A stretch of 64,000 nucleotides of DNA from Candidatus Meridianibacter frigidus. Lineage in GTDB: Bacteria > Vulcanimicrobiota > Vulcanimicrobiia > Vulcanimicrobiales > Vulcanimicrobiaceae. The translations under genes were made by a program, and so were the position numbers. The stretch covers positions 62,001 through 126,000 of the forward strand of contig QHBJ01000025.1 in assembly GCA_003243975.1 (NCBI GenBank), in the 5' to 3' direction. Below are positions 1 through 64,000 of the stretch, in pieces; the first letter of the stretch is position 1, and each line of letters starts with the position of its first letter. The notes below the pieces were generated by a model that searched no databases, was not told the DNA's origin, and saw only the letters and a program-made list of their open reading frames with translations.

Positions 1-125
1 TTGGAGCTTAAGCGTACGTCCGGGGCCAGTAATAGTCAAGATTGTAAAGTCGTTCCTTTATTTTCTTCCACTAAGCGGTCGCCTGGACGCCCAAGGGCGG
101 CCCTCAGATATTTTCCCTAAAGTTC

Positions 126-154
126 TTTACAGGGGGGACCCTGGGGGGTACTAT
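126..154 (+). promoter_or_regulatory. Candidate sigma70-type promoter of speD
   Basis: TTTACA at 126-131 and TACTAT at 149-154 are separated by exactly 17 bases. Each differs from the TTGACA/TATAAT consensus at one or two positions. Transcription would begin near 161, leaving a leader of about 210 nt before the preferred speD start. Bases 1-125 to its left show no convincing gene. The call is by consensus only. Confidence 0.5.
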
Positions 155-373
155 GTCCGTCGAGTGTTTTTTTAGGCCGGGTTTCACCTCGTCCCCGAAG
201 ACGCTCACGGGAAGGGGAGGCGCGCCCCATCGCGCTATCGCGGCGAATCGCCCGCACACCGCAACGTGCCGGCAAGAGTTCGTCGATAGGTCGGGGACGT
301 GACTGCACTGCAGACGCCAGCCGACGAGTCCGGAGGTGGGATTCCCCCCAAAGGTTCCAGGAGAGCAAAGAAA
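155..373 (+). other. Long untranslated leader upstream of speD
   Basis: About 210 nt lie between the proposed promoter and the preferred TTG start of speD. The stretch contains a T-run near 168-174 and G-rich and C-rich blocks that could pair (for example GGTGGG near 333 with CCCCCC near 343), just before the ribosome-binding site. I recognise no known riboswitch class. If the alternative GTG at 299 were the start, the last 75 nt would instead code for a 25-residue extension not typical of the family. Confidence 0.3.
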
Positions 374-793
374 TTGAAGGCACTCGGTACGCACATTGTG
401 TGCGAGTTGTCGGGCTGTGACCCCGCGTTGTTATCGGATGTCGACGGCGTGCGCGAGCACTTGAAACAAGCCGCTCGCAAGTCCAAGGCCACAATTATGG
501 AGACGGCCTTTCATAGATTTTTCCCCCAAGGGGTCTCCGGCGTGGTCGTGCTGGCCGAATCCCACATTTCGATCCACACGTGGCCGGAAACCGGCTATGC
601 TGCGATGGATTTTTACACTTGCGGCGACCATACCGATCCATGGCTGGCCTGCGAGTACGCCGCGCAAGCATTTCGTGCAACCAATATGTCGACCACGGAA
701 GTCAAGCGCGGAATCGAAGCCGCCAAAGGCCAGTTCACGCACCTCATCACGACGGACCGGCAAGCTCGCGAACTCTGCGGGAAGAGCGCCTAA
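374..793 (+). CDS. speD: S-adenosylmethionine decarboxylase proenzyme
   Basis: SpeD decarboxylates S-adenosylmethionine to give the aminopropyl donor for polyamine synthesis. It is made as a proenzyme that cleaves itself at a Ser to form a pyruvoyl cofactor. The sequence AESHISIHTWPETGYAA contains the cleavage site Glu-Ser followed by the conserved His residues, and FYTCG supplies the conserved Cys. I chose the TTG at 374: AGGAGA lies at 359-364, nine bases upstream, and the protein then begins MKALGTH, as is typical of the family, at 139 aa. The GTG at 299 would add 25 low-complexity residues without a clear ribosome-binding site. speE lies on the same strand 0.9 kb downstream beyond a divergent oxygenase gene. 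Function is very likely; the start is moderately sure. Confidence 0.93.
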   Translation: MKALGTHIVCELSGCDPALLSDVDGVREHLKQAARKSKATIMETAFHRFFPQGVSGVVVLAESHISIHTWPETGYAAMDFYTCGDHTDPWLACEYAAQAFRATNMSTTEVKRGIEAAKGQFTHLITTDRQARELCGKSA

Positions 794-801
794 GCCCTAC
801 T

Positions 802-1614
802 CTATTCGCGCATACGTAGAAGCCCGCGCAACGCTCGCACAACGGGGCGTATCGCGCTCGGCGAAAGCGCGGTAAGGCGCCGGAAGAATTGCCGCAGTCC
901 GGTGGCTTGCTGTTGCTCCGGTCGTAAAACGAAGAGCGTATCGTGTTCCTGATTCGTCTGTGCATCACCGGGACGTGCCGAATAGTAGTACGATGCAAGC
1001 GATTTGCGCGTGATGCCTGGCGGTAGGCGCAGCTCTTTGTAACCATGAAACGCGTGGTCGTGCGTTTCCATGATGACGCAGCGGTTGAACTTGGGCTCGA
1101 TGTACTGTCGGCGCTCTTTCATATCGCGGGACCACAGTTCCAAGTATCCTTGCCATTGGGGCTCCCAGCGCTCGTTAAGATAGATAAGCAGATTCAAGCG
1201 GCGATAGAGCCGCAGCCTTGGGTGAATGTTGAAATCGGCGTGAACGTCCAGATAACTTCCGTCGGCGCCCTGATGCAGGCCGCCGCCGTGCAAATCGGGA
1301 TCGGCGCTTAGATCTGCAATTTGCGTAACCGCGCCCAGCCAGCGCATGAATCGCGCCGAGCCCAACTCATCGAAGATTGAACCAAAAACGGGATCGAGGC
1401 GCGCGATGCCTTGGTCGGCATTCTTGACCTCGGCCAAGCCGGCAAATGCGATCTGCATGGTCTGCGGAGACGGGAATGCTGCCGCTGCACGAGTTGCTGC
1501 CTGCGGATCGAGAAAATCCTCGATCATGACGTGCCGGATCGGATCGCCCTGCGCAAAGCGACGTCGAGCAGAATTCAGTTCTGCATTTAACCTCGCGTAG
1601 TCAAGCATCGACAT
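802..1614 (-). CDS. 2-oxoglutarate/Fe(II) oxygenase, prolyl-4-hydroxylase-like
   Basis: This is a member of the double-stranded beta-helix 2OG-Fe(II) dioxygenases related to the N-terminal domain of Tpa1/OGFOD1. In the version starting at 1626, HAD at about 129-131 is the HxD iron-binding pair, HDHAFHG near 190-195 holds the distal His, and ITRKS near 205-209 holds the Arg expected to bind 2-oxoglutarate. The product should hydroxylate a side chain or small molecule, but the substrate cannot be read from the sequence. Of three in-frame ATGs (1626, 1614, 1608) the one at 1614 has GGAG six bases upstream. It ends a few bases from speD (convergent) and diverges from speE with a gap of about 67 bp. 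A link to polyamine or hypusine-like chemistry is suggested only by position. Confidence 0.85.
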   Translation of the reverse strand: MSMLDYARLNAELNSARRRFAQGDPIRHVMIEDFLDPQAATRAAAAFPSPQTMQIAFAGLAEVKNADQGIARLDPVFGSIFDELGSARFMRWLGAVTQIADLSADPDLHGGGLHQGADGSYLDVHADFNIHPRLRLYRRLNLLIYLNERWEPQWQGYLELWSRDMKERRQYIEPKFNRCVIMETHDHAFHGYKELRLPPGITRKSLASYYYSARPGDAQTNQEHDTLFVLRPEQQQATGLRQFFRRLTALSPSAIRPVVRALRGLLRMRE

Positions 1615-1661
1615 GCTGCGCTCCATTCAAATAGAGTTTCAGCAACCAGGACGGGCCATCC

Positions 1662-1679
1662 CCGCAGCGTATGCTGCGG
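1662..1679 (+). promoter_or_regulatory. Hairpin over the speE ribosome-binding region
   Basis: CCGCAGC at 1662-1668 and GCTGCGG at 1673-1679 form a perfect 7-bp stem with loop GTAT. The stem ends two bases before the ATG at 1682. It occupies the place where a Shine-Dalgarno sequence would sit and no other good one is visible. It could be a translational control hairpin or, as DNA, an operator between the divergent oxygenase and speE. Confidence 0.35.
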
Positions 1680-1681
1680 CC

Positions 1682-2569
1682 ATGCCCAAGACCGAGCACT
1701 GGCAATGGTACGTCGAGCAGTTCTCGCCGACCGAAGAGCACCGCCACGCGATCGACGAGGTTTTCTATGCCGGACGCACGGATTTTCAAAATGTCGGCAT
1801 CATTAGAACGCCGGCCTTCGGCAAGGTGCTCATTCTAGACGGCGATACACAAAGCTCGCAAGCCGACGAACGAATCTATCACGAGGCACTTGTGCATCCG
1901 GCGCTCGCCGGCGCGCCCGACCGCTCAGAAATCCTGATTCTCGGCGGCGGGGAAGGCGCAACGCTGCGCGAGGTGCTGCGCTGTCCTGACGTGGGCCGCG
2001 CAACCATGGTTGACATCGATGGCCAAGTGGTCGAGCTGTGCAAGAAGTATCTGCCTGAATGGTCGGCCGGGTCATTCAAAGATGCGCGTGCGCGGGTGGT
2101 GATCGGCGACGCGTTGGAGTTTTTGGAGACGGATCGCGGCGCATACGGCGCGGTAATTTCCGATCTTACCGAACCGTTGGCAGACTCGCCTTCCAATCCG
2201 CTCTTCTGCGAAGACGTTTTCCGTAAGATCAAGGCGCGGCTGGCGCCCGGAGGCGTCTACGTCTTGCAAGCAAGCACCGCGGGCTTTCATAATATGGCCC
2301 TACACGCCAAGATGGCGCGCACGCTGCGCGACCACTACGAGCACGTCGCCTCCTTTTATACGCACGTCCCTGCCTTTGACAACGATTGGGCGTTCATCGG
2401 GTGCAGCGACGACCGGGATCTGCGGGTGCTCGACGACCAGACCGTCGACGAGTATGTGGAGCGACTGCGCGGAGAGAATTACTTCTATGATTCGCAGACG
2501 CACCGCCGGCTTTTTGCACTTCCGCTTTACCTGCGCCGCGAACTGGCCAAAGGTGGCGACCGGTTCTGA
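1682..2569 (+). CDS. speE: Polyamine aminopropyltransferase (spermidine synthase family, ACL5/Thermus-like)
   Basis: The enzyme transfers the aminopropyl group of decarboxylated S-adenosylmethionine to an amine, releasing methylthioadenosine. The Rossmann-like core is plain: ILGGGEGATLREV near residue 90 binds the cosubstrate and the following VDID is the acidic motif. The catalytic loop reads SDLTEP rather than the DSTDP usual in putrescine-using spermidine synthases. Together with HVPAFDNDW further on this resembles ACL5-type and Thermus enzymes, which from family knowledge use spermidine or agmatine, so the acceptor may not be putrescine. The ATG at 1682 starts MPKTEHWQW, matching the family; the upstream in-frame ATG at 1613 would add 23 atypical residues overlapping the divergent gene. 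Confidence 0.9.
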   Translation: MPKTEHWQWYVEQFSPTEEHRHAIDEVFYAGRTDFQNVGIIRTPAFGKVLILDGDTQSSQADERIYHEALVHPALAGAPDRSEILILGGGEGATLREVLRCPDVGRATMVDIDGQVVELCKKYLPEWSAGSFKDARARVVIGDALEFLETDRGAYGAVISDLTEPLADSPSNPLFCEDVFRKIKARLAPGGVYVLQASTAGFHNMALHAKMARTLRDHYEHVASFYTHVPAFDNDWAFIGCSDDRDLRVLDDQTVDEYVERLRGENYFYDSQTHRRLFALPLYLRRELAKGGDRF

Positions 2570-2642
2570 GTAAGAGCACCGTTCGTCGAAACAGTCAAAC
2601 GTATTAGGCGGCTGCGCGGCGAATCAAGTACGTTTGCGTGAC

Positions 2643-3128
2643 ATGCAGAGTATTGACCATGCGGACCAAGAGAAGATCCGCCGGCAGTGGGATAAGGAGC
2701 GGGCGCACTTTGTCGAGCTGCTCGATCTTCGACTAGAGCACGCGGGCGATGGGCGCGCAGTGATGCGCATGCCGTACCGCAATGAAGTCAGCAACGGCAC
2801 GGGAGCCGTGCACGGCGGAGCGATTGTCAGTCTGTGCGACACCGCTTTCTATTGCGCGCTGGCATCCATCTATGGGCGCGATCAAGATACCACAACGGCG
2901 GCGCTGCAATGCAATTTCTTGGCACCCGCGCTCCCACCGCACGACTTGGTCGCCGAGGCCAAAGTGCTCAAGGCCGGCCGGCGAATCGTCTACGGCGAGG
3001 TGATGGTGCGCAGTGGCGAAAAACTGGTCGCGCACGCAACCCTTAACTTTCTGAACACGCCTCCGCGCGAACATCGCTCGCCCGGTAGCCATAATACCGA
3101 CGAGGCATTTCTCAAGAAGACTCGATGA
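2643..3128 (+). CDS. PaaI-like hotdog-fold thioesterase
   Basis: This small protein belongs to the hotdog thioesterase superfamily (PaaI/YdiI type), which hydrolyses acyl-CoA or aryl-CoA thioesters. The hallmark NGTGAVHGGAIVSLCD lies about residues 51-66 and contains the HGG turn and the acidic residue of the catalytic helix. Length is typical for a single domain. The ATG at 2643 is preferred to a TTG nine bases upstream. Its stop overlaps the start of gcvT in an ATGA, so it is translationally coupled to the glycine cleavage genes and probably heads that operon. A direct role in glycine metabolism is not established; the substrate is unknown. Confidence 0.85.
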   Translation: MQSIDHADQEKIRRQWDKERAHFVELLDLRLEHAGDGRAVMRMPYRNEVSNGTGAVHGGAIVSLCDTAFYCALASIYGRDQDTTTAALQCNFLAPALPPHDLVAEAKVLKAGRRIVYGEVMVRSGEKLVAHATLNFLNTPPREHRSPGSHNTDEAFLKKTR

Positions 3129-4228
3129 CGACGGCCCACATCAAACGAACGGCACTGTACGATCAACACGTTGCGCTCGGCGCGCGATTGATTCCGTTTG
3201 GCGGATTTAACATGCCGGTTCAATACGGCGGCATTCTAAAGGAGCACGATGCGGTCCGGCATCGCGCCGGGCTCTTCGATCTCTCCCACATGGGGCAGTT
3301 TATTTTGAAAGGTGAGAACGTGCCGCAGTGGGCGGAAGAGCTCACCGTCAACGCCGTCTCCACGATGAAACCGATGCAAGCGCGTTACAATATCTTCTGC
3401 AACGACCGTGGCGGCGCTCACGACGACGTCATTTTTTACCGCTTACCCGATCGCTGGCTATTAGTCGTCAACGCTTCCAATGCAGAAAAAATGTGGAATC
3501 ATTTAAACGTTCATGTGGGTGGCTCGGGCGTGAAGCTTACAAGCTTGCACGGGCACAACGCGCTCATCGCCATTCAGGGGCCCAAGTCTGTCGAAATGAT
3601 GAAGGGCGTCACCGACTGCGAGCTTGGCGACTTGAAGTACTACTTCTGCACGGAGGGCGCCGTGTATGGTAAGCGTGCGGTGATCGCCCGCACCGGATAC
3701 ACCGGAGAAGACGGGTTCGAGCTCTTCCTTGATGGCGCCGACGCCTCTGAAGTTTGGCAACGTTTGCTGCGCGAGAAGGAGGCCGACGGCTTGGAGCCGG
3801 CCGGTTTGGGTGCCCGTGATGTCTTGCGGTTGGAGGCGGGGATGCCGCTGTACGGCCACGAGCTGACCGAAGAGATTTCGCCGGTGGCGGCCGGCCTCCA
3901 GTGGGCAGTTAAGTTCGCAAAACCGGAATTTATTGGCAAAGAGGCTCTCGAAGAACAAGCCCGCGGCGATCGCTACCCGCGCATCGCGGGAATTGTGATG
4001 GATGGGAAGGTTCCGGCGCGCGAGGGGTATTCGGTCTTCCTCGACGGGGCGGTCGCCGGTGAGATCCGCAGCGGATCGGTCGCGCCATCGCTGGGAGGTA
4101 AGAATATTGCCACCGCGCTGGTGGGAAAAGAAGCGGCGGTTCCCGGAACACGTCTCCAGGTTGAAGTGCGCGGAAGCCGCCACGGCGCCACCGTCGCCGA
4201 ACAGCCGTTTTACAAGCGTCCAAAGTAA
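3125..4228 (+). CDS. gcvT: Glycine cleavage system T protein (aminomethyltransferase)
   Basis: GcvT transfers the methylene group from aminomethyl-lipoyl-H protein to tetrahydrofolate and releases ammonia. The 367-residue length is standard. The N-terminal IPFGGFNMPVQY, the DLSHMGQF segment, ARYNIFCNDRGGAHDDV around the folate-binding Asp, and RTGYTGEDGFELF are all characteristic. The C-terminal region with FIGKEAL completes the T-protein fold. It overlaps the preceding thioesterase by four bases and is followed 18 bp later by gcvH, so the four gcv genes form one operon with the cognate H and P subunits. Confidence 0.97.
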   Translation: MTTAHIKRTALYDQHVALGARLIPFGGFNMPVQYGGILKEHDAVRHRAGLFDLSHMGQFILKGENVPQWAEELTVNAVSTMKPMQARYNIFCNDRGGAHDDVIFYRLPDRWLLVVNASNAEKMWNHLNVHVGGSGVKLTSLHGHNALIAIQGPKSVEMMKGVTDCELGDLKYYFCTEGAVYGKRAVIARTGYTGEDGFELFLDGADASEVWQRLLREKEADGLEPAGLGARDVLRLEAGMPLYGHELTEEISPVAAGLQWAVKFAKPEFIGKEALEEQARGDRYPRIAGIVMDGKVPAREGYSVFLDGAVAGEIRSGSVAPSLGGKNIATALVGKEAAVPGTRLQVEVRGSRHGATVAEQPFYKRPK

Positions 4229-4246
4229 AGCAGAGGAGCCAAGAGA

Positions 4247-4636
4247 TTGTCGCAGCCCCAAGAGTTGCTGTTCAGCAAAGAGCATGAGTGGGTCAAAGTC
4301 GATGGTGATGTAGCCACCGTCGGAATTACGGACTACGCGCAAAACTCGCTGGGCGATATCGTCTACGTCGAACTGCCCAAGGTAGGCAGCACCATCAATC
4401 AATTCGGGAACACCGGCGTCATCGAATCGGTCAAAGCGGTTTCCGACCTTTTCACGCCTGTCAGTGGCGAGGTGCTCGAAGTGAATACGGGCTTAGAAAC
4501 CGACCCGGCATTGGTTAATCGCGAACCCTTCGGGGGCGGCTGGCTTTTCAAAGTCAAGTTGAGCAAGGCGAACGAAACGTCACACCTGCTCGCGCCTGAA
4601 AGCTACGATCAACTGGTGGCAGAAGAGGGACGCTAA
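4247..4636 (+). CDS. gcvH: Glycine cleavage system H protein (lipoyl carrier)
   Basis: GcvH carries the aminomethyl intermediate on a lipoyl arm between the P, T and L proteins. ESVKAVSD places the lipoylated lysine at residue 63, and the 129-residue length is normal. The start is a TTG at 4247 preceded by GAGGAG at 4233-4238, a strong ribosome-binding site at eight bases' distance. No ATG start fits. It lies between gcvT and gcvPA. The lipA, lipB and lpdA genes required to lipoylate and reoxidise it are present about 37 kb away in this window. Confidence 0.97.
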   Translation: MSQPQELLFSKEHEWVKVDGDVATVGITDYAQNSLGDIVYVELPKVGSTINQFGNTGVIESVKAVSDLFTPVSGEVLEVNTGLETDPALVNREPFGGGWLFKVKLSKANETSHLLAPESYDQLVAEEGR

Positions 4637-4645
4637 GAGCCGGAG

Positions 4646-6010
4646 ATGCCGTACTATCCGCATACCGAGCGTGACATCGAGCAAATGCTAGCCGTCGTCG
4701 GCGTGGCGTCGCTTCAGGAGTTGCTCAAGGTTCCCGAAGCGGTCGCACTTCGCGAGGAATTGGACGTCGTTCCAGCGCTGCCGGAAACCGAGATCGGGAA
4801 ACGATTCGACGAGTTCGCATCCAAAAACCGCGCCGCCCAAGCAATTTCGTTCTTAGGAGCGGGCGCCTATCGTCACTACTGTCCGCCGGCGATCATGACT
4901 CTGGCAATGCGCGGTGAGTTCTTAACCGCGTACACGCCCTACCAAGCCGAGGTTTCTCAAGGGTACCTGCAAGCGATCTATGAGTGGCAGACCTATATCT
5001 GCCTGCTGACCGGATTGGATATCGCGAATGCGTCGGTCTACGATGGGGCCACCGCGCTGGCCGAAGCGGCAATTATGGCGCTCAACGCAAACGGTCGCAA
5101 GCGAATTCTCGTATCGCGCTGCATTCATCCGAACTATCGCGCGGTCCTCAAGACGTATTGCGACGGGCTCGATGTCGAAATTGACGAGCTTCCGGTAAGC
5201 ACCAACGGGGGCACCGACTTCGCGCAATGCGCCGAACTGATGGCACGCAAGGAGTACGCCGCGCTGGCGGTTCAGTCGCCGAACTTTTTTGGAAACCTCG
5301 ACGCTCCGGACGAAGCTGTGCGAGCGGAGGCCGAAGAATCGGGCACGATCCTCATCGGCGTGGTCGCCGAGGCGCTCTCACTGGCGGTCTTGCAGCCGCC
5401 CTCGAACTGGGGTGCCGAAATCGTCGCCGGAGAGGCGCAGTCCTTCGGCGTTGCGATGGCCTACGGCGGTCCGTATGTCGGTTTCATCGCATCCAAGAAC
5501 GCTCATCTGCGGCGCATTCCCGGACGGCTGGTCGGCCGCACGGTGGACAAGCACGGTAAAGAAGCATACGTTCTGACGCTCCAAGCGCGCGAACAACACA
5601 TTCGCCGCGAGCGAGCCACTTCAAACATCTGCACTAACCAGGCGCACTGCGCGCTCATCGCGACCATTTATCTGGCCCTCTTGGGACGCGCGGGCCTGCA
5701 GGACTGCGCGACGGAGAACTTGCGCCGCTCCCGCGAGCTGGCGACCAAAGTCTCCAGCATGACGGGCTGTACGCTAAAATTCGATGCGCCTTTCTTCAAC
5801 GAGTTTGTCGTCGACGTACACACCGATGCGGTCCCGGTTCTCGCTCGCCTACAAAAGGAAAACATTCTGGCAGGCGTCGCGCTCGGGCGCTTCTACGCCG
5901 AATACTCGAACTGCATCTTGATGGCGGCAACCGAACTTACTTCGAGCGCGGATATCGATGCGCTCTGCGATGCCCTTAAAGAGGCCCTGCATGTCGCAGC
6001 TCGCGTCTGA
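4646..6010 (+). CDS. gcvPA: Glycine dehydrogenase (decarboxylating) subunit 1
   Basis: This is the N-terminal half of a split P protein. It forms a heterodimer with GcvPB, decarboxylates glycine and passes the aminomethyl group to GcvH. FLGAGAYRHYCPP near residue 70, TAYTPYQAEVSQG and VYDGATALAEA are typical of GcvPA, and 454 residues is the usual length. It starts nine bases after gcvH with an ATG preceded by GGAG-like bases (GCCGGAG). The 3' end overlaps the start of gcvPB by 20 bp. The split arrangement is the one found in Gram-positive bacteria, Thermotoga, Thermus and many candidate phyla. Confidence 0.97.
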   Translation: MPYYPHTERDIEQMLAVVGVASLQELLKVPEAVALREELDVVPALPETEIGKRFDEFASKNRAAQAISFLGAGAYRHYCPPAIMTLAMRGEFLTAYTPYQAEVSQGYLQAIYEWQTYICLLTGLDIANASVYDGATALAEAAIMALNANGRKRILVSRCIHPNYRAVLKTYCDGLDVEIDELPVSTNGGTDFAQCAELMARKEYAALAVQSPNFFGNLDAPDEAVRAEAEESGTILIGVVAEALSLAVLQPPSNWGAEIVAGEAQSFGVAMAYGGPYVGFIASKNAHLRRIPGRLVGRTVDKHGKEAYVLTLQAREQHIRRERATSNICTNQAHCALIATIYLALLGRAGLQDCATENLRRSRELATKVSSMTGCTLKFDAPFFNEFVVDVHTDAVPVLARLQKENILAGVALGRFYAEYSNCILMAATELTSSADIDALCDALKEALHVAARV

Positions 6011-7490
6011 GATGGGGACGCCGCTGATCTTCGAGCAGGGTCAAAACGGTCGCGCGAACCGGTACTTTGCGCGCGCAGAGAGCGCGGCAGATTACTTGCC
6101 GGCGGAAGTTCTGCGCGATGACCTGATGTTGCCGGAGAACACGGAACTCGATGTCGTGCGCCACTACACACGCCTGTCGCAGCGCACGTTCGGCATCGAT
6201 CTGGGCTTCTATCCTCTGGGCTCGTGCACGATGAAGTATAATCCGCGTATCAACGATGCCGTGGCCAACCTGCCCGGATTGCGCGACCTGCATCCGTTCG
6301 CGCCCGACGAAATGGCGCAGGGTGCATTGCAAATCATGTACGAGCTGGAACGCAGTTTGGCATCGCTGTTCGGTATGGCCGCGTTCTCACTCAATCCGGC
6401 CGCTGGCGCGCACGCGGAGCTGGCGGCGCTGCTTGTCGCGAAGAAGTATTTTCGCGAACGGGGCGAGAGTGGACGCAATACGGTGATCGTGCCCGACACC
6501 GCGCATGGTACGAATCCGGCTTCGGCGGCGATGTGCGGTTTTCGTGTGATTTCGCTGCGCAGCGACGAACGCGGCCGCGTCGGGCTGGATGAACTTGAGA
6601 AAGTCCTCGGACCCGAAACCGCCGTCTGCATGATGACCAATCCTAACACGCTTGGCCTCTTTGAAGATCACATCGTGGAGATTGCCAAGTCCGTCCACGA
6701 CGCCGGCGGTTTGATGTACTACGATGGCGCCAACGCCAACGCGCTGATGGGCAATGCACGACCGGGCGACATGGGATTCGATTTGATGCACCTCAACACG
6801 CACAAGACCTTTACGATTCCGCACGGCGGCGGCGGCGCGGGCCACGGCCCCCTTGGGGTTGCCGCGCATCTGACCGATTACTTACCGATCCCCGTGGTTC
6901 GGGCGAGCAAGATGCCGAACGGCAAGCCTACCAAATTCGTCAGCGACGGCCTCACGTTTTCGTTGGATTTCGATCTTCCAAAGTCCATCGGGCCGATGCG
7001 TTCGTTCTGGTCGAACTTCGCGCATGCGGTGCGCGCGCTGGCATATATGTATGCGAACGGCGCGCAGGGGCTCAAGCGGGTGTCCGAACTGGCGGTTCTC
7101 AACGCAAACTACCTGCGGGTGAAGATTGCGCCGTTTCTCGAGACGCCGTACCCGGAAATCTGTCGCCACGAGTTCGTCGCATCTGCACAAAAGTTGAAGA
7201 AAGAAACGGGCGTGCGCGCGCTCGACATCGCCAAGGCTCTTTTAGACCGCGGCTATATGGCGCCCACCATGTACTTCCCGCTGCTCGTTCCGGAGTGCCT
7301 GATGATCGAGCCAACCGAGACTGAGAGCAAAGAGACCCTTGACGGATTTGTGGAGAGCCTGCGCGAGATCGTGGAGACAGCGCGCCGGGATCCGAAGCAG
7401 ATTTTGGATGCTCCCACCAAGACCGTGGTCGGGCGCATCGATGAAACTCGGGCGGCGCGCCAGCCGGACCTCCGATGGCAGTCCCATTGA
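5991..7490 (+). CDS. gcvPB: Glycine dehydrogenase (decarboxylating) subunit 2
   Basis: This is the PLP-bearing half of the split P protein. HLNTHKTFTIPHGGGG contains the Schiff-base lysine at residue 272 counted from the ATG at 5991. GLGAGPLGV-like and PTMYFPL segments toward the end are also family features. The start at 5991 (MSQLASEMG) has AAAGAGG a few bases upstream and overlaps gcvPA by 20 bp; an ATG at 5958 would add 11 atypical residues. The gene ends the glycine cleavage operon. It is followed by a 113-bp gap carrying a -10-like TATAAT and a GC hairpin before the nudix gene. Confidence 0.97.
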   Translation: MSQLASEMGTPLIFEQGQNGRANRYFARAESAADYLPAEVLRDDLMLPENTELDVVRHYTRLSQRTFGIDLGFYPLGSCTMKYNPRINDAVANLPGLRDLHPFAPDEMAQGALQIMYELERSLASLFGMAAFSLNPAAGAHAELAALLVAKKYFRERGESGRNTVIVPDTAHGTNPASAAMCGFRVISLRSDERGRVGLDELEKVLGPETAVCMMTNPNTLGLFEDHIVEIAKSVHDAGGLMYYDGANANALMGNARPGDMGFDLMHLNTHKTFTIPHGGGGAGHGPLGVAAHLTDYLPIPVVRASKMPNGKPTKFVSDGLTFSLDFDLPKSIGPMRSFWSNFAHAVRALAYMYANGAQGLKRVSELAVLNANYLRVKIAPFLETPYPEICRHEFVASAQKLKKETGVRALDIAKALLDRGYMAPTMYFPLLVPECLMIEPTETESKETLDGFVESLREIVETARRDPKQILDAPTKTVVGRIDETRAARQPDLRWQSH

Positions 7491-7538
7491 GCGCTCGCTT
7501 GCCTGCTTAGGCGCGAAGGCCTTCTTGGAGCCGTTCGC

Positions 7539-7579
7539 TATAATGGGAGTAGTCGGAGGCGCCCCACCGGGGGGCGCCT
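7539..7579 (+). promoter_or_regulatory. TATAAT box followed by a perfect 9-bp GC hairpin upstream of nudix-scpAB
   Basis: TATAAT lies at 7539-7544 but no matching -35 box stands at 16-18 bp. AGGCGCCCC at 7557-7565 pairs perfectly with GGGGCGCCT at 7571-7579 around a 5-base loop, followed by TTTCC. The hairpin may end gcv transcripts, although the T-run is short, or it may be the 5' end of a new transcript starting near 7551. The two readings cannot be separated from sequence alone. Confidence 0.4.
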
Positions 7580-7603
7580 TTCCAGTCCTTAAGAGCGACA
7601 AAC

Positions 7604-8083
7604 ATGCGAATCAAATACGAGGTTTCGGCCGGCGGGCTCGTGCTGCGGCGGCGTGAGTCAACTTATGACGCGCTGCTGATCGGGCGGTGTACGCCGCGCA
7701 TTTGGTCGCTCCCCAAGGGCCACGTGGAAGCCAAGGAATCCAAGGAGCAGGCCGCGCTCCGGGAAGTTCGGGAAGAGACCGGCTGCTGGGGCGAGATCAT
7801 CACCAAGCTCTCCGATATCTCTTACTGGTTCTACATTCACGGCGCCAAGCACAAGAAGTCCGTGACCTTCTACCTCATGCGCTATCTATCGGGCGATACG
7901 GCCAACCACGATCACGAGGTGGACGAGGCCCAGTGGCTCGACATCATGGCCGCCAAGCGCAACCTGAAATACGTAAACGAAAAGCGCCTGGTGGATCTAG
8001 CCCTGGATTATTTGGTCGCCAACCCGGGCGCCTTCGGTGACCTGCCTTTGATCGCGAGAACCGCCGAGCAAAAGACCAGTTGA
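7604..8083 (+). CDS. Nudix hydrolase
   Basis: Nudix enzymes hydrolyse nucleoside diphosphates linked to another group. The box GX5EX7REUXEEXGU is complete at residues 39-61, beginning GHVEAKE and ending REVREETG. The protein is 159 aa, a single compact domain. The pattern PKGHVE resembles diadenosine polyphosphate hydrolases of the ApaH/MutT-like group, but the substrate is not fixed by sequence. Its TGA overlaps the TTG start of scpA, so the two are translationally coupled. It opens the run nudix-scpA-scpB-nfo-dinB. Confidence 0.93.
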   Translation: MRIKYEVSAGGLVLRRRESTYDALLIGRCTPRIWSLPKGHVEAKESKEQAALREVREETGCWGEIITKLSDISYWFYIHGAKHKKSVTFYLMRYLSGDTANHDHEVDEAQWLDIMAAKRNLKYVNEKRLVDLALDYLVANPGAFGDLPLIARTAEQKTS

Positions 8084-8826
8084 TCCTTAGCGACCTTTCG
8101 CTGCAAGAGCCGGGCTGTCGCGTCTCGCTCGAGATTTTTGACGGCCCGCTTAATCTTCTGCTGAATCTGGTTCGCGAAAGGCAACTGGACATCGCGACGG
8201 TGCCTCTGGCAACGGTCGCCGAGCAATACTTCGAATACGTTTCGCTCATGGAAACGCTCGACGTTGAGCTTGCGGCCGAATACCTTGTTATCGCGGCTAC
8301 CTTGGTATTTCTGAAATCCAAATCGCTCTTGCCGCCCGTCCCCGCCGAGTTTGAAGATGCAGGCGAGTCGGCGGAAGAGGTAGAGGAGCGCCTGCGCGCC
8401 CGCCTCATTGCGTATTCGAAGTATCGCGAGATCGGCGAAGATTTGCGCAACCGTCAACTGGAAGCCGGCTCGTTCTACTACCGCGATGCCGGTGATCCGG
8501 CGAGCGAACTGGTGCAGCGCTATCGCATCGAGGCGAGCCGCTTGAGCGTGGCTTTTTTGATGATGCTGCGCAACGCAAAACCCGAGCGCCGCACGATTGC
8601 ACGCGAGCGCATCTCCCTGATCGCGCAGATGGACTACATCATGAGGAAGGTGCGCGAAGCGGGCGAGGTCTACTTTTCGGCCTTATGCCACGAATTGGGG
8701 CGCGAATCGATCATCGTAACTTTTTTGGCGATTCTAGAATTGATCCGGCGGCGCCGCGTGGGTTTCGAGCAGCCCGACAACTTTGAAGACATTTGCCTGT
8801 TTGCGATGTCGCGCCGGGAAAGCTAA
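8080..8826 (+). CDS. scpA: Segregation and condensation protein A (kleisin)
   Basis: ScpA is the kleisin that links Smc head domains and binds ScpB in the bacterial condensin complex on the nucleoid. The N-terminal FDGPLNLLLNLVRERQLDI and the AAEYLVIAATLVFLKSKSLLP segment (about residues 65-86) are diagnostic, and the C-terminal winged-helix part ends near FEDICLF. At 248 aa it is of normal size. The TTG start overlaps the nudix stop (TTGA). scpB begins immediately after the TAA stop, so equal synthesis of the two partners is expected. smc itself is not in the window. Confidence 0.95.
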   Translation: MILSDLSLQEPGCRVSLEIFDGPLNLLLNLVRERQLDIATVPLATVAEQYFEYVSLMETLDVELAAEYLVIAATLVFLKSKSLLPPVPAEFEDAGESAEEVEERLRARLIAYSKYREIGEDLRNRQLEAGSFYYRDAGDPASELVQRYRIEASRLSVAFLMMLRNAKPERRTIARERISLIAQMDYIMRKVREAGEVYFSALCHELGRESIIVTFLAILELIRRRRVGFEQPDNFEDICLFAMSRRES

Positions 8827-9426
8827 GTGATAACGCAAGAGATCGCTTCGCAATCGCAGGATGAAGCCGTAGCACGCTTGCGGCGACCGATTGAGGCGTT
8901 GCTCTTCGTGGCTAGCGAGCCGCTTTCGATCAAGACGCTTGCCAAGCTTACGCATGGCAGCGAGATCGAAGTCGCGGCCACGCTGCAGCGGATCGAAGCC
9001 GATTTTGCGGAGCGCGGCATGGTTCTGCGAGAGATCGGGGGCGGCTATCGCTTTGCAAGTGCGCCTATTGCGCGCGACATCGTGGAAGCGTATCTCTTGC
9101 CGCCGCGCAGCAACCTCTCGATGCCCGCCTTGGAGAGCTTGGCGATTATCGCCTATCTGCAGCCTGTCACTAAGAGTGAGATCGAGGCCATTCGGGGCGT
9201 TTCCGCCGAGAGCGTGGTTGCGACGCTGCTGGATCGCCGCCTTATTGCCGAAGCCGGACGTAAAGATGTTGTGGGTCATCCGATTCTATACAAGACGACC
9301 GCCGAATTCTTGGAGTCGTTCGGCCTGCGTTCACTGGAAGATTTGCCGCCGATGGAGTTGGAAGCCGGCCAGCCCCTGGAGTTGGAATTACTTACCGCTG
9401 CGGTAACGAGTAGAACTCCTCCGTAA
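8827..9426 (+). CDS. scpB: Segregation and condensation protein B
   Basis: ScpB forms a dimer of tandem winged-helix domains and bridges ScpA in the Smc condensin. Characteristic stretches are PIEALLFVASEPLSIKTLAKL near residue 20, ESLAIIAYLQPVTKSEIEAIRGV near 98-120 and GHPILYKTT near 143. The GTG start abuts the scpA stop. Its TAA shares bases with the ATG of nfo (TAATG), so translation probably continues from one gene to the next. Confidence 0.95.
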   Translation: MITQEIASQSQDEAVARLRRPIEALLFVASEPLSIKTLAKLTHGSEIEVAATLQRIEADFAERGMVLREIGGGYRFASAPIARDIVEAYLLPPRSNLSMPALESLAIIAYLQPVTKSEIEAIRGVSAESVVATLLDRRLIAEAGRKDVVGHPILYKTTAEFLESFGLRSLEDLPPMELEAGQPLELELLTAAVTSRTPP

Positions 9427-10283
9427 TGCGGCTGGGCATGCACGTTCGCACCGCACGCGGATATGCGGCCGCCTTGGAACGCGCCCAGCGTGCCGGATGC
9501 AACGCCGTGCAGATTTTCTCCAGCAATCCGCGTTCGTATCGCGTGGCGCCGCTCGATCAGCCGGCCCTTGCCACATTTCGAACCGCGCGCCAAACCGCAG
9601 GGCTGTATCCGGCGGTGATCCACACGTCGTACTTGATCAATTTGGCAAGCGACGATCCAAAGATCATCGCCGGCTCGTTGGGTTTGGTGCGCGGGGATCT
9701 GGCGTTCGCGGCTGCGAGCGGAATCGAGTTCGTCAATACGCATTTGGGCTCGTATGGAAAACGTTCTCGCGAGCAGGGCTTCGGCGACGCCTGCCGCGCT
9801 CTGGACAAGGCGTTGGAAGATATCGCGCCCGGGGTTGTTTTGGTGTTGGAGAACTCGGCGGGCGCCGGTCAGCTATGCGGCGGCACGCTCGAAGAACTCG
9901 GCCGTTTCATCAAGTCAGTGGACCATCCGCAACTAGGCGTATGCATTGATACCGCACACGCGTGGGCCGCCGGATACGAAATCAACTCTCAGCGGGGAGT
10001 CGATGCGTTTCTGTATGAAGCTGCCGAACAGATCGGCTTGGACCGCATTCACCTCTTTCATTTCAACGACACGCAAGTGCCGCTCGGAGGTAACCGCGAC
10101 CGCCATTGGCACATCGGGGAAGGCAACATCGGCTTCGCCGGCTTTCGGGCGCTTGCGGCGCGATCGGAGCTCGCAAGCAAGGCTGCCATTCTGGAAACAC
10201 CGGGAGAAGATGAAGACGACGTTCGCAACATGCAGACGATCCGGCTTATCTTCGAAGGGGCCTCGGCGCCGACGCGCGCGTGA
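9426..10283 (+). CDS. nfo: Endonuclease IV (AP endonuclease)
   Basis: Nfo cuts DNA 5' to abasic sites in base excision repair using three zinc ions in a TIM barrel. The protein starts RLGMHVRTARG. Expected metal ligands are visible in NTHLGSYG, VLENSAG, CIDTAHAWAAGYE, HLFHFNDTQ, DRHWHIGEGNIG and the final ETPG. At 285 aa it is full-length. It shares bases with the scpB stop and its own TGA overlaps the GTG start of dinB. Location between scpB and a translesion polymerase points to a repair sub-operon. Confidence 0.96.
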   Translation: MRLGMHVRTARGYAAALERAQRAGCNAVQIFSSNPRSYRVAPLDQPALATFRTARQTAGLYPAVIHTSYLINLASDDPKIIAGSLGLVRGDLAFAAASGIEFVNTHLGSYGKRSREQGFGDACRALDKALEDIAPGVVLVLENSAGAGQLCGGTLEELGRFIKSVDHPQLGVCIDTAHAWAAGYEINSQRGVDAFLYEAAEQIGLDRIHLFHFNDTQVPLGGNRDRHWHIGEGNIGFAGFRALAARSELASKAAILETPGEDEDDVRNMQTIRLIFEGASAPTRA

Positions 10284-11323
10284 TCGCGCACTTCGATATC
10301 GATGCGTTTTACGCTAGCGTCGCAATCCGCGATAACCCGGAGTTGCGCGGCAAGCCCGTTGCGATTGCAGGCAGCAGTCGCCGTGCTGTTGTGCTCACGG
10401 CGTCGTACGAAGCGCGCCCTTTTGGCGTGCGTTCCGCAATGCCGCTCTATCGGGCGCTTCAGGCCTGCCCGCAGCTCGTCGTCGTCAAGCCAGATCACCT
10501 CAAGTATCGAGAGCTCTCCAAAGCGGTTTTCGAGATCTTTGGCCGCGGTGGACGCGTGGTTGAAGGTCTCTCACTTGACGAAGCGTTCGTGGATTTTGGC
10601 GAGCGCAGCGTTGAAACGGCGACCACGCTCGCGCAAGAAATTCGCTCGGAGATTGCAGAGACGGTCGGCCTGACGGTTAGCGCCGGCGTATCCGCGGCCA
10701 AAATGGTGGCGAAAATCGCCTCGGATCTCTGCAAGCCCAACGGCCTGCGTGTGGTTGCGCCGGGTGAAGAAGCAAACTTCCTCGCGCCGCTGCCCGTGAG
10801 CCGTTTATGGGGAATCGGTCCAAAGACCGTTCCGCGGCTGCATGCGCGCGGGATAGAAACGATCGGCGACCTGGCGGAGCTTGACGATGTCAAGTTGCGC
10901 TCGATTTTCGGCAGCTCGGGAAGCGAGATGCGCGATCTTGCGCGCGGCAAGGACGACCGCCTCGTGGAACCCGAGCGCAAAACCAAATCTATTTCGACAG
11001 AGGAAACTTTTGAGTACGACGTGACGGAGGAGTACGAATTGCTGGATCTGTTACGCGAGCAAGCACGCGAACTCTCTGCCAGTCTCGAACACGAAGGGCT
11101 CTACGCGGGCACCATCGGCGTGAAGATTAAACGCGCGGATTTCTCACTGCTTGGCCGTCAAACACACCTCGCGCAGCCAACCCGGGAAGCCAAGCGCATC
11201 CTCGAAGCCAGCGCGCATTGCCTATCGCGCGCGGAATTGCACGGAGCACCGGTTCGTCTGCTAGGGACCCGTTGCGCGTCGCTGGTTTTTGAGGCGCCTC
11301 TCCAAACAACACTTTTCGAATAG
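10280..11323 (+). CDS. dinB: DNA polymerase IV (Y-family translesion polymerase)
   Basis: DinB is an error-prone polymerase that copies past damaged bases. AHFDIDAFYASV supplies the first catalytic acids and EGLSLDEAFVDF the second pair. GLTVSAGVSAAKMVAKIAS and LWGIGPKT follow in the usual order, then the little-finger domain. The C-terminal QTTLF (residues 342-346) fits the beta-clamp binding motif Q-x-x-L-F. The start is a GTG that overlaps the nfo stop. It converges on the GNAT gene with a nine-base gap. No SOS box was identified, so damage regulation is not shown. Confidence 0.95.
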   Translation: MIAHFDIDAFYASVAIRDNPELRGKPVAIAGSSRRAVVLTASYEARPFGVRSAMPLYRALQACPQLVVVKPDHLKYRELSKAVFEIFGRGGRVVEGLSLDEAFVDFGERSVETATTLAQEIRSEIAETVGLTVSAGVSAAKMVAKIASDLCKPNGLRVVAPGEEANFLAPLPVSRLWGIGPKTVPRLHARGIETIGDLAELDDVKLRSIFGSSGSEMRDLARGKDDRLVEPERKTKSISTEETFEYDVTEEYELLDLLREQARELSASLEHEGLYAGTIGVKIKRADFSLLGRQTHLAQPTREAKRILEASAHCLSRAELHGAPVRLLGTRCASLVFEAPLQTTLFE

Positions 11324-11332
11324 CAGACTCCG

Positions 11333-12295
11333 CTACACGTGGTCCGTGGCCCAAAGCGGATCGGCCTTCGAGGTAGCCGCGGTCTGCGACACAAGTGTAC
11401 GACCAATTAAACTCAGGCCGGCGGCCATGAAGATGGCAGTTTTTCGCTTGCGAACCGAAACAGCAGGGAGGACTTCGCGTGCACCCGAGGGTGGCAGCCA
11501 ACCAGTAATGCGCCGCAAATCTCCGGCCGCCGCGAGCAACAGTGACGGCACGAGCTCCGCTGTCGCTTCGTCGAGGAATCCAAATTCGTCCAGCGTGTAC
11601 GCGTCGTCGCGCACGTCCCGCGTCCCCAGAACGTAGGCGACGACCTTCCCGCCGCGCCGAAGAAGCAGATTCGCGGCCCTTGTGGTCCCGAGCTTGTCGA
11701 AGGAGCGTTCCCACCTAGCGCGCACGCGGTTCCAAAGCGCTGCGTCGCGCTCCAAGGACCATGGTTGCAGGTGCGAAAGCGCATCGTAGCACCGGCGCAC
11801 TCCAGGCCAATCCCTTGGAGACAGCGCTTCAACGCGCACGCGCGGCGCCTTTACCGCGCTCGCTCGCAAGGAGAATGCGCGCGAAGCCAGCTCGATGAAT
11901 CCGAGGTCGGCATAAAACTCCGGGCGAATATCGGAAAAAAGAAATGCGAGATCATTGCCCGCCGTGCGCGCTTCGTCCAGCAACATCGCCAGCATGGCGG
12001 TGGCATAGCCATGGCCCCGCAACGGTGCGGCTGTAAAGACAGCCCCGATGCCGATCGCGCGCAAGCGTCGCTCGCCAAAAGTGATTCTTCGCTCGTAACG
12101 CTTGCAGCTCGCAAGCAACTCTCGCCGTTCGAAGAGGCCGACGGTGCGGTAAGAGCGGCGGCCATATACAGAATGGGCAATTGCCAACGTTTGTTCGACA
12201 TACTGATCGAACGTGCGCCCCCCGCTCCAAAGCGCCGCCGTGTGGGGAAGAACGGCTAGCGCATATGCCTCGGGCGAGATGGCTCGCAACTCCAT
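11333..12295 (-). CDS. GNAT-family N-acetyltransferase, two-domain
   Basis: An acetyl-CoA-dependent acetyltransferase of the GNAT fold. Residues about 80-110 carry the acetyl-CoA pyrophosphate motif, IGIGAVFTAAPLRGHGYATA, followed by a helix. The 320-residue length and a second region after about residue 150 resemble Eis-like enzymes with two GNAT lobes. The substrate is unknown. The ATG lies two bases beyond the helicase stop (TAGGATG), so it is translationally coupled to the helicase and nuclease genes upstream. Whether it works with them is not evident. Confidence 0.8.
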   Translation of the reverse strand: MELRAISPEAYALAVLPHTAALWSGGRTFDQYVEQTLAIAHSVYGRRSYRTVGLFERRELLASCKRYERRITFGERRLRAIGIGAVFTAAPLRGHGYATAMLAMLLDEARTAGNDLAFLFSDIRPEFYADLGFIELASRAFSLRASAVKAPRVRVEALSPRDWPGVRRCYDALSHLQPWSLERDAALWNRVRARWERSFDKLGTTRAANLLLRRGGKVVAYVLGTRDVRDDAYTLDEFGFLDEATAELVPSLLLAAAGDLRRITGWLPPSGAREVLPAVSVRKRKTAIFMAAGLSLIGRTLVSQTAATSKADPLWATDHV

Positions 12296-12296
12296 C

Positions 12297-14411
12297 CTAT
12301 TGAGCGCGCCAAACGGCGTTGCTTGGATTCCAGCGGTCGGAGATATCGACGATGCCCGGTATGCGCGCAGCCTGCAACTCGGTCAGGAACTCCGGCGCCG
12401 CAACGCCGCGCGTGGGACGCTCGCTGGCGGTTACTACACACGACTTGCGCGTACGCCGCATTCCGTAGACGAACGCCCGGCGTTCCTCCTGATTGTAGAG
12501 ATCGCGCGTCTTCGCGCGAAACATGTAGTAGCTAAATTTAGCAGTCCGCGCGGCGCGGGCGTCCCCCACATTCTCCTTGGCAATCATTCCCAAGCTGGGA
12601 CTAAAAAGGAACGCGTCCGGGACGTAGTAACGCGGGAACGATCCAGCCCGTACGTTCGGAAGCATAACATGGTCGAATTCGGCGCCGCGCGCGGCGTCTA
12701 TGCTTAGAATGCGCACGCAGTTATCGTCGTCTTGTGCTTCGCAGGCCTCCAGGTTCGTGTTCATGCGGGCACTCACGTACTCCAGGAAATCGCCGAGCGT
12801 TGCGTCTTGGTGTTGCTGCCCGTAGAGTTCGATGCGGTGAACGAGACGGCCGAGGTATCGAAGTTGCGAGGTCGCTCGCGCGGTTTCCGGGTCGCCGACG
12901 CGTGCCAAACCCTCGGAGAAGATCTTTCGGGCCAGTCCAGCTAGCCCGTACCTCTTGCGGTCTTCCTTCCATTGCTCGAGCAAGACGCGGAAGCCGACGA
13001 TGCGGTCGCGCGCCTGCGGCGTCAAATTCGATCCGTGTTCCACACGCATCACGTTCCAACCCAGGCGCACGTCGCGACGCCGATCCCAACGGCCACGCGG
13101 CTCGCTCTCAATCTCTTCGAAGAGCACTCCCTGTGCGTTTTCGGGTTCGGCGCACAAAGCCACGAGCGTCGCATCGGAGAGACCGAGAAGCCGCCCAGAT
13201 AACGTTCGCAGCAACCAGTCGTGAGCAAAGGGATCGTAAACGTTCCACAAAAGCGCGAGCGCATCCAGGACGTCCGGAACCGTGAACAGATTGAGATCTC
13301 CAGCGACTTGCACGTCCACGTTTCGCGCCCAGAGCGCCTCTTCGTACGCGCGGATGTTCTGAACCGACCGAAAGAGTAGCGCGATGCTCCGCGGGTCCGC
13401 ACCGTCCTTGAGGAAATCCACCACCTGTTCCGCGATGAACGCCTCCTCCGCGCGCGGCGTCGTCGCGCGAAAGAGTGTAAGCTGCCCGCTTTCGAGCCCC
13501 GTGGCCGGCGGTTCGTTTCCAAGCAAGTGGCGCGCCGCCCGCTCGATCATCAGCGGAACGCGGTGTTGTTCCGTGCAGACCTCACGTTGTGCGGCGACGG
13601 CGAAAACGCGATCGGGGCGGGCACCCTCGAAGGTGCCGGTCGCTGACTGCGAATCGCCCGCCAGGACGACGCCGTCGAGCTTTTCTCCATAGAGCGCTTG
13701 CAGCAACCGCAGTCCACCTGCGGTTAGCTCTTGTGCGTCATCCAGGAAGAAGCTCGGAAACTTCGCGCGCGCCGCGGCCAAGGTTCCCGCGCTTCTAAGC
13801 ATTTCGGCCGCTTCCACAATCGCATCGGTTCCGGTTAGACATCCGCGCTCGACCAGCAACTCCAAATACGAGCGGTACAGTCGCTCCAAAATCTTCGCAA
13901 GGTCCACCTCGCGGCGGTACTGGCGCTGCAGTTCGGATGCATCGACGTCAAGCGAGTTGCGGTACGCATCCTTGGTGCTGTAAAGCAGGTCCGGATGCGC
14001 GAGATTGGGCGGGCGCGCATAAAAGCCCGCGGCGCCTTTCAAAGCGAGATCCAGGAAGGAGGACGGCGTGATGCCGGCGTCGTGCAGTTTGCGAATTAAT
14101 CTGAACGCCGCTTCCAGAAACCGCTGTGGCATCCGCAATCCCGGCACCTCGGGGTCAATGCGCGAATCGATGAGATCGGCCCACTCCATTTTGAACAAGG
14201 GCTCCGCTGCGCGCTCAAAGAGAGCCGAGGCATCGACTTCGTCGATCAGTTCGCGCTGTCCGTCGGTTGCAAAGCCGCGAAGCAAATCGAACGCAAAGCG
14301 CTCGAACGTTCCGTCGGCCGTACGGTAGACGATCTGGCCCGTACGCGCCGCTACCTCGCGCAGCCGAGTGCTCTTACCGCAGCCAGCCATTCCGGAAATC
14401 AAGCGCATCAT
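12297..14411 (-). CDS. UvrD/AddB-like superfamily 1 helicase
   Basis: An SF1 helicase of 704 aa. SGMAGCGKST at residues 6-15 is the Walker A motif, and FFLDDAQELT at 221-230 is a variant Walker B/DEAQ box. VVLAGDSQSATGTF is motif III, ILSIDAARGAEFDHV is motif V, and EERRAFVYGMRRTRKS is motif VI with its arginine finger. The ultra-short N-terminus before the P-loop is like AddB. The ATG overlaps the stop of the PD-(D/E)XK nuclease gene by four bases. Together the two ORFs total 1124 residues, close to one AddB, which suggests a split, order-reversed AddB/AdnA-type recombination helicase-nuclease. No AddA-like partner is in view. Confidence 0.88.
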   Translation of the reverse strand: MMRLISGMAGCGKSTRLREVAARTGQIVYRTADGTFERFAFDLLRGFATDGQRELIDEVDASALFERAAEPLFKMEWADLIDSRIDPEVPGLRMPQRFLEAAFRLIRKLHDAGITPSSFLDLALKGAAGFYARPPNLAHPDLLYSTKDAYRNSLDVDASELQRQYRREVDLAKILERLYRSYLELLVERGCLTGTDAIVEAAEMLRSAGTLAAARAKFPSFFLDDAQELTAGGLRLLQALYGEKLDGVVLAGDSQSATGTFEGARPDRVFAVAAQREVCTEQHRVPLMIERAARHLLGNEPPATGLESGQLTLFRATTPRAEEAFIAEQVVDFLKDGADPRSIALLFRSVQNIRAYEEALWARNVDVQVAGDLNLFTVPDVLDALALLWNVYDPFAHDWLLRTLSGRLLGLSDATLVALCAEPENAQGVLFEEIESEPRGRWDRRRDVRLGWNVMRVEHGSNLTPQARDRIVGFRVLLEQWKEDRKRYGLAGLARKIFSEGLARVGDPETARATSQLRYLGRLVHRIELYGQQHQDATLGDFLEYVSARMNTNLEACEAQDDDNCVRILSIDAARGAEFDHVMLPNVRAGSFPRYYVPDAFLFSPSLGMIAKENVGDARAARTAKFSYYMFRAKTRDLYNQEERRAFVYGMRRTRKSCVVTASERPTRGVAAPEFLTELQAARIPGIVDISDRWNPSNAVWRAQ

Positions 14412-15670
14412 CGCGCGAAGCGCATTTCCGGCGGAATCGGACGAGCGTTACACGCAAGTGCGTATGCGCAATATTGGCAGGCGGCTGCATCGTCCGTGAC
14501 TGCAAAATGATCCAAAAGCCCGTCCGTTAGTTCGCGGCAGATTTCTACCATGCGCGTACGCGCGCGTTCGAGATCGGAAATCGAGATCGTGCCCGTCGTG
14601 GCTTGCGAACGTTCGGCTTCATTTCGAGGCACCGGAACAACCTCCAGCGAAATCGGCGCGACATCCAACGAGGCGTCCTTAAGCGGCACGAGCGCCAAGC
14701 GCGAAACGCGGTCGCCCTGCGCCGTGCGCGCCCAGTAGTAAAAGGGCAGCTGAAACTCTTTGAACGCGCGCACTTTCTCCCGGTACTCAACGGCGCTGCG
14801 GGCGATCGCACCTGTCTTGTAGTCGATGACGGTCACGCCGCCGGTGGTTTCGTCCAGATCGACACGGTCGATGTAGCCGATGAATTCAAAACCTTCCAAG
14901 GTCAATTCGGCCGGCAGCTCGCATCCGATCACGGTAAAGGGCGCGCTGGCGGCTTGTTCGGCTAACCAGTTTACGTACCGTATCGCCGTACGCTGCGCGC
15001 GGCGTTTTTGAAGTTCGCGCTCGATCGGAGTTTCGAAGGAGGGTCCGTAGCGGTCGAATGCGCTGTTGATGAATGCTTGCAGTTTGGTGCGCAAGGTTTG
15101 CGCGGAAACCTCTCCGGGGCGCGGAAACTCGCCATGCAATTCTTCCAGAGCGCTGTGGAATGCCGAGCCGTAGTACGAAGCCGCCGAGCCTTTGTCTTCG
15201 ACGGCCGCGCACAGGTAGCGATAGAACCACTTTCGCCGGCACTCGACGTATGTGTTTAGTGATGAAGCGCTAAAGTGTTCCTTACGCGCGTGCAGGCCAA
15301 CCGCCACTTCCGGCACGGCCGCTGCCTGCAGGTTAATCGGCGGCTCCTCGGCCGCGGCTGGAGCGGCTTCCGGCAGGTTGAATGCACGGACGATATGTTG
15401 CTCGGTATGGGAAGGGTCAAGGCCGCCGAGTGCGCGCGCGAACGCCAGCGCGGCAGTGCGGTCTGCCGCCGGGAAGGCGACGCGCTCCTTCGAAATCGCT
15501 GCCAGCGGTGATTCGCCGGGCTCTGCCGCGCGCAGAATTGCGAGCGCGGCCGCCTGTGAAACCCCCGAATACGGCGAACGCAAAAGACGCTCGGCATCCT
15601 GCGAACGTTGTTGCCGTGCGTAGGAAAGCGCGGCAGAGATAAAGGCACGCAGTTCGCCGGAAGGTCGCAC
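14408..15670 (-). CDS. PD-(D/E)XK nuclease with Fe-S cysteines, AddB/RecB-like
   Basis: The protein has 420 residues. From about 135 to the end it is a RecB-type nuclease: GSAFHSALEE (His172), GYIDRVD (Asp268) and VIDYKTG (Asp283, Lys285) form the catalytic core. Cys144 plus the C-x2-C-x5-C at 398-407 match the 4Fe-4S cysteine arrangement of AddB and Cas4. The first 100 residues contain ERLLRSPYSGVS, a phrase typical of the helicase region just before the nuclease in AddB-like proteins. This supports origin as part of a longer helicase-nuclease. It is the first gene of the minus-strand nuclease-helicase-GNAT operon. Confidence 0.88.
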   Translation of the reverse strand: MRPSGELRAFISAALSYARQQRSQDAERLLRSPYSGVSQAAALAILRAAEPGESPLAAISKERVAFPAADRTAALAFARALGGLDPSHTEQHIVRAFNLPEAAPAAAEEPPINLQAAAVPEVAVGLHARKEHFSASSLNTYVECRRKWFYRYLCAAVEDKGSAASYYGSAFHSALEELHGEFPRPGEVSAQTLRTKLQAFINSAFDRYGPSFETPIERELQKRRAQRTAIRYVNWLAEQAASAPFTVIGCELPAELTLEGFEFIGYIDRVDLDETTGGVTVIDYKTGAIARSAVEYREKVRAFKEFQLPFYYWARTAQGDRVSRLALVPLKDASLDVAPISLEVVPVPRNEAERSQATTGTISISDLERARTRMVEICRELTDGLLDHFAVTDDAAACQYCAYALACNARPIPPEMRFAR

Positions 15671-15720
15671 GCGGCTTCATTCTGCAGGGAAACCGCTTGG
15701 TCCGGCGCTAATCGCGCAAG

Positions 15721-16293
15721 ATGCGGCGAATCATTGTTGGGATCAGCGGCGCAAGCGGCAGCGTCTACGGCTATGCGGCTCTGCAAGCTTTGCAAGCGGC
15801 CCCGGATTTGGAATCCCATCTTGTATTAAGCATGCAAGCCCGGCGTACCATCGAGCTGGAAACGCCTTTTTCCGTAGCGGATTTTGAAGCGCTCGCCGAT
15901 GTGGTGCACTCCGACGGCGATCTGGCGGCTTCACCCTCCAGCGGGTCGTTCATCACCGAGGGAATGATCATCATCCCCTGCTCGGTCCGCAGCGCTTCAG
16001 CCATCGCACACTCCCTGGGCAGCAACCTGCTCGTGCGTGCGGCCGATGTCTGCTTGAAAGAAAAAAGAAAACTGGTGCTGGTCGTGCGTGAAACGCCACT
16101 CCATCTGGGCCACTTGAGAACGCTCACGCAGCTGGCGGAGATGGGCGCCGTTATTCTGCCGCCGGTTCCCGCAATGTATGCCAAGCCCAAGAGCGTGGAC
16201 GACATTGTCGCGCATACCGTCGGCAAAGCGCTCGATCAGTTTGGTGTTGAACACCGGCTCTTCGCGCGCTGGAAGACCCCAATCGAGTCCTAG
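15721..16293 (+). CDS. ubiX: Flavin prenyltransferase, UbiX family
   Basis: UbiX joins a dimethylallyl group to FMN to make the prenylated flavin used by UbiD-type decarboxylases. The N-terminal IVGISGASGSVYGY is the flavin-phosphate loop. IIIPCSVRSASAIAHS and RETPLHLGHLRTLTQLAEMGA are conserved, and 190 aa is normal. No ubiD gene lies in the window, so the partner must be elsewhere. The upstream gap of about 50 bp also serves as the start region of the divergent nuclease gene. Its TAG stop overlaps the stop of the opposing nucleotidyltransferase in a CTAG. Confidence 0.93.
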   Translation: MRRIIVGISGASGSVYGYAALQALQAAPDLESHLVLSMQARRTIELETPFSVADFEALADVVHSDGDLAASPSSGSFITEGMIIIPCSVRSASAIAHSLGSNLLVRAADVCLKEKRKLVLVVRETPLHLGHLRTLTQLAEMGAVILPPVPAMYAKPKSVDDIVAHTVGKALDQFGVEHRLFARWKTPIES

Positions 16294-17042
16294 ACCAGAG
16301 TCTCTGCCAGAGCGACATCGCTCGCCCGGTCCACATTGACCCCCAACTCGGGGTAGGGCGTGATGATGGCACGCACACGCGCGCCTAATACTTGGGAGGC
16401 CCGGTCTTCTGCTTCTGCGATGCTCAGGCGGCGAAAGGCGAACTTCAACAAGGTGCGCCGCCCGAAGAGTGCCGCCAAACGCAGTGGATTCTTACGCGCC
16501 GCCCCCAGTCGTTCGATCACGGCGGCGAGCAGCGGGAAAACGCGCGGGCGGAGTGCCACAAAGCCGGTCCCGCAGTAGGTTCCTTCGCGCATGCGTGCCC
16601 ATGTGTGCGGCACTTGCGGAAAGCGCGCCTCGTGCACGGTGCGCTCCAGCGCCCCATACATTAGATCCGCATTGCAGCGCAGCGTATCGGCAACGAATGC
16701 TGCAGTCCCAGCGCCGCTTAGAACCGGTAAGTCTGAAGCGCTTACCAAAACGATGTCATCCGGGTTCAAACCCTCCAAGCCGCGCTCCAGCGAATCGCGA
16801 ATGCGCGCCCCGTCCGTCCGGCATTCATCGGCCAGCGCGAGCCCCGCGTCCGAATGTGTCCCCGAGGGGGCTACGACAATTATCTTGCCGATCGATTGCG
16901 ACGCGCGCAGCGCTTCCAGTGTACGCGTCACAAGCGCCTTGCCGCCGACGCGAACGAATGCCTTATTGGCTGCTCCGGGCTGCACCGCAGCAACTTCATC
17001 CGGCGCTCCGCCTGCCAATACCACCGCGGTTACGGCGCTCAC
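16290..17042 (-). CDS. MobA/IspD-like nucleotidyltransferase coupled to ispE
   Basis: A nucleotidyltransferase of the MobA-like NTP-transferase fold: AVVLAGGAPDEV at the N-terminus is the nucleotide-binding loop, NKAFVRVGGKALVTRTLEAL the following signature, and VSASDLPVLSG the metal-binding Asp region. It lacks the G-x-R-M-G of canonical IspD and MobA. The open frame continues far upstream, but the GTG at 17042 overlaps the ispE stop (GTGA) and starts SAVTAVVLAGG, so I take 250 aa as the true product. Coupling to ispE makes a role in isoprenoid synthesis (an IspD substitute) possible, but MobA-like or sugar-nucleotide activity is equally open. Confidence 0.8.
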   Translation of the reverse strand: MSAVTAVVLAGGAPDEVAAVQPGAANKAFVRVGGKALVTRTLEALRASQSIGKIIVVAPSGTHSDAGLALADECRTDGARIRDSLERGLEGLNPDDIVLVSASDLPVLSGAGTAAFVADTLRCNADLMYGALERTVHEARFPQVPHTWARMREGTYCGTGFVALRPRVFPLLAAVIERLGAARKNPLRLAALFGRRTLLKFAFRRLSIAEAEDRASQVLGARVRAIITPYPELGVNVDRASDVALAETLV

Positions 17043-17911
17043 GCGTTCGCCCACTGCGCGGCGCGGAGCAGCGGCGCCCTCAGGACGCGATGGCCCGGGG
17101 GCAATTGCAACCTCGTTGCCAGCGACTCGGCTGCCGCGCGATCCTCGCACAGCGCGAATACACAGGCGCCGGAGCCCGTGAGTGTTCCGGGCGTGCCCGC
17201 GTGTTCGAACGCAGCGAGCGCATGCGCGACTGCGGGGTACGCATCGGCGATTATGCTTTGAAAATCGTTGGAAAGAAGTGATGCCGCAGTCTTGAAATCG
17301 CCGCGTTGCACAGCTTCGCCCATGCGGATGCTTGCGGAGTTGGTTCGTTCGCGCGTGCGGTCCCCGCTTAGGTGGAGCCGGGCGTACGCCTGCGCGCTCG
17401 ATACGCGAACCGGTGGCACCAGAATGACGGCAAACCAAAGTGGGGGGTTTGCAAGGGCCGTCACGCGCTCGCCCGTTCCTTCGACCAACGCCGCGCCCTG
17501 CGTTAAGAAAAAGGGAACATCGGAGCCGAGGGCGCGTGCGATTGCCGGATAGTCGCAACCCTTAGTTGCCTTAATGCGCCCGGAGGCTGCCGCCAGCAGC
17601 ACGGCGGCCGCATCGCTGGAGCCGCCACCCAACCCCCCGCCCACAGGAATGTCTTTCCCCAAGAAAGCGTCGTAGCTTGCGCCAGCATCGATCGCACGCA
17701 GCGCTCGCTCGACGATGTTATCCTGCTCTAGCTCTTTCAAGTTGCAGCGGACCCGAACGCCGCTCGCGCCAGGCTCAAGGCGCAGTTCGTCGTGCAGGTC
17801 CAGCGGCACCATCACGCTGCGTAAGTTGTGGTGCCCCCCGCTTCCTTTGGAGAGAACTTCGAGCGTTAGATTCAATTTTGCCGGGGCGCGCAACGTTACG
17901 CTCGGTTCCAT
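17039..17911 (-). CDS. ispE: 4-diphosphocytidyl-2-C-methyl-D-erythritol kinase
   Basis: IspE phosphorylates CDP-methylerythritol in the MEP route to isoprenoids. It is a GHMP kinase: APAKLNLTLEV near the N-terminus, the ATP loop PVGGGLGGGSSDAAAVL, and LTGSGACVFAL near the C-terminus are all present. The ATG at 17911 (MEPSVTLRAPAKLNL) is taken as start. An upstream in-frame ATG would run into the divergent glycosidase gene. Its TGA overlaps the GTG of the nucleotidyltransferase. No other MEP gene is seen in the window. Confidence 0.94.
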   Translation of the reverse strand: MEPSVTLRAPAKLNLTLEVLSKGSGGHHNLRSVMVPLDLHDELRLEPGASGVRVRCNLKELEQDNIVERALRAIDAGASYDAFLGKDIPVGGGLGGGSSDAAAVLLAAASGRIKATKGCDYPAIARALGSDVPFFLTQGAALVEGTGERVTALANPPLWFAVILVPPVRVSSAQAYARLHLSGDRTRERTNSASIRMGEAVQRGDFKTAASLLSNDFQSIIADAYPAVAHALAAFEHAGTPGTLTGSGACVFALCEDRAAAESLATRLQLPPGHRVLRAPLLRAAQWANA

Positions 17912-17951
17912 CGGTGATTGCTGCGGCGCCGCCGCGCGGAGGGCCTGCGGA

Positions 17952-20414
17952 ATGCAAGGCGTAGAGGTGCGCATGGGTCCCGGCTACGACGCGCAGCGCA
18001 ACGAGTTCTGTGCCTACGTTCTCCCCGAAGCGCAGACGCCGTACGGGCTGCTCTTGGGGAACTATAAATCCTACGCGCAGTCGACGGCCAAGGGAGGCGT
18101 GCGCGGGCTTTGGGATGCCGACACCGATCAGATTATCTTCGGCACGCATCAAAGTGCGTACCGTTTGCGCGATTCCAATCAAACCTACTTCCCGCATCAA
18201 ATCTCCCGCGAGTTCACATTTCTTCCGTACGCACAAATATCCGAGTTTACGCTGGCAAACCGTCTCCACGTCACCGAAGCATTCTTCGTTCCGCACGGCC
18301 CCAAATACGATCGCGCGGTCGCTTTCGTGGTTGACGTTACGCTCTACAATCCCGGACGTGAATCGCTCGAAGTTTCGGCCTACCCCTGGGCGCTGCTGGT
18401 GGGCCAGCGCTTTTACGGCGAGCCGGAGCACGAAGTGCGCGCAACGGTGGACGGGCCTTTCATCACCTCGCGCAACGAACAGACCGGTGCGCAGCGTTGG
18501 TGGGGCGGATCACGCGAACCCAAAGCCGGCGTCGTGGCGGTGCGCGAACAAGTGCTTCTGCGCAACATGTCGCGGGGCGCGCTAAAGCCCGAAGAACATC
18601 TGGACGAGATTTCGCCGGCAATGGCCGAATGTGTCAGCCGCCGCATCTTCGGCGCCTTCGAGTACCGCATTGCCGTGGCACCGGGAGCGCGCGAAGCGCT
18701 GCGCATGGCGGTCGTCTTTCACAAAGATGGGGGCGAGCGGCCCAAAGCGCTGCTGTACGAGCTTCTGCACGACCCGAAAGCGCTGCACGATACACAGCGG
18801 TACTACGGAAACGCGCTCGCCGACGCGCGCTTCATGACGCCCTCCCCGGTGATAAGCCGTGGTGTCGTCTGGGCCAAGTGCAACATGCTGCGCGTGATTA
18901 AAGAGTATCCGCAGGGCTGGGGATCGACCAACTCGCCGCCCTCGGACATTCTCGTGTCACGCGACACGTCGTGGTTCGTGCACGGCTACGATTATTTTCT
19001 GCCGAAGTTCAGCCGCGATGCCATCGAACTTTTCAACCGGTTCGCCGACGAAAGCGGGCAGATGGTGGAGTACGTGCGCGGCGTCAACGGTTTCAAAACG
19101 TCGTACGACCTCAATATCAACGACGATACGCCCTTGCACTTGATCGCCATGCTGCATCACTACAATGCGACCCTGGACGAGGCGTGGGTGCGCGAATCTC
19201 AGCCGCTCATCATCAAGGTGGCCGACTATCTGCTCTCGCAGCGCGACGGCAACGGTTTGATATTCTGCAAGGCGGGCGGCGTCGACATGTTCGGGATCAG
19301 CTCGTGGCGTAACATCATTCCGTACTACACGCTAGACGGAGCCGTGACCGAAATAAACGCGGAAGCGGTCTTTGCGCTCGAGGCGGCGGCTATGCTTTGC
19401 GCGGTGGCCGGCGACAACGATCACTGGGAACGGTATTCCCGCGAAGCCCAAACCCTGCGTGAGAAGGTCATGCAGTTTCTCTTCAATGACGACACTGGCG
19501 CCTTCGTCCTCAATTACGATCAGGATCAAAACTATCAAGACAACTTTACGGCCGATGAAGTCTTCCCGGTTATGTTTGATGTGGCCGCCGGGGGACAGCG
19601 GCGTGCAATTCTCAAACGTCTGAGCGAAACCGACTTCGTAACGCCCGTCGGCTTGCGCACAATATCGACCGCGGACTCGTGGTATTTTCCGTCGCATGGC
19701 TTCGGGCTCTTGGGCGGTGTGTGGCCCGATCTGACGCTGTGGTTCGCTTTCGCCCTGGCGCGCAACGGCATGACGGACCCGGCGGTAAGCTGGCTTGAGG
19801 CCATCTACGAAGCGATGGAAGCGGGTAGTCCGCGTAATACGGTGCCCGGTGAATTCGGCGAGTGGTTTGACGGCGGTTCGCTGACCAATCGCGGCATGTA
19901 CCTCTCGCCGTGGACCGGTGCGAAGTATCTATGGGCCGTTGCAGAGACCGTAGGGGGGCTCGATGGATATCGCACAAGCGGGCGACCGCATCTCGTTCCC
20001 TTGGCGCCGAAGGGCTGGGAGTGGGTAGCGGGTGTGCGCGTGCACTGGGGCGGTCAGCGTTGCACGTATGTTATCGATCTTCGCAATCGTGTTGTGTATG
20101 GCAGCATGCCGGAGCTTTCGGCGGAAGAGCCGTATCGCTGCGTCTACGCAGGCCGCGACGTGAGCGATGAGGTGAGAACTTCGCCGGCCGACGTCGGCGC
20201 GGTGGCATTTGAAGATGAGATGGGTGCGGTGCGCTGTTTCCTGTGCAATCTCAACGACCGAATGCGCACGGCGAGCGTGGAGTTTCGAGACGTCAGCAAA
20301 CGCGTACGCTTGGCGCCCGGTGAGATGCTTCAGATTCATTTGGTCGGCGAGCCGTTCGAGCGCGAGGCCTCCGCGATGCAGCGCGACACCCCGAAACGTT
20401 TAGTTCCCGCCTAG
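17952..20414 (+). CDS. Six-hairpin (alpha/alpha-barrel) glycosidase, GDE/GH15-like
   Basis: A large cytoplasmic-looking carbohydrate enzyme of 820 aa with no signal peptide. The N-terminal 260 residues look like a beta-sandwich domain; the middle part (about 310-680) has features of an alpha/alpha six-hairpin glycosidase (DTSWFVHGYDYFLPKF, TPLHLIAMLHHY, DGAVTEINAEAVFALEAAAM, FTADEVFPVMFD, PGEFGEWFDGGSL). Related families include amylo-1,6-glucosidase, GH15 and cellobiose-phosphorylase-like proteins; I cannot assign one. The ATG at 17952 has GGAGGG at 17938-17943, eight bases upstream. A longer frame from 17715 lies inside antisense ispE and is rejected. Glycogen or trehalose handling is possible but unproven. 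Confidence 0.82.
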   Translation: MQGVEVRMGPGYDAQRNEFCAYVLPEAQTPYGLLLGNYKSYAQSTAKGGVRGLWDADTDQIIFGTHQSAYRLRDSNQTYFPHQISREFTFLPYAQISEFTLANRLHVTEAFFVPHGPKYDRAVAFVVDVTLYNPGRESLEVSAYPWALLVGQRFYGEPEHEVRATVDGPFITSRNEQTGAQRWWGGSREPKAGVVAVREQVLLRNMSRGALKPEEHLDEISPAMAECVSRRIFGAFEYRIAVAPGAREALRMAVVFHKDGGERPKALLYELLHDPKALHDTQRYYGNALADARFMTPSPVISRGVVWAKCNMLRVIKEYPQGWGSTNSPPSDILVSRDTSWFVHGYDYFLPKFSRDAIELFNRFADESGQMVEYVRGVNGFKTSYDLNINDDTPLHLIAMLHHYNATLDEAWVRESQPLIIKVADYLLSQRDGNGLIFCKAGGVDMFGISSWRNIIPYYTLDGAVTEINAEAVFALEAAAMLCAVAGDNDHWERYSREAQTLREKVMQFLFNDDTGAFVLNYDQDQNYQDNFTADEVFPVMFDVAAGGQRRAILKRLSETDFVTPVGLRTISTADSWYFPSHGFGLLGGVWPDLTLWFAFALARNGMTDPAVSWLEAIYEAMEAGSPRNTVPGEFGEWFDGGSLTNRGMYLSPWTGAKYLWAVAETVGGLDGYRTSGRPHLVPLAPKGWEWVAGVRVHWGGQRCTYVIDLRNRVVYGSMPELSAEEPYRCVYAGRDVSDEVRTSPADVGAVAFEDEMGAVRCFLCNLNDRMRTASVEFRDVSKRVRLAPGEMLQIHLVGEPFEREASAMQRDTPKRLVPA

Positions 20415-20466
20415 TATCGCACTCAGAGGACTCTGCTTGGCCCGTGCGCCATACTGGTAGGTTCGC

Positions 20467-20985
20467 ATGGGAGATTTGGGGAGCCGCCGCACCAGCTTTA
20501 TCTTGCTGGGTGCCGCAGCGGTGCTACTTCTGGCCATTTTCATCGGTAGCCGTATGGGCAACCGTGTGATCACGCGCGCCACCGAGCTGGGCCAAACCGG
20601 TGTGGGCAACAGCGTCATTGCGACTCCGACGCCCGACCCAAACGAGGCCAAACCCTACGGTCCGAACTGGAAGCGTACGCAGATTCTGGCGGCCGCACCC
20701 GATCCGGGCTTTCCCGACCCGCGCGTGCCCCCGGTGGCACCCCCAACCCCCGCTCCAACACCGAAGTTCACCGTCCCACCCACCGCTAAACCCGTGCCGG
20801 TGGCCGTACCGACGCCCACCCCGACAGCCACGCCCAACAAGAATCTGCCGATTTGGCGGCAAGCCAAGCCGCTGCCCATCGGCAGCAATGCGCCCAGCGC
20901 TTCGCCGGGTGCCAGCCCCTCTGCGGGACCGCCCTCGCCGGAGCCCTCGCCGGTGGGCGGACCTCCCAGCCCTCCTCCCGGTTAG
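20467..20985 (+). CDS. Single-pass membrane protein with proline-rich tail
   Basis: I do not recognise a family. Residues 1-8 are short and polar with two Arg, followed by a hydrophobic membrane segment at about 10-27 (FILLGAAAVLLLAIFI). The remaining 140 residues are low complexity, rich in Pro, Ala, Thr and Ser, with repeated PTPTPT- and PSP-like runs. Such proteins often span periplasm or cell wall as flexible linkers. The gene has ordinary coding start and stop positions between the glycosidase and pdxS and is not overlapped by another real gene. A six-frame search also gives long antisense frames here, which is expected of GC-rich repeats. Confidence 0.65.
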   Translation: MGDLGSRRTSFILLGAAAVLLLAIFIGSRMGNRVITRATELGQTGVGNSVIATPTPDPNEAKPYGPNWKRTQILAAAPDPGFPDPRVPPVAPPTPAPTPKFTVPPTAKPVPVAVPTPTPTATPNKNLPIWRQAKPLPIGSNAPSASPGASPSAGPPSPEPSPVGGPPSPPPG

Positions 20986-21048
20986 GCGCAATCGCAACCG
21001 CCGAGCTTTCGCAGCGCATCTATTGGAGCGGGCTGATACGATAGATAG

Positions 21049-21939
21049 ATGGACACCAAGACCGGGACCCTGACCGTCAAGCGCGGCTTGGCACAGATGC
21101 TCAAGGGCGGCGTCATCATGGACGTCGTCACGCCCGAGCATGCTGCGATTGCCGAAGAAGCCGGTGCGGTCGCGGTGATGGCGCTGGAACGGATCCCCGC
21201 AGACATCCGCGCGGCCGGCGGCGTGGCGCGCATGAGCGATTTGCAGCTCGTGCAGCGCATTATGGATGCCGTGACCATTCCGGTCATGGCTAAGGTCCGA
21301 ATCGGCCACTTTGCCGAGGCCCAAGCGCTGCAAGAGCTGGGTGTTGATTTCATCGACGAGTCCGAAGTGCTCACGCCGGCCGACGACAAGTACCATTGCG
21401 CCAAAGAGGGCTTCACCATTCCCTTTGTGTGCGGCGCGCGCGATCTCGGTGAGGCGCTGCGACGGATCGCCGAAGGCGCAGCTATGATTCGCAGCAAGGG
21501 TGAAGCGGGCAGCGGCAACATTGTCGAGGCCGTGCGGCACATGCGTTCCATCAACGACTCGATTAAAGAACTCACCGTGCTGCCGAAAGAGGAGTTGGTT
21601 GCGCGAGCGCGCGATCTTGGCGCACCGCTGGAGTTGGTACGAGAAGTGGCGCGGCTCGGGAAACTGCCGGTGGTGCTGTTCTGTGCGGGCGGGGTTTCAA
21701 CGCCTGCCGATGCGGCGCTCATGATGCAACTCGGTGCCGAGGGCATCTTTGTCGGGAGCGGCATCTTTAAGTCCAGCAACCCGGCGGCGTTCGCAAAAGC
21801 CATTGTTGATGCGACCACCCATTACGGGGACCCCAAGGTTGTCGTGGCGGCTTCGAAGTCGCTCTCGGGCACTGCTATGGAAGGTCTCGACGTGCGCAAA
21901 CTGCCTGAATCCGAACTTTTGGCCGCGCGCGGCAACTAA
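21049..21939 (+). CDS. pdxS: Pyridoxal 5'-phosphate synthase subunit PdxS
   Basis: PdxS makes PLP directly from ribose 5-phosphate, glyceraldehyde 3-phosphate and ammonia supplied by PdxT. The TIM-barrel protein starts [32 protein letters not shown] carries the lysine that binds the pentose, and [20 protein letters not shown] the second active-site lysine. [12 protein letters not shown] is the phosphate site. 296 aa is standard. pdxT follows after three bases. PLP is used by GcvP, BioA, BioF and the decarboxylase found in this window. Confidence 0.97.
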
Positions 21940-21942
21940 CTC

Positions 21943-22545
21943 ATGATCGGCGTGCTGGGCGTCCAAGGCGATGTCATCGAGCATCTCAATGCGTTGGACC
22001 GCTGCGGCGTGCGCGCATCGGTGGTGAAATCGGCTCCCGAGCTCAGCCGCTGCGAAGGCTTGATCCTTCCCGGTGGCGAGTCCACGACCGTAATGAAGTT
22101 GTTGCAGCGATGCGATTTGATTGAACCGATCGCGCAGCGGGTACGCACGGGAATGCCGTTTTGGGGGACGTGCATGGGGATGATTCTTGCAGCCCGCGAG
22201 CTTGCGGGCTTCCCCGATCAGGCGACGTTGGACTTGCTTGACGTAACCGTGCGGCGCAACGCTTTCGGACGGCAAGTTGCCTCGGCGGAAGTCAAGTTGA
22301 GCATACCGGTCTTAGGTTCGCCGGCGTTTCCGGCCGTTTTCATTCGGGCGCCTTGGATCGAGCGGGTGGGTTCCGGCGTCGAGGTGCTCGCACAGTTGGA
22401 TGGCCGTCCGGTAATGGTCCGGCAGGGCAATGTGCTTGGGACTTCCTTTCACCCGGAACTTACCGGCGATCTCCGCCTGCACCGCTATTTCATCGAAATC
22501 GGTAAGGCATCGGGTGCGATAGGGAAGCCCGCCGCCACCGCTTAA
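21943..22545 (+). CDS. pdxT: Pyridoxal 5'-phosphate synthase glutaminase subunit PdxT
   Basis: PdxT is the glutaminase that delivers ammonia to PdxS. GVLGVQGDVIEH opens the protein, LPGGEST forms the oxyanion region, FWGTCMGM contains the nucleophile Cys77 (GTCMGM in place of the commoner GTCAGM) and GTSFHPELT holds the His-Glu pair of the triad. It begins three bases after pdxS and its length of 200 aa is typical. Confidence 0.96.
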   Translation: MIGVLGVQGDVIEHLNALDRCGVRASVVKSAPELSRCEGLILPGGESTTVMKLLQRCDLIEPIAQRVRTGMPFWGTCMGMILAARELAGFPDQATLDLLDVTVRRNAFGRQVASAEVKLSIPVLGSPAFPAVFIRAPWIERVGSGVEVLAQLDGRPVMVRQGNVLGTSFHPELTGDLRLHRYFIEIGKASGAIGKPAATA

Positions 22546-22557
22546 CCCTCCCTCAAG

Positions 22558-22848
22558 ATGTCTTCGCAAGCGCCTTCAAAAGACGCCGAAGCGGCGGGTT
22601 TTCAAGGACAGATTCCCGCCGTCGAGCCTCTGCTGACCGAAGTAATCGCCACTCTGTCGCTTGCGGCGCACGCGTATCTATCGCAAGATGAAAAGCAGCC
22701 GGATCTTCAATCGGCCGAGATTGCTATCGACGTGGCCAGCGCCAGCTTCGAACGGGTCAAAGAAAGACTCAGGCCGCAAGAGCGGTTAGCGATCACGCAG
22801 ATGCTAACCGAAACGAGGTTGACCTTCGTAAAGAAGCGGGGCCTGTAA
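22558..22848 (+). CDS. DUF1844-like small protein
   Basis: A 96-residue helical protein. The stretch LLTEVIATLSLAAHAYLSQ followed by DLQSAEIAIDVASASFERVKERLRPQERLAITQMLTETR has the layout of DUF1844 proteins (hydrophobic helix, then a polar helix pair ending near a basic C-terminus). It starts 12 bases after pdxT and so probably belongs to the same transcript. The function of DUF1844 proteins is not known. Confidence 0.65.
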   Translation: MSSQAPSKDAEAAGFQGQIPAVEPLLTEVIATLSLAAHAYLSQDEKQPDLQSAEIAIDVASASFERVKERLRPQERLAITQMLTETRLTFVKKRGL

Positions 22849-22883
22849 ATGGCGCCGCTTTCTGTTAGAGCATCGGGTCAGCC

Positions 22884-23411
22884 GTGAGCGAAGTTCTCGT
22901 GCTAAATTTTACCTACGAAGCGCTGAACATCACGAACTTCCAGCGCGCGGTCAAGCTGATCTTCTCCGGCAAAGCGGAGATCGTGCACGGCCGAGAGCGC
23001 GTGCTGCATTCAACCACGTTCGAGATGAGGATGCCGTCGATCATCCGGATGCTGTACTACATCAAGCGTCCCATGCAAAAAGTGGCGCTCACCAAGAAGA
23101 ATATCTTGTTGCGCGACGACTACACCTGCCAGTATTGCGACACCCGCGGAGAACGGTTGATGACGGTGGATCACGTCATTCCGCGGAGTAAAGGCGGCCC
23201 TTCGACCTGGGAAAATTTGGTGTGCGCGTGCATGTATTGCAACAACCGCAAGAACAACCGCAGCCCCGCGCACGCCAACATGCAGTTAAAGCGTAAACCC
23301 AAGCAACCCAAATATATCCCATGGATTCAAATCAAACGCAATACGCTGCCCGGCGAATGGCATAAGTTCCTGTTCCTGTACAACGTATCGATCGACGAAC
23401 GAATTGAATAG
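22884..23411 (+). CDS. HNH endonuclease
   Basis: An HNH nuclease of the type common as a single-copy chromosomal gene in many bacteria. CQYC (82-85) and CMYC (116-119) are the zinc cysteine pairs. VDHVIPRSKGG holds the first His of the HNH motif with Asp96-His97, and ENLV holds the conserved Asn111. The N-terminal 60 residues (VLVLNFTYEALNITNFQRAV) are a distinct domain usual in this subfamily. The GTG start at 22884 is the only start consistent with that N-terminus. The physiological target is unknown. Confidence 0.9.
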   Translation: MSEVLVLNFTYEALNITNFQRAVKLIFSGKAEIVHGRERVLHSTTFEMRMPSIIRMLYYIKRPMQKVALTKKNILLRDDYTCQYCDTRGERLMTVDHVIPRSKGGPSTWENLVCACMYCNNRKNNRSPAHANMQLKRKPKQPKYIPWIQIKRNTLPGEWHKFLFLYNVSIDERIE

Positions 23412-24150
23412 TAGGAGCGTTCCGGCTCTCACCTTCATGGTGGGGTGTATCGCGATCAGCGCATTGCCAGGGATCGCGGGCGCAGCGCCTCCAAATGCGC
23501 CGCGTATCAATGCCGAGGGAACCTTTACTGATGCGGCCAGCTGAATCTACAAAGAAGGTAACGGTACCTTTTCCCTTGGAAATCAAGTTCTTGGGACCAA
23601 TGAGAGAATCGTCTTGCCGCCGCCTGCTGCGAAGGACGGGCAGCAGGTAGTTGGAGTCAATCGAAATCGTCATGGTATGGACACGTACGGATACCCCTTA
23701 CGCGTGTCACTACTGGATAAAGTTTTTGCCAACAACTTTAAAGTCGATATCAACGTTTCAAATGGCCGGGATATCTACAAGTATGCGCCGGGTGATCTTT
23801 TCGCAAAAGAAACGCGAATATCGGGCGGCGGCACGGCTAAGTATAATGCCTTCGGTCCAGTCGCCACGGATGCAATTATTCCGCCGCAATTTAAACCCGC
23901 TTACGACTTTGTCATAAATGCGTTGAAAGCAGTCGGCAATATGCCCGAAGACCAAAGAAACATTGCGCGTTACCATATGCTCTTTATTGAAACGGATGAT
24001 GTAATTTGGATTGAATTGGGACCCTTGTGGGCAACTGATGAACTGCCTCATCTCGGCTGCCAAACAAAACTTGGGCGCGACATGGTCTTCGGGTACGACA
24101 AGAACGCGCCGAAAGAACGTTCCGGCGGTCTGTTTCTGCAATGTTTTTGA
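23404..24150 (+). pseudogene. Secreted-protein gene interrupted by a single in-frame TGA
   Basis: Reading one frame across this stretch gives a signal-peptide-like N-terminus (from a TTG at 23404 or an ATG at 23437: MVGCIAISALPGIAGA), about 20 more residues, a TGA at 23542-23544, and then 201 further codons to the TGA ending at 24150. The residues around the stop read TFTDAAS-stop-IYKEGNGT, so the stop looks like a TGG tryptophan codon changed by one base. The downstream part by itself opens only at a TTG (23614). TGA is an ordinary stop elsewhere in the window. The family is not recognised; base composition looks less GC-rich than neighbours. Alternatives are read error or programmed read-through. 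Confidence 0.6.
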
Positions 24151-24172
24151 CTCCAGCTGAGTAAGAATTTCG

Positions 24173-25378
24173 GTGTTATGGCTGCCCTTTACGCAGATGG
24201 CGGGGTTCGACGCCGGTGCGCGCAGGTTCGTGCGCGGCGAGGGCAACTATCTTTTTGACGAGCGTGGAAACCGGTTGCTCGACGCGGTTTCCTCGATTTG
24301 GACGACCCTGCACGGACACTGCCACCCCTACATTATCGAATGCATTAGCAAACAAGCTGCGAAGTTAGATCACTCAACCCTTTTGGGGGCGACAAATCCG
24401 GCGGCCGAGGAGCTCGCGGCTCGGCTGTGCCTGTTGGCCAACATGCATGCGGCGTTCTTTTCGGGCGACGGTGCGAGCGCCGTTGAGGCGGCGTTGAAGA
24501 TGGCGCTGCAGTTTTGGCAAAACCAAGGGCAGTCCCACCGCAACCGATTCGTGCATCTGCGCGACTCTTACCACGGCGATACGGCGGGCGCAATGAGCGT
24601 TTCCGACATCGAACTTTTTAAGGGTCGCTTCACAGGCCTAACGTTCTCGTCAGCCACCTACGATGGTTTCGCCGAGTTGAGGTTGGACGACGTCGCAGCC
24701 GTGATCGTCGAACCGATCGTGCAGGCAGCTGCGGGCATGCGTATTGTGCCGTCCGAAACGTACGCGAAGCTCCCCGATATGGACGCGCTCTTGATCGTGG
24801 ATGAGATCGCGACGGGGTTCGGGCGTACCGGCACCATGTTCGCCCACGAACAGCTCGGCGGCTTAAAGCCCGATTTGCTGGTGTTGGGCAAAGGTCTTTC
24901 CGGTGGCACAGTGGCGCTTTCAGCGACTTTGGCCACGAGCAGCGTGTACGAATCGTTCCTCGGGGATTTTTCCAAACAGAAGCACCTATTTCACGGACAT
25001 AGTTACGCCGGCAATCCGATTGCGTGTGCTGCCGCGCTGGCTTCCCTCGATATCTTCGAACGCAACGATGTTCTCGGGCACGTAGCGACCATGTCACGCG
25101 AAACGCGTGACTCGTCACAACGTCTTGCTATCCGCGACGACGTGACGGACGTTCGCGGCGCCGGATTGATGTACGCAGTTCAGGTTGACGCCGCTCGAAT
25201 CGCTGAAGGCGCCGGTCCCCCCGCCGCGTGGCGCATTGCAGAAAGGTTGTATGAACGCGGGTTTTTTACACGGCCGATCGGTGAAGCGATTCAATTCGTA
25301 CCGCCGCTGAGCATCGAGGTCAAAGAGATAGGCGCTTTCTTCGACGCGTTGGAACAGGTTTTAGATGAGCTATCTTGA
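24173..25378 (+). CDS. bioA: Adenosylmethionine-8-amino-7-oxononanoate aminotransferase
   Basis: BioA converts 8-amino-7-oxononanoate (KAPA) to diaminopelargonate using S-adenosylmethionine as amino donor, the second step of biotin ring assembly. The N-terminal WLPFTQM is diagnostic of BioA. SGDGASAVEAALKMA and DSYHGDTAGAMSV are the PLP-phosphate regions, IVDEIATGFGRTGTMFA precedes the PLP lysine, and LLVLGKGLSGG puts that lysine at residue 240. 401 aa. The start is a GTG at 24173. The 3' end overlaps bioF by 14 bp in the operon bioA-bioF-bioD-bioB. Confidence 0.95.
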   Translation: MLWLPFTQMAGFDAGARRFVRGEGNYLFDERGNRLLDAVSSIWTTLHGHCHPYIIECISKQAAKLDHSTLLGATNPAAEELAARLCLLANMHAAFFSGDGASAVEAALKMALQFWQNQGQSHRNRFVHLRDSYHGDTAGAMSVSDIELFKGRFTGLTFSSATYDGFAELRLDDVAAVIVEPIVQAAAGMRIVPSETYAKLPDMDALLIVDEIATGFGRTGTMFAHEQLGGLKPDLLVLGKGLSGGTVALSATLATSSVYESFLGDFSKQKHLFHGHSYAGNPIACAAALASLDIFERNDVLGHVATMSRETRDSSQRLAIRDDVTDVRGAGLMYAVQVDAARIAEGAGPPAAWRIAERLYERGFFTRPIGEAIQFVPPLSIEVKEIGAFFDALEQVLDELS

Positions 25379-26465
25379 GCTTGCGACCGCGCAGCTTGGG
25401 CGCATTTCCGACGCGCATCGCCTGCGCAAGCTCGAGCCCGATGTGCCGCAAGCTGCAGTCAATTTCGCGAGCAACGATTACTTGGCGATGGCAACCGAGC
25501 CTCGGGTCGTGGAGGCGCTGCGTCGCGCCAAGCGCGTGGGCTCCGGCGGCGCGCGATTGCTGGGTGGTCGCTCGCGCGAGCATTGGCTCTTAGAGGAAGA
25601 GTTGGCCGCGTTCGTCGGACGCGAGCGCGCGCTGCTGTTCTCGTCGGGCTATTTGGCAGCATTGGGCGGGATCGCCGCTCTGGCTCTCACGGTGGACGCC
25701 GCCTACTCCGATGAACTCAATCACGCAAGTTTAATCGACGGGCTGCGCACCTCGCATTTGGTCCGCAACGTCTATCCCCATCGCGACCTACCTCCAAAGA
25801 GCGGCCGTGCGAACCGGGCACTGATCGTGACCGAATCGCTCTTTAGCATGGAGGGCGATCGCGCTCCGCTGGATGCCATGCTGGCAGATTTGAATGAGGG
25901 AGACGTCTTGCTCGTGGATGAAGCGCACGCTATCGGCGTGGCGGGAAGAGAAGGGCGTGGGCTGGCGCATCACTTACAGGATAAGCGCGTGGTTGTGATG
26001 GGCACGCTCTCCAAAGCGCTCGGTTCGCAAGGCGGCTTTATCGCCGGACCGGCCCCAGTTATCGAGTTGATGGTCAACACCGCACGTACGTTTATTTTTG
26101 ATACCGCTCCGGCCCCACCGCTCGCCCTGGCCGCGCGTTTGGCATTGCTACTAGTTCGCACGGCCGACGATCGCCGCGCTCGCATCGAGCGAAATATTCG
26201 AGTCTTACGCGAGGCGGTGGCCGCAGCCGGCTTGGAGAGCCCGGACGTCGCCGGACCGATTCTTCCGGTCCTCGTCGGTGATGAAACGCGGACCAAGGTT
26301 CTCGAAAATGCACTGCTGGAGCAGATGATCTATGCGCCTGCGGTTCGTCCGCCAACCGTTCCGGCGGGAACCTCGCGATTGCGCTTGAGCGTTCGCTCGG
26401 ACCATACCGAAGATCAGGTTCTGCGTTTTGCGCACGCGCTGGCGGCATGCACCGCTACTTTGTAA
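25365..26465 (+). CDS. bioF: 8-amino-7-oxononanoate synthase
   Basis: BioF condenses pimeloyl-CoA (or pimeloyl-ACP) with alanine in a PLP reaction, the first dedicated step of biotin ring formation. NFASNDYLAMA, GSGGARLLGG, DELNHASLIDG, VDEAHAIGVAGREGRG and VMGTLSKALGSQGG are in order, with the PLP lysine at residue 217. The 366-aa product overlaps bioA at its start and bioD at its end (19 bp). It could be confused with other alpha-oxoamine synthases, but its place between bioA and bioD settles the assignment. Confidence 0.95.
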   Translation: MSYLELATAQLGRISDAHRLRKLEPDVPQAAVNFASNDYLAMATEPRVVEALRRAKRVGSGGARLLGGRSREHWLLEEELAAFVGRERALLFSSGYLAALGGIAALALTVDAAYSDELNHASLIDGLRTSHLVRNVYPHRDLPPKSGRANRALIVTESLFSMEGDRAPLDAMLADLNEGDVLLVDEAHAIGVAGREGRGLAHHLQDKRVVVMGTLSKALGSQGGFIAGPAPVIELMVNTARTFIFDTAPAPPLALAARLALLLVRTADDRRARIERNIRVLREAVAAAGLESPDVAGPILPVLVGDETRTKVLENALLEQMIYAPAVRPPTVPAGTSRLRLSVRSDHTEDQVLRFAHALAACTATL

Positions 26466-27097
26466 CGGGGACCGACACCGACGTAGGAAAAACGCGCGTG
26501 AGCGCCGCTCTGGCTCGCGCCTTGAAAACGCGCGGTGAGGATCCCCTGATCGTAAAGCTAGTGCAAACCGGTGCCGGTCCAACCGACGAGGGCGACGCGG
26601 CGCATGCCGGCCGCTTGGCGGGATGTCCGCACCACGAACTCGCGCGCTTTTTCAAGGCAGCCGACCCGTGGACCGCAGCATTGGCCGAAGGGATGCCGGC
26701 GGTGCACGCCGAGGATTTGCAACTCGCGCTCGACCGCATGAGCGGCGCCATCATAGCAGAGGGCGCTGGGGGCGTGGCTGTGCCCCTCAACCGCGCGCAG
26801 ACTTTTGCGGATGTTGCACAGCTGGCGAAGTTGGAAACGATCCTCGTTGTCGGCCTGCGCCTCGGGTGCCTCAATCATGCTCTGCTGACGTTATCGCATC
26901 TCTCTGCGCACGGCGTTTCGGTCGCCGGCGCGGTGCTGGTCGACCGATGGCACGAAACTGGCGTGGAGTACCACAATGACGTTCGCCGCACGTTGCAGGG
27001 AAAAGTGCGCGTATTCGGCATTCTGCCGTTTGAAGTTGACGAGACGCGCTCCATCGAAGAGGGCGCCTGTATGTTCGACGATTTTCTCAGCGCATAA
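26447..27097 (+). CDS. bioD: Dethiobiotin synthetase
   Basis: BioD closes the ureido ring of dethiobiotin using ATP and CO2. FVTGTDTDVGKTR (about residues 6-17) is the P-loop typical of the family, VKLVQTGA lies in the diaminopelargonate binding region and EGAGGVAVPLN is the conserved magnesium/phosphate region. 216 aa. It overlaps bioF by 19 bp and is followed by bioB after 44 bp. Confidence 0.95.
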   Translation: MHRYFVTGTDTDVGKTRVSAALARALKTRGEDPLIVKLVQTGAGPTDEGDAAHAGRLAGCPHHELARFFKAADPWTAALAEGMPAVHAEDLQLALDRMSGAIIAEGAGGVAVPLNRAQTFADVAQLAKLETILVVGLRLGCLNHALLTLSHLSAHGVSVAGAVLVDRWHETGVEYHNDVRRTLQGKVRVFGILPFEVDETRSIEEGACMFDDFLSA

Positions 27098-27141
27098 GGG
27101 GGCCAGTAATTCATCCTACCATCGGGCGTGCCCGCCAAAGC

Positions 27142-28089
27142 GTGCTCGAGCAGCAAGAACCCGCCGGCCGCGAACTTCTGGAAGAGATTGCCGTTTTGCC
27201 GGCCGCCTTTGTGCCCCAACTCCTTGAACTGGCGGATGAAGTGCGCGAGCTCCACTGCGGCAATGGTGCCAATGTCGAGGTCTTGTATAACGCAAAGAAA
27301 GGTGGCTGTTCTGAGGATTGCAACTTCTGTTCGCAGAGTGCGCGCTTTGCCACCGACGTGCAAGCGGAGCCGTTAAGCACGGTCGAGGGGTTTACCGCGG
27401 CCGCGCGCGATGCGCATCGTCGGGGCGCCGGCGAGTTCTGTATTGTGGTCGCCGTGCGCGGCCCTTCGAACAAATTGCTGGAGCGCGTGTGTGAGGCCAC
27501 GCGCGCTATAAAGGCCGAGTTTCCATTGACGGTCGCCGTTTCGTTGGGTATCTTGCGCGAAGAGCATTTGAGCCAACTGCTCGCCGCCGGCGTTGACAAA
27601 GTGAATCACAACTTAGAAACCTCGCGCCGCTACTTTCCGGATGTCTGCACAACGCACACGTACGACGAACGCTGGGCAACGTGCCAACTGGTTAAATCGT
27701 ACGGCCTCGAGCTCTGCTGCGGCGGCATCATCGGCATGGGGGAAACGCTGGCCGACCGGCTGGATTTTCTGGAGGCGCTTCAAGTGCTCGGCCCTCAAGA
27801 GGTGCCGATCAATTTCCTCAATCCGCGTCCCGGCACGCCCTTCGGCGACCGCTCGCTGGTGGAGCCGACCGAGGCGCTGCGTTTCGTGGCGATGGCGCGT
27901 TTGGCACTTCCGAAGGCCCTCATTCGCTTTGCCGGAGGACGCGAGGTTACGCTCCAGGGCCTGCAGGATTTGGGCATGCGTAGCGGTGCCAGCGGTTTGG
28001 TGCTCGGAAGTTACTTGACGACGAGCGGCCGGAGCGACAATCATGATTTTGCCATGTTGGAACGGTTAGGATTCGAGGTCCTCGCGTAG
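27142..28089 (+). CDS. bioB: Biotin synthase (radical SAM)
   Basis: BioB inserts sulfur into dethiobiotin. KKGGCSEDCNFCSQS carries the C-x3-C-x2-C motif (Cys56, 60, 63) for the radical-SAM 4Fe-4S cluster. YNAKKGGC and NHNLETSRRYFPDV are conserved, as is the final GLRSGASGLVLG-like segment. The start is a GTG at 27142. With bioA, bioF and bioD directly upstream this makes the operon sufficient for the last four steps from pimeloyl thioester; pimelate-forming genes (bioC, bioH, bioI, bioW) are not in the window. Confidence 0.95.
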   Translation: MLEQQEPAGRELLEEIAVLPAAFVPQLLELADEVRELHCGNGANVEVLYNAKKGGCSEDCNFCSQSARFATDVQAEPLSTVEGFTAAARDAHRRGAGEFCIVVAVRGPSNKLLERVCEATRAIKAEFPLTVAVSLGILREEHLSQLLAAGVDKVNHNLETSRRYFPDVCTTHTYDERWATCQLVKSYGLELCCGGIIGMGETLADRLDFLEALQVLGPQEVPINFLNPRPGTPFGDRSLVEPTEALRFVAMARLALPKALIRFAGGREVTLQGLQDLGMRSGASGLVLGSYLTTSGRSDNHDFAMLERLGFEVLA

Positions 28090-28233
28090 CATGCGCGCTA
28101 TCTGTGCGGCGCTGCGCAATGCGGCCTTCATGATCTCGCACCACTCGGCGACCGCCAAGGGACGCTGATCTGCTCGCGCCGCTGACGGCGCGTACCCAAA
28201 CCACAAAACTCTAGCAGATCGGGGAATCACTTC
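28090..28233. other. Intergenic gap between bioB and the decarboxylase
   Basis: 144 bp with no gene on either strand that I would support. No strong terminator or promoter pair is visible. Confidence 0.5.
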
Positions 28234-29760
28234 TTGGACCAGACACGCGCGCCGTACTTTCAGGCGCTCTTGGACTATGTCGACGCCGGCGTCATTCCGT
28301 TTCATACGCCCGGTCACAAGCAGGGTATCGGCATGGATCAGGCCTTTCGCGAGTTCGTCGGTGACAACATCGCCTCCATCGATCTAACTCCCATGCCGGG
28401 CATCGACGATCTCTTGCAGCCGACCGACTCGATCCTCGAAGCGCAACAACTCGCAGCCGAGGCCTACGGCGCGCAGCGCACCTATTTCTTGATCAACGGC
28501 TCAACTAGCGGAAACCAATGCATGATGATGGCCGCCGCAAATCCGGGCGACTTGGTTGCCGTCCCTCGTAACTCGCACAAGAGTTTACTGGGCTCGCTCG
28601 TCATGAGCGGTGCCCGTCCGGTATACATGCAGCCCGACGTCGACGAGTCGCTGCACATGGACCACACGGTTTCACCTCAAACGGTGCAGCGCACGCTCGA
28701 CGAGCATCCCGGCCTTAAGGCGGTTTATATCGTCAGCCCCACATACTACGGAATTGCCGCGGATTTGGAATCCCTCGTGCGCATCGTGCACGAGCGCGAC
28801 AAGATCCTCATGGTGGACGAAGCATGGGGTCCGCATTTTCACTTTCATCCTGATCTGCCGCTCTCTGCGACGGCCGCCGGTGCGGACATGTGCATCAACT
28901 CGACCCACAAAATGCTCTCGAGTTTCTCTCAGACCGCGATGCTGCACCAGCAAGGCGACCGCGTGCGCGTGGATCGGCTGGAAGCGGTGCTCAAGCTCTT
29001 TCTCTCGACCTCGCCGAATCTGCCGATGGTGGCCTCACTGGATGTGGCTCGGCGTCAAATGGCCACCGAAGGGCCGGCGCTGCTCTCACGGACGATCGAC
29101 TTGGCGAACGAAACGCGTCGGCGCCTCAACCAGATTCCCGGCGTGTACTGTTTCGGCGAAGAGCTCCAGGGCACGAACGGCGTCTTCGACTTGGATCCAA
29201 CGAAGATCACGATTACGGTTAAGGATTTGGGTTACACCGGGTACGAGGCCTCGGAGATTCTGCGGCGTCGTTACAACGTGCAAGTCGAACTGGCGGATCT
29301 CTTTAATGTGGTCGCACTCTTTACCATCGGGACTTCGCAAGAGGCGGCCGAGCGCCTCATTCTCGGCGTGAGCGAGTTGGCGCGTGAGGACCGCGCGGTC
29401 GATATCTTTTCGCCATCCGGCGTCCTGCAGCGCCGCCTAAAAACCGGAACCTATAAGCTGCCGAAGACGCCCCCCATGCGCATGCTACCGCGCGACGCTT
29501 TTTTGGCCGACACTGAACCGGTTCGATTCAAGTCCAGCAAAGGGCGCATCTGCGCGGAAGTGATCACGCCGTATCCACCCGGCATTCCCGTGATCTCCCC
29601 CGGCGAAGAGATCACCAAAGAAATCATTGATTATCTAGACCTGGAGATCAAAGCCGGTGTGCGCATGCAAGGGCCGTTCGACAAAGACCTGAAAATGATC
29701 CGCGTTGTGAAGGAAAAGACTCCGAGCCTTAGTGGTGAAGCACCGGCAGCGCCGGCTTAA
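28234..29760 (+). CDS. Orn/Lys/Arg decarboxylase family, probable arginine decarboxylase
   Basis: A fold-type I PLP decarboxylase of 508 aa with no N-terminal wing domain, like B. subtilis SpeA and archaeal/cyanobacterial relatives. HTPGHKQG near residue 25, FLINGSTSGNQCMMMAA, VPRNSHKS, DEAWGPHFHFHP and INSTHKMLSS (PLP lysine 226) are all present. The short form most often decarboxylates arginine to agmatine, but lysine or ornithine cannot be excluded from sequence. The start is a TTG at 28234 because no ATG fits. The stop region overlaps the opposing membrane-protein gene by 32 bp. With speD, speE and mtnP in the same window it fits a polyamine pathway beginning from agmatine. Confidence 0.88.
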   Translation: MDQTRAPYFQALLDYVDAGVIPFHTPGHKQGIGMDQAFREFVGDNIASIDLTPMPGIDDLLQPTDSILEAQQLAAEAYGAQRTYFLINGSTSGNQCMMMAAANPGDLVAVPRNSHKSLLGSLVMSGARPVYMQPDVDESLHMDHTVSPQTVQRTLDEHPGLKAVYIVSPTYYGIAADLESLVRIVHERDKILMVDEAWGPHFHFHPDLPLSATAAGADMCINSTHKMLSSFSQTAMLHQQGDRVRVDRLEAVLKLFLSTSPNLPMVASLDVARRQMATEGPALLSRTIDLANETRRRLNQIPGVYCFGEELQGTNGVFDLDPTKITITVKDLGYTGYEASEILRRRYNVQVELADLFNVVALFTIGTSQEAAERLILGVSELAREDRAVDIFSPSGVLQRRLKTGTYKLPKTPPMRMLPRDAFLADTEPVRFKSSKGRICAEVITPYPPGIPVISPGEEITKEIIDYLDLEIKAGVRMQGPFDKDLKMIRVVKEKTPSLSGEAPAAPA

Positions 29761-30208
29761 CCACCATCAGGAAGAACGCGAATAGTGGCGTGATGAGCGC
29801 GATGCTTCCCCAAAGATTCCATCGATGCGACAGCGCCTGATACTGCTCCCTTTCGGCTTGACTGCTCAGACCGCCCAGTGCGATCTCATGCAGTTGGAGC
29901 TGGACTCGCGCGAGCGGTATAAACGCCAAGCCCGCGATGATGAATAGAACAATTCCCCACAGCAACCAGCCGGTTCCGAGAAATGGAACGCCGCTGATAA
30001 ATCCCATCCCTACGCCCGCTGCGACAATGATGACAATGCTGGGCATCGTGAAAATGCGATCAGCTTGAATAATACCACCGATCGTGTGTGCGATTATGCG
30101 GGCACTAGCCGTGCGGTCGGCTATGCGCTTCCAGAATATTCCTAATAGGATCGTTCCGAGAAAAACGACAACCGCAAGGATGTGGAACGCTTTGAGCACC
30201 GGGTACAT
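29729..30208 (-). CDS. DUF2269-like integral membrane protein
   Basis: A 159-residue protein with four hydrophobic segments (about 5-24, 52-72, 78-98 and 132-152) and a conserved N-terminal FHILAVVVFLGTILLGIFWK, the pattern of predicted DUF2269/CopD-like membrane proteins. The function is unknown; related proteins have been proposed to bind haem or copper through the N-terminal His, but this is inference. It overlaps the 3' end of the decarboxylase gene on the other strand by 32 bp. Confidence 0.75.
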   Translation of the reverse strand: MYPVLKAFHILAVVVFLGTILLGIFWKRIADRTASARIIAHTIGGIIQADRIFTMPSIVIIVAAGVGMGFISGVPFLGTGWLLWGIVLFIIAGLAFIPLARVQLQLHEIALGGLSSQAEREQYQALSHRWNLWGSIALITPLFAFFLMVVKPALPVLHH

Positions 30209-30321
30209 CCCAAAATCCTTCGGCTATCGGTGGCGATGCCCCGCTGTACAGACATGCGGCAGGGTCGGCCACAGCTAGCGCGTAAGAGAGAATAAACTCT
30301 CACGGAAGTTGAGGATCAGTA

Positions 30322-31860
30322 TTGGCCGTTAACGCCGAATCTGTCTCCCCCGGCTGGGAACTCACGCAACTCCTCGATATCTTTCCCCTACCAATACGCC
30401 AATCGCTCGTTCGCTTGCCAAACCTCGATCATGTGATCGAAGTCGTTTTGGATTTGGGGCGGCCGCCCGAAGCCCGCTTCGAAAACGATTACGTGTACCT
30501 CTCGGAAACGCCGGTTTCGCACGAAGACATCGCGCACGTTATCTCGCGGTTGTCGCCTTTCGGCGCCGACAACCGCGCCGGCATCGAGCAGACGTTGCAC
30601 CGCATCTCAGCCATGCGTAACCGGACGGGCAAGATTATCGGCCTGACCTGCCGCGTCGGACGCGCAGTTTTTGGGACGATCGAGATCATTCTCGACGTCA
30701 TCCGCAGCGGAAAATCGATCTGCCTTCTGGGTCGTCCAGGCGTAGGTAAGACCACCATGCTGCGCGAGTGCGCGCGCGTGCTAAGCGAAGATCGCAAACG
30801 CGTGGTGATTGTCGATACGAGCAGCGAGATCGCCGGCGATGGCGACATCGCCCATCCGGGGATCGGTCTCGCGCGCCGCATGCACGTCGCGGATCCCGCT
30901 CTGCAGCACGCCGTCATGATTGAAGCGGTAGAGAATCACATGCCTCAGGTTATCGTTATTGACGAAATCGGCACTGAGATGGAAGCCATGGCAGCGCGCA
31001 CGATTGCCGAGCGCGGCGTCGCCCTGATTGGGACGGCTCATGGCCAATCTCTTGAGAATCTGCTCATGAACCCGACGCTCTCTGATTTGGTGGGCGGAAT
31101 CGGCGCGGTTACTCTCTCGGACGAAGAAGCGCGCCGTCGCGGCACGCGCAAAACCGTCCTCGAGAGAAAGGCGCCGCCCACCTTCGACGTGGTGGTCGAG
31201 ATTCAGGATCGGGATCGCCTCGCAATTCATCAAAACGTGGCCGACGTGGTTGACGCCTTGCTGCGTGGCTACCAGCCGCAGCCCGAGGTGCGGCAGCGCA
31301 CGGCCAGCGGCGTAGCTATCGTGCAGGAAGCGAATCCGGAGTCGATGCCGCAATTCAGTGGCACCTATAACGAAGATGGTGAGGGGGATGAGCAGGATCA
31401 TCCGCTTCTCATTTTTCCGTACGGCGTTTCGCGAAATAAAATCGAGCGCGCCATTCACAATCTGCGGATCCAGGGCTCGATCGCGCGCAATTGGGACGAT
31501 GCCGATGTGGTTTTGACGCTCAAGACGTTGGAGCGCAAAGAATCCGCCAAGCTCAAGCAGATCGCATCCGAGAATATTCCAATCTACTCCATTAAAACAA
31601 ACACGACGACTCAGATTCAGAATGCGCTCAAGGATGTATTCAACCTACCGCCGGTGGATGTTGAGGAAGTCGCCATCCGCGAAGCCGAAGAAGCCGTCTA
31701 TCAAGTGTTGCTGGATAACAAAGCCATCGAGTTGTCACCCCAGACGTCTTACGTGCGTCGCATGCAGCATCAGCTGGCTGAGAAGTACCGCTTGCAATCG
31801 CGCAGTACCGGTTTGGAACCCAACCGCCGCGTCCGAATCTTCAAACACGCAGACCTGTGA
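30322..31860 (+). CDS. Ycf45/SpoIIIAA-like AAA ATPase with R3H-like C-terminus
   Basis: The 512-residue protein has an AAA-type ATPase domain (about 115-270): ICLLGRPGVGKTTMLRECA is Walker A, VIVIDEIGTEMEA Walker B, and the region resembles SpoIIIAA and chloroplast/cyanobacterial Ycf45 proteins. The C-terminal part (about 465-505), RRMQHQLAEKYRLQSRS, is like the R3H single-stranded nucleic-acid-binding module. This architecture is common in cyanobacteria, Armatimonadota and related lineages; its role is unknown, possibly nucleic acid-related. The TTG start at 30322 has GAGGA about nine bases upstream. It converges with the small secreted protein gene. Confidence 0.87.
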   Translation: MAVNAESVSPGWELTQLLDIFPLPIRQSLVRLPNLDHVIEVVLDLGRPPEARFENDYVYLSETPVSHEDIAHVISRLSPFGADNRAGIEQTLHRISAMRNRTGKIIGLTCRVGRAVFGTIEIILDVIRSGKSICLLGRPGVGKTTMLRECARVLSEDRKRVVIVDTSSEIAGDGDIAHPGIGLARRMHVADPALQHAVMIEAVENHMPQVIVIDEIGTEMEAMAARTIAERGVALIGTAHGQSLENLLMNPTLSDLVGGIGAVTLSDEEARRRGTRKTVLERKAPPTFDVVVEIQDRDRLAIHQNVADVVDALLRGYQPQPEVRQRTASGVAIVQEANPESMPQFSGTYNEDGEGDEQDHPLLIFPYGVSRNKIERAIHNLRIQGSIARNWDDADVVLTLKTLERKESAKLKQIASENIPIYSIKTNTTTQIQNALKDVFNLPPVDVEEVAIREAEEAVYQVLLDNKAIELSPQTSYVRRMQHQLAEKYRLQSRSTGLEPNRRVRIFKHADL

Positions 31861-31868
31861 AGCGAGGG

Positions 31869-32312
31869 CTAAACAAAACCAGAGCGCTTAATTCTGCCGC
31901 AGGCGACATCCGTTTGCAGGTTAACGTCGCGAATCACGATCACATAATCGCCGGCGGTAAGCGTTTGTAACGGAACATCGATAAATGCCGTCGCAGTGTA
32001 GGTCTGCAAGTTTTGCCAAGAGTCTCGGGCGATTTGCGCGACGAAGGAGCGGCTCAGAGAGCAAGTGCCTTTCGCCACGAGGAAGCGATAGATGTGATTT
32101 TGGCTGCCGCTTTCAAGTGGAACCATAACCGACGAACCGCTCGGAAAGCAACGGGTGTCACACTTTCTTCCGATTGACACTTCACCGCCTGCGTGGACGC
32201 GCGAACCGCGCAGCGGAGCGATTGTGACGTGCGTATAGTCTGCCCACGCGCCTTGACATCCGTAGAGGAGTGCGAAGGCCAGCCATCCGGTTGCCTTCGA
32301 ATGCCGGGTCAT
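31869..32312 (-). CDS. Small secreted protein of unknown function
   Basis: 147 aa. The N-terminus (MTRHSKATGWLAFALLYGCQGAWA) is a signal peptide with likely cleavage after AWA. The mature part has several Cys (two close together in CDTRCF, others further on) that could form disulfides, and is mostly beta-like. I do not recognise a family. It sits between the R3H ATPase (convergent) and tmk (divergent, 27 bp). Confidence 0.65.
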   Translation of the reverse strand: MTRHSKATGWLAFALLYGCQGAWADYTHVTIAPLRGSRVHAGGEVSIGRKCDTRCFPSGSSVMVPLESGSQNHIYRFLVAKGTCSLSRSFVAQIARDSWQNLQTYTATAFIDVPLQTLTAGDYVIVIRDVNLQTDVACGRIKRSGFV

Positions 32313-32339
32313 AAAGCTTAGTTCGCCGAAAATCCAGAA

Positions 32340-32951
32340 ATGTTTATCACCATTGAGGGGATTGAGGGGTGCGGGAAGTCGACTCTCATGGAGAAACTGG
32401 CGAACTCTTTGCGGTCCGCCGGGCGCACCGTCATTATGGCACGCGAGCCGGGAGGCACGTCCTTAGGTGACCGTCTGCGCGCGATTTTTCTTGACTCCAC
32501 CTTGCGAATTGAGCCATGGGCCGAGGCGATGCTTGTCAATACTTCGCGTGCGCAACTGCTCAAAGAGGTCATTCGGCCGGCGCTGGAGCGCCGGGAGGAC
32601 ATTGTCTGCGATCGTTTTACCGATTCGACGATCGCATACCAGGGATACGGGCGGGGATTGGCTTTGGGGCCATTGGAACAACTCTGCGACTTGGCGACCG
32701 CGGGTCTGCGGCCAGATTTAACCCTGTTTCTTGACATCTCCGTGGCGTTTTCGCGCGCTCGCGTCGTTGGGCGAGCAAATCGCCAAGACCGAATGGATTC
32801 GCAGAGCGACGCGTATCACGAGCGTGTTCGTGAAGGATATCGATCCATCGCACAAGGCAATCCGCAGCGCGTCAAAACCCTTGACGGCTCGCTCGGTGCG
32901 AGCGAGTTGCTACAAGCCGCTTTGGTGGAAATCTCGGTCGCAACCCAGTGA
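32340..32951 (+). CDS. tmk: Thymidylate kinase
   Basis: Tmk phosphorylates dTMP to dTDP. The N-terminal FITIEGIEGCGKSTLMEKLA is the P-loop (residues 6-15), REPGGTSLGDRLR contains the conserved dTMP-binding region, DRFTDSTIAYQGYGRG the DRY/F motif, and the LID region carries several Arg. 203 aa. Its TGA overlaps the GTG start of holB (GTGA), a gene pair conserved in many bacteria. Confidence 0.96.
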   Translation: MFITIEGIEGCGKSTLMEKLANSLRSAGRTVIMAREPGGTSLGDRLRAIFLDSTLRIEPWAEAMLVNTSRAQLLKEVIRPALERREDIVCDRFTDSTIAYQGYGRGLALGPLEQLCDLATAGLRPDLTLFLDISVAFSRARVVGRANRQDRMDSQSDAYHERVREGYRSIAQGNPQRVKTLDGSLGASELLQAALVEISVATQ

Positions 32952-33961
32952 GCGAGTTGCGCTTCGAGGTTGCCGGTTGCGAAGGCCCCATGCAATTCTT
33001 CTCGGGCCTAAGCAAGGCCACAATCGCGCATGCATACCTCTTTGTAGGCCCGCAGGGCGTCGGCAAGAAAACCTTCGCGCGCCAGTTGGCCCAATCGTTG
33101 CTCTGCGAAGCGCATAAAGACTCGCTACTTGGTTACGACGGAATATGCTCGGCCTGCAAACAAATTGGAGCGGGCACGCATCCAGACCTCATGGAGAGTT
33201 CGGGAGCGCTCAAAATCGGCGAGCGCGACTCTTCTCTGGCCTTTGGCGAAACCGAAGAGATGACGGCGCGGGATTTGGTAAGACAGCTCTCCCTGCAGTC
33301 CTACGCCGGCGGGTTTCGCATCTTCATCTTGGGCGATGTGGACTTTGCAACCCATCACGCGGCCAATGCATTGCTGAAGTTCTTCGAGGACCCCCCCGCA
33401 TCTGTAATTCTTCTCTTGACCAGCGCGACTCCGGGACGTCTGCTCCCGACCATTCGATCGCGGTTGGTAGAAGTGCAATTCTCTTCCCTTTCGAGCGCCG
33501 ATGTGCAGGCCGTGCTGACCACTCAGGGATACTCGCCCGCGGATGCAAAGTTGGGCGGGGTGCTTGGGCAAGGCAGTGTGACGCGCGCCCTCGCGGCACT
33601 GGATAGCGGCGAAGATAATCCACGGACCGAGACGATGCGCTGGTTCTTCGAAGTCGTCAACGGTGAGGTTCCGCAAGCAAACTGGGTTACGCGCGAGACC
33701 CTGGATGAGGGGTTGGAAACGATAAAGACGCTCGTGCGCGACTGGACGGTTTTGAGTATCGCGGGGAGGGACGCACCCATTTTGGCGCTCGATGCAGAGA
33801 AGAATCTCAGGAACCTCCGTGCCCTTCGCGCTGAGGATGCAACCCGAATCCTGATGCGCATCACCGACGCACAGAAGCTCGCGCGCACGAACGTCAGCCC
33901 CACGCTGGTCGCGGAGATGGTGCGCATGCATTTAAGCCCGGCGCCGAGCGCCAAGAGCTAG
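32948..33961 (+). CDS. holB: DNA polymerase III delta' subunit (clamp-loader)
   Basis: HolB is part of the sliding-clamp loader. AHAYLFVGPQGVGKKTFARQLA is the P-loop region, CEAH...CSACKQIGAGTHPD the cysteine-bearing zinc module (three Cys visible), and FEDPPASVILLLTSA the conserved sensor segment with LLPTIRSRL following. 337 aa. It starts with a GTG within the tmk stop. Its TAG stop shares a CTAG with the stop of the opposing membrane protein gene. Confidence 0.93.
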   Translation: MSELRFEVAGCEGPMQFFSGLSKATIAHAYLFVGPQGVGKKTFARQLAQSLLCEAHKDSLLGYDGICSACKQIGAGTHPDLMESSGALKIGERDSSLAFGETEEMTARDLVRQLSLQSYAGGFRIFILGDVDFATHHAANALLKFFEDPPASVILLLTSATPGRLLPTIRSRLVEVQFSSLSSADVQAVLTTQGYSPADAKLGGVLGQGSVTRALAALDSGEDNPRTETMRWFFEVVNGEVPQANWVTRETLDEGLETIKTLVRDWTVLSIAGRDAPILALDAEKNLRNLRALRAEDATRILMRITDAQKLARTNVSPTLVAEMVRMHLSPAPSAKS

Positions 33962-34656
33962 TAGCGGCGGAAGAAGCTCACCTCGTCGTACTGGCGCGCG
34001 AACACCAACGCCAGGTATGCAATCACCAGGGCGCGTGCCGCGGCCAGCACATATGGAGCAAAGGTGGCCGTCCAATCCACCACATAAGGCAGCATTAAGC
34101 TCAACAGATAGAAGTACAGCAGCAGCGCGACGATGCAAAGGACGGCTGCCGCGAGTGGGTTTCCACGCACCTTTTGTATCGAAACCGAGAGCGCTGCCGC
34201 CCCCGGTATTCCGCCGATGGCCGCCGCCGGAATCGTATAGATCAAGAAGAAGAGCACGAGTGCGATCAGGACGATTCCAAGTGGTCCGAAGTATCCGGCA
34301 ACCAAACTTGCCGCAAACAGTACGAATGTAAAACCGAGTGCGGCCAGCAGAATGCTCCCCGCTTTGCGTTTGCCCTCATCCCAAGTCGAAGCAAAGCGCG
34401 CTTTGCCCGAACGCCAAGCGTCTTCGGCCGCCAGAATCGCGAGCCCAAATGCAAATCCTTGGAGCAAGTTCGTTATCAAGCCGGTGATGCCAAAATCGAA
34501 TCCACCCAGTTGCCCGAAGAGGGGGCCGTTTAGGAATCCGAGCGCAATTCCGATCAACGCTGCAAGGAGCGGAAAGACGGCGATAACCGGATTCTTCGCT
34601 AAAAGCGGAAGGGCTTTCGCGTAGATTCCGAGATCGACCGTTTCCCATTTACGCAT
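33958..34656 (-). CDS. Integral membrane protein, DUF6159-like
   Basis: A 232-residue hydrophobic protein with about five or six membrane segments separated by short loops. The N-terminal MRKWETVDLGIYAKALPLLAK resembles DUF6159-type proteins of unknown function. The ATG at 34656 is chosen because the longer frame would overlap the end of mtnP; this start lies four bases past the mtnP stop. The gene is probably transcribed from mtnP. Function unknown. Confidence 0.7.
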   Translation of the reverse strand: MRKWETVDLGIYAKALPLLAKNPVIAVFPLLAALIGIALGFLNGPLFGQLGGFDFGITGLITNLLQGFAFGLAILAAEDAWRSGKARFASTWDEGKRKAGSILLAALGFTFVLFAASLVAGYFGPLGIVLIALVLFFLIYTIPAAAIGGIPGAAALSVSIQKVRGNPLAAAVLCIVALLLYFYLLSLMLPYVVDWTATFAPYVLAAARALVIAYLALVFARQYDEVSFFRRY

Positions 34657-34660
34657 GACC

Positions 34661-35476
34661 CTACGCTCGTGCACCTTGCAGCGCGGAACCACAGCCGCAG
34701 GTGCGTTCTGCCGGAACCTCGTCGATGATTCGGTAGATAGCGTCCTTTACGCGCGCATTGTTGCGGTTGAACACTTCGATGACCCCGTGGTGCGAAACCG
34801 GCTTGATCCCGTCTTGGCCCTCCAAGCCGACATCGTAATCGGTAATCAACGAGATGTTCACATAACATATTTCTAGTTCGCGCGCCAGATAGCACTCGGG
34901 GTAATTGGTCATGTTGATGACCTCCCAGCCGGCATTGGAGAACCATTTCGATTCGGCGCGCGTGCTGAAGCGCGGTCCTTGAATCACGACGATCGTGCCG
35001 CGATCGTGCGTGGTAATGTCGAGTGATTTGAGCGCCTTGATCGCAATCGGCCGCAACTGCGCGCAATAGGGATCCGCGAAGCTGATATGGGTCGTGATCG
35101 GCCCGTCGTAAAATGTGTCTTTTCGGCCCATCGTGCGGTCGACGACCTGGTCTGCGACAACCATGTCGCCGGGCATCACCGCCTTCTTGAGCGAGCCGCA
35201 GGCCGTGGGTCCGATGATGCGCGTAACCCCGAGCATCTTCATTGCGTAGGCATTCGCGCGGTAGTTAATGGACTGCGGCGGAAAACGGTGATCTTTGCCG
35301 TGACGGGGGAGAAAGGCCACTTTCTTGCCGGCGATTTCACCGAGCGCTACTTGGTCGCTCGGCGGTCCGAACGGTGTTTCGATCGGCACTTCGCGCGCGT
35401 TCTCGATTAACGAATAAAAGCCCGAGCCTCCAAATACGCCGATCTCGGCACGCTCTGTCGTTTCCATGGTCTCCAT
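34661..35476 (-). CDS. mtnP: S-methyl-5'-thioadenosine phosphorylase
   Basis: MtnP phosphorolyses methylthioadenosine, the by-product of SpeE, to adenine and methylthioribose 1-phosphate. It is a purine nucleoside phosphorylase: GVFGGSGFYSL, HGKDHRFPPQSINYRAN, IGPTACGSLKK, GPRFSTRAESKW and EVINMTNYPE are characteristic. ISLITDYDVG holds the acidic residues that favour 6-aminopurines over guanine/hypoxanthine. ATG at 35476 (METMETTERAEIG) is preferred, a nearby TTG and a further ATG at 35467 being alternatives. It pairs functionally with speD/speE at the left end of the window. Confidence 0.92.
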   Translation of the reverse strand: METMETTERAEIGVFGGSGFYSLIENAREVPIETPFGPPSDQVALGEIAGKKVAFLPRHGKDHRFPPQSINYRANAYAMKMLGVTRIIGPTACGSLKKAVMPGDMVVADQVVDRTMGRKDTFYDGPITTHISFADPYCAQLRPIAIKALKSLDITTHDRGTIVVIQGPRFSTRAESKWFSNAGWEVINMTNYPECYLARELEICYVNISLITDYDVGLEGQDGIKPVSHHGVIEVFNRNNARVKDAIYRIIDEVPAERTCGCGSALQGARA

Positions 35477-35541
35477 TCTTGGCAAATTTGGTCACGGAGT
35501 TCAGTTCGAGGTCCGCAATCGCGCCCCTCGAATGAGCGCGC

Positions 35542-37170
35542 ATGAACTTCACGAGGGCCGCCGCGCTCTGGCTCTCCGCTGTTATTTTGCTTGCCGGCTG
35601 TACCCGCGTGCAAAGTGTGGGCACGACTGGACGCAGGCCCTGGACGCAACCGCATGTCTTGCGTATCGCGGATATCTCCGATCCCGATCATTTCAACCCA
35701 TTGCTTTCGACCATGGACCTCGTCTACGATCTGGATGCACTGGTGTTCTCGTTCTTGATCATCGCCGATGATAAGGGTGAGCTTATCGGCGACTTGGCGA
35801 CAGAGGTGCCTTCCCTTTCAAACGGCGGCGTCTCCGCGGACGGACGCAGATACACCTATCATTTGCACCGTGGCGTGAAGTGGCACGATGGTGCGCGGTT
35901 TACCGCTCGCGATGTAAAGTTCACTTGGCAAGCAGTGATGAACCCGAACAACAACACGCTGCACCGCGAGGGCTACGACCAGGTTAGTTCAATCGATACG
36001 CCTGACGACCAGTCGGTTATCGTCCATCTGAAGCGACGCTACCCGCCGTTCGTCACGAAATTCTTCACCTCACTTCAGGAGGGTGGCAAGGGCCTACTCC
36101 CGGCGCACTTGCTGGCGCGCCTGCACGACATCAACCAGGTGCCATTCAATGCGCATCCGGTCGGGACGGGGCCGTTTCGATTCTCATCGTGGGATCGTGG
36201 TCGCCGAGTCGTTTTCGTACGTAACGATTCATATTTCAAGGGCCGTCCCAAGCTTGCCAAGATCATTTTGAACGTCATCAGCGACGACAATACGTTGCTG
36301 ACCGCGGTTCGCACGCACGATGTCGATTTGATCGTTTCGCCGCCCAGCTCATTGTACGACCGATACCGAAAGCTCGAGGACACCTACGTGGCACTGGCGC
36401 CTTGGAATGCCCAGGCGCTGCTGATTATGAATCAGCGCAGGCCGCAGCTGGCCGATCTGAACGTGCGCAAAGCGGTCACGATGGCTATCGATTATCAGGC
36501 ATTTATCGATAAGATTTCGCACGGCGTAGGACAACAAGCGCACGATATCGTTCCACCGGTCGCCGTGGGGTACACCGAAAATCCGCCTTATGCATATGAT
36601 CCGGTGAGCGCCAACACGCTCCTGGATCGCAGCGGCTGGAAGCGCGGTCCGGACGGCGTCCGTCAGAGAAACGGGCAGCGCCTTGATTTTGTCATCGAAG
36701 TTTCCGTCGGTTCAACCGGCTCGTTGCGGATCGCTACCTACCTGCAGCAGATGTTCAAAGCCGTCGGGATGAATCTTGCGATCAAGACTTCGCCCTACAA
36801 CGTGATCTTTTCGCATGAAGGTCCGCTCTACGGTGGCCGCTACGACTTTGCAACGTACTCTACGACGCTGCCGTGGGATCCCGATAATCTCTTTTATTTG
36901 GGCTGCGGTTACTGGTTTCCGAGGGGAGAGAACATCTTCGGTTATTGCAACCACGAGGTCGACAAAGGCGAGCTAGCCGGGTTGGCCACTGACGACCTGA
37001 GGCGGCGCGCTGCCATTTACGCTAAAACCGAGAGGCTCATCCACCAGACCGTCCCTTGGATTCCGCTTTACGAATTACGCCGCCCCGTCGTGCACAACCC
37101 CGACTTAAAAGGATTTAGCGCCGCCCCATCTAGCACTGCGTGGTGGAACGCCTGGCAGTGGGACATCTAA
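35542..37170 (+). CDS. Peptide/oligopeptide-binding lipoprotein of an ABC transporter (SBP family 5)
   Basis: A 542-residue extracytoplasmic solute-binding protein. The N-terminus ends in a lipobox LLAGC, with Cys20 the lipidated residue. The DDK.GELIGDLATEVPS start, LHRGVKWHDGARFTARDVKFTW and the final WIPLYELRRP are typical of DppA/OppA-like proteins. The ligand is probably a peptide or small metal chelate. No permease or ATPase gene adjoins it, so its transporter is elsewhere or it works alone. It diverges from mtnP. Confidence 0.88.
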   Translation: MNFTRAAALWLSAVILLAGCTRVQSVGTTGRRPWTQPHVLRIADISDPDHFNPLLSTMDLVYDLDALVFSFLIIADDKGELIGDLATEVPSLSNGGVSADGRRYTYHLHRGVKWHDGARFTARDVKFTWQAVMNPNNNTLHREGYDQVSSIDTPDDQSVIVHLKRRYPPFVTKFFTSLQEGGKGLLPAHLLARLHDINQVPFNAHPVGTGPFRFSSWDRGRRVVFVRNDSYFKGRPKLAKIILNVISDDNTLLTAVRTHDVDLIVSPPSSLYDRYRKLEDTYVALAPWNAQALLIMNQRRPQLADLNVRKAVTMAIDYQAFIDKISHGVGQQAHDIVPPVAVGYTENPPYAYDPVSANTLLDRSGWKRGPDGVRQRNGQRLDFVIEVSVGSTGSLRIATYLQQMFKAVGMNLAIKTSPYNVIFSHEGPLYGGRYDFATYSTTLPWDPDNLFYLGCGYWFPRGENIFGYCNHEVDKGELAGLATDDLRRRAAIYAKTERLIHQTVPWIPLYELRRPVVHNPDLKGFSAAPSSTAWWNAWQWDI

Positions 37171-37298
37171 GCGGCGTCACGTTGAACAGAAAGTGTCATG
37201 CTGAGCCTGTCGAGCACGAGCTTATCGCCCTTCGACTCCGCTCAATGCGTTCGCTTCGCTCAGGATGACACAACAAAAATGGGCGCCGTGAGAAGTGG
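37171..37298. other. Intergenic gap with a REP-like palindrome
   Basis: This 128-bp gap between two converging genes contains the repeat described at 37194-37270 and no gene. No other feature was seen. Confidence 0.6.
37194..37270. repeat. REP-like imperfect palindrome, copy 1
   Basis: The element begins TGTCATGCTGAGC and ends GCTCAGGATGACA. The ends are inverted copies with one mismatch in 13, and there are further pairable stretches inside. A second copy with the shared core TGTCA...GAGC.TGTCGAG lies at 54527-54590. Position in a convergent intergenic gap fits a repetitive extragenic palindrome or transcription-end hairpin. Confidence 0.6.
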
Positions 37299-37766
37299 TT
37301 AGCGGTTGAAATCGGAGGGTTTGAGTTCTTCGATGAATTTCTTGAAGCGCTCCTCGTCGGCTTCATCGCCGCCCCCGTCGCCGCTTACGGATTCTTCCAA
37401 AACGATCTTGTCCGAAACGAAGATCGGGGCTTTCATGCGCAGCGCTAAGGCGATGCCGTCTGAAGGCCGTGCGTCAATCTCCTGCACCTCGCCATTCGTG
37501 CGAATTACGAGTTTCGCAAAGAATGTTGACTCACGTATATCGTGGATCACGATTTGTTCAAGGCGCGCTTCGAGAGTTTCGAGCATCGAGCGCATGAGAT
37601 CGTGCGAAAGCGGGCGTGGAACGGGCGCGCCTTCGAGCGCAAGCGCGATGGAAGTTGCCTCGAACGGCCCGATTAGGATTGGGAGAAAGCGCTTGCCTTC
37701 CAGATCTTTGAGAATGACGACGGGATCATGCGTAAGCAGGTCGATGCCGAGCTTGTCAACCTTCAT
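37299..37766 (-). CDS. DUF151 bifunctional nuclease family protein
   Basis: A 155-residue protein beginning MKVDKLGIDLLTHDPVVILKD, with LPILIGPFEATSIALALEG and IDARPSDGIALALRMKAPIFVSD, all hallmarks of the DUF151/BFN family found in archaea, actinobacteria, Thermotoga and cyanobacteria. Some relatives have been reported to have nuclease activity but the cellular role is unsettled. The ATG at 37766 gives the family N-terminus; an ATG nine bases upstream is the alternative. It diverges from ychF. Confidence 0.88.
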   Translation of the reverse strand: MKVDKLGIDLLTHDPVVILKDLEGKRFLPILIGPFEATSIALALEGAPVPRPLSHDLMRSMLETLEARLEQIVIHDIRESTFFAKLVIRTNGEVQEIDARPSDGIALALRMKAPIFVSDKIVLEESVSGDGGGDEADEERFKKFIEELKPSDFNR

Positions 37767-37860
37767 TTGGCGCATACTCTGTTTTTATCCGACGGCTCAC
37801 GTTCTAATCCTCCGGCCGGAGGAAGGTTTCGCAGCCAAGAGAAGCTAGCGCGCTTCCATT

Positions 37861-38955
37861 ATGGCATTATCGTGCGGTATCGTCGGGTTGCCAAATGTCG
37901 GCAAATCCACCATCTTCAACGCGCTTACGCGCTCCGCCCAGGCGCTGGCCGCCAACTATCCTTTTGCCACTATCGAGCCAAACATCGGCGAAGTGCCCGT
38001 GCCTGACGAACGCTTGGCCGTGCTGCGCGCCCTGGTGAATGCGCCTCGCGTCGTGCCCGCAACGATGCAATTCGTGGATATCGCCGGCCTGGTTCGCGGC
38101 GCGAGCACCGGCCAAGGCCTTGGCAACGCGTTCTTAAGCCATATACGCGAAACCGATGCCGTCGCCATGGTGGTGCGCTGCTTTCAAGATGAGAATGTTA
38201 CGCACGTCGAGGGAAACCCCGATCCGGCGCGCGATATCGAGATCATCTCCATCGAGATGGCCCTCGCCGATCTCGCTTCGCTGCAAAAAAAGCTTGACAA
38301 GCTCGAACGCGAAGCTCGCGCGAATCCGAAGCTGAAATACAAAGTGGACGCGGCGCTAAGCTTGATCGACGCACTCGAGCAGAACAAGCCCGCGCGGCGC
38401 TTCGCAAAGGGGTCGCCGGAGATGGAAGTGGCAAATGAGCTGTTCTTGCTTACGGCCAAACCACTGCTTTACGTGGCGAACATTGACGAACGACAAATCA
38501 CAGAGCCCGGCCCCCTTGTGCAAGCGGTGAAAGCAATCGCGCATTCTGAAGGCAGTGGCGTCGTTGCGTTCTGTGGGAAGGTGGAAGCCGAACTGGCGGG
38601 TTTGAACGAGTCCGAGGCCAGGGAATTTTGCGCGGAAATCGGTATCGAGCGCGGGGGCCTAGATTCCCTAATCGTTTCCGCCTACGATCTGCTCGGCTTG
38701 ATGACGTTTCTGACTGCAGGCGAGAAAGAAGTGCGCGCGTGGACAATCCACAAAAACACCAAGGCGCCGCAGGCCGCCGGCGAGATTCACACCGACATCG
38801 AGCGAGGGTTCATACGCGCCGAGATCGTTTCATACGACGATTACGCCAAGTATAAGACCATGGAAGCCATGCGCGGTGCCGGCGTCGTGCGACAAGAAGG
38901 CAAAGAGTACGTCATGCACGAGGGCGACGTCGTAAATTTCAAATTCAACGTCTGA
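37861..38955 (+). CDS. ychF: Ribosome-binding ATPase YchF/OLA1
   Basis: YchF is a TRAFAC-class P-loop NTPase that binds ribosomes and prefers ATP. CGIVGLPNVGKSTIFNALT is the P-loop. DIAGLVRGAS is the G3-type motif and YVANIDER replaces the usual NKxD, consistent with ATP specificity. The C-terminal TGS domain ends with HEGDVVNFKFNV. 364 aa, normal length. It diverges from the DUF151 gene and is followed by gdhA after about 100 bp. Confidence 0.96.
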   Translation: MALSCGIVGLPNVGKSTIFNALTRSAQALAANYPFATIEPNIGEVPVPDERLAVLRALVNAPRVVPATMQFVDIAGLVRGASTGQGLGNAFLSHIRETDAVAMVVRCFQDENVTHVEGNPDPARDIEIISIEMALADLASLQKKLDKLEREARANPKLKYKVDAALSLIDALEQNKPARRFAKGSPEMEVANELFLLTAKPLLYVANIDERQITEPGPLVQAVKAIAHSEGSGVVAFCGKVEAELAGLNESEAREFCAEIGIERGGLDSLIVSAYDLLGLMTFLTAGEKEVRAWTIHKNTKAPQAAGEIHTDIERGFIRAEIVSYDDYAKYKTMEAMRGAGVVRQEGKEYVMHEGDVVNFKFNV

Positions 38956-39057
38956 ACGAGGGTACTACCCGCGGCCAGCGAGCATAGACCGTCAGGCCCG
39001 GTGGCCGGTGCGCGCCGCCGAGGGGTTTGCCGACATATCCTCAAACCCTAGCGGCCT

Positions 39058-40320
39058 ATGGCCGTTACTGCTGTTCGCGAAGTCTCGGTTTTCGGCGACG
39101 GAATCGCTTATTTCAATGAAGCAGCCGCGCTGCTGGAACTCGACCCCGGAATGCGCGCGATTCTTACGCACCCATCGCGCCAGATCATCTTCTCGATTCC
39201 CTTTCAGCGTGACAGTGGCGAATTTGAAGTGTTCACCGGTTATCGCGTGCAGTACAACTTCGCGCGCGGTCCCGCCAAAGGCGGGATCCGTTTTCACCCG
39301 GGTGTAACGCTGGATGAAGTCACGGCGCTGGCGTTCTGGATGACGTGGAAGTGTGCGGTTGTGGACCTGCCGTTCGGCGGCGGCAAAGGTGGCGTGACCT
39401 GCGATCCCACAACGCTTTCAATGAACGAGTTGGAACGCATCACGAGGCGGTACGCCGCGGAGTTGGTCGAGGTTGTCGGTCCCGATAAAGACGTGCCGGC
39501 GCCGGATGTTGGAACGACACCGCAGACCATGGCATGGTTCATGGACACGTATTCGATGCACATTCGTCAGAATGTAGCCGGCGTCGTTACCGGCAAGCCG
39601 CTGGAAATTGGTGGATCACGGGGAAGGGTGGAAGCGACGGGTCGCGGCGTCACGATATGCGCGATGGATCAGATGTCGCACTTGGGTATCGACCCGAAAG
39701 GCGCGCGCGTCGTCATTCAGGGCTTCGGCAACGTCGGCATGTACGCTGCCAAACTCTTCGAGGAACGCGGATGCAACGTAGTTGGGATTTCCGATGTGAC
39801 GGGCGCTTACTATAATGGGGCCGGCATCAATGTGAATGGAGCCGAAGAGTACGCCAAAAAGAATCATAACTTGGGCGGATTTACCGGCGGGGACCGCATC
39901 ACCAATGCTGAGTTGCTAGAGACCGATTGCGACGTGCTGGTCCCGGCGGCTTTGGAGAAACAGCTCACCACCGAAAACGCGCGGCGCGTGAGGGCCAAAT
40001 TGCTCGTCGAGGGCGCCAATGGCCCGACTACTCCTGAGGCCGATCGCATCTTTCAGGAAATGGGCGTTTGCGTAATCCCCGATATCATGGCGAACGCCGG
40101 CGGCGTGACGGTTTCATACTTCGAATGGGTTCAAGACCGCGCCGGCTACTTTTGGAAGGAAGCCGAAGTCAACGCGCGCCTGGAAGAGAATTTGCTGGAG
40201 AACTTTGCGGAAATCCGGCGCATCGCGCAGTTGCACAACGTGGCGTTCCGAACGGCGGCTTACATGATCGCCATCGAACGAGTTGTGACCTCGCTCAAGC
40301 TGCGCGGAGTCTACGCCTAA
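39058..40320 (+). CDS. gdhA: Glutamate dehydrogenase (Glu/Leu/Phe/Val family)
   Basis: The enzyme interconverts glutamate and 2-oxoglutarate plus ammonia. GPAKGGIRFHPGV holds the substrate-binding Lys, WKCAVVDLPFGGGKGGV the catalytic Lys, and VQGFGNVG-like VIQGFGNVGMYAAKL the NAD(P) dinucleotide fold. 420 aa fits the hexameric enzymes. Its TAA stop directly abuts the opposing rhodanese stop. The short upstream gap shows no strong ribosome-binding site at the ATG. Leucine or another branched-chain substrate cannot be fully excluded, but the length and motifs favour glutamate. Confidence 0.93.
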   Translation: MAVTAVREVSVFGDGIAYFNEAAALLELDPGMRAILTHPSRQIIFSIPFQRDSGEFEVFTGYRVQYNFARGPAKGGIRFHPGVTLDEVTALAFWMTWKCAVVDLPFGGGKGGVTCDPTTLSMNELERITRRYAAELVEVVGPDKDVPAPDVGTTPQTMAWFMDTYSMHIRQNVAGVVTGKPLEIGGSRGRVEATGRGVTICAMDQMSHLGIDPKGARVVIQGFGNVGMYAAKLFEERGCNVVGISDVTGAYYNGAGINVNGAEEYAKKNHNLGGFTGGDRITNAELLETDCDVLVPAALEKQLTTENARRVRAKLLVEGANGPTTPEADRIFQEMGVCVIPDIMANAGGVTVSYFEWVQDRAGYFWKEAEVNARLEENLLENFAEIRRIAQLHNVAFRTAAYMIAIERVVTSLKLRGVYA

Positions 40321-40695
40321 CTAAAGCCGCTTGAGGCCGGTGCCCTCTTCGCCCGGTATCGGTTGCTCTTGCGTCAACTCTTCAAGTTCGATTCCGGCCT
40401 CTTTGGCAGCAGCGTAGCCGCCTTCCAGCGCGACAGCGTTTGGAAATCCTTTCTCCCGCAAGTGCGCAGCAATCATCGAACATGAATTTCCGCTGCCGCA
40501 ATAGAGAACCAGTTTGCCATCGTGCGGCAACGGCAGAGCCAGTTCATCTGCTTCCAGCAGTTTCTCGCCATCGTAGCGCACTGAGCCGCGGATTTGCTTA
40601 TCGTCCGGTTTTTTGCGAACGTCGATGAGCGTCAGCGTGCCTTCCGGTGCCGAGCGCAACTCATCGACGGTAATCTTTCCGTTTTGTTCTTGCAT
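40321..40695 (-). CDS. Rhodanese-like protein
   Basis: A single-domain rhodanese-like protein of 124 aa. LTLIDVRKKPD and LVLYCGSGNSCSMIAAHLREKGF are standard, with the active-site Cys66 in the loop CGSGNS, so sulfurtransferase activity is plausible. It lies downstream of a VOC protein in the minus-strand run lpdA-lipB-lipA-VOC-rhodanese. A sulfur-delivery link to lipoyl synthase is only suggested by position. Confidence 0.85.
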   Translation of the reverse strand: MQEQNGKITVDELRSAPEGTLTLIDVRKKPDDKQIRGSVRYDGEKLLEADELALPLPHDGKLVLYCGSGNSCSMIAAHLREKGFPNAVALEGGYAAAKEAGIELEELTQEQPIPGEEGTGLKRL

Positions 40696-40701
40696 TGCTG
40701 C

Positions 40702-41079
40702 TTATGCCGCTTTTCGCTTATGCAGAAAAACGCTATTGCCTTCGGTATCATGGATCATTGTCATGAAGCAGACCGGCGATTCATGCTCCATCACAATGGG
40801 AATCCCGCGTCCCTTGACCGATGCCACCGCTGCGTCCAGATCATCGACCGCGAAAAGGATGCCGTTACTGGGTTGGAATGGCATGAACGCGCCTCCGCCG
40901 CCCCACAGCCCGAATGTCGTCCCATCCGGTAGTTCGTATTCTGCTCCCCTATTGTCCGGATAAACGGTGATTGGCTCGAGGCCAAGCACGTCGCGGTAGA
41001 ATTCGATAGCGCGGGTGGCGTCCTTAACCATATAGCCGCTTACGTCGATACCCTTAATCTTTACGGAATCTTGAGTCAT
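40702..41079 (-). CDS. VOC-family (glyoxalase-like) protein
   Basis: A 125-residue vicinal-oxygen-chelate protein. DVSGYMVKDATRAIEFYRDVLGL is the first beta-alpha-beta-beta unit, and FAVDDLDAAVASVKGRGIP with FMTMIHDTEGNSVFLHKR the second. The family includes glyoxalases, dioxygenases and resistance proteins and the substrate cannot be inferred. It follows lipA by a 14-bp gap. Confidence 0.82.
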   Translation of the reverse strand: MTQDSVKIKGIDVSGYMVKDATRAIEFYRDVLGLEPITVYPDNRGAEYELPDGTTFGLWGGGGAFMPFQPSNGILFAVDDLDAAVASVKGRGIPIVMEHESPVCFMTMIHDTEGNSVFLHKRKAA

Positions 41080-41093
41080 TCTGGCTCCTCTTG

Positions 41094-41993
41094 TTAACTG
41101 GCGGTTTCGAAGGCCTGTTCGGCGTGGTACGAACTGCGCGAGAGCGGGCTCGAAACCACTTGATGAAAACCCTTGATTAGCGCGAGATCGCGCAAAGCCG
41201 AGAATTTTTCAGGCGTGACGAATTCGGCGACCGGCAGATGCTTCTTGCTCGGCTGGAGATACTGGCCCATGGTGAAGATGTCGACGCCCGCCGCGCGCGC
41301 GTCGTCCATTACTTGCTCGACCTCTGTCTCGCTCTCGCCAAGGCCCAGCATAACTGAGGTTTTCGTGTAGTGCTGCGGTGTGCGCTCTTTTGCGTGGCGC
41401 AGGATCTTCAGTGACTGATCGTACTTGGCGCGCTTATCGCGCACGGTCGGCGTGAGACGGCGCACCGTCTCCAAATTATGGGCAAACACGTCGGGAACGG
41501 CGTCCAGCACAATATCAAGCGCGAGCAAATCGCCACGAAAATCTCCAATAAGCGTTTCCACTTTCGAACCGGGAACGCATTCGTGAATGGCGCGCACGGT
41601 GTTGGCGATGATTAATGCGCCGCCATCGGCGAGGTCGTCGCGATCCACGCAGGTCAAGACCAGGTATTGCCAGCCCAACTCCCTGACCGCGTCCGCAACG
41701 CGAGCCGGTTCCATCCAATCCACGATGCCTTTGGGATTGCCGGTCTTCACCGCACAAAAACGGCATCCGCGCGTGCAGGTGTCGCCCAAGATCATAATTG
41801 TCGCCGTTCCGGCGCCCCAGCATTCCGCAATGTTCGGACACATCGCCTCTTTGCACACAGTATTGAGCGCTAGCGCGTTCACGCGGTCCTTCACGCGCTC
41901 GTACTCCTCGCCGCGCGGTAGTGCAACGCGCAGCCAATCCGGCTTGCGAACCGTTGGCGCGCGGGAGTCCAGCAGGCTGATCTCTACCGCCAT
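41094..41993 (-). CDS. lipA: Lipoyl synthase (radical SAM)
   Basis: LipA inserts two sulfurs into octanoyl groups on carrier domains to give lipoyl. CKEAMCPNIAECWG is the auxiliary-cluster motif C-x4-C-x5-C and CTRGCRFCAVKTG the radical-SAM C-x3-C-x2-C. The final RSSYHAEQAF contains the conserved Ser ligand motif RSSY. 299 aa, normal. It starts one base after the lipB stop. With lipB and lpdA upstream it can serve GcvH from this same window and 2-oxoacid dehydrogenases elsewhere. Confidence 0.96.
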   Translation of the reverse strand: MAVEISLLDSRAPTVRKPDWLRVALPRGEEYERVKDRVNALALNTVCKEAMCPNIAECWGAGTATIMILGDTCTRGCRFCAVKTGNPKGIVDWMEPARVADAVRELGWQYLVLTCVDRDDLADGGALIIANTVRAIHECVPGSKVETLIGDFRGDLLALDIVLDAVPDVFAHNLETVRRLTPTVRDKRAKYDQSLKILRHAKERTPQHYTKTSVMLGLGESETEVEQVMDDARAAGVDIFTMGQYLQPSKKHLPVAEFVTPEKFSALRDLALIKGFHQVVSSPLSRSSYHAEQAFETAS

Positions 41994-41994
41994 C

Positions 41995-42651
41995 TTAGCT
42001 CTCGAAGTCTACCGAAAAGGTTCGCCCGAGTGCAACCAGCAAGGCCGTCTTTGCCTCGCCGAAAGTCACGTGCCGCCCGGTTTCCCGGTTCAGAGAGGTG
42101 ATACCGCGCTCCGGAAGTCCGCACGGGGTTATCAGACGGTCGTAATTAAGATCGGTGCAGGCGTTAAATGCAATGCCATGTAGCGAGGTCATGCGCTGCA
42201 CCGCCAAGCCGATCGCGCAGATTTGATTTCGACCAACCCAAACGCCGGCATGCTCGCTCCACCGCTCGGCGGCGACGCCGAAGTGCGCGCACGTCTCGAT
42301 TACGGCGCCTTCCAGCGCGCGCACCAACGGTACCACCTCGCGAAAGCGCTGCAGCTTGCGAATGGGATAAACCACCACTTGCCCAGGTCCGTGGTAGGTG
42401 ACGTCGCCGCCACGCTCGATTTCAACCAGATCGACACCGCGTGAAGCCAGCATTTCGCGCGACAGCAGAACGTTCTGTTGCCGTGCATTTCGACCAAGAG
42501 TAATAACCGGGTCGTGTTCGACCACAATCCAGGTATCGGAATTTTTTCCGCTTGCGACGCGCTCGTGAATGCGGTGCTGCAAATCCCAGACCTCACGATA
42601 AGGCCGCCGCCCCAGATCCAAAAGCCGTGTCTTGCTTGTATCGACAGGCAT
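41995..42651 (-). CDS. lipB: Octanoyltransferase LipB, catalytic Lys replaced by Gln
   Basis: LipB moves octanoyl from acyl-carrier protein to lipoyl domains. ITLGRNA, the conserved RGGDVTYHGPGQVVVYP (about residues 80-96) and LITPCGLPERGITSL with the nucleophile Cys177 identify the family. In characterised LipB enzymes a lysine 34 residues before this Cys (E. coli Lys135/Cys169, M. tuberculosis Lys142/Cys176) completes the dyad. Here residue 143, exactly 34 before Cys177, is Gln in GRNQICAIGL (codon CAA at 42223-42225). Activity may be altered or the base supplied otherwise. The gene begins nine bases after a large palindrome and is coupled to lipA. Confidence 0.92.
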   Translation of the reverse strand: MPVDTSKTRLLDLGRRPYREVWDLQHRIHERVASGKNSDTWIVVEHDPVITLGRNARQQNVLLSREMLASRGVDLVEIERGGDVTYHGPGQVVVYPIRKLQRFREVVPLVRALEGAVIETCAHFGVAAERWSEHAGVWVGRNQICAIGLAVQRMTSLHGIAFNACTDLNYDRLITPCGLPERGITSLNRETGRHVTFGEAKTALLVALGRTFSVDFES

Positions 42652-42660
42652 TCAGTTCTC

Positions 42661-42817
42661 GTCGGCGGGAGCGGGGCGTTCGCCGGGCGGACTCCAACTT
42701 TCGCGCAAAAGACACGATGTCGAAACGTACCTTTTTTTGCGCGAAAGTGGCGTCAGTAGGAAACTCCATGGAGGGAATTTCCGAACGGCGACCGGCGAAC
42801 GCCCCGCTCCCGCTGGC
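42661..42817. repeat. Large compound palindrome in the lpdA-lipB gap
   Basis: The outer arms 42665-42686 and 42792-42813 are perfectly complementary over 22 bp and extend as G-U/GC pairs to about 42661/42817. Inside, ACTTTCGCGCAAAA at 42697-42710 pairs perfectly with TTTTGCGCGAAAGT at 42735-42748, and CTCCATGGAG at 42764-42773 is a palindrome. The predicted RNA is a long stem enclosing two hairpins (a three-way junction). It ends nine bases before the lipB start on the minus strand. No target-site duplication or coding capacity was found. Confidence 0.7.
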
Positions 42818-42857
42818 GCCGCCCGCGGGGGATATGCCACGGACCCTTTCGGGTTCG

Positions 42858-44312
42858 TCATTTGGCTCCAGCTAGGAGGGGCGCTTTGGGCTTCGGGTTG
42901 ACGAGATGGATGGCTTTGTTGTGCATGAGTTCGGCGGCATCCATGATGCTTTCGGTCAGCGTCGGATGCGGGTGAATGGAGAGGCCGATATCTTCAATGG
43001 TTGCGCCCATCTCCAGCGCGATAACGCCCTCGCCGATAAGCGATTCAGCTTGTGGTGCGACGATGTGCATACCCAGCAGTTGATCGCTCTTGGCATCGCC
43101 GACCAATTTGATGAGCCCGTCGGTTTCGTTCATGGTGCGCGCGCGGCCGCTGGCAGCCAGCGGGAACTTGCCGGTCCTGACCTCATGCCCCGCAGCTTTG
43201 GCTTCCTCTTCGGAAAGGCCGACGGTTGCTACCTCCGGATCGGTATAGACGCAATTTGGAATGGCCACCGGGTCGAACGCGGCCGAACGGTCTCCGCTAA
43301 TGACCTCGGCAGCAATCACGCCTTGTTTCATCGCGCGATGGGCAAGAAGCGGCATTCCGGTAACGTCGCCGATTGCGTAAACCCCGCTGATCTTGGTGCG
43401 CAGCTGCGCATCGACGGTAATAAAACCGCGATCGTCGGTCTTCAGGCCGGCGGCTTGCAGATTGAGTCCGTCGGTGACCGGTTTCCGCCCGACCGCCACA
43501 AGTACCATGTCGAAGTCGCGCGTTTCGTCCTTGCCCCCAGTGCCTTCGCCCTTGAACGTCGCCTTCACAACCTTGCCGTCTTTCTTAATGTCCCCGACGG
43601 TCGTGGAGAGCATGATGTCCACGCCCTGTTTTTTCAGAATGCGCAGCATGGTCTTACCGATCTCTAAGTCGGTTCCGGTCAGGATCTGCGGCATGGCTTC
43701 GATCACTAATGTCTTGGCGCCCATGCGCGTGAACACGGTCGCAAACTCAAGACCAATGACCCCGCCCCCGATTACGAGCAGGTTCTTTGGAATACGCCTG
43801 AGCTGCACCGCGTCGTCGGAGTTAATGATGTATTCGCCGTCGCGTGGCCAAGCTTTGACATCTATGGGTGCGCTGCCGGTGGCAATAACGACCGCCTCTT
43901 TGGCGGTGTATGTTTCGGTCTTGCCGTCCTTGCTCTTGACTTCGACTTGCTTTGGGGCGATAAAGGCGGCGGAGCCGTAGGCGAAGGCGACGTTGTTGGC
44001 TTTGAAAAGCGTCTTTATGCCTCCAACGTTCGCGTTGACAACATCGGTCTTAAATTTTGCCACGCCCTCACGGTCAATCTGTGCCTGAGGAACCTTAATA
44101 CCGATTTCAGCGGCATGGTTGATGTGGCGCGTCACCTCGCCGACGTGCAGCAGCGCTTTGGTTGGGATGCAGCCCCAGTTCAAACAAACCCCGCCTACCT
44201 CGTCGCGGTCGATGCAGATAACGCTCTTGCCGAGCTGCCCCAAACGAATCGCGGCGTGATACCCTCCCGGTCCCGCGCCGATGACAACCGAGTCTACTTG
44301 ATGTTCAGCCAA
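42858..44312 (-). CDS. lpdA: Dihydrolipoyl dehydrogenase (E3 / L protein)
   Basis: The enzyme reoxidises dihydrolipoyl groups of GcvH and of 2-oxoacid dehydrogenase complexes using FAD and NAD. IGAGPGGYHAAIRLGQLG is the FAD fold, GGVCLNWGCIPTKALLH the redox disulfide C-x4-C, IGGGVIGLEFATVF the NAD fold and HPHPTLTESI the C-terminal His motif from the dimer partner. 484 aa. It is the first gene of the minus-strand lipoate cluster and supplies the missing L-protein of the glycine cleavage system at 3-7.5 kb. Confidence 0.96.
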   Translation of the reverse strand: MAEHQVDSVVIGAGPGGYHAAIRLGQLGKSVICIDRDEVGGVCLNWGCIPTKALLHVGEVTRHINHAAEIGIKVPQAQIDREGVAKFKTDVVNANVGGIKTLFKANNVAFAYGSAAFIAPKQVEVKSKDGKTETYTAKEAVVIATGSAPIDVKAWPRDGEYIINSDDAVQLRRIPKNLLVIGGGVIGLEFATVFTRMGAKTLVIEAMPQILTGTDLEIGKTMLRILKKQGVDIMLSTTVGDIKKDGKVVKATFKGEGTGGKDETRDFDMVLVAVGRKPVTDGLNLQAAGLKTDDRGFITVDAQLRTKISGVYAIGDVTGMPLLAHRAMKQGVIAAEVISGDRSAAFDPVAIPNCVYTDPEVATVGLSEEEAKAAGHEVRTGKFPLAASGRARTMNETDGLIKLVGDAKSDQLLGMHIVAPQAESLIGEGVIALEMGATIEDIGLSIHPHPTLTESIMDAAELMHNKAIHLVNPKPKAPLLAGAK

Positions 44313-44446
44313 ATTTTTCTCTCCATCGCCCGATCTTGGGTCTCATTCTTGAAAATAGGATACCAATTCTCCCCCAATCCTCACGACGACCAAAGAGGGC
44401 TCGGGCAAGGCATTGATGCCCCGCGGCGCGCATGAGGGCGTAGAAC

Positions 44447-45355
44447 ATGAAGCAGAACCTCCAGACGGCCATTCTGCGCTGGCATGCGCGTAAGGGGCGG
44501 GCATCGCTCCCCTGGCGCGCCACGACGGACCCCTACGCAGTCCTAGTTAGCGAGTTCATGCTTCAGCAAACGCAAGTAAACCGGGTGATCCCGATCCATG
44601 GGGCTTTTTTGCGGGCCTTTCCGAATTGGCGCGCACTCGCTGTCGCCACGCTAGCCGAGGTTGTGCGCGCTTGGCGCGGGCTGGGCTACAATTCGCGAGC
44701 AGTGCGCCTGAAACGGCTCGCGGAGGCCGTCGTGCGTGACCACGGCGGCGAACTTCCGCGCTCGGAGGGAGCCTTGCGGGCGTTGCCGGGCATCGGCGCC
44801 TATACTGCAGCGGCGGTGCGCGCGTTCGCGTTCAACGAACACTGTGCCGCGGTCGACACCAACATCCGGCGTGTCGTGCATCGCATAGCGCGCGGCATCG
44901 AGCATCCTCCGAAGATGAATATCAAAGAGTTGCACGCTCGGGCGGATGCGCTGGTTCCAGAAAGGCAGGCGCGCGAATGGAATGCCGCGCTGATGGACCT
45001 TGGTGCGCTCCACTGTACCGCCCTCGCGCCGAAATGCACGCCTTGCCCGGCTCTGCGATGGTGCGCTGCAGGTCCGGTTGATGGCGACCATTTGGCACGT
45101 GCGCGCCGGCGATACGCCACCAAAAAGACGCCGCAAGAATCCATGCCTTTCGCGCAAACGACTCGCTTTGCCCGGGGCCGCATCGTCGACCGCCTGCGGG
45201 ATGTGCCGCGTGGCGAAATGATCTCGTTCCTCATTCTGCATCGCGAGCTGAAGCTGCCTTATCATGGTGAGGCCGCGATCGGGGATGCGCTCGGCGCGCT
45301 CGAGAGGGATGGAATCGTCCGCCGGGACGGACAGTCGTTCGCGCTGGTCGACTGA
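44447..45355 (+). CDS. mutY: A/G-specific adenine glycosylase, short form
   Basis: MutY removes adenine opposite 8-oxoguanine. LVSEFMLQQTQV contains the catalytic Glu36, AVDTNIRR the Asp137, GIGAYTAAAV the helix-hairpin-helix with Tyr in place of the lyase Lys of endonuclease III, and Cys190, 197, 200 and 206 form the C-x6-C-x2-C-x5-C 4Fe-4S site. At 302 aa it ends with only about 95 residues after the cluster, which look like a small winged-helix-type tail, not the MutT-like C-terminal domain that full MutY uses to recognise 8-oxoG. nth follows 13 bases later. Confidence 0.92.
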   Translation: MKQNLQTAILRWHARKGRASLPWRATTDPYAVLVSEFMLQQTQVNRVIPIHGAFLRAFPNWRALAVATLAEVVRAWRGLGYNSRAVRLKRLAEAVVRDHGGELPRSEGALRALPGIGAYTAAAVRAFAFNEHCAAVDTNIRRVVHRIARGIEHPPKMNIKELHARADALVPERQAREWNAALMDLGALHCTALAPKCTPCPALRWCAAGPVDGDHLARARRRYATKKTPQESMPFAQTTRFARGRIVDRLRDVPRGEMISFLILHRELKLPYHGEAAIGDALGALERDGIVRRDGQSFALVD

Positions 45356-45368
45356 GGGCCTGAGCGTA

Positions 45369-46106
45369 TTGAAGATCCCGTTCCCAAAGAAGAAAGTCAG
45401 TCGCGCGGTTGCGATGCAAGAACTGGCCATTCTAGAGGGCGCATACCCGAATGCGGTAACTGCCCTACATTACTCCAATGCATTCGAATTGCTAGTCGCC
45501 GTCGTTCTTTCCGCTCAGAATACCGACGCGCGCGTTAATCTTACAACGCCGGTGCTCTTCAAGAAGTATCCTACGCCGCAGAAGCTCGCGCGCGCACGGC
45601 CTGAGGATGTCGAGCAGATTATTCGGTCATGCGGTTTCTTTCGCACGAAAACCCGCAGCATTATCAATGCTTCAAAGCAGTTGATGGAATTGCACGGCGG
45701 CAACGTTCCGCGCACACGCGAAGAGTTGGAAGCGCTTCCCGGTGTTGGCCGCAAGAGCGCCAACGTTATTATGTCGGTAGTCTTCGAGCAGGCGGCCTTT
45801 GCCGTAGACACGCACGTCTTTCGGGTCGCGCATCGTCTGGGGTTAACGCTTGGGAAGAATCCTCGGGAAGTCGAGAGCGACGTAACCAAAGTTGTACCAA
45901 AAGAGAAGTGGCGTCACGCCCATCACTGGCTAATCCTCCACGGCCGTTCCATCTGCAAAGCGCCCATCCCACATTGCGGTGAATGCCCTGTCAATGCAAT
46001 CTGTCCGACGCCGCCGATCGTGCGGCGCTTTCGCACGCTCAAAACGAAAGCGGGCCCGGCCGGTCGAGGTGTTCGGGCCGCGGCAACTCGGCGTCCTGCG
46101 CGATAA
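45369..46106 (+). CDS. nth: Endonuclease III
   Basis: Nth is a bifunctional glycosylase/AP lyase for oxidised pyrimidines. LPGVGRKSANVIM places the lyase Lys at 129 and AVDTHVFRV the Asp at 147; Cys196, 203, 206 and 212 form the C-x6-C-x2-C-x5-C iron-sulfur loop. The TTG at 45369 is chosen (GAGGG at 45354-45358 overlaps the mutY stop); an earlier start would lie inside mutY. At 245 aa it has a Pro/Arg-rich C-terminal tail beyond the cluster, which overlaps the end of the opposing unknown gene by 68 bp. Confidence 0.94.
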   Translation: MKIPFPKKKVSRAVAMQELAILEGAYPNAVTALHYSNAFELLVAVVLSAQNTDARVNLTTPVLFKKYPTPQKLARARPEDVEQIIRSCGFFRTKTRSIINASKQLMELHGGNVPRTREELEALPGVGRKSANVIMSVVFEQAAFAVDTHVFRVAHRLGLTLGKNPREVESDVTKVVPKEKWRHAHHWLILHGRSICKAPIPHCGECPVNAICPTPPIVRRFRTLKTKAGPAGRGVRAAATRRPAR

Positions 46107-46539
46107 TCTTCAACAGCCCAGCGGCCGTCAAGCGTTCGCCATATCCGGCTTCGGTTGAAATTTTTGACAAATTGATGAGCGACGGGCGCGTCGCGCTGGG
46201 GTCAAACTGATATTCGCCCTCAAGCCCTTCGCCGGCGACGCGAACCAGTTGATGGACTTCGTCCAAATCCAAACGGACACGCCGATCTGCAAAGCGCAAT
46301 CGCAAACGCAGCGGCCGCTCCAAGCGAATATACTTGACGCCGGCTTTGCCCAGGATGGCGTTGAGCCGTTTTATTCCGGCGGCCAGTTCATCGCCGAATG
46401 CCGCGAGCGCTTGCGGCGCATCTTCGAATTGTTGCGCCGATTCCGCACCGCTCGAATCAATGAGGGCGCCGAGGTCGCGTCGTGCCCGGATGCGCATCGC
46501 GGCGGCAACGATCGGATTGGAAGGGGCTTCCTCGTCCAT
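46039..46539 (-). CDS. Uncharacterised 166-residue protein
   Basis: No family recognised. The frame has sensible composition: an N-terminal helical part, a central alternating Arg/Leu region (LERPLRLRLRFADRRVRLDLDE) suggesting beta-strands, and a Ser/Pro-rich end. It overlaps nth by 68 bp tail-to-tail and is divergent from the VIT transporter with a gap of about 20 bp. Because overlapping antisense frames are common in GC-rich DNA, the gene could be spurious, but the starting gap and length favour a real gene. Confidence 0.5.
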   Translation of the reverse strand: MDEEAPSNPIVAAAMRIRARRDLGALIDSSGAESAQQFEDAPQALAAFGDELAAGIKRLNAILGKAGVKYIRLERPLRLRLRFADRRVRLDLDEVHQLVRVAGEGLEGEYQFDPSATRPSLINLSKISTEAGYGERLTAAGLLKIIAQDAELPRPEHLDRPGPLSF

Positions 46540-46559
46540 GCGCGCAGAGGTTCGGGACC

Positions 46560-47387
46560 GTGAGTGAGAGTTCTTCGCATCCCGAGCATGGGTTGAAATC
46601 GGTGAGCCCGGCCGTAAAAAGCGTTCTTGTGGACACGCCCGGCTGGCGCAGCGTGCAGCCGCGCATTCCCGACACCGCGCAGCGGCGCCAACTCGAGAGC
46701 CAGCGCAGCATTCGCGAAATTGTTTTCGGCGTGCAAGACGGCATCTTGACCACCCTGGGCATCGTGACCGGAATTGGCGCAGCCCAGAGCGGCCGCCTGA
46801 CCATCATAATTTCGGGATTGGTGGCGTTACTTGCCGGCACGCTGTCGATGGCGGTCGGACAATACTTGGGTTCCAAAGCCGAGCGCGAGGTCGTGCAAGC
46901 GTCCATCGAGATGGAAAAAGGCGAGATGGAAGCCAGTCCGCAGGACGAGTTCACCGAGCAAGTTGCCTACTACAAACTTAAGGGCTTCAGCGCCGATGAA
47001 GCCCACATGATCGTTAGCCGCTTGGCACAGAACCCCGAGATCTATCTCTACGAAATGATGCGCGATGAGTTCGGCATCGATCCTCGGGTGGCGGACGACC
47101 GCAGCTTGCGGCCCGCGTTTGCAATGGCCGGCTCATATGCGCTGGGTTCGCTTATCCCGATCGTGCCGTATTTTTTCGCGCTGAAAAGCGCCGCACCGCT
47201 CAGCCTGGTATTCGCCGTGCTCGGTCTTTTCGGAATCGGCTTTTATGCTGCGCGCAACACTGGGCGCAATGCCGTGATGAAAGGGTTGGAGATCGTTCTG
47301 TTCGGGGGAATCGTGTTCGGCATCAGCTATGCTGCCGGAAAATACATTCCGCCGCTTTTTGGGCATGCGCCGCTCAGCGGCGGCTAG
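46560..47387 (+). CDS. VIT1/CCC1-family metal transporter
   Basis: A 275-residue membrane protein of the VIT1/CCC1 family, which moves Fe2+ and Mn2+. REIVFGVQDGILTTLGIVTGIGAA is the first-helix signature; several Glu (KAEREVVQASIEMEKGEMEAS) between helices 2 and 3 make the metal-binding domain, followed by three more helices. I chose the GTG at 46560, with AGAGG nine bases upstream, rather than a longer frame. It diverges from the unknown 166-aa gene. Confidence 0.87.
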   Translation: MSESSSHPEHGLKSVSPAVKSVLVDTPGWRSVQPRIPDTAQRRQLESQRSIREIVFGVQDGILTTLGIVTGIGAAQSGRLTIIISGLVALLAGTLSMAVGQYLGSKAEREVVQASIEMEKGEMEASPQDEFTEQVAYYKLKGFSADEAHMIVSRLAQNPEIYLYEMMRDEFGIDPRVADDRSLRPAFAMAGSYALGSLIPIVPYFFALKSAAPLSLVFAVLGLFGIGFYAARNTGRNAVMKGLEIVLFGGIVFGISYAAGKYIPPLFGHAPLSGG

Positions 47388-47391
47388 CGCT

Positions 47392-48579
47392 TCACTTCCG
47401 GGAACCGTTGCCCGGCGGCGTCCACTTGCCGACAAGAGTGCGCGAGATAACCAAACGTTGGATCTGCTGCGTGCCCTCGTAGATTTGCGTGATCTTCGCG
47501 TCACGCATCATGCGCTCGACGGGGTACTCTGCTGAGTATCCGAACCCGCCTAAAACCTGCACAGCATCGGTCGTTACCGACATTGCGACGTCGCCGGCCT
47601 TGAGTTTGCACATTGCGGCCCACAACGAGAGGTCCGGCGCGTCTTCGTCGCATTTCCTCGCGCATTCGTAAACGAGGAGGCGCGCGGCCTCGACTTCGGT
47701 CTTCATGTCGGCCAACATGAAGCCGACGCCCTGCTGCTGCCCGATGGGCTTGCCGAATGCCATGCGCTCCTTAGCGTAGTTTGCCGCGTAGTCGAGTGCG
47801 CCGGCGGCAATACCGAGCGCTTGCGCCGCGATTCCGGGCCGAGATTTATCGAGGACTTTCATCGCGATCTTGAAGCCCGCGCCTTCGTTGCCCAGCAAGT
47901 TATCCGCGGGCACCTCGCAGTTCTCGAAGTTTAGCTCGACCGTTGGGGAACCGCGAATTCCCATCTTTTTCTCTTTCTTGCCGACCTGAAATCCCGGGAA
48001 AGTCTTCTCGACGATAAACGCGCTGATTCCGTTGGCGCCTTTCGACGAATCGGTCACTGCAAAAACGCAAACCACGTCGGCAACGCTGCCGTGCGTGATC
48101 CAGATCTTGGTGCCGTTTAGAACGTACTTGTCACCCTTTCGCTCGGCACGCGTGCGCATGGAGCCGGCTGCATCTGAGCCGCTGCCCGCTTCGGTCAGGG
48201 CATAAGCCGCGATCCATTCGCCCGAGGCCAGCCTCGGGATATAGCTTTGCTTCTGCTCTTCCGTGCCGCCAATGAGAATCGGCAGAGCGCCGAGTTCTTG
48301 CACCGCGACGATCAGCGAGCTGGCGGCGCAAGCTTTCGCGATCTCTTCGACGACCTTGACATAGGTGACAAAGGACCCGCCTAGACCGCCGTACTCGGCG
48401 GGAAAAGGAATGCCCAGCAGATCGCTCTGCGCGAAGAGTTCCTTGAGATCGAATGGGAACTCGCCTTTTTCGTCGATTTCGGCCGCGCGCGGCGCAACTT
48501 TCTCTCTGACGAGATCGCGAACGAGTTCAAGGATCATCGCCTCTTCGTCGGAGCTGACGTGCGAACTGGCTACGGCCAT
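47392..48579 (-). CDS. Acyl-CoA dehydrogenase
   Basis: An FAD-dependent acyl-CoA dehydrogenase of 395 aa from the ATG at 48579 (preceded by GGGAG). AYALTEAGSGSDAAGSMRT and KWITHG-like NGTKIWITHGSVAD are FAD-binding, and QIYEGTQQIQRLVI carries the catalytic Glu. The substrate (short or branched acyl-CoA) is not fixed. It diverges from a CoA transferase operon, a combination suited to acyl-CoA or ketone-body turnover. No enoyl-CoA hydratase or thiolase gene lies nearby. Confidence 0.92.
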   Translation of the reverse strand: MAVASSHVSSDEEAMILELVRDLVREKVAPRAAEIDEKGEFPFDLKELFAQSDLLGIPFPAEYGGLGGSFVTYVKVVEEIAKACAASSLIVAVQELGALPILIGGTEEQKQSYIPRLASGEWIAAYALTEAGSGSDAAGSMRTRAERKGDKYVLNGTKIWITHGSVADVVCVFAVTDSSKGANGISAFIVEKTFPGFQVGKKEKKMGIRGSPTVELNFENCEVPADNLLGNEGAGFKIAMKVLDKSRPGIAAQALGIAAGALDYAANYAKERMAFGKPIGQQQGVGFMLADMKTEVEAARLLVYECARKCDEDAPDLSLWAAMCKLKAGDVAMSVTTDAVQVLGGFGYSAEYPVERMMRDAKITQIYEGTQQIQRLVISRTLVGKWTPPGNGSRK

Positions 48580-48665
48580 GGTAGACTCCCGAGATAAGCT
48601 GCGCAGTACGCGCTTGAGTTTCAACACTGCAAAGGGCCCCCCCCTGGAAATGCAAATATCCCGGC

Positions 48666-49421
48666 ATGGACAAAGTGGTGCCCAGCGCGGTGGAAGCGGT
48701 GGCAGACATTCCCAGCGGCGCCACGTTGGCGGTTGGCGGCTTCGGGCTGAGCGGTATCCCGCACAACCTCATCGAGGCGCTCCTCGAACAGGGCGCCACC
48801 GACCTGGTCACCGTTTCGAACAACTGCGGAGTAGACGGCTGGGGGCTTGGCGTGCTGTTGGATGCCAAGCGCATTCGCCGCACAACCGGATCGTACGTCG
48901 GTGAAAACCGTGAGTTCGAGCGCCAGTATCTGCACGGCGAACTCGAGGTCGAGTTGGTACCTCAGGGAACGCTGGCGGAGCGGCTGCGCGCCGGAGGTGC
49001 GGGCATCCCGGCCTTCTTCACCCCGGCGGGCGTTGGAACGCAGGTGGCGGAGGGTGGCTTGCCATGGAAACACGCGACGGACGGCTCGATATCCATGCCT
49101 TCGCCGAAAAAAGAAACGCGCTCGTTTCATGGCCTGGATTACGTGCTGGAGGAAGGCATCGTTTGCGACTATGCGTTGGTGCGCGCCACGAAGGGCGACC
49201 GCCACGGCAACTTGATCTACGCAAAGACCACGCGCAATTTCAATCCGCTTTGTGCGACGGCTGGGCGCATTACGATTGCTGAGGTCGAAGAGTTGGTCGA
49301 ACCCGGGGAGATATCGCCAGAAAACGTACATACGCCGGGCATCTTCGTGCAGCGCGTGGTTGTCGTCGGCGCGCAGGGCAAACGCATCGAACGCGTAACG
49401 ACGCGCCGGGCAGGCGCTTAA
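48666..49421 (+). CDS. scoA: 3-oxoacid CoA-transferase subunit A
   Basis: The alpha subunit of a class I CoA-transferase (succinyl-CoA:3-oxoacid or acetate/acetoacetate type). [20 protein letters not shown] near residue 20 is the CoA-binding loop and [14 protein letters not shown] is conserved. 251 aa. Its TAA shares a base with the ATG of scoB, showing translational coupling. Confidence 0.93.
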
Positions 49422-50095
49422 TGGCAATTACTCGCGAGCAACTTGCGGAGCGAGTTGCGGAGGAACTCGAAAACAACCAGTACGTGAATCTTGGTATCGG
49501 TCTGCCGACGCTGGTTCCTAACCATGTGCCCAAAAGCGTCACCGTCGTACTGCAGAGCGAAAACGGCATCTTGGGACTGGGCCCTTATCCCTATGAAGGC
49601 GAAGAAGATGCCGATTTAATCAACGCGGGCAAGGAAACCGTTACGGTGCTCCCCGGCGCGTCGTTCTTCGACTCGGCAACATCGTTTGGAATGATTCGGG
49701 GCGGCCACATCGACGTGGCGATTCTCGGAGCGATGCAGGTTTCCGAACAAGGTGACTTGGCGAATTGGATGATTCCGGGCAAGATGGTGAAGGGCATGGG
49801 CGGTGCCATGGACTTGGTGCATGGTGCCAAGCGCGTCATCGTCATGATGGAGCACGTCGCCAAAGGCGGAGCGCGCAAGATCGTCAAGCAGTGTTCGCTG
49901 CCGCTTACCGGCAAGCACGTGGTTCAGCGCATCATTACGGATATGGCGGTCATCGACATCACCGACAAAGGAATGATCTTACGCGAACTGGCGCGCGGCG
50001 TGAGCGTGGACGATGTGCGCGCCGCAACCGAACCCGAGTTGCACGTTCCGGTCGAACCCATGGTCATGCAACTGCGCGAAACGGCCCGAACCTAA
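49421..50095 (+). CDS. scoB: 3-oxoacid CoA-transferase subunit B
   Basis: The beta subunit carries the active-site Glu (Glu47 in SENGILGLG). [10 protein letters not shown] and [18 protein letters not shown] are characteristic. 224 aa, full-length. With scoA it makes an enzyme that transfers CoA between acids such as succinate and acetoacetate; the acid pair cannot be fixed by sequence. The ABC exporter gene converges from the right with a gap of about 30 bp. Confidence 0.93.
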
Positions 50096-50123
50096 CCCTG
50101 CTCGAGCAGCCTAGCAGCGTCGT

Positions 50124-51917
50124 TTACGTAGCAATCGAGGTGGTTTCACGGAATTGCCGGCGATAGAGGCGCGCGTATTCGCCACCACGCGCCAGGAGAA
50201 CAGCATGAGTGCCTTGCTCTACGACACGGCCATTTTCAACAACGAAGATCACATCGGCTGCGACGATGGTCGAGAGCCGATGCGCAATGACCAGACTGGT
50301 CCGTCCGCGCATCAGCGGAACGAGCGCTGCTTGAATGGCGGCTTCGTTGTGCGAGTCCAGCGAGCTGGTCGCTTCATCCAGAATCAGGATGCGTGGATCC
50401 TTGAGCAACACGCGCGCGATGGCCAGCCGCTGGCGCTCACCCCCACTAAGCTTATGTCCGCGCTCGCCGACCACGGTATCGTACCGCTGCGGCAGCGCCA
50501 CGATAAAGTCGTGAATGTTTGCGGCACGCGTAGCCGCCTCTAACTGCGCCTCGGTTGCATCGGGGCGTGCGTAGCGCAGATTGTTGGCGATCGTGTCGTG
50601 AAAGAGGTACGTCTCTTGCGTTACGATGCCGATGTCGCGGCGTAGCGATTCCAGCGTCAACTCCGCGATGTCGTGCCCGTCAATCAGAATGCGACCGCTT
50701 TGCGGCGAGTAGAAGCGCGGAACTAACTGCGTGATAGTTGTCTTTCCGGCGCCGGATGGACCGACAAGAGCTGCGACTTGCCCGGGTAACACATGAAAAT
50801 TAACACCGCGCAGCGCGCTGCGGTCCTCGGTGTACGAAAAGACGACATCTTCGAAACAAATGTCGCCGGCGATGGTAGGCAGCGAAACCGATCCGTCCGG
50901 CGTGTATGCCTCAGTTTCAAAATCCAGGTACTCGAAGATGCGCTCGAAAACCGCCAGCGCGCTAACGATCTGCACTTGGATGCCGGCCAGCGTAGCGGCA
51001 GGCCCGTACAAACGCGTGACTACCAGCTGCACGAATGCCACAATAACGCCAACCCCGAGCGAACCGGTGATCGCGAGCCAGCCACCGCCGAGCCACAACA
51101 GCGCAGGTCCCACGACCACCATCGACGTGATCGCGCCGATAAACCAGCGGCCAACCATCGCGAGGTTAATCTCGAGCTTCATGAGGCTGGTTCCGACGCC
51201 GAAGAAGCGCCTGCGTTCGTAATCCTCGCGCGCGAACGACTTGATCAGCGTGATACCCGAGATGGAGAGCGTTTCTTGCGTTATGCCCTCGATCTCGTCG
51301 CGACTCTCGCGCGTCTTCTTTCGAATGTCGTACATGCGCCGGCCCACCGGGGCCAGCGGTATGATCATCAGCGGCACGACGATAATGGCGATGACCGCCA
51401 GGCGCCAATTCCAGAAGAACATCAGGATGAACGTCGTGGCGATCATGAAAAAATTCGTCGCGATGGTGACCAGCGTGCCGGTCACCACGTTGTCGATGTT
51501 ATCGACGTCGTTGGAAACGCGGTTCATGATCTCGCCGGTCTTGGTGTTGGTGAAGAAGGAGAGCGGCATGCGGTGTAGATGCGCGACCAGACTCGTGCGG
51601 ATGTCACGCATGATGCCCTCACCCACCGCTGAGTTCAGGTACCCCTGATACACTCCGATGAGCATCGCGAAAATCGCGGAGCCGACAATAGCCGCGACAT
51701 AAGTCCAAAGCTCGTGCAGGTTATGGTGCGGAATGGCACGGTCGATGATGTAGGCGGTCATTACCGGAGGAATAAGGCCCAAGAGCTGCGCGGCCAGCAT
51801 GCAGAGAAGCACCAGCACTTCCTGCTTCCAATACGGGCGAAAGAACGCGCCGATGCGCCGCAGGTTAACTTTGTGAAGTTTCGGTTTATCGGGCCGATAG
51901 GCGTTGGACCACATCAA
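50124..51917 (-). CDS. ABC transporter, fused permease-ATPase (exporter type)
   Basis: A MsbA/LmrA-like half-transporter of 597 aa from the ATG at 51917 (an ATG at 51941 is also possible). The first 320 residues form a six-helix membrane domain. The nucleotide-binding domain has ALVGPSGAGKTTI (Walker A), LSGGERQRLAIARVLLKDP (signature) and ILDEATSSLD (Walker B). The substrate is unknown; relatives move lipids or drugs. It follows the alpha/beta hydrolase by 37 bp and ends a minus-strand run beginning with dnaK. Confidence 0.9.
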   Translation of the reverse strand: MMWSNAYRPDKPKLHKVNLRRIGAFFRPYWKQEVLVLLCMLAAQLLGLIPPVMTAYIIDRAIPHHNLHELWTYVAAIVGSAIFAMLIGVYQGYLNSAVGEGIMRDIRTSLVAHLHRMPLSFFTNTKTGEIMNRVSNDVDNIDNVVTGTLVTIATNFFMIATTFILMFFWNWRLAVIAIIVVPLMIIPLAPVGRRMYDIRKKTRESRDEIEGITQETLSISGITLIKSFAREDYERRRFFGVGTSLMKLEINLAMVGRWFIGAITSMVVVGPALLWLGGGWLAITGSLGVGVIVAFVQLVVTRLYGPAATLAGIQVQIVSALAVFERIFEYLDFETEAYTPDGSVSLPTIAGDICFEDVVFSYTEDRSALRGVNFHVLPGQVAALVGPSGAGKTTITQLVPRFYSPQSGRILIDGHDIAELTLESLRRDIGIVTQETYLFHDTIANNLRYARPDATEAQLEAATRAANIHDFIVALPQRYDTVVGERGHKLSGGERQRLAIARVLLKDPRILILDEATSSLDSHNEAAIQAALVPLMRGRTSLVIAHRLSTIVAADVIFVVENGRVVEQGTHAVLLARGGEYARLYRRQFRETTSIAT

Positions 51918-51953
51918 GTGGACCGGCGGGCCGCCCAGCATCAGGAACTGTTC

Positions 51954-52928
51954 CTAAGAACTGGGATGCAAGATGAAGTTCGTGACGGCGCGCACCATTT
52001 GGAGGTCGAGGGGCAGCGCCGGTTGGCTGTAGGTTGCGAAATTCGCTTCGCGGTCGGCCGAAACGTCGCGCAGAACGTGATTCATTCCCTGCACCATGAC
52101 GAGCTTCGCTTTGGGAGCGCTTTTCGATAGCGCCATGGCGTCTGCAGGCGAAGCTTGCAGATCAGTGGTCCCCTGGACTATTAGGGTGGGAACCTGCAGT
52201 TTGGAAAACTCGACCGCGGGGTCGTACTTGAACCAACTAATGAGGTAGGGTTGGGCCGAGGGCCGGAAGAGCGCCGCCAATGCCGGCGACACCGTAGCGA
52301 TATGATTGCCGGCTTCCAGCGAAGTGATGTCCGCCAGGGATTCATCCAGAATCGGCGCGTTCGCCGGATTTTCGCGCAGTTGTGAGCGCAGCACATCGCC
52401 CGCTTTGAATCCTGCGCCGTCGAGGCTGATAACTGCCGCCACGCTTGGAACCCGCTGTGCGGCAAGCGCGCCAATGAGAGAGCCTTCGCTGTGGCCGACG
52501 ATGGAAACACCACGAAAGCGCCTATCGGTTTGAAGTAGCTTGACCCACTGCACGGCGTCGTCCACGAACATGTCAAAACGGAGGTCGGCTTCCAAAACGC
52601 CGGGCATCGCGCTTTCGCCGACGGTGCGCTTGTCGTAACGCAACGTTGCGATGCCTGCTTTCGCGAGTTCGGAAGCGAGCATTCGGTAAGCGTCGGTTTT
52701 CAACATGGGCGAGTTCCCGTTGCGGTCGGTCGGCCCCGACCCGGCGATAATCAGCGCTACCGGGAACGGCCCCATGCCCTCGGGCAGCCTCAGCGTTCCG
52801 TGCAGGGTCCCACCTTGCACTGCGACCGAAGCGGAAAGATCAGCCGGCGGCGCCGCGCTTGCAGGCAAAACGCGCGTCAACGCCAGCAGCGCCGCCCCCA
52901 TGATGAACGGTGTCAGTCTTACTTGCAT
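51954..52928 (-). CDS. Secreted alpha/beta hydrolase
   Basis: A 324-residue protein with an N-terminal signal peptide (hydrophobic part about 7-20, cleavage after ASA near residue 25). GHSEG is the nucleophile elbow with the catalytic Ser. LIVQGTTDLQ holds the likely Asp and MNHVLRD the His of the triad. YDKRTVGES resembles the dienelactone-hydrolase-like family. The ester or amide substrate is unknown. It follows dnaJ by 15 bp. Confidence 0.85.
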   Translation of the reverse strand: MQVRLTPFIMGAALLALTRVLPASAAPPADLSASVAVQGGTLHGTLRLPEGMGPFPVALIIAGSGPTDRNGNSPMLKTDAYRMLASELAKAGIATLRYDKRTVGESAMPGVLEADLRFDMFVDDAVQWVKLLQTDRRFRGVSIVGHSEGSLIGALAAQRVPSVAAVISLDGAGFKAGDVLRSQLRENPANAPILDESLADITSLEAGNHIATVSPALAALFRPSAQPYLISWFKYDPAVEFSKLQVPTLIVQGTTDLQASPADAMALSKSAPKAKLVMVQGMNHVLRDVSADREANFATYSQPALPLDLQMVRAVTNFILHPSS

Positions 52929-52943
52929 GATGCGTCCTTTCGG

Positions 52944-53954
52944 TTAACTCTTGCCGTTGCGCAAGGCCGCTAGTTCTTTGTACAATTTTTTCTCTTTTTC
53001 GCTGAGTTCTTGTGGCAATTGTCCGACCAATCGAACGTACTGGTCGCCGGATCCGCCGTTGCGAACCCTCGGCATCCCTTTGCCGGAAAGACGCAGAGTG
53101 CGATTGTTCTGCGTACCCGGCGGAATGGTCATGGTGACCTGTCCAGCCATCGTCGGCACGCGAACCTCGCCGCCCAGCACCAAGTCGTAGATGTTCACGG
53201 GAAGGTCGACGTAAAGATCGTCGCCTTTGCGTTTGTAGGTCGGGTCATCGTTGAGCTTGACGATAAGAAACAGATCACCGTTAGGGCTTCCCGCGCCCCC
53301 CTGTCCCGCCAAACGAATGCGTTGTCCTTCGCGCACGCCTTTGGGAATGGAAACGTCGAACTTGCGGGTGGTCAGCAACCTTCCGGTTCCGTGACAATGC
53401 GGGCACAGCGCGTTGTTCAGCGTGCCCGTTCCCCGGCAGCGCGGACAGACATCTTCAACCTGCAGCGACACTGATTTCTTGCCGCCGTCGTATGCGTCGC
53501 GCAGTCCTAGTTCGATGGTGGTTTCCAGATCTTGTCCGCGCTGGTGCCCAAAACCGGCGGTTTGTTGTGCCGTTTGGCGCCGTCCGATGCCCGAGAAGAA
53601 CATGTCGAAGAAATCGGAGAAGCCGCTCGCGCCTTCCGCAGAACTTCCGCCGAGATCACCGAAGTCGAAGACCGTTTCACCCTGAGCGCTGCGGTACCGG
53701 CGTTGCTGCTCCGCTTGATGCGCGGCTTGTTGCCAGTTACTGCCCAAAACGTTGTACTTCTTGCGCTTCTCGGGGTCGCCGAGGACTTCGTATGCTTCCT
53801 GGATGTCCTTGAATTTTTCTTCAGCTGCGCGCGCGTTCTGCGGGTTCGCATCGGGATGCCACTTCCGCGCGAGCTTGCGGTACGCCGATTTGATGTCTTT
53901 CTCCGCCGCATTCTTCGGCACGCCCAGGATGTCGTAATAATTCTTATAGTTCAT
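52944..53954 (-). CDS. DnaJ-like co-chaperone with half a zinc finger
   Basis: A 336-residue J-protein. The J domain starts NYKNYYDILGV with the HPD motif at 33-35. A Gly/Ser-rich linker follows. The zinc region has only CPRCRGTG (170-177) and CPHCHGTG (184-191), two of the four CxxCxGxG motifs found in canonical DnaJ. The C-terminal peptide-binding domains follow (VSIPKGVREGQRIRLAGQG, GEVRVPTMAGQVTMTIPPGTQ). So one metal site remains. It lies after grpE in the dnaK operon. It could be a DnaJ or a CbpA-like variant. Confidence 0.92.
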   Translation of the reverse strand: MNYKNYYDILGVPKNAAEKDIKSAYRKLARKWHPDANPQNARAAEEKFKDIQEAYEVLGDPEKRKKYNVLGSNWQQAAHQAEQQRRYRSAQGETVFDFGDLGGSSAEGASGFSDFFDMFFSGIGRRQTAQQTAGFGHQRGQDLETTIELGLRDAYDGGKKSVSLQVEDVCPRCRGTGTLNNALCPHCHGTGRLLTTRKFDVSIPKGVREGQRIRLAGQGGAGSPNGDLFLIVKLNDDPTYKRKGDDLYVDLPVNIYDLVLGGEVRVPTMAGQVTMTIPPGTQNNRTLRLSGKGMPRVRNGGSGDQYVRLVGQLPQELSEKEKKLYKELAALRNGKS

Positions 53955-53974
53955 TCTGAAGGCGCTCCGCCTAG

Positions 53975-54505
53975 CTACGAATTTTTCGAAACGATGACTT
54001 TGGCGGGGCGCAAGACGTCGTCGCCAAGAAGGTAGCCCTTCTGCGCTTCTTCCACAACGGTTTCGTCGGCGACGGCGGGATCCTCGCGCGTTCCGATCGC
54101 CTCGGCCAGCTTGGGGTCGAAGAGTTGGCCCTTGACTTCCATCGCCTTTACGCCCTCGCCGGCTAAGAGACTCCCGAAACCCTTGAGCGTCTGCGCAACG
54201 CCGTCGCGCAGCCCGTCACTCTCGGAGTCAACCGCTAGTGCGCGTTCCAAATTATCGATTACCGGCAGAAACTTCTGCAGAAGCGAACGGCGCCCGGCCA
54301 GCGCGATGTCGGCGAATTGCCGCTCGATCCGTTTCTTGTAGTTCTCGAAGTCGGCCATTGCCAGCAGAAACTTGTTGTAGTTCTCGTCGGCTTTGGCTCT
54401 GGCTTCGGCCAATTCGGCAGCGCCGTCGGCGACGGAACCCTCCGTTTCCACAAATGGGGGGACGTCCGCTTCGGTGGTGTTCAATTCCAAGTCTTGTTCT
54501 TGCAT
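53975..54505 (-). CDS. grpE: Nucleotide exchange factor GrpE
   Basis: GrpE releases ADP from DnaK. The protein has 176 aa: an acidic disordered N-terminus, then a long helix (NKFLLAMADFENYKKRIERQ) and the C-terminal beta domain with YLLGDDVLRPAKVIVSK, all standard. It lies between dnaK (90 bp, with a REP-like palindrome in the gap) and dnaJ (20 bp). Confidence 0.95.
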   Translation of the reverse strand: MQEQDLELNTTEADVPPFVETEGSVADGAAELAEARAKADENYNKFLLAMADFENYKKRIERQFADIALAGRRSLLQKFLPVIDNLERALAVDSESDGLRDGVAQTLKGFGSLLAGEGVKAMEVKGQLFDPKLAEAIGTREDPAVADETVVEEAQKGYLLGDDVLRPAKVIVSKNS

Positions 54506-54526
54506 GCGTGTTTAGCCGTCGCAAGT

Positions 54527-54590
54527 GTCACGCCGAGCTTGTCGAGGCGCAGCGGTTTGTCGCTGGTTCTCGACAAGCTCGAACTGACAG
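54527..54590. repeat. REP-like imperfect palindrome, copy 2
   Basis: The element begins TGTCACGCCGAGCTTGTCG and ends with the near-inverted CGACAAGCTCGAACTGACA; about 18 of 21 outer bases pair. It shares the TGTCA...GAGC.TGTCGAG core with copy 1 at 37194-37270. It lies between dnaK and grpE, where it might cap the 3' end of dnaK mRNA and lower grpE/dnaJ expression. Confidence 0.55.
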
Positions 54591-54595
54591 ATCTG

Positions 54596-56520
<1,925 letters not shown>

Positions 56521-56642
56521 TACTAGGCCTTGCCACTTATGCGACTACAAGGATCTAAGCGTGCCGTCTATAGTACCGCGACGGCCGCTCCATGTTCCAC
56601 TACTTAAAACAGGTATCCCCGCACCGGGGTTGCGGGAACGGA

Positions 56643-57083
56643 TTAGGTGCCAAAAGAGCCGATTACCACTGGCGTGCACGTGGAGTTGAGATTGTTGACG
56701 GAAACCTGGACGGTACTGCCGGCCGGGACCGCCACGTTGAACGCACTGCTCTCATAGACAGGGTTGGCAAATGGCGGCGTCGCGTTCGGAGATGGCAGCG
56801 GAAGCGCAGCGGGTTGGAAGGTCCCGCCCAGTTGGCTACCTATGCCGCTCACCGTCACGACGGCGTCCCATCCGGAGCCTAAAGCCGTTTGGTCAGCTAC
56901 GATGACCTGCCCGATGTTCGGCGAGTTGCCCGTCGAACCGGAGGCAGGGAATGCTAGGAACGGCGTGTCCCCGGCGGGCGGTACGCAGGCCACGGGATTT
57001 GAGCCTGAACCGGAGTTCGATGAACAAGCGGCCAACAAGCATGCGGTGCCTAGCAGGGTCAGTCCAACGCGTGAAATTTTCAT
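56643..57083 (-). CDS. Uncharacterised lipoprotein
   Basis: 146 aa with a lipoprotein signal (LLAACSS, lipidated Cys20). The mature region is rich in Gly, Ser, Pro and Thr and contains a possible beta-sandwich segment toward the end with two further Cys. No family was recognised. It lies in its own gap between dnaK and htrA. Confidence 0.65.
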   Translation of the reverse strand: MKISRVGLTLLGTACLLAACSSNSGSGSNPVACVPPAGDTPFLAFPASGSTGNSPNIGQVIVADQTALGSGWDAVVTVSGIGSQLGGTFQPAALPLPSPNATPPFANPVYESSAFNVAVPAGSTVQVSVNNLNSTCTPVVIGSFGT

Positions 57084-57366
57084 GCCGCATTATATCCACG
57101 TTCTGCTGAATCTACACTGAGCGCCCAACATCCCAATCGCGGTCTCATCTTGTGAAGAAAGGCCCACGGCGGACCAAGCAGCGAACTCCCTGGGTCTATA
57201 AATGAACTTGGCGATTGTGGGTTGCTACCTTCTCTTTATGTTCGTGTTCGTTCCGTGGGCCAATAAGAACGCAGGCTATCTGGACGACGACCTGTGGCAC
57301 GTTGGCGAATGAGAAGATGGCCAAGCTCGGTTCGAACCGGGCCTCCTTTATCAGTGTGGTGAGGGG
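57084..57366. other. Gap between the lipoprotein and htrA, with one candidate small gene
   Basis: 283 bp without a confident gene. GGTTCGAACC near 57334 looks like a tRNA T-loop, but the stems needed for a tRNA do not pair. A 36-codon reading frame is listed separately at 57202-57312. Confidence 0.4.
57202..57312 (+). CDS. Candidate small membrane peptide of 36 residues
   Basis: ATG at 57202 to TGA at 57310-57312 encodes MNLAIVGCYLLFMFVFVPWA followed by NKNAGYLDDDLWHVGE: one hydrophobic helix and an acidic tail. It lies in an otherwise empty gap and has no clear ribosome-binding site. Short membrane peptides like this are plausible but easily arise by chance. Confidence 0.3.
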   Translation: MNLAIVGCYLLFMFVFVPWANKNAGYLDDDLWHVGE

Positions 57367-58572
57367 TTACGGGCCCGAAGGTACCCCAAGGTCGGCGGGG
57401 CGCTCCGTAACTTTCACCGGCACCAACCGTTTGCTGCCTTGCGACCATATCTCCAAGCGTATCGTCTGGCCCGGAGCCGTTGCTTTGATGGCCGAGATGA
57501 GGTCGTCCCTGGTCGTAATCCGTTTACCGTTAGCGCTTAGGACCACGTCGCCGCCTTGCAGCCCGGCTTCATCGGCCGGCGTGCCGCCCGAAACCTGCGC
57601 AACGACGACGCCTTGCGAGCCCTGGTAGCCAATCTGCGAGCGAATGTTTGCGTTCAGGTCCGCCAGCACTGCGCCGATGAAACCGACGTTTGTGCCTTGG
57701 TGGATGCCGCTGCTATGCTCGAGCGAGCCAACCTGCGAGCGCAGAACGTTGGCGGGGATGGCGAAACCGATGCCTTGCGCCTGCTGCGGCGATGCCGTCG
57801 ATTGGTTGACGCCGATTACGCGGCCGTTGATATCGACCAGCGGCCCACCGGAGTTTCCGGGATTGATGGGCGCCGACGTTTGCAAGAGTCCCTTAAAGTT
57901 AATTACGCCACCTGATTCGTCGGGGATCGGCTCGTTGCGGTTGAACCCGGAGACCACGCCCACCGTTACGGTTTTCTGCAGCTCGAGGGGTTCGCCGATT
58001 GCGATCGCCCACTGGCCGGCTTCCAGCTTGTCGGAGTCCGCCAACTCTACGGGCGGCGGCAGTTTCGCGTAACTATCCACCTTGATTAGGGCCAAATCCA
58101 CGCCCACGTTGGCGGAGAGCACGTGCGCGGGTACCTTGTCGCCGTTTGCAAAGACCACTTCCAGCTTGCTGATGCGCATATTGCCGGGGGGGTTCACGAC
58201 GTGCGCGTTGGTCACGATCTCGCCTTCCCGGTTGAGCACAAAGCCCGAGCCCGAAGCGCGCGCCCGATACCGCTGGACCCCTTGCGGACTGCCATTTCCT
58301 AAGTACTGTGAGATCGGGTCGAGCGGTACGATCTGCTGACCGTTTACGATCAGATTGATCGCGACAACCGAGGGGCCGACGCGCTTGACGGCGCTTACGA
58401 TCCGGTCTTGGTCGCTACCGCCCGAAAACGAGGCCGCATACACCATGCCTGGTTTTTGTTGGGGAGCTGCAGCATTGGTGAAGTGCGTGCTGGCGTAGAT
58501 CATCATCGAGAAACTGCCGATAACAGCGCCGGCCAGCGCGACGATGAGCAAGGGCAAAAGACGAGCTTTCAT
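57367..58572 (-). CDS. HtrA/DegP-type periplasmic serine protease with one PDZ domain
   Basis: A trypsin-like protease of 401 aa from the ATG at 58572. The N-terminal KARLLPLLIVALAGAVIG is a signal anchor. GSGFVLNREGEIVTNAHVV holds the catalytic His, GVDLALIKVD the Asp and INPGNSGGPLVD the Ser. One PDZ domain follows, with VVVAQVSGGTPADEAGLQGGDVVLSANGKRI. Such enzymes degrade misfolded envelope proteins. It lies downstream of the MacAB-like operon on the same strand with a gap of about 90 bp. Confidence 0.93.
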   Translation of the reverse strand: MKARLLPLLIVALAGAVIGSFSMMIYASTHFTNAAAPQQKPGMVYAASFSGGSDQDRIVSAVKRVGPSVVAINLIVNGQQIVPLDPISQYLGNGSPQGVQRYRARASGSGFVLNREGEIVTNAHVVNPPGNMRISKLEVVFANGDKVPAHVLSANVGVDLALIKVDSYAKLPPPVELADSDKLEAGQWAIAIGEPLELQKTVTVGVVSGFNRNEPIPDESGGVINFKGLLQTSAPINPGNSGGPLVDINGRVIGVNQSTASPQQAQGIGFAIPANVLRSQVGSLEHSSGIHQGTNVGFIGAVLADLNANIRSQIGYQGSQGVVVAQVSGGTPADEAGLQGGDVVLSANGKRITTRDDLISAIKATAPGQTIRLEIWSQGSKRLVPVKVTERPADLGVPSGP

Positions 58573-58662
58573 CTTGGCGATAACCATCCTAACAGAAGTG
58601 TTGAGCTTTCTTGGTTTCCTACTACTCCAAGAACGCGGGAAAGTCGCACCGGGTGCCGCATC

Positions 58663-59382
58663 CTACCGCGGCGAGGTTCCCGCCGCAACGGCGCTGCGCT
58701 CGTCTGAAACGATCAGGCCGTCTCGCAGGCGAATGATCCGCTTAGCGTGGGAGGCTACTTCCTCGTCGTGCGTCACCATGATAATGGTGCGCCCTCCGGC
58801 GTTCAAGTCCCCGAAAAGGCGCATGATCTCTTCGCTGGTGGTGGAGTCCAGGTTGCCGGTTGGCTCGTCGGCGAGCAAGACCGCCGGGTTGTTAACCAGC
58901 GCACGCGCAATGGCCACGCGCTGCTGCTGTCCCCCGGAGAGCTCCTGGGGCTTGTGGTGACCGCGGTCCCCGAGTCCGACGTCCGCCAGGCGCGCGCCTG
59001 CTATGGAGTTGCGTTCGCGCGCGCTCAGCCCGGCGTAGAACAGCGGCAAGGCAACGTTCTTAACCGCATCGGTGCGCGCCAACAGATTAAAACCCTGAAA
59101 GACGAAGCCGAGCTTTTTGAGACGAATTTCGGCCAGCTGGTTATCGTCGAGCGCGCTCACGTCGGTGCCGTCCAGCCGGTAGGATCCCTCGGTCAGGCGG
59201 TCGAGGCACCCGATGATATTCATCAATGTCGATTTGCCGGACCCCGATGGGCCCATAATAGCGACGTACTCACCCCGCTCGATGACAAAGCTGACGCCAC
59301 GTAACGCCGGAACCTCCATCGCGCCATTGCGGTACACCTTGGTGACGTCGCGCACGTCGATGGCGCGGGTGAGGTTATTCAT
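58663..59382 (-). CDS. ABC transporter ATPase, MacB/LolD-like
   Basis: A 239-residue ATPase. MGPSGSGKSTLMNIIGCLD is Walker A, ELSGGQQQRVAIARALVNNP the signature motif, and LLADEPTGNLDS Walker B with the typical MacB/LolD wording. It serves the two FtsX-type permeases encoded next to it. The gene overlaps the neighbouring permease by eight bases. The substrate (drug, lipid or peptide) cannot be told from this subunit. Confidence 0.93.
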   Translation of the reverse strand: MNNLTRAIDVRDVTKVYRNGAMEVPALRGVSFVIERGEYVAIMGPSGSGKSTLMNIIGCLDRLTEGSYRLDGTDVSALDDNQLAEIRLKKLGFVFQGFNLLARTDAVKNVALPLFYAGLSARERNSIAGARLADVGLGDRGHHKPQELSGGQQQRVAIARALVNNPAVLLADEPTGNLDSTTSEEIMRLFGDLNAGGRTIIMVTHDEEVASHAKRIIRLRDGLIVSDERSAVAAGTSPR

Positions 59383-60574
59383 AGCGCAGCGCCTCGATCG
59401 GATCGAGATTGGAAGCGCGATAGGCGGGATAGGTGCCGAACGCCAGTGTCACGATCGTCGCAAAAGTGACTGCGATCAACGTAGCTCGGAGCCACGGAAG
59501 AGCGGTGATGCTTCCCGTGAGCTTAACGATTGCGAACGCATTGACCCCGTAACCGATCGCTAATCCCAAGGCCAGACCGATACCGCAGCCGATACCGCAG
59601 AGTAAAAGGGCTTCGACGAAAAATTGCGCCAGAATTTGGCCCTTGCGTGCGCCGATCGCTTTGCGGATTCCGATCTCGCGCGTGCGCTCCGTCACCGAAA
59701 CCAACATGATGTTCATGATGCCGATGCCGGCTACCAAGAGCGACACCGCTCCGATGAGCCCCACGATCATCGTGAGAACCCCGAAAACCGCTCCCACCAG
59801 TTGGTTAAACGTTTTCTTGTCGAATGTAATGTATTGAATGCCTTTGACGTTGCGATGGAGGTTGCGCAGTTCGTTGATCACCGCGACCTCGGTTTGTGCC
59901 ATTTGAGATTGGTCGATAACGTAGATAGCCGCACCGAAGAGGATGCGGCCCTGCAGCCAGTCCCGCTCGTAAACGGTATACGGAATTGCGACATCCCCGC
60001 CAAAGTTGGCGTTTAGGACACCGGTGCGAGGAGCCGCCATAACTCCAGTGATGACGTAGCGGCGGTTTGCGACGTGTAAGCTCTTGCCTAATGGGTCCGA
60101 GTTGTCGGGAAAGAGCTTTTGATACGTCTTGTAGGATAGAATGCAAACCGTGGCGCGCGCTGCCACTTGGTCGGGCGTGAAGTTGCCGCCGAAGGCGAAA
60201 GGGGTCGTGGCGTAGCGCTCGGCGGATGCTGCGAAAAGAACCGCCGGGGAGTGACCGTGCCCGACATGCGCGAGCTGGCGCACGAAGGATAGAGGCGCTA
60301 CGTCGCTGACGTTGGCAACGTGGATGCGCAAGTCGGCCAAGTCCTTTTCGTGCATCGCTGCTTTCTGGAAGTCGCCTTGCTGCACGTTAGGCTGCACGAA
60401 AAAGCTATTGTCGGCCAGCCCGCCCAGGAGCCCCTCGACCGCGCCCGACATTCCCGAGCCCAAGACTTGAATAGCAATAACGGCGCCCACGCCGATGATG
60501 AGCCCGGTGATTGTTAAGAGCGTGCGAATTTTGTTGGCCATTAGCACGCGCAGCGCTTCTTCGAAGTAGAGCAT
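59375..60574 (-). CDS. MacB-like ABC permease 1
   Basis: A 399-residue membrane protein with the MacB/FtsX layout: one N-terminal helix (IRTLLTITGLIIGVGAVIAI), a large periplasmic domain and three C-terminal helices ending in the conserved SLLVAGIGIMNIMLVSVTERTREIGIRKAIGA and SNLDPIEALRYE. It is separate from its ATPase, in contrast to E. coli MacB where both are fused. A second related permease lies three bases upstream, so the exporter may be a heterodimer. Confidence 0.9.
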   Translation of the reverse strand: MLYFEEALRVLMANKIRTLLTITGLIIGVGAVIAIQVLGSGMSGAVEGLLGGLADNSFFVQPNVQQGDFQKAAMHEKDLADLRIHVANVSDVAPLSFVRQLAHVGHGHSPAVLFAASAERYATTPFAFGGNFTPDQVAARATVCILSYKTYQKLFPDNSDPLGKSLHVANRRYVITGVMAAPRTGVLNANFGGDVAIPYTVYERDWLQGRILFGAAIYVIDQSQMAQTEVAVINELRNLHRNVKGIQYITFDKKTFNQLVGAVFGVLTMIVGLIGAVSLLVAGIGIMNIMLVSVTERTREIGIRKAIGARKGQILAQFFVEALLLCGIGCGIGLALGLAIGYGVNAFAIVKLTGSITALPWLRATLIAVTFATIVTLAFGTYPAYRASNLDPIEALRYE

Positions 60575-60577
60575 GGA

Positions 60578-61771
60578 CTAAGAGCGCAGCGCCTCGATGG
60601 GATCCATACGGGCTGCCCGCAACGCAGGGTACATTCCAAAAGCCATCCCGACGCTAATTGAGAAGCCGAGTGCAACGCTTACAATCAAGACGTAAGGGAT
60701 GATCGCTTCTCCCAACGTGCGGCTGATGATGCTCGCGGTGCCCACTGTCGCCAAGATGCCGAGCAGCATTCCGGTTGCTCCTCCGCCCAGCGCCAGCAAC
60801 AGTGCTTCCATCAAGAACTGCAACGCGATGTCGCGCCGGCTCGCCCCTATGGCCTTACGAATTCCGATCTCGCGCGTGCGTTCGGTGACCGAGACGAGCA
60901 TGATATTCATGATTCCGATGCCGGCTACGACGAGTGCAACCCCGCCGATGCCGGTCAGCCCAGCTGCGATAATGCCCAGCACTTTCTCGAACCCATTTAC
61001 GAATGCGCCGGCGTCTTGGGTCTGGTACTTTGCGCGCGCTCCATGAATGTGTTGAAGGGCCGCGATGACCGCGGCATTTGCCGCGTCGGTGTGGTCGGCG
61101 TCCTTTGGATAGTATTGAATCCCATCGACCGGACCCGGCTGCATGTGGTGAAAGGTCGAATAAGGTATCTGCGCAAACCCGCTCGCGGCGCCCGTGAAAA
61201 GCTGGCCTTTCAGCACGTCCCCATAAACGCCGACGATCTCAAAGCGCGTACCGTTGATGTCGATAAACTGTCCGGTCGCCGATTGGTTTGGGAAGAACTT
61301 GTCGGCAACGTCCGAGGAGAGCAGGCAAACATGGGCGCCACTTTGCTCGTCGGTGTCGGTTAAACGCCGCCCTTCACGCAACGCGACGGTGTCCGGGTGA
61401 TAGCCGCTTCCTGAGGCGACGGATTCGGTTTCGTGGATACGATTTGCCGAAAGCGTATAGTTGTTTTGGTAAACCGGCTCGGCAATGGAAACGGCGTCGC
61501 CGGCGAGTTCGCGTACGGTGGCCACGTCGCGATATTGGATCGCAGCGTTGGCCGGATCGTCCTGATCCTCATCCACGCTCACCTGTTGCGGCAGCACTCC
61601 GAAGCTCGAGAATTGCGTGGAGATTCCGCTGCTCGCGGCGTGACTGATTCCGAGCACGGCGATGACCGACGATGTGCCGATAATCATGCCGAGCATGGTC
61701 AGGATGGAGCGCGTACGATTGAGCCAGATCGCGCGCAGCGCTTCACCGGCGTAGGCCAGAATGCGGCTCAC
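60578..61771 (-). CDS. MacB-like ABC permease 2
   Basis: A 397-residue paralogue of the neighbouring permease with the same layout: N-terminal helix TRSILTMLGMIIGTSSVIAV, periplasmic domain, then the C-terminal GIGIMNIMLVSVTERTREIGIRKAIGA shared almost exactly with permease 1, and ARMDPIEALRS. It overlaps the adaptor gene by four bases. The pair probably arose by tandem duplication. Confidence 0.9.
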   Translation of the reverse strand: MSRILAYAGEALRAIWLNRTRSILTMLGMIIGTSSVIAVLGISHAASSGISTQFSSFGVLPQQVSVDEDQDDPANAAIQYRDVATVRELAGDAVSIAEPVYQNNYTLSANRIHETESVASGSGYHPDTVALREGRRLTDTDEQSGAHVCLLSSDVADKFFPNQSATGQFIDINGTRFEIVGVYGDVLKGQLFTGAASGFAQIPYSTFHHMQPGPVDGIQYYPKDADHTDAANAAVIAALQHIHGARAKYQTQDAGAFVNGFEKVLGIIAAGLTGIGGVALVVAGIGIMNIMLVSVTERTREIGIRKAIGASRRDIALQFLMEALLLALGGGATGMLLGILATVGTASIISRTLGEAIIPYVLIVSVALGFSISVGMAFGMYPALRAARMDPIEALRS

Positions 61772-63279
61772 GAAGCGGTGGGTGATGGACTCGGCGTCGC
61801 CGCCGTTACGCTTGCGCCCTCCGTTAGGTCCAGATTCTTTTCATTGACTACCACGTCGCCGGGGTGCAATCCCCCGCGCACGATGGCCTTGGCATCGTTG
61901 CTTGCCCCCAGCGTCACGGGCTGCTTATGGGCTATGCCTTTGCGAACCACGAAGACGTACGCTTTGCCTTTGTCTTTGACGACGGCATCGTTGGCGACGA
62001 CGATGGCGTGTGGGATGTCTGTGGTGAGAACATCGACGTCTACGCTCATCCCGTCGCGCAAGTACGGCGGTGAAGCGTCAAGCCGCACCGTCGTAATGAT
62101 CTGACGCGCCGTACTCGATGCGTCCTCGGACTTTTGCGCGACCGGGGAGATCATGATAACGTGCCCGGTCAGCGTCTTGCCCGGAAAATCTTCGCCCGTG
62201 ACGGAAGCGCGCTGCCCGATGCGAACGTTGATGATATCTTGCTCGTCCACTTTGGTGCGTACGATGAAACCCTCGTTGGTGGACATGGTGAGCAGTGTCT
62301 TGCCCGCCTCGATATCGTCGCCCGGCTGCAGGGGGCGCAATGGATCTTGGGTTTCTGCCGCCAGACTTAAGATGGTCCCGGAGAAAGGCGCGCGGATTTC
62401 CGTGCGCGCCGCTTGATCGGCAGCGTACGCATAGTCGGTTTGTGCTTTAGCCGCATCGGCGTACGCGGCGGCAACGTCGCCTCCGCCGGCTTGCACGCGC
62501 GCCGCCGAAAGCGCGGCCTGCGCCTGGGCGTAGTTCTCTTGAGCGGACCGCATATTGTCTTGCAGCACCGACTGGGAACGTGAGAGCTGCGTGCCTAACG
62601 ACTGTCGCGCCAACCTGGCTTGGTTGTAGGCCACTTGGGCCTGATCCAGCTTGGCCTTGGCTTGGTCCAGCATGTCGCGCGCGATCGCCTTGTTGGCCAG
62701 CAGATCCGCGTCCGCATTGTAAATGCGGCGCGCTTCACGCAGGTTGGTGTCGGCATTGGCCAAGTTGGCATCGGCTTGCGCCTTTTGGTCGGTCGCCGTG
62801 TTTCCGCCGTAGCCCAAACCGGACTGCGAGCCATTCGCCAGATCTTGCTGCGCTTGGGTCAGGCGGGCCCGCGCGGACTCGAGACTGGCTTCCGCCTGCG
62901 CGATTGCACTGCTGGAGTTCGCTTCCGAGCCGTGCGCGTGCGCGATTGCGGCCTGATACGCTTGCGCCGCGCCCTGCGCTCCGGACGTTACCTGCGGATT
63001 GTCGATAGTGGCCAGCAGCGTTCCGACGGAAACCACTTGACCCGGATGGACGAAGACGTTCCCAATATTTCCGGAGACTTGCGCGGGGATACTTTGAACC
63101 CGCGGTCGCTGGAGGACGCCGTTCTCCGGTAGCTTCGTTTGAAAGGCAGCATACCGAACGGTTACCTGCCTTACGGTAATCGAAGAGGAGCGATGCGAAC
63201 GGCCACCGACCGCGGCAATGACGATCAGTAGCGCCAAGCCGCCGATCAGGATGAGAATATTACGATTCCGTTTCGACAT
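61768..63279 (-). CDS. HlyD/MacA-family periplasmic adaptor
   Basis: A membrane-fusion protein of 503 aa from the ATG at 63279, with one N-terminal membrane segment (ILILIGGLALLIVIAAVGG), a beta-barrel/lipoyl region (SGNIGNVFVHPGQVVSVGTLLATIDNP), a long Ala/Gln-rich coiled-coil hairpin (about 75-260), then the returning lipoyl half (TEIRAPFSGTI) and beta-domain. It links the MacB-like permeases to the TolC-like protein. The coiled coil is long, and an Ala/Ser-rich tail ends the protein. A longer frame starting at 63375 is rejected. Confidence 0.92.
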   Translation of the reverse strand: MSKRNRNILILIGGLALLIVIAAVGGRSHRSSSITVRQVTVRYAAFQTKLPENGVLQRPRVQSIPAQVSGNIGNVFVHPGQVVSVGTLLATIDNPQVTSGAQGAAQAYQAAIAHAHGSEANSSSAIAQAEASLESARARLTQAQQDLANGSQSGLGYGGNTATDQKAQADANLANADTNLREARRIYNADADLLANKAIARDMLDQAKAKLDQAQVAYNQARLARQSLGTQLSRSQSVLQDNMRSAQENYAQAQAALSAARVQAGGGDVAAAYADAAKAQTDYAYAADQAARTEIRAPFSGTILSLAAETQDPLRPLQPGDDIEAGKTLLTMSTNEGFIVRTKVDEQDIINVRIGQRASVTGEDFPGKTLTGHVIMISPVAQKSEDASSTARQIITTVRLDASPPYLRDGMSVDVDVLTTDIPHAIVVANDAVVKDKGKAYVFVVRKGIAHKQPVTLGASNDAKAIVRGGLHPGDVVVNEKNLDLTEGASVTAATPSPSPTAS

Positions 63280-63283
63280 GCTT

Positions 63284-64000
63284 TTAATGTAGGTCCGCGA
63301 CGATGGAAAGTGGGTCCAGGGTTCCGAGCGACGAGCGAAGTTTGACGATTGCATTGATGTAGGCGACGCGGGCATTGAAGTAGTCGGTCTGCGCCGACAG
63401 CGCGGTCTGTTGCGCGGCGTTGACGTCGGTGAGCGAAATCAGACCGTTCTTGTACTGCAATTGTGCGATGCGCGCCGATTCGGTTGCGAGACTCGCGGCT
63501 TTCCTTTGGTAGCCGAGCGTTGCCAGTGCAGTTTGGGCGCCTCGCAGCGATTGACGGACGTCCGCATCAGCTGCCGTCTGTACGGAGATCAAATTCAGCA
63601 GAGCGGAGTCGATTTGCTCGTCGCCGGCGCGGTGCTGCGCGCGTCTCGTGCCGTAGTCAATCAGTGGCACGGCAAAGGTTGACGTCGCGCTGATCTGCCA
63701 GAATCCGGGCGTGCCACGCGCGACATTCGGGAAAGGTGCCCCGCTGCAGTTGGGGTCGGTCGGAGCGAGCCGACAGAATTGGTTGAGTGAATCGATCTGC
63801 GCCTGCTGGTTAACGAACGTGGTGGGCGAAGTTTGGTTTCCAAAGGCCGCATTGAGCGCGATCTGGGGTCGCAGGTCGGCGTCGATGGCCGCGCGGCTTA
63901 GCCGCGCGAATGCCACATTCGCGGCTGCGGAGGCGATATCGGGACGACTCACGTGCGCGGTTTGCAGTAGGGTGTCCAGCGGTGCGGCGGGCAAAGCCGG
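63284..64000 (-). CDS. TolC-family outer-membrane efflux protein, partial
   Basis: Only the C-terminal 238 residues lie in the window; the start is beyond the right edge. The coiled-coil repeat pattern SRPDIASAAANVAFARLSRAAIDADLRPQIAL followed by FARVAYINAIVKLRSSLG-like NARVAYINAIVKLRSSLGTLDPL is typical of TolC/OprM. It precedes the adaptor by four bases and completes the tripartite exporter of outer-membrane channel, adaptor and two permeases plus ATPase. Its presence implies an outer membrane. Confidence 0.88.
   Translation of the reverse strand, partial: PALPAAPLDTLLQTAHVSRPDIASAAANVAFARLSRAAIDADLRPQIALNAAFGNQTSPTTFVNQQAQIDSLNQFCRLAPTDPNCSGAPFPNVARGTPGFWQISATSTFAVPLIDYGTRRAQHRAGDEQIDSALLNLISVQTAADADVRQSLRGAQTALATLGYQRKAASLATESARIAQLQYKNGLISLTDVNAAQQTALSAQTDYFNARVAYINAIVKLRSSLGTLDPLSIVADLH

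Follow-up and report, generated by a model that had tools for sequence, protein, structure and literature searches.

Two overlapping genes on the reverse strand of the window (the whole 64,000-nucleotide stretch of Candidatus Meridianibacter frigidus DNA that was analysed) probably encode a pared-down descendant of AdnAB, a vertically inherited enzyme of two chains whose motor is slow or gated by ATP; we assign this reading a probability of about 0.7. The first gene, nuc (14408..15670, reverse strand), starts with GTG and encodes a putative AdnA-derived nuclease chain of 420 aa. The second gene, hel (12297..14411, reverse strand), starts with ATG and encodes a candidate AdnB-like motor chain of 704 aa without a nuclease domain. 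Both ORFs were found as an earlier sequence-only reading had described them, including the four-base overlap, ATGA (14408..14411, reverse strand), shared by the nuc stop and the hel start. A start codon at −4 was available in 51 of the 59 nuc-hel loci examined, a set that holds one locus twice (L035/L072). In the window, nuc cannot extend further 5′ because three codons ahead of its GTG there is an in-frame TGA. The proposed combination of a PD-(D/E)XK nuclease and a helicase was also recovered with Pfam, which placed PF12705 on nuc and UvrD_C (E 1.7e-19) on hel. No PF12705 nuclease was detected on hel by Pfam; the search assigned the nuclease to nuc alone and the motor to hel alone.

In bacteria, the accepted machines for break resection are RecBCD, AddAB, and AdnAB, and profile kinship to AdnA and AdnB bore out the suggested AddAB/AdnAB-type membership of the pair. 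Complete AdnAB pairs from the same bacterial family (L094 to L097) showed the identical gene order and the identical 4-base overlap. Their gene 1 matched solved AdnA with E-values of 4.5e-13 and 4.7e-17, and their gene 2 matched solved AdnB (E 1.5e-39). nuc resembled the C-terminus of gene 1, with profile matches of E 2.1e-38 to AdnA-like versus 4.6e-13 to AdnB-like chains, and hel resembled the motor of gene 2, with E 7.4e-71 to AdnB-like versus 1.3e-49 to AdnA-like chains. The hel structure model (pLDDT 66.9), good for fold class only, gave VIA-align Z scores of 19.6 with AdnB, 19.0 with AddA, 17.6 with PcrA, 17.0 with UvrD, and 13.3 with AddB, and by Foldseek E-value alone the PcrA and UvrD chains were level with or above AdnB. 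In the motor tree, hel joined the AdnB-like motors with an SH-aLRT of 88, while a grouping of hel with AdnA was not rejected (p-AU 0.286). In the nuclease tree, nuc lay beside two long-branch AddB-like rows (81/16), and the AU test rejected neither nuc with AdnB (p 0.408) nor nuc with AdnA (p 0.212). A few residues of hel resembled AdnA-like rather than AdnB-like motors, namely the Gly of a G-x-FP stretch and, in f1, a Phe in motif V. The NCBIfam models stayed below their cut-offs, with 31.9 and 29.1 bits for AddB (cut-offs 486.5 and 903.7), 9 bits for AddA (707.65), and 21.2 bits for the RecB equivalog (696.05). Overall, nuc is best read as an AdnA chain with an eroded motor and hel as an AdnB chain without its nuclease, although the trees fit other assignments too. 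With nuc corresponding to the C-terminal part of gene 1 and hel to the motor of gene 2, the AddA partner that had been thought to be missing next to the nuclease would be hel itself, AdnB-like by profile and with AdnB and AddA at the top of its Z scores.

The PD-(D/E)XK domain covered residues 132 to 408 of nuc (14447..15277, reverse strand; PF12705, E 3.7e-36). H172, D268, D283, K285, and Q307 were invariant in a 33-row alignment, and so was the four-cysteine pattern C144 / C398-x2-C401-x5-C407. Cys144, the first cysteine of the presumed Fe-S site, is encoded at 15239..15241, and C398-x2-C401-x5-C407, with AdnA/AddB-type spacing, at 14450..14479 (both on the reverse strand). This pattern suggests that the site binds Fe-S, as previously supposed. 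The CxxCx5C spacing was found in 59/59 nuc, 13/13 AdnA-like, and 2/2 AddB-like chains; 10 of the 11 AdnB-like chains had CxxCx6C, and the eleventh had none. The nuc structure model, built from an 11-row alignment, was poor (pLDDT 55.2), and Foldseek returned no fold match for it at E up to 0.001. A 55-row nuc alignment comprised chains of 370 to 490 aa and a 52-row hel alignment chains of 640 to 770 aa, and the omitted ones were mostly contig-end fragments and nuclease-only chains; L072 (on the same contig as L035), L036, and L037 were excluded from the chain sets.

At its N-terminus, nuc carries a motor stub (residues 1 to 110; 15341..15670, reverse strand), which hhalign aligned with the 2A/2B junction of UvrD-type motors, of which it is a remnant; it contains ERLLRSPYSGVS, the helicase-like phrase pointed out in the sequence-only reading. 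Residues 1 to 125 aligned to the 2A/2B junction with hhalign scores of 36.7 for AdnA-like and 37.0 for AdnB-like motors, above the column-shuffle maxima of 19.9 and 22.5, respectively (100 shuffles each, 0 as high), so that the phrase exceeds chance. The comparison of the nuc N-terminal profile with the hel alignment remained at chance level (score 17.3; 6/100 shuffles as high). Residues 1 to 100 were predicted to be helical with pLDDT mostly 76 to 89, in a model that was otherwise poor. A 1A/1B motor segment was additionally present in the nuc chains of seven loci from genera g8, g19, and g29, and it matched AdnA, not AdnB (0/60 shuffles as high). These chains are 612 to 640 aa long in this comparison and 390 to 459 aa in the chain sets and the cysteine-spacing count, where lengths depend on starts picked to match that of the window chain. 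In f3, where the N-terminus of nuc is long, it aligned only weakly with AdnA-like chains, at the 2A/2B position where a match was expected (E 0.022), so f3 was left out as proof. The remnant varied by genus, being larger in some and absent in others. The resulting size series runs from full AdnA-like chains of ~1000 aa, through chains of ~610 to 640 aa with 1A/1B and 2A/2B pieces and of ~420 aa with the 2A/2B stub, to nuclease-only chains of ~310 to 320 aa in some lineages. The alignments indicate that ERLLRSPYSGVS is a real remnant of the own motor of gene 1, the AdnA-like gene.

The hel motor retained Walker A (GMAGCGKS, 14370..14393) and the Arg of motif VI (12450..12485). In motif II (13731..13742), DDAQ replaces DExQ; the Gln of motif III (13614..13658) is lost, as are the His and Lys of motif V (SIDAARGAEF, 12672..12716; all motifs on the reverse strand). 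The Glu of motif II, the Gln of motif III, and the Lys of motif V were jointly retained in 0/64 hel chains (0/52 in f1 and 0/12 in f2/f3), as opposed to 32/32 controls (13/13 AdnA-like, 11/11 AdnB-like, and 8/8 PcrA). Some features would nevertheless suit a minimal yet fully active AdnAB, in which hel is a fast processive 3′-5′ helicase despite its odd motifs. The Walker A Lys, the motif II Asp, and the motif IV Arg were each conserved in 52/52 f1 hel rows, and the motif VI Arg in 51/52, the remaining row being gapped. The second position of motif II was acidic (D or E) in 49/52 of these rows, and six f1 loci retain both the motif III Gln and the motif V Lys. However, the three-residue set that distinguishes every control from every hel chain, together with a window hel that begins too late to hold a Q motif, makes full helicase activity rather unlikely.

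The pair was found in 95 of the 99 genomes of its own family, in a conserved locus at one syntenic place among repair and housekeeping genes. Most family genomes retained it rather than AdnAB, and in most of the family no other enzyme of this kind was found. In this genome, PF12705 occurs in one gene and UvrD_C in two; nuc-hel is the sole RecB-type nuclease and, besides PcrA, the sole UvrD-type helicase found in it, and RecO and RecF are present. An anti-phage or other defence module resembling Gabija (GajAB), which likewise combines a nuclease with a UvrD-like helicase, is very unlikely. The PADLOC GajB models did hit hel (at most 48.1 bits) and the Cas4 models nuc (24.6 bits), but these scores are at superfamily level. 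GajA is an OLD/TOPRIM nuclease, whereas the nuclease of the pair is PD-(D/E)XK (PF12705) and its single, widely shared locus is housekeeping-like. Furthermore, the viral contigs searched contained no relative of the pair, and the plasmid search gave no hel match and only two partial nuc matches at ~30% identity. It is highly improbable, too, that the pair is a decaying, near-neutral relic of AdnAB: motor erosion is progressive in both chains and nuclease-only chains occur in some lineages, but the nuclease residues are invariant, only one nuc among the matches listed (G121) has an internal stop, and the family mostly kept this pair.

The split and order-reversed (permuted) AddB of the sequence-only reading, a single ancestral chain that was divided and reordered, can practically be dismissed: the summed length of 1124 aa is indeed near that of one AddB (models of 1159 and 1024 positions), the nuclease comes first, AddB models match nuc weakly (E 3.7e-8 and 2e-7), and the unrejected grouping of hel with AdnA concerns the AddB-side motor, but the equality of the sum with one AddB is one of length only, the complete AdnAB pairs also have the nuclease-matching gene first with the same overlap, hel has a complete motor with no AddB-model match at E up to 1 and a Z score with AddB well below that with AdnB, and nuc still carries parts of a motor of its own, so that hel is not the half it lacks. 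No full-length AddB was found elsewhere in this genome, whose only PF12705 gene is nuc.

We compared the AdnAB-derived pair with the known machines. In AdnAB, according to PMC13309787, each chain has a motor and a nuclease. The pair shares with AdnAB the gene order, the 4-base overlap of the complete local pairs, the chain-by-chain best profiles, and the AdnA-type cysteine spacing; it differs in having one motor and one nuclease in total, on separate chains, and a motor without the canonical residues. AddA bears its own nuclease, and hel has no such AddA-style domain. According to PMC4824097, the helicase fold of AddB is entire but inactivated and reads Chi. As in AddAB, a four-Cys PD-(D/E)XK nuclease chain with a non-functional motor part is joined by a motor on the partner, but nuc does not have the whole AddB-style helicase fold. 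With RecBCD the pair has in common the superfamily and the combination of a motor with a RecB-type nuclease, whereas no RecC- or RecD-like chain adjoins it and the RecB-type nuclease is off the motor chain. No description of the nuc-hel pair was found in the AdnAB/AddAB literature among open-licence PMC papers.

In the mechanism we propose, nuc would be of AdnA type, with its motor worn down to a short stub and its four-Cys (Fe-S type) nuclease left intact, and hel would be an AdnB-type motor after loss of its C-terminal nuclease. Their reading frames overlap and keep the ancestral order, and the two chains most likely assemble into a 1:1 complex that acts on DNA ends, binding them and trimming or resecting them for RecA-dependent repair, with RecF and RecO at hand. 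The probable role of hel is to thread or clamp one strand and pass it to nuc. As a motor, hel is probably slow or gated by ATP, not a fast processive helicase, because erosion has reached the catalytic motif II Glu and the coupling residues in motifs III and V but spared the ATP-binding residues. Since the AdnA-side motor is gone, no AddB-like Chi scanner would be left in nuc, and Chi control is presumably absent.

More tentatively, and with somewhat less than even confidence, the pair might add a fourth architecture to the RecBCD/AddAB/AdnAB superfamily, spread across one class, in which a nuclease chain is paired with a non-processive motor chain and ATP binding or slow turnover gates an Fe-S nuclease. 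If so, double-strand break repair in most of one family would do without any fast helicase-nuclease from this superfamily. If the pair is the only such relative in most of the family, end resection there would be carried out by a stripped-down two-chain version. The graded remnants form a natural series for asking what amount of motor is required by a RecB-type nuclease, and whether cutting can still be gated by a motor in which the hydrolysis centre has eroded.

The two genes lie head to tail on the minus strand of the window: nuc (14408-15670, 420 aa, GTG start), a PD-(D/E)XK nuclease with a four-cysteine motif, and hel (12297-14411, 704 aa, ATG start), a UvrD-type helicase. They overlap by four bases, as the sequence-only reading had it; the shared bases are ATGA, and an in-frame stop three codons upstream of the nuc start fixes the longest possible N-terminus. 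Pfam searches placed PDDEXK_1 at nuc residues 132-408 (E 3.7e-36) and UvrD_C in hel (E 1.7e-19), with a borderline match of the UvrD N-terminal domain in hel; all NCBIfam matches of both chains were far under equivalog cut-offs.

Profile comparisons by hhalign (12 AdnA-like and 10 AdnB-like rows) paired nuc with AdnA-like chains (E 2.1e-38, score 307, vs 4.6e-13 and 112 for AdnB-like) and hel with AdnB-like chains (7.4e-71 and 588, vs 1.3e-49 and 416 for AdnA-like). The C-terminal cysteine spacing, a discrete sequence trait, agrees with this pairing: CxxCx5C was found in 59/59 nuc, 13/13 AdnA-like and 2/2 AddB-like chains, and CxxCx6C in 10/11 AdnB-like chains, the exception being the Nonomuraea AdnB, which lacks these cysteines. 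The pair is probably a reduced AdnAB, in which nuc would be an AdnA with an eroded motor and hel an AdnB without its nuclease. The structural model of hel gave a VIA-align Z of 19.6 with AdnB (541 residues, 7.6 Å), 19.0 with AddA, 17.6 with PcrA, 17.0 with UvrD, 13.3 with AddB, 13.0 with RecC and 11.9 with RecB; AdnB and AddA are tied as its closest fold, and plain Foldseek ranked PcrA/UvrD, AddA and AdnB together. In the trees, hel grouped with AdnB-like motors (SH-aLRT 88; p-AU of the alternative with AdnA, 0.286), and AU tests on the nuclease gave 0.212 for nuc with AdnA and 0.408 for nuc with AdnB, so that none of these three placements was rejected.

The helicase-like phrase noticed earlier at the nuc N-terminus was borne out. 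When the family profile of residues 1-125 was aligned with AdnA-like motors, it fell on their 2A/2B junction with a score of 36.7 (top of 100 column shuffles, 19.9; reversed profile, 14.4), and it did likewise with AdnB-like motors (37.0; 22.5; 15.0). At seven loci of three genera (g8, g19, g29; L047, L052, L054, L056, L058-L060), nuc is longer (612-640 aa), and the added N-terminal stretch matched AdnA-like positions 130-175 (1A/1B) with a score of 38.8 (top of 60 shuffles, 26.1); against AdnB-like chains the score was 18.2, matched by 9/60 shuffles. The conserved N-terminal region in these genera, DERrL...HVRaSaSFA, aligns to AdnA 1A/1B. The pieces in the long chains are collinear (1A/1B, 2A/2B, nuclease), the labels 1A, 1B, 2A and 2B being what we take the aligned positions to be in the UvrD fold. 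Nuclease-only chains of ~310-320 aa occur in other lineages (e.g. L101, L114). Judged from these alignments, the nuc N-terminal pieces are a second motor eroded in place. Simple fission of one chain, as proposed earlier, is argued against, because nuc keeps pieces of a second motor and hel already brings a whole one.

In nuc, H172, D268, D283, K285, Q307 (window chain numbering) and the four cysteines were invariant in 28 nuc rows and in a 33-row alignment, and nothing in the sequences suggests loss of cutting. For hel, 52 rows from the organism's own family were aligned with E. coli UvrD. The Walker A Lys, motif II Asp and motif IV Arg were kept in all 52, and the motif VI Arg in 51 (one gap). 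At the motif II Glu position, 41 rows had Asp, 8 kept Glu and 3 had Asn; the motif III Gln was found in 6, the motif V His in 1 and the motif V Lys in 7, with Gln(III) and Lys(V) both present at exactly six loci. Glu(II), Gln(III) and Lys(V) occurred together in 0/52 of these rows and 0/12 hel rows of the kinship groups f2 and f3, vs 13/13 AdnA-like, 11/11 AdnB-like and 8/8 PcrA rows. We infer that hel keeps ATP binding, with hydrolysis or coupling weakened. In AddB and RecC, helicase domains that have become inactive reportedly act as Chi scanners (passage in PMC4824097), so a motor fold can persist for use besides translocation.

Short-form pairs were sampled in the window's phylum and, beyond it, through a contig search with hel (11 loci) and viral and plasmid scans. 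The named relatives found with hel were Candidatus Eremiobacterota in 8/11 cases and 'bacterium' only in the other 3. The nuc alignment matched 122/149 genomes of the phylum: 95/99 in the organism's family, 3/4 in f2 (G090 solely via a 1066-aa frame), 14/14 in f3 (G082 solely via a 1012-aa frame) and 10/32 elsewhere, where the frames among those listed had 834-1329 aa. Among the family genomes with no nuc match, hel starts at a contig edge in G058 and is partial in G126, and G125 and G114 have no clear hel either. The order Nfo, DinB, GNAT, hel, nuc, UbiX, MobA, IspE (neighbours named by eye from translations, without family search) is kept throughout the family and in f2; judged in this way, neighbours in f3 differ. 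By eye, window positions 7604-17974 form a chromosome-maintenance/repair region (NUDIX, ScpA, ScpB, Nfo, DinB), its order conserved among relatives over the stretches fetched. A -4 start codon for hel is possible at 51/59 loci, relatives' starts being inferred and their genomes mostly draft. At L054, nuc and hel, which mostly overlap at other loci, are separated by a repeat-rich, lipoprotein-like ORF of 443 aa (5220-6551, plus strand). On a Thermus oshimai plasmid (L155:2849-7581), a 746-aa hypothetical protein has a 4-base overlap with an 831-aa UvrD helicase; no Pfam nuclease was found in either chain, and the genes are possibly another reduced AddAB-like pair.

Complete AdnAB-like pairs occur outside Actinobacteria (L094-L097 and others; listed frames 968-1127 aa). 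At L094-L097, gene 1 (frame 983-1049 aa) precedes gene 2 (frame 1083-1127 aa), for which a -4 start codon is available; scans of L094 and L097 found a motor as well as a nuclease domain in each gene. The best match of L094 gene 2 was the solved AdnB (6ppu_B, E 1.5e-39); gene 1 of L094 and L097 matched AdnA chains with E 4.5e-13 and 4.7e-17, UvrD/PcrA chains scoring higher. On local profiles, the actinobacterial AdnA and AdnB of Nonomuraea (L154) scored as expected (355.5 against 236.6 bits for AdnA, 362.4 against 255.3 bits for AdnB). Gene 1 frames of at least 950 aa were found in at least 7/99 genomes of the family, 3/4 of f2 and 11/14 of f3, and complete pairs mostly stand alongside the reduced pair in the same genome.

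The window's source genome (1.95 Mb, 96% complete) has one PF12705 gene, which is nuc, and two UvrD_C genes, which are hel and a PcrA-like gene (721-aa frame); RecO and RecF are both present with scores over cut-offs. Most likely, nuc and hel would form a single complex at a DNA end, where hel would bind one strand, slowly moving or clamping it under ATP control, and nuc would trim the end; the resected DNA would then be coated by way of RecFOR. Frames of at least 980 aa with PF12705 over cut-off were found in 6/61 family genomes (G006, G011, G019, G032, G046, G055); thus, as far as the models used detect, nuc-hel is the sole candidate for RecBCD/AddAB/AdnAB-type work in most of the family.

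Follow-up and report, generated by a model that had tools for sequence, protein, structure and literature searches.

The palindrome between lpdA and lipB

The window analysed here, a stretch of DNA of 64 kb, carries the genes lpdA and lipB on its minus strand, in an order that is conserved among relatives, and between them lies a compound palindrome. The two genes and the parts of the palindrome are as follows, P1 being the pair of outer arms and P2 and P3 the hairpins of the core.

41995–42651, minus strand: lipB, the downstream gene
42660–42689, minus strand: outer arm near lipB (3' arm of P1 on the core strand), perfect part 42665–42686
42671–42808, minus strand: match to covariance model R1, 99.9 bits, covering the core and the inner part of the arms
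42697–42748, minus strand: core hairpin P3, arms 42697–42710 and 42735–42748, pairing 14/14
42711–42721, minus strand: inner hairpin GACACGATGTC inside P3, apical loop CGA in the window copy and GGA in most copies
42756–42759, plus strand: GTAG tag adjoining hairpin P2, on the strand with the GGA loop
42759–42782, minus strand: core hairpin P2, read on the plus strand as GGAAACTCC and GGAATTTCC with loop ATGGAG
42789–42818, minus strand: outer arm on the lpdA side (5' arm of P1 on the core strand), perfect part 42792–42813
42858–44312, minus strand: lpdA, the upstream gene

The outer arms are paired at 27 of 30 positions and, with their perfect stretch of 22 bp, the fully paired inner hairpin and the short third hairpin, they bear out the size and perfection that the preliminary description of this DNA had ascribed to the structure. 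That description was also correct in placing it about nine bases from the lipB start (ATG at 42651, palindrome from 42660/42661) and in finding no close relative nearby: no second convincing copy was found inside the 64-kb window, and copies exist elsewhere in the genome and in relatives. Among 60 windows simulated with a dinucleotide model the longest perfect arms were 15 bp, as against 22 bp in the real window, and the folding z-score of the palindrome is approximately −8 on both strands. No Rfam family corresponds to it: the best hits score 23.6 and 14.5 bits, where the gathering scores are 268 and 145.1.

The family, its core and its arms

A DNA search of the same genome revealed a second clear copy (C9:15117), whose core is similar and whose outer arms differ, together with three weaker copies. 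A covariance model built from 20 copies matches 59 of the 99 genomes of the window's family, so that the genome-wide search proposed in the preliminary description has yielded many copies; across the phylum (149 genomes) the same model has no matches outside this family except in four genomes of a single sister family within the same order. According to named records, the carriers belong to Candidatus Eremiobacterota, a phylum of soil bacteria. Open-licence papers on palindromic repeats in Eremiobacterota contained nothing on this element, and a search of a viral contig collection with the exact core pattern gave no match; the palindrome is apparently one copy of an undescribed repeat family in this phylum. 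With deeper scoring, the number of copies per carrier genome ranges from one to at least about 45, the latter in genome G025, and is at least about five in the window's genome, all of these being lower bounds. Most of the genomes surveyed are fragmented MAGs and, because several G025 copies lie close to contig ends (C11, C22, C31, C33 and others), assemblies are probably broken at the palindromes and copy numbers underestimated. Assembly artefact was rejected as an explanation for the family as a whole, since independent assemblies and sister species have it in common. One locus at a contig start (L170, G024:C118) has near-perfect arms of 172 bp and is itself probably an assembly hairpin artefact.

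Overall, the element measures 150–210 bp and consists of a conserved core of ~100 nt inside copy-specific arms. Read on the strand that carries the TCC loop, its layout is a P1 arm, a short joining segment, P2, the motif YCCTRCTC, P3 (which contains an internal loop and ends in a small hairpin at its apex) and the other P1 arm. A simple pattern recognised the apical loop of P3 in 64 copies, and in 60 of these it reads TCC on the core strand; in the window copy it is TCG. On the opposite (GGA) strand, 82 of the 91 copies that were folded have GGA in the P2 loop, and in 86 of the 91 P2 is preceded by a GYAG tag; no second tag was seen at P3.

The pairing of the core is well supported by covariation, an analysis that the preliminary description had also proposed. 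Changes on both sides were found at 18 of 26 core pairs, and 96.5% of core-pair cells pair, far above both the shuffled controls (76.7%) and those in which the partners were slid (34–56%). Copies and covariation, whose lack would according to that description have left only chance or an assembly artefact, are thus present in abundance. When eight rows of orthologous copies from G024 and G025 were summed, substitutions numbered 6/775 in the core, 70/639 in the arms and 264/3166 in the flanks, the last being largely gene ends; between sister species the core therefore evolves about 10 times more slowly than its flanks. This low divergence is not due to homogenisation among copies, because paralogous cores within G025 differ by a mean of 12.6%.

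The arms behave quite differently from the core. They are 20–45 bp long (median 38 bp over 91 copies) and near-perfect, with 3128 Watson–Crick pairs and 255 mismatches in the same 91 copies, and their sequences are unrelated from locus to locus. Between orthologous copies of G024 and G025, arm changes are mirrored on both sides, including indels and multi-base blocks. In 12 ortholog pairs, two-sided change was counted at 60 arm positions and one-sided change at 46; the count was ungapped and ran from the core outwards, so that indels inflate some rows.

Gene ends and the strand that folds

Gene context, as given by a home-made codon-score finder, was convergent for 41 of 91 copies, tandem for 32 and divergent for two, and the distance to a stop codon is typically 0–20 nt. 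The orientation of the core relative to the majority coding strand, taken as replication polarity, was not significantly biased (20 vs 12, p = 0.2). The lpdA–lipB gap, whose comparison among relatives had likewise been suggested at the outset, is ≤59 nt in 34 relatives and contains an intact element in eight genomes, the sense strand being TCC in five and GGA in three. At this locus the element has been gained or lost as a unit; G050 has a one-armed remnant, and G065 has arms without a core. The preliminary description had supposed that the structure might mask the lipB ribosome-binding site or serve as a processing signal for that transcript. This is not upheld: most copies stand at other genes, usually just past stop codons, both orientations occur at lpdA–lipB, and most relatives are without the element there.

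A few loci have additional palindromes or hairpins. Another palindromic repeat, with ends resembling TGTCATCCTGA...GGATGACA, flanks or replaces the element at L057 and L059 (G019), L104 (G040) and L233 (G056), the last being the lpdA–lipB gap of G056, which is filled by a simple palindrome with ends of this kind. In G077 (L088, 1323–1637) two copies lie in opposite orientation ~40 nt apart, and the second copy of the window's genome is followed at ~5130–5170 of L020 by an A-run and a GC-rich hairpin.

Placement at convergent and tandem 3' ends, near absence between divergent genes and a strong hairpin on both strands are what would be expected of a bidirectional transcription terminator and nothing more. 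However, no T-run follows the arms, the T fraction being 0.12–0.29 at every position, and none was found in the window region either; ordinary intrinsic termination, in which a U-tract follows the stem, is therefore not supported. Nor would a terminator need a conserved core of ~100 nt with fixed loops and a tag, and we consider this explanation unlikely.

Most arm mismatches read A.C, T.C or C.C on the TCC strand and hence the milder G.U, G.A or G.G on the GGA strand (175 vs 59), a bias that tracks core orientation whether the gene context is convergent, sense or antisense. In the P2 hairpins of copies from G008, G016 and G017 (alignment A1), TC/CT replaces Watson–Crick pairs, which gives tandem G.A on the GGA strand. 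Together, these observations point to selection or bias acting on the folded GGA strand, as RNA or single-stranded DNA, and a strand-biased mutation process may be an alternative source. Two aspects of this asymmetry count against the gene-end role proposed below: a plain 3'-UTR function would not predict milder mismatches on the GGA strand irrespective of gene direction, and of the 32 tandem contexts only eight have the GGA strand as sense, the TCC strand being sense in 24.

A folded GGA strand might also bind CsrA through its GGA loops and so work as a small RNA or UTR sponge. The GGA of the P2 loop and the mismatch pattern would both suit such a function, loops such as CAUGGAUG resemble known CsrA sites, and CsrA is encoded in 81 of the 99 genomes. 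Yet genera that lack the element have CsrA just as often, so that its presence does not discriminate carriers from non-carriers, and one element-bearing genus (g14) is represented by a genome that is 97% complete and has no CsrA match (G042). In addition, the P3 loop of the window copy is CGA, no promoter-like site was found near that copy, and the GGA strand is seldom sense in tandem contexts, as noted above; a sponge is accordingly, in our judgement, quite improbable. Neither genome of genus g14 (G041 and G042) gave a CsrA match, though most of the family has CsrA.

Inversion of the core and the origin of the family

The element resembles the REP, BIME and REPIN sequences (GTAG and CGTC super-families) in having a GYAG tag beside a short hairpin, compensatory stems and multiple copies, as well as in its intergenic position downstream of genes in convergent and tandem contexts (PMC3733652). 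Some REP dimers have been reported inside palindromes (PMC3733652). A miniature transposon of this type, moved by a RAYT (Y1_Tnp) single-strand transposase, would account for the tag, for the gene-end placement and for milder mismatches on one strand, which are expected if one DNA strand must fold. REPs of the GTAG super-family are, however, units of 20–40 bp that occur alone or as tagged dimers, whereas the present element is compound and 150–210 bp long, with a core that can be flipped and private arms of 20–45 bp that are not conserved ends. Furthermore, PF01797 was found in only four of the 99 genomes, as against 59 for the element, and not in the window's genome. Its absence from most carriers largely refutes a REP with a resident RAYT, and we hold a REP/REPIN origin to be as improbable as the CsrA sponge.

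Other repeat classes also fit incompletely. In MITEs the terminal inverted repeats are conserved between copies, whereas here the arms differ and only the core is conserved. ERIC and YPAL are intergenic palindromes of roughly 130–170 bp found at gene ends in enterobacteria, for which we know of no transposase of their own; they are gene-end palindromes of similar size, but their whole sequence is conserved. Fungal mitochondria contain dispersed, mobile double-hairpin elements in intergenic DNA, in which, to our knowledge, neither private enclosing arms nor a flipping core has a counterpart.

Arms that differ completely between loci would also be produced by a selfish element that made an inverted copy of its target at insertion. 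Two G024 loci without a core keep one arm-like flank, as such a process might leave it (the query for empty sites, of 1186 bases, covered the first three of eight listed G025 loci). However, the spacer there is very short in the outgroup G026, so that the core-less G024 sites look like deletion remnants and not like pre-insertion sites. The loss of the core at lpdA–lipB in G065, while its congeners G064 and G066 retain it, weakens this explanation further, as does the strong constraint on the core at fixed sites, and we regard it as very improbable. No insertion with target duplication was seen, the G026 outgroup being too diverged at the core-less sites, and no transposase partner was found. 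The preliminary description had offered selection or the recent insertion of a small mobile element. Selection and a small dispersed element are supported by presence in 59 of 99 genomes, by covariation and by the slow evolution of the core; recency is not, since sister species have copies at the same loci.

At two of eight loci compared between G024 and G025 the core is inverted in place, both flanks matching and standing in reverse order relative to the core, and same-locus inversion was also observed between G080 and G079 and, at lpdA–lipB, between the window copy and that of G025. The published analogue is template switching between inverted repeats, which is reported to homogenise their arms and to invert the spacers between them (PMC8794818; PMC8604942). 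Both signatures, mirrored arm changes and spacer inversion, occur here at orthologous loci. The likeness to template-switch hairpins extends to multi-base compensatory changes; the difference is that those hairpins are scattered mutation events (PMC8794818; PMC8604942), whereas here one conserved spacer family shows these changes at many loci across an order. From this signature of arms and core we infer, indirectly, that template switching between the arms is the mechanism.

Our current working hypothesis, which we consider reasonably probable, is that the palindrome belongs to a non-autonomous, order-specific family of intergenic hairpins in which copy-private P1 arms surround a conserved P2/P3 core. 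Template switching by DNA polymerase, or else conversion, between the arms would keep them complementary and would also flip the core, and the host would use each copy as an orientation-tolerant hairpin at gene ends. Such a role, which we infer from placement and constraint, would most likely be that of an RNA 3'-end or transcript-boundary structure or of a protein-bound DNA hairpin. A more far-reaching version, possible but doubtful, would make the family an order-wide class of gene-end elements capable of flipping: the selected core would sit in private arms that correct themselves, the complementarity of the arms would matter and not their sequence, and a core-binding factor would read a single folded strand whichever way the element lies in the chromosome.

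The family constitutes a strongly conserved and unexplained gene-end element in a largely uncultured phylum, and the covariance model makes it searchable. It would also provide, across many loci, a natural record in bacteria of how template switching acts between inverted repeats, with arms corrected and spacers inverted. Since each copy has its own arms and a constrained core, the mutation process can be told apart from selection at dozens of sites per genome.
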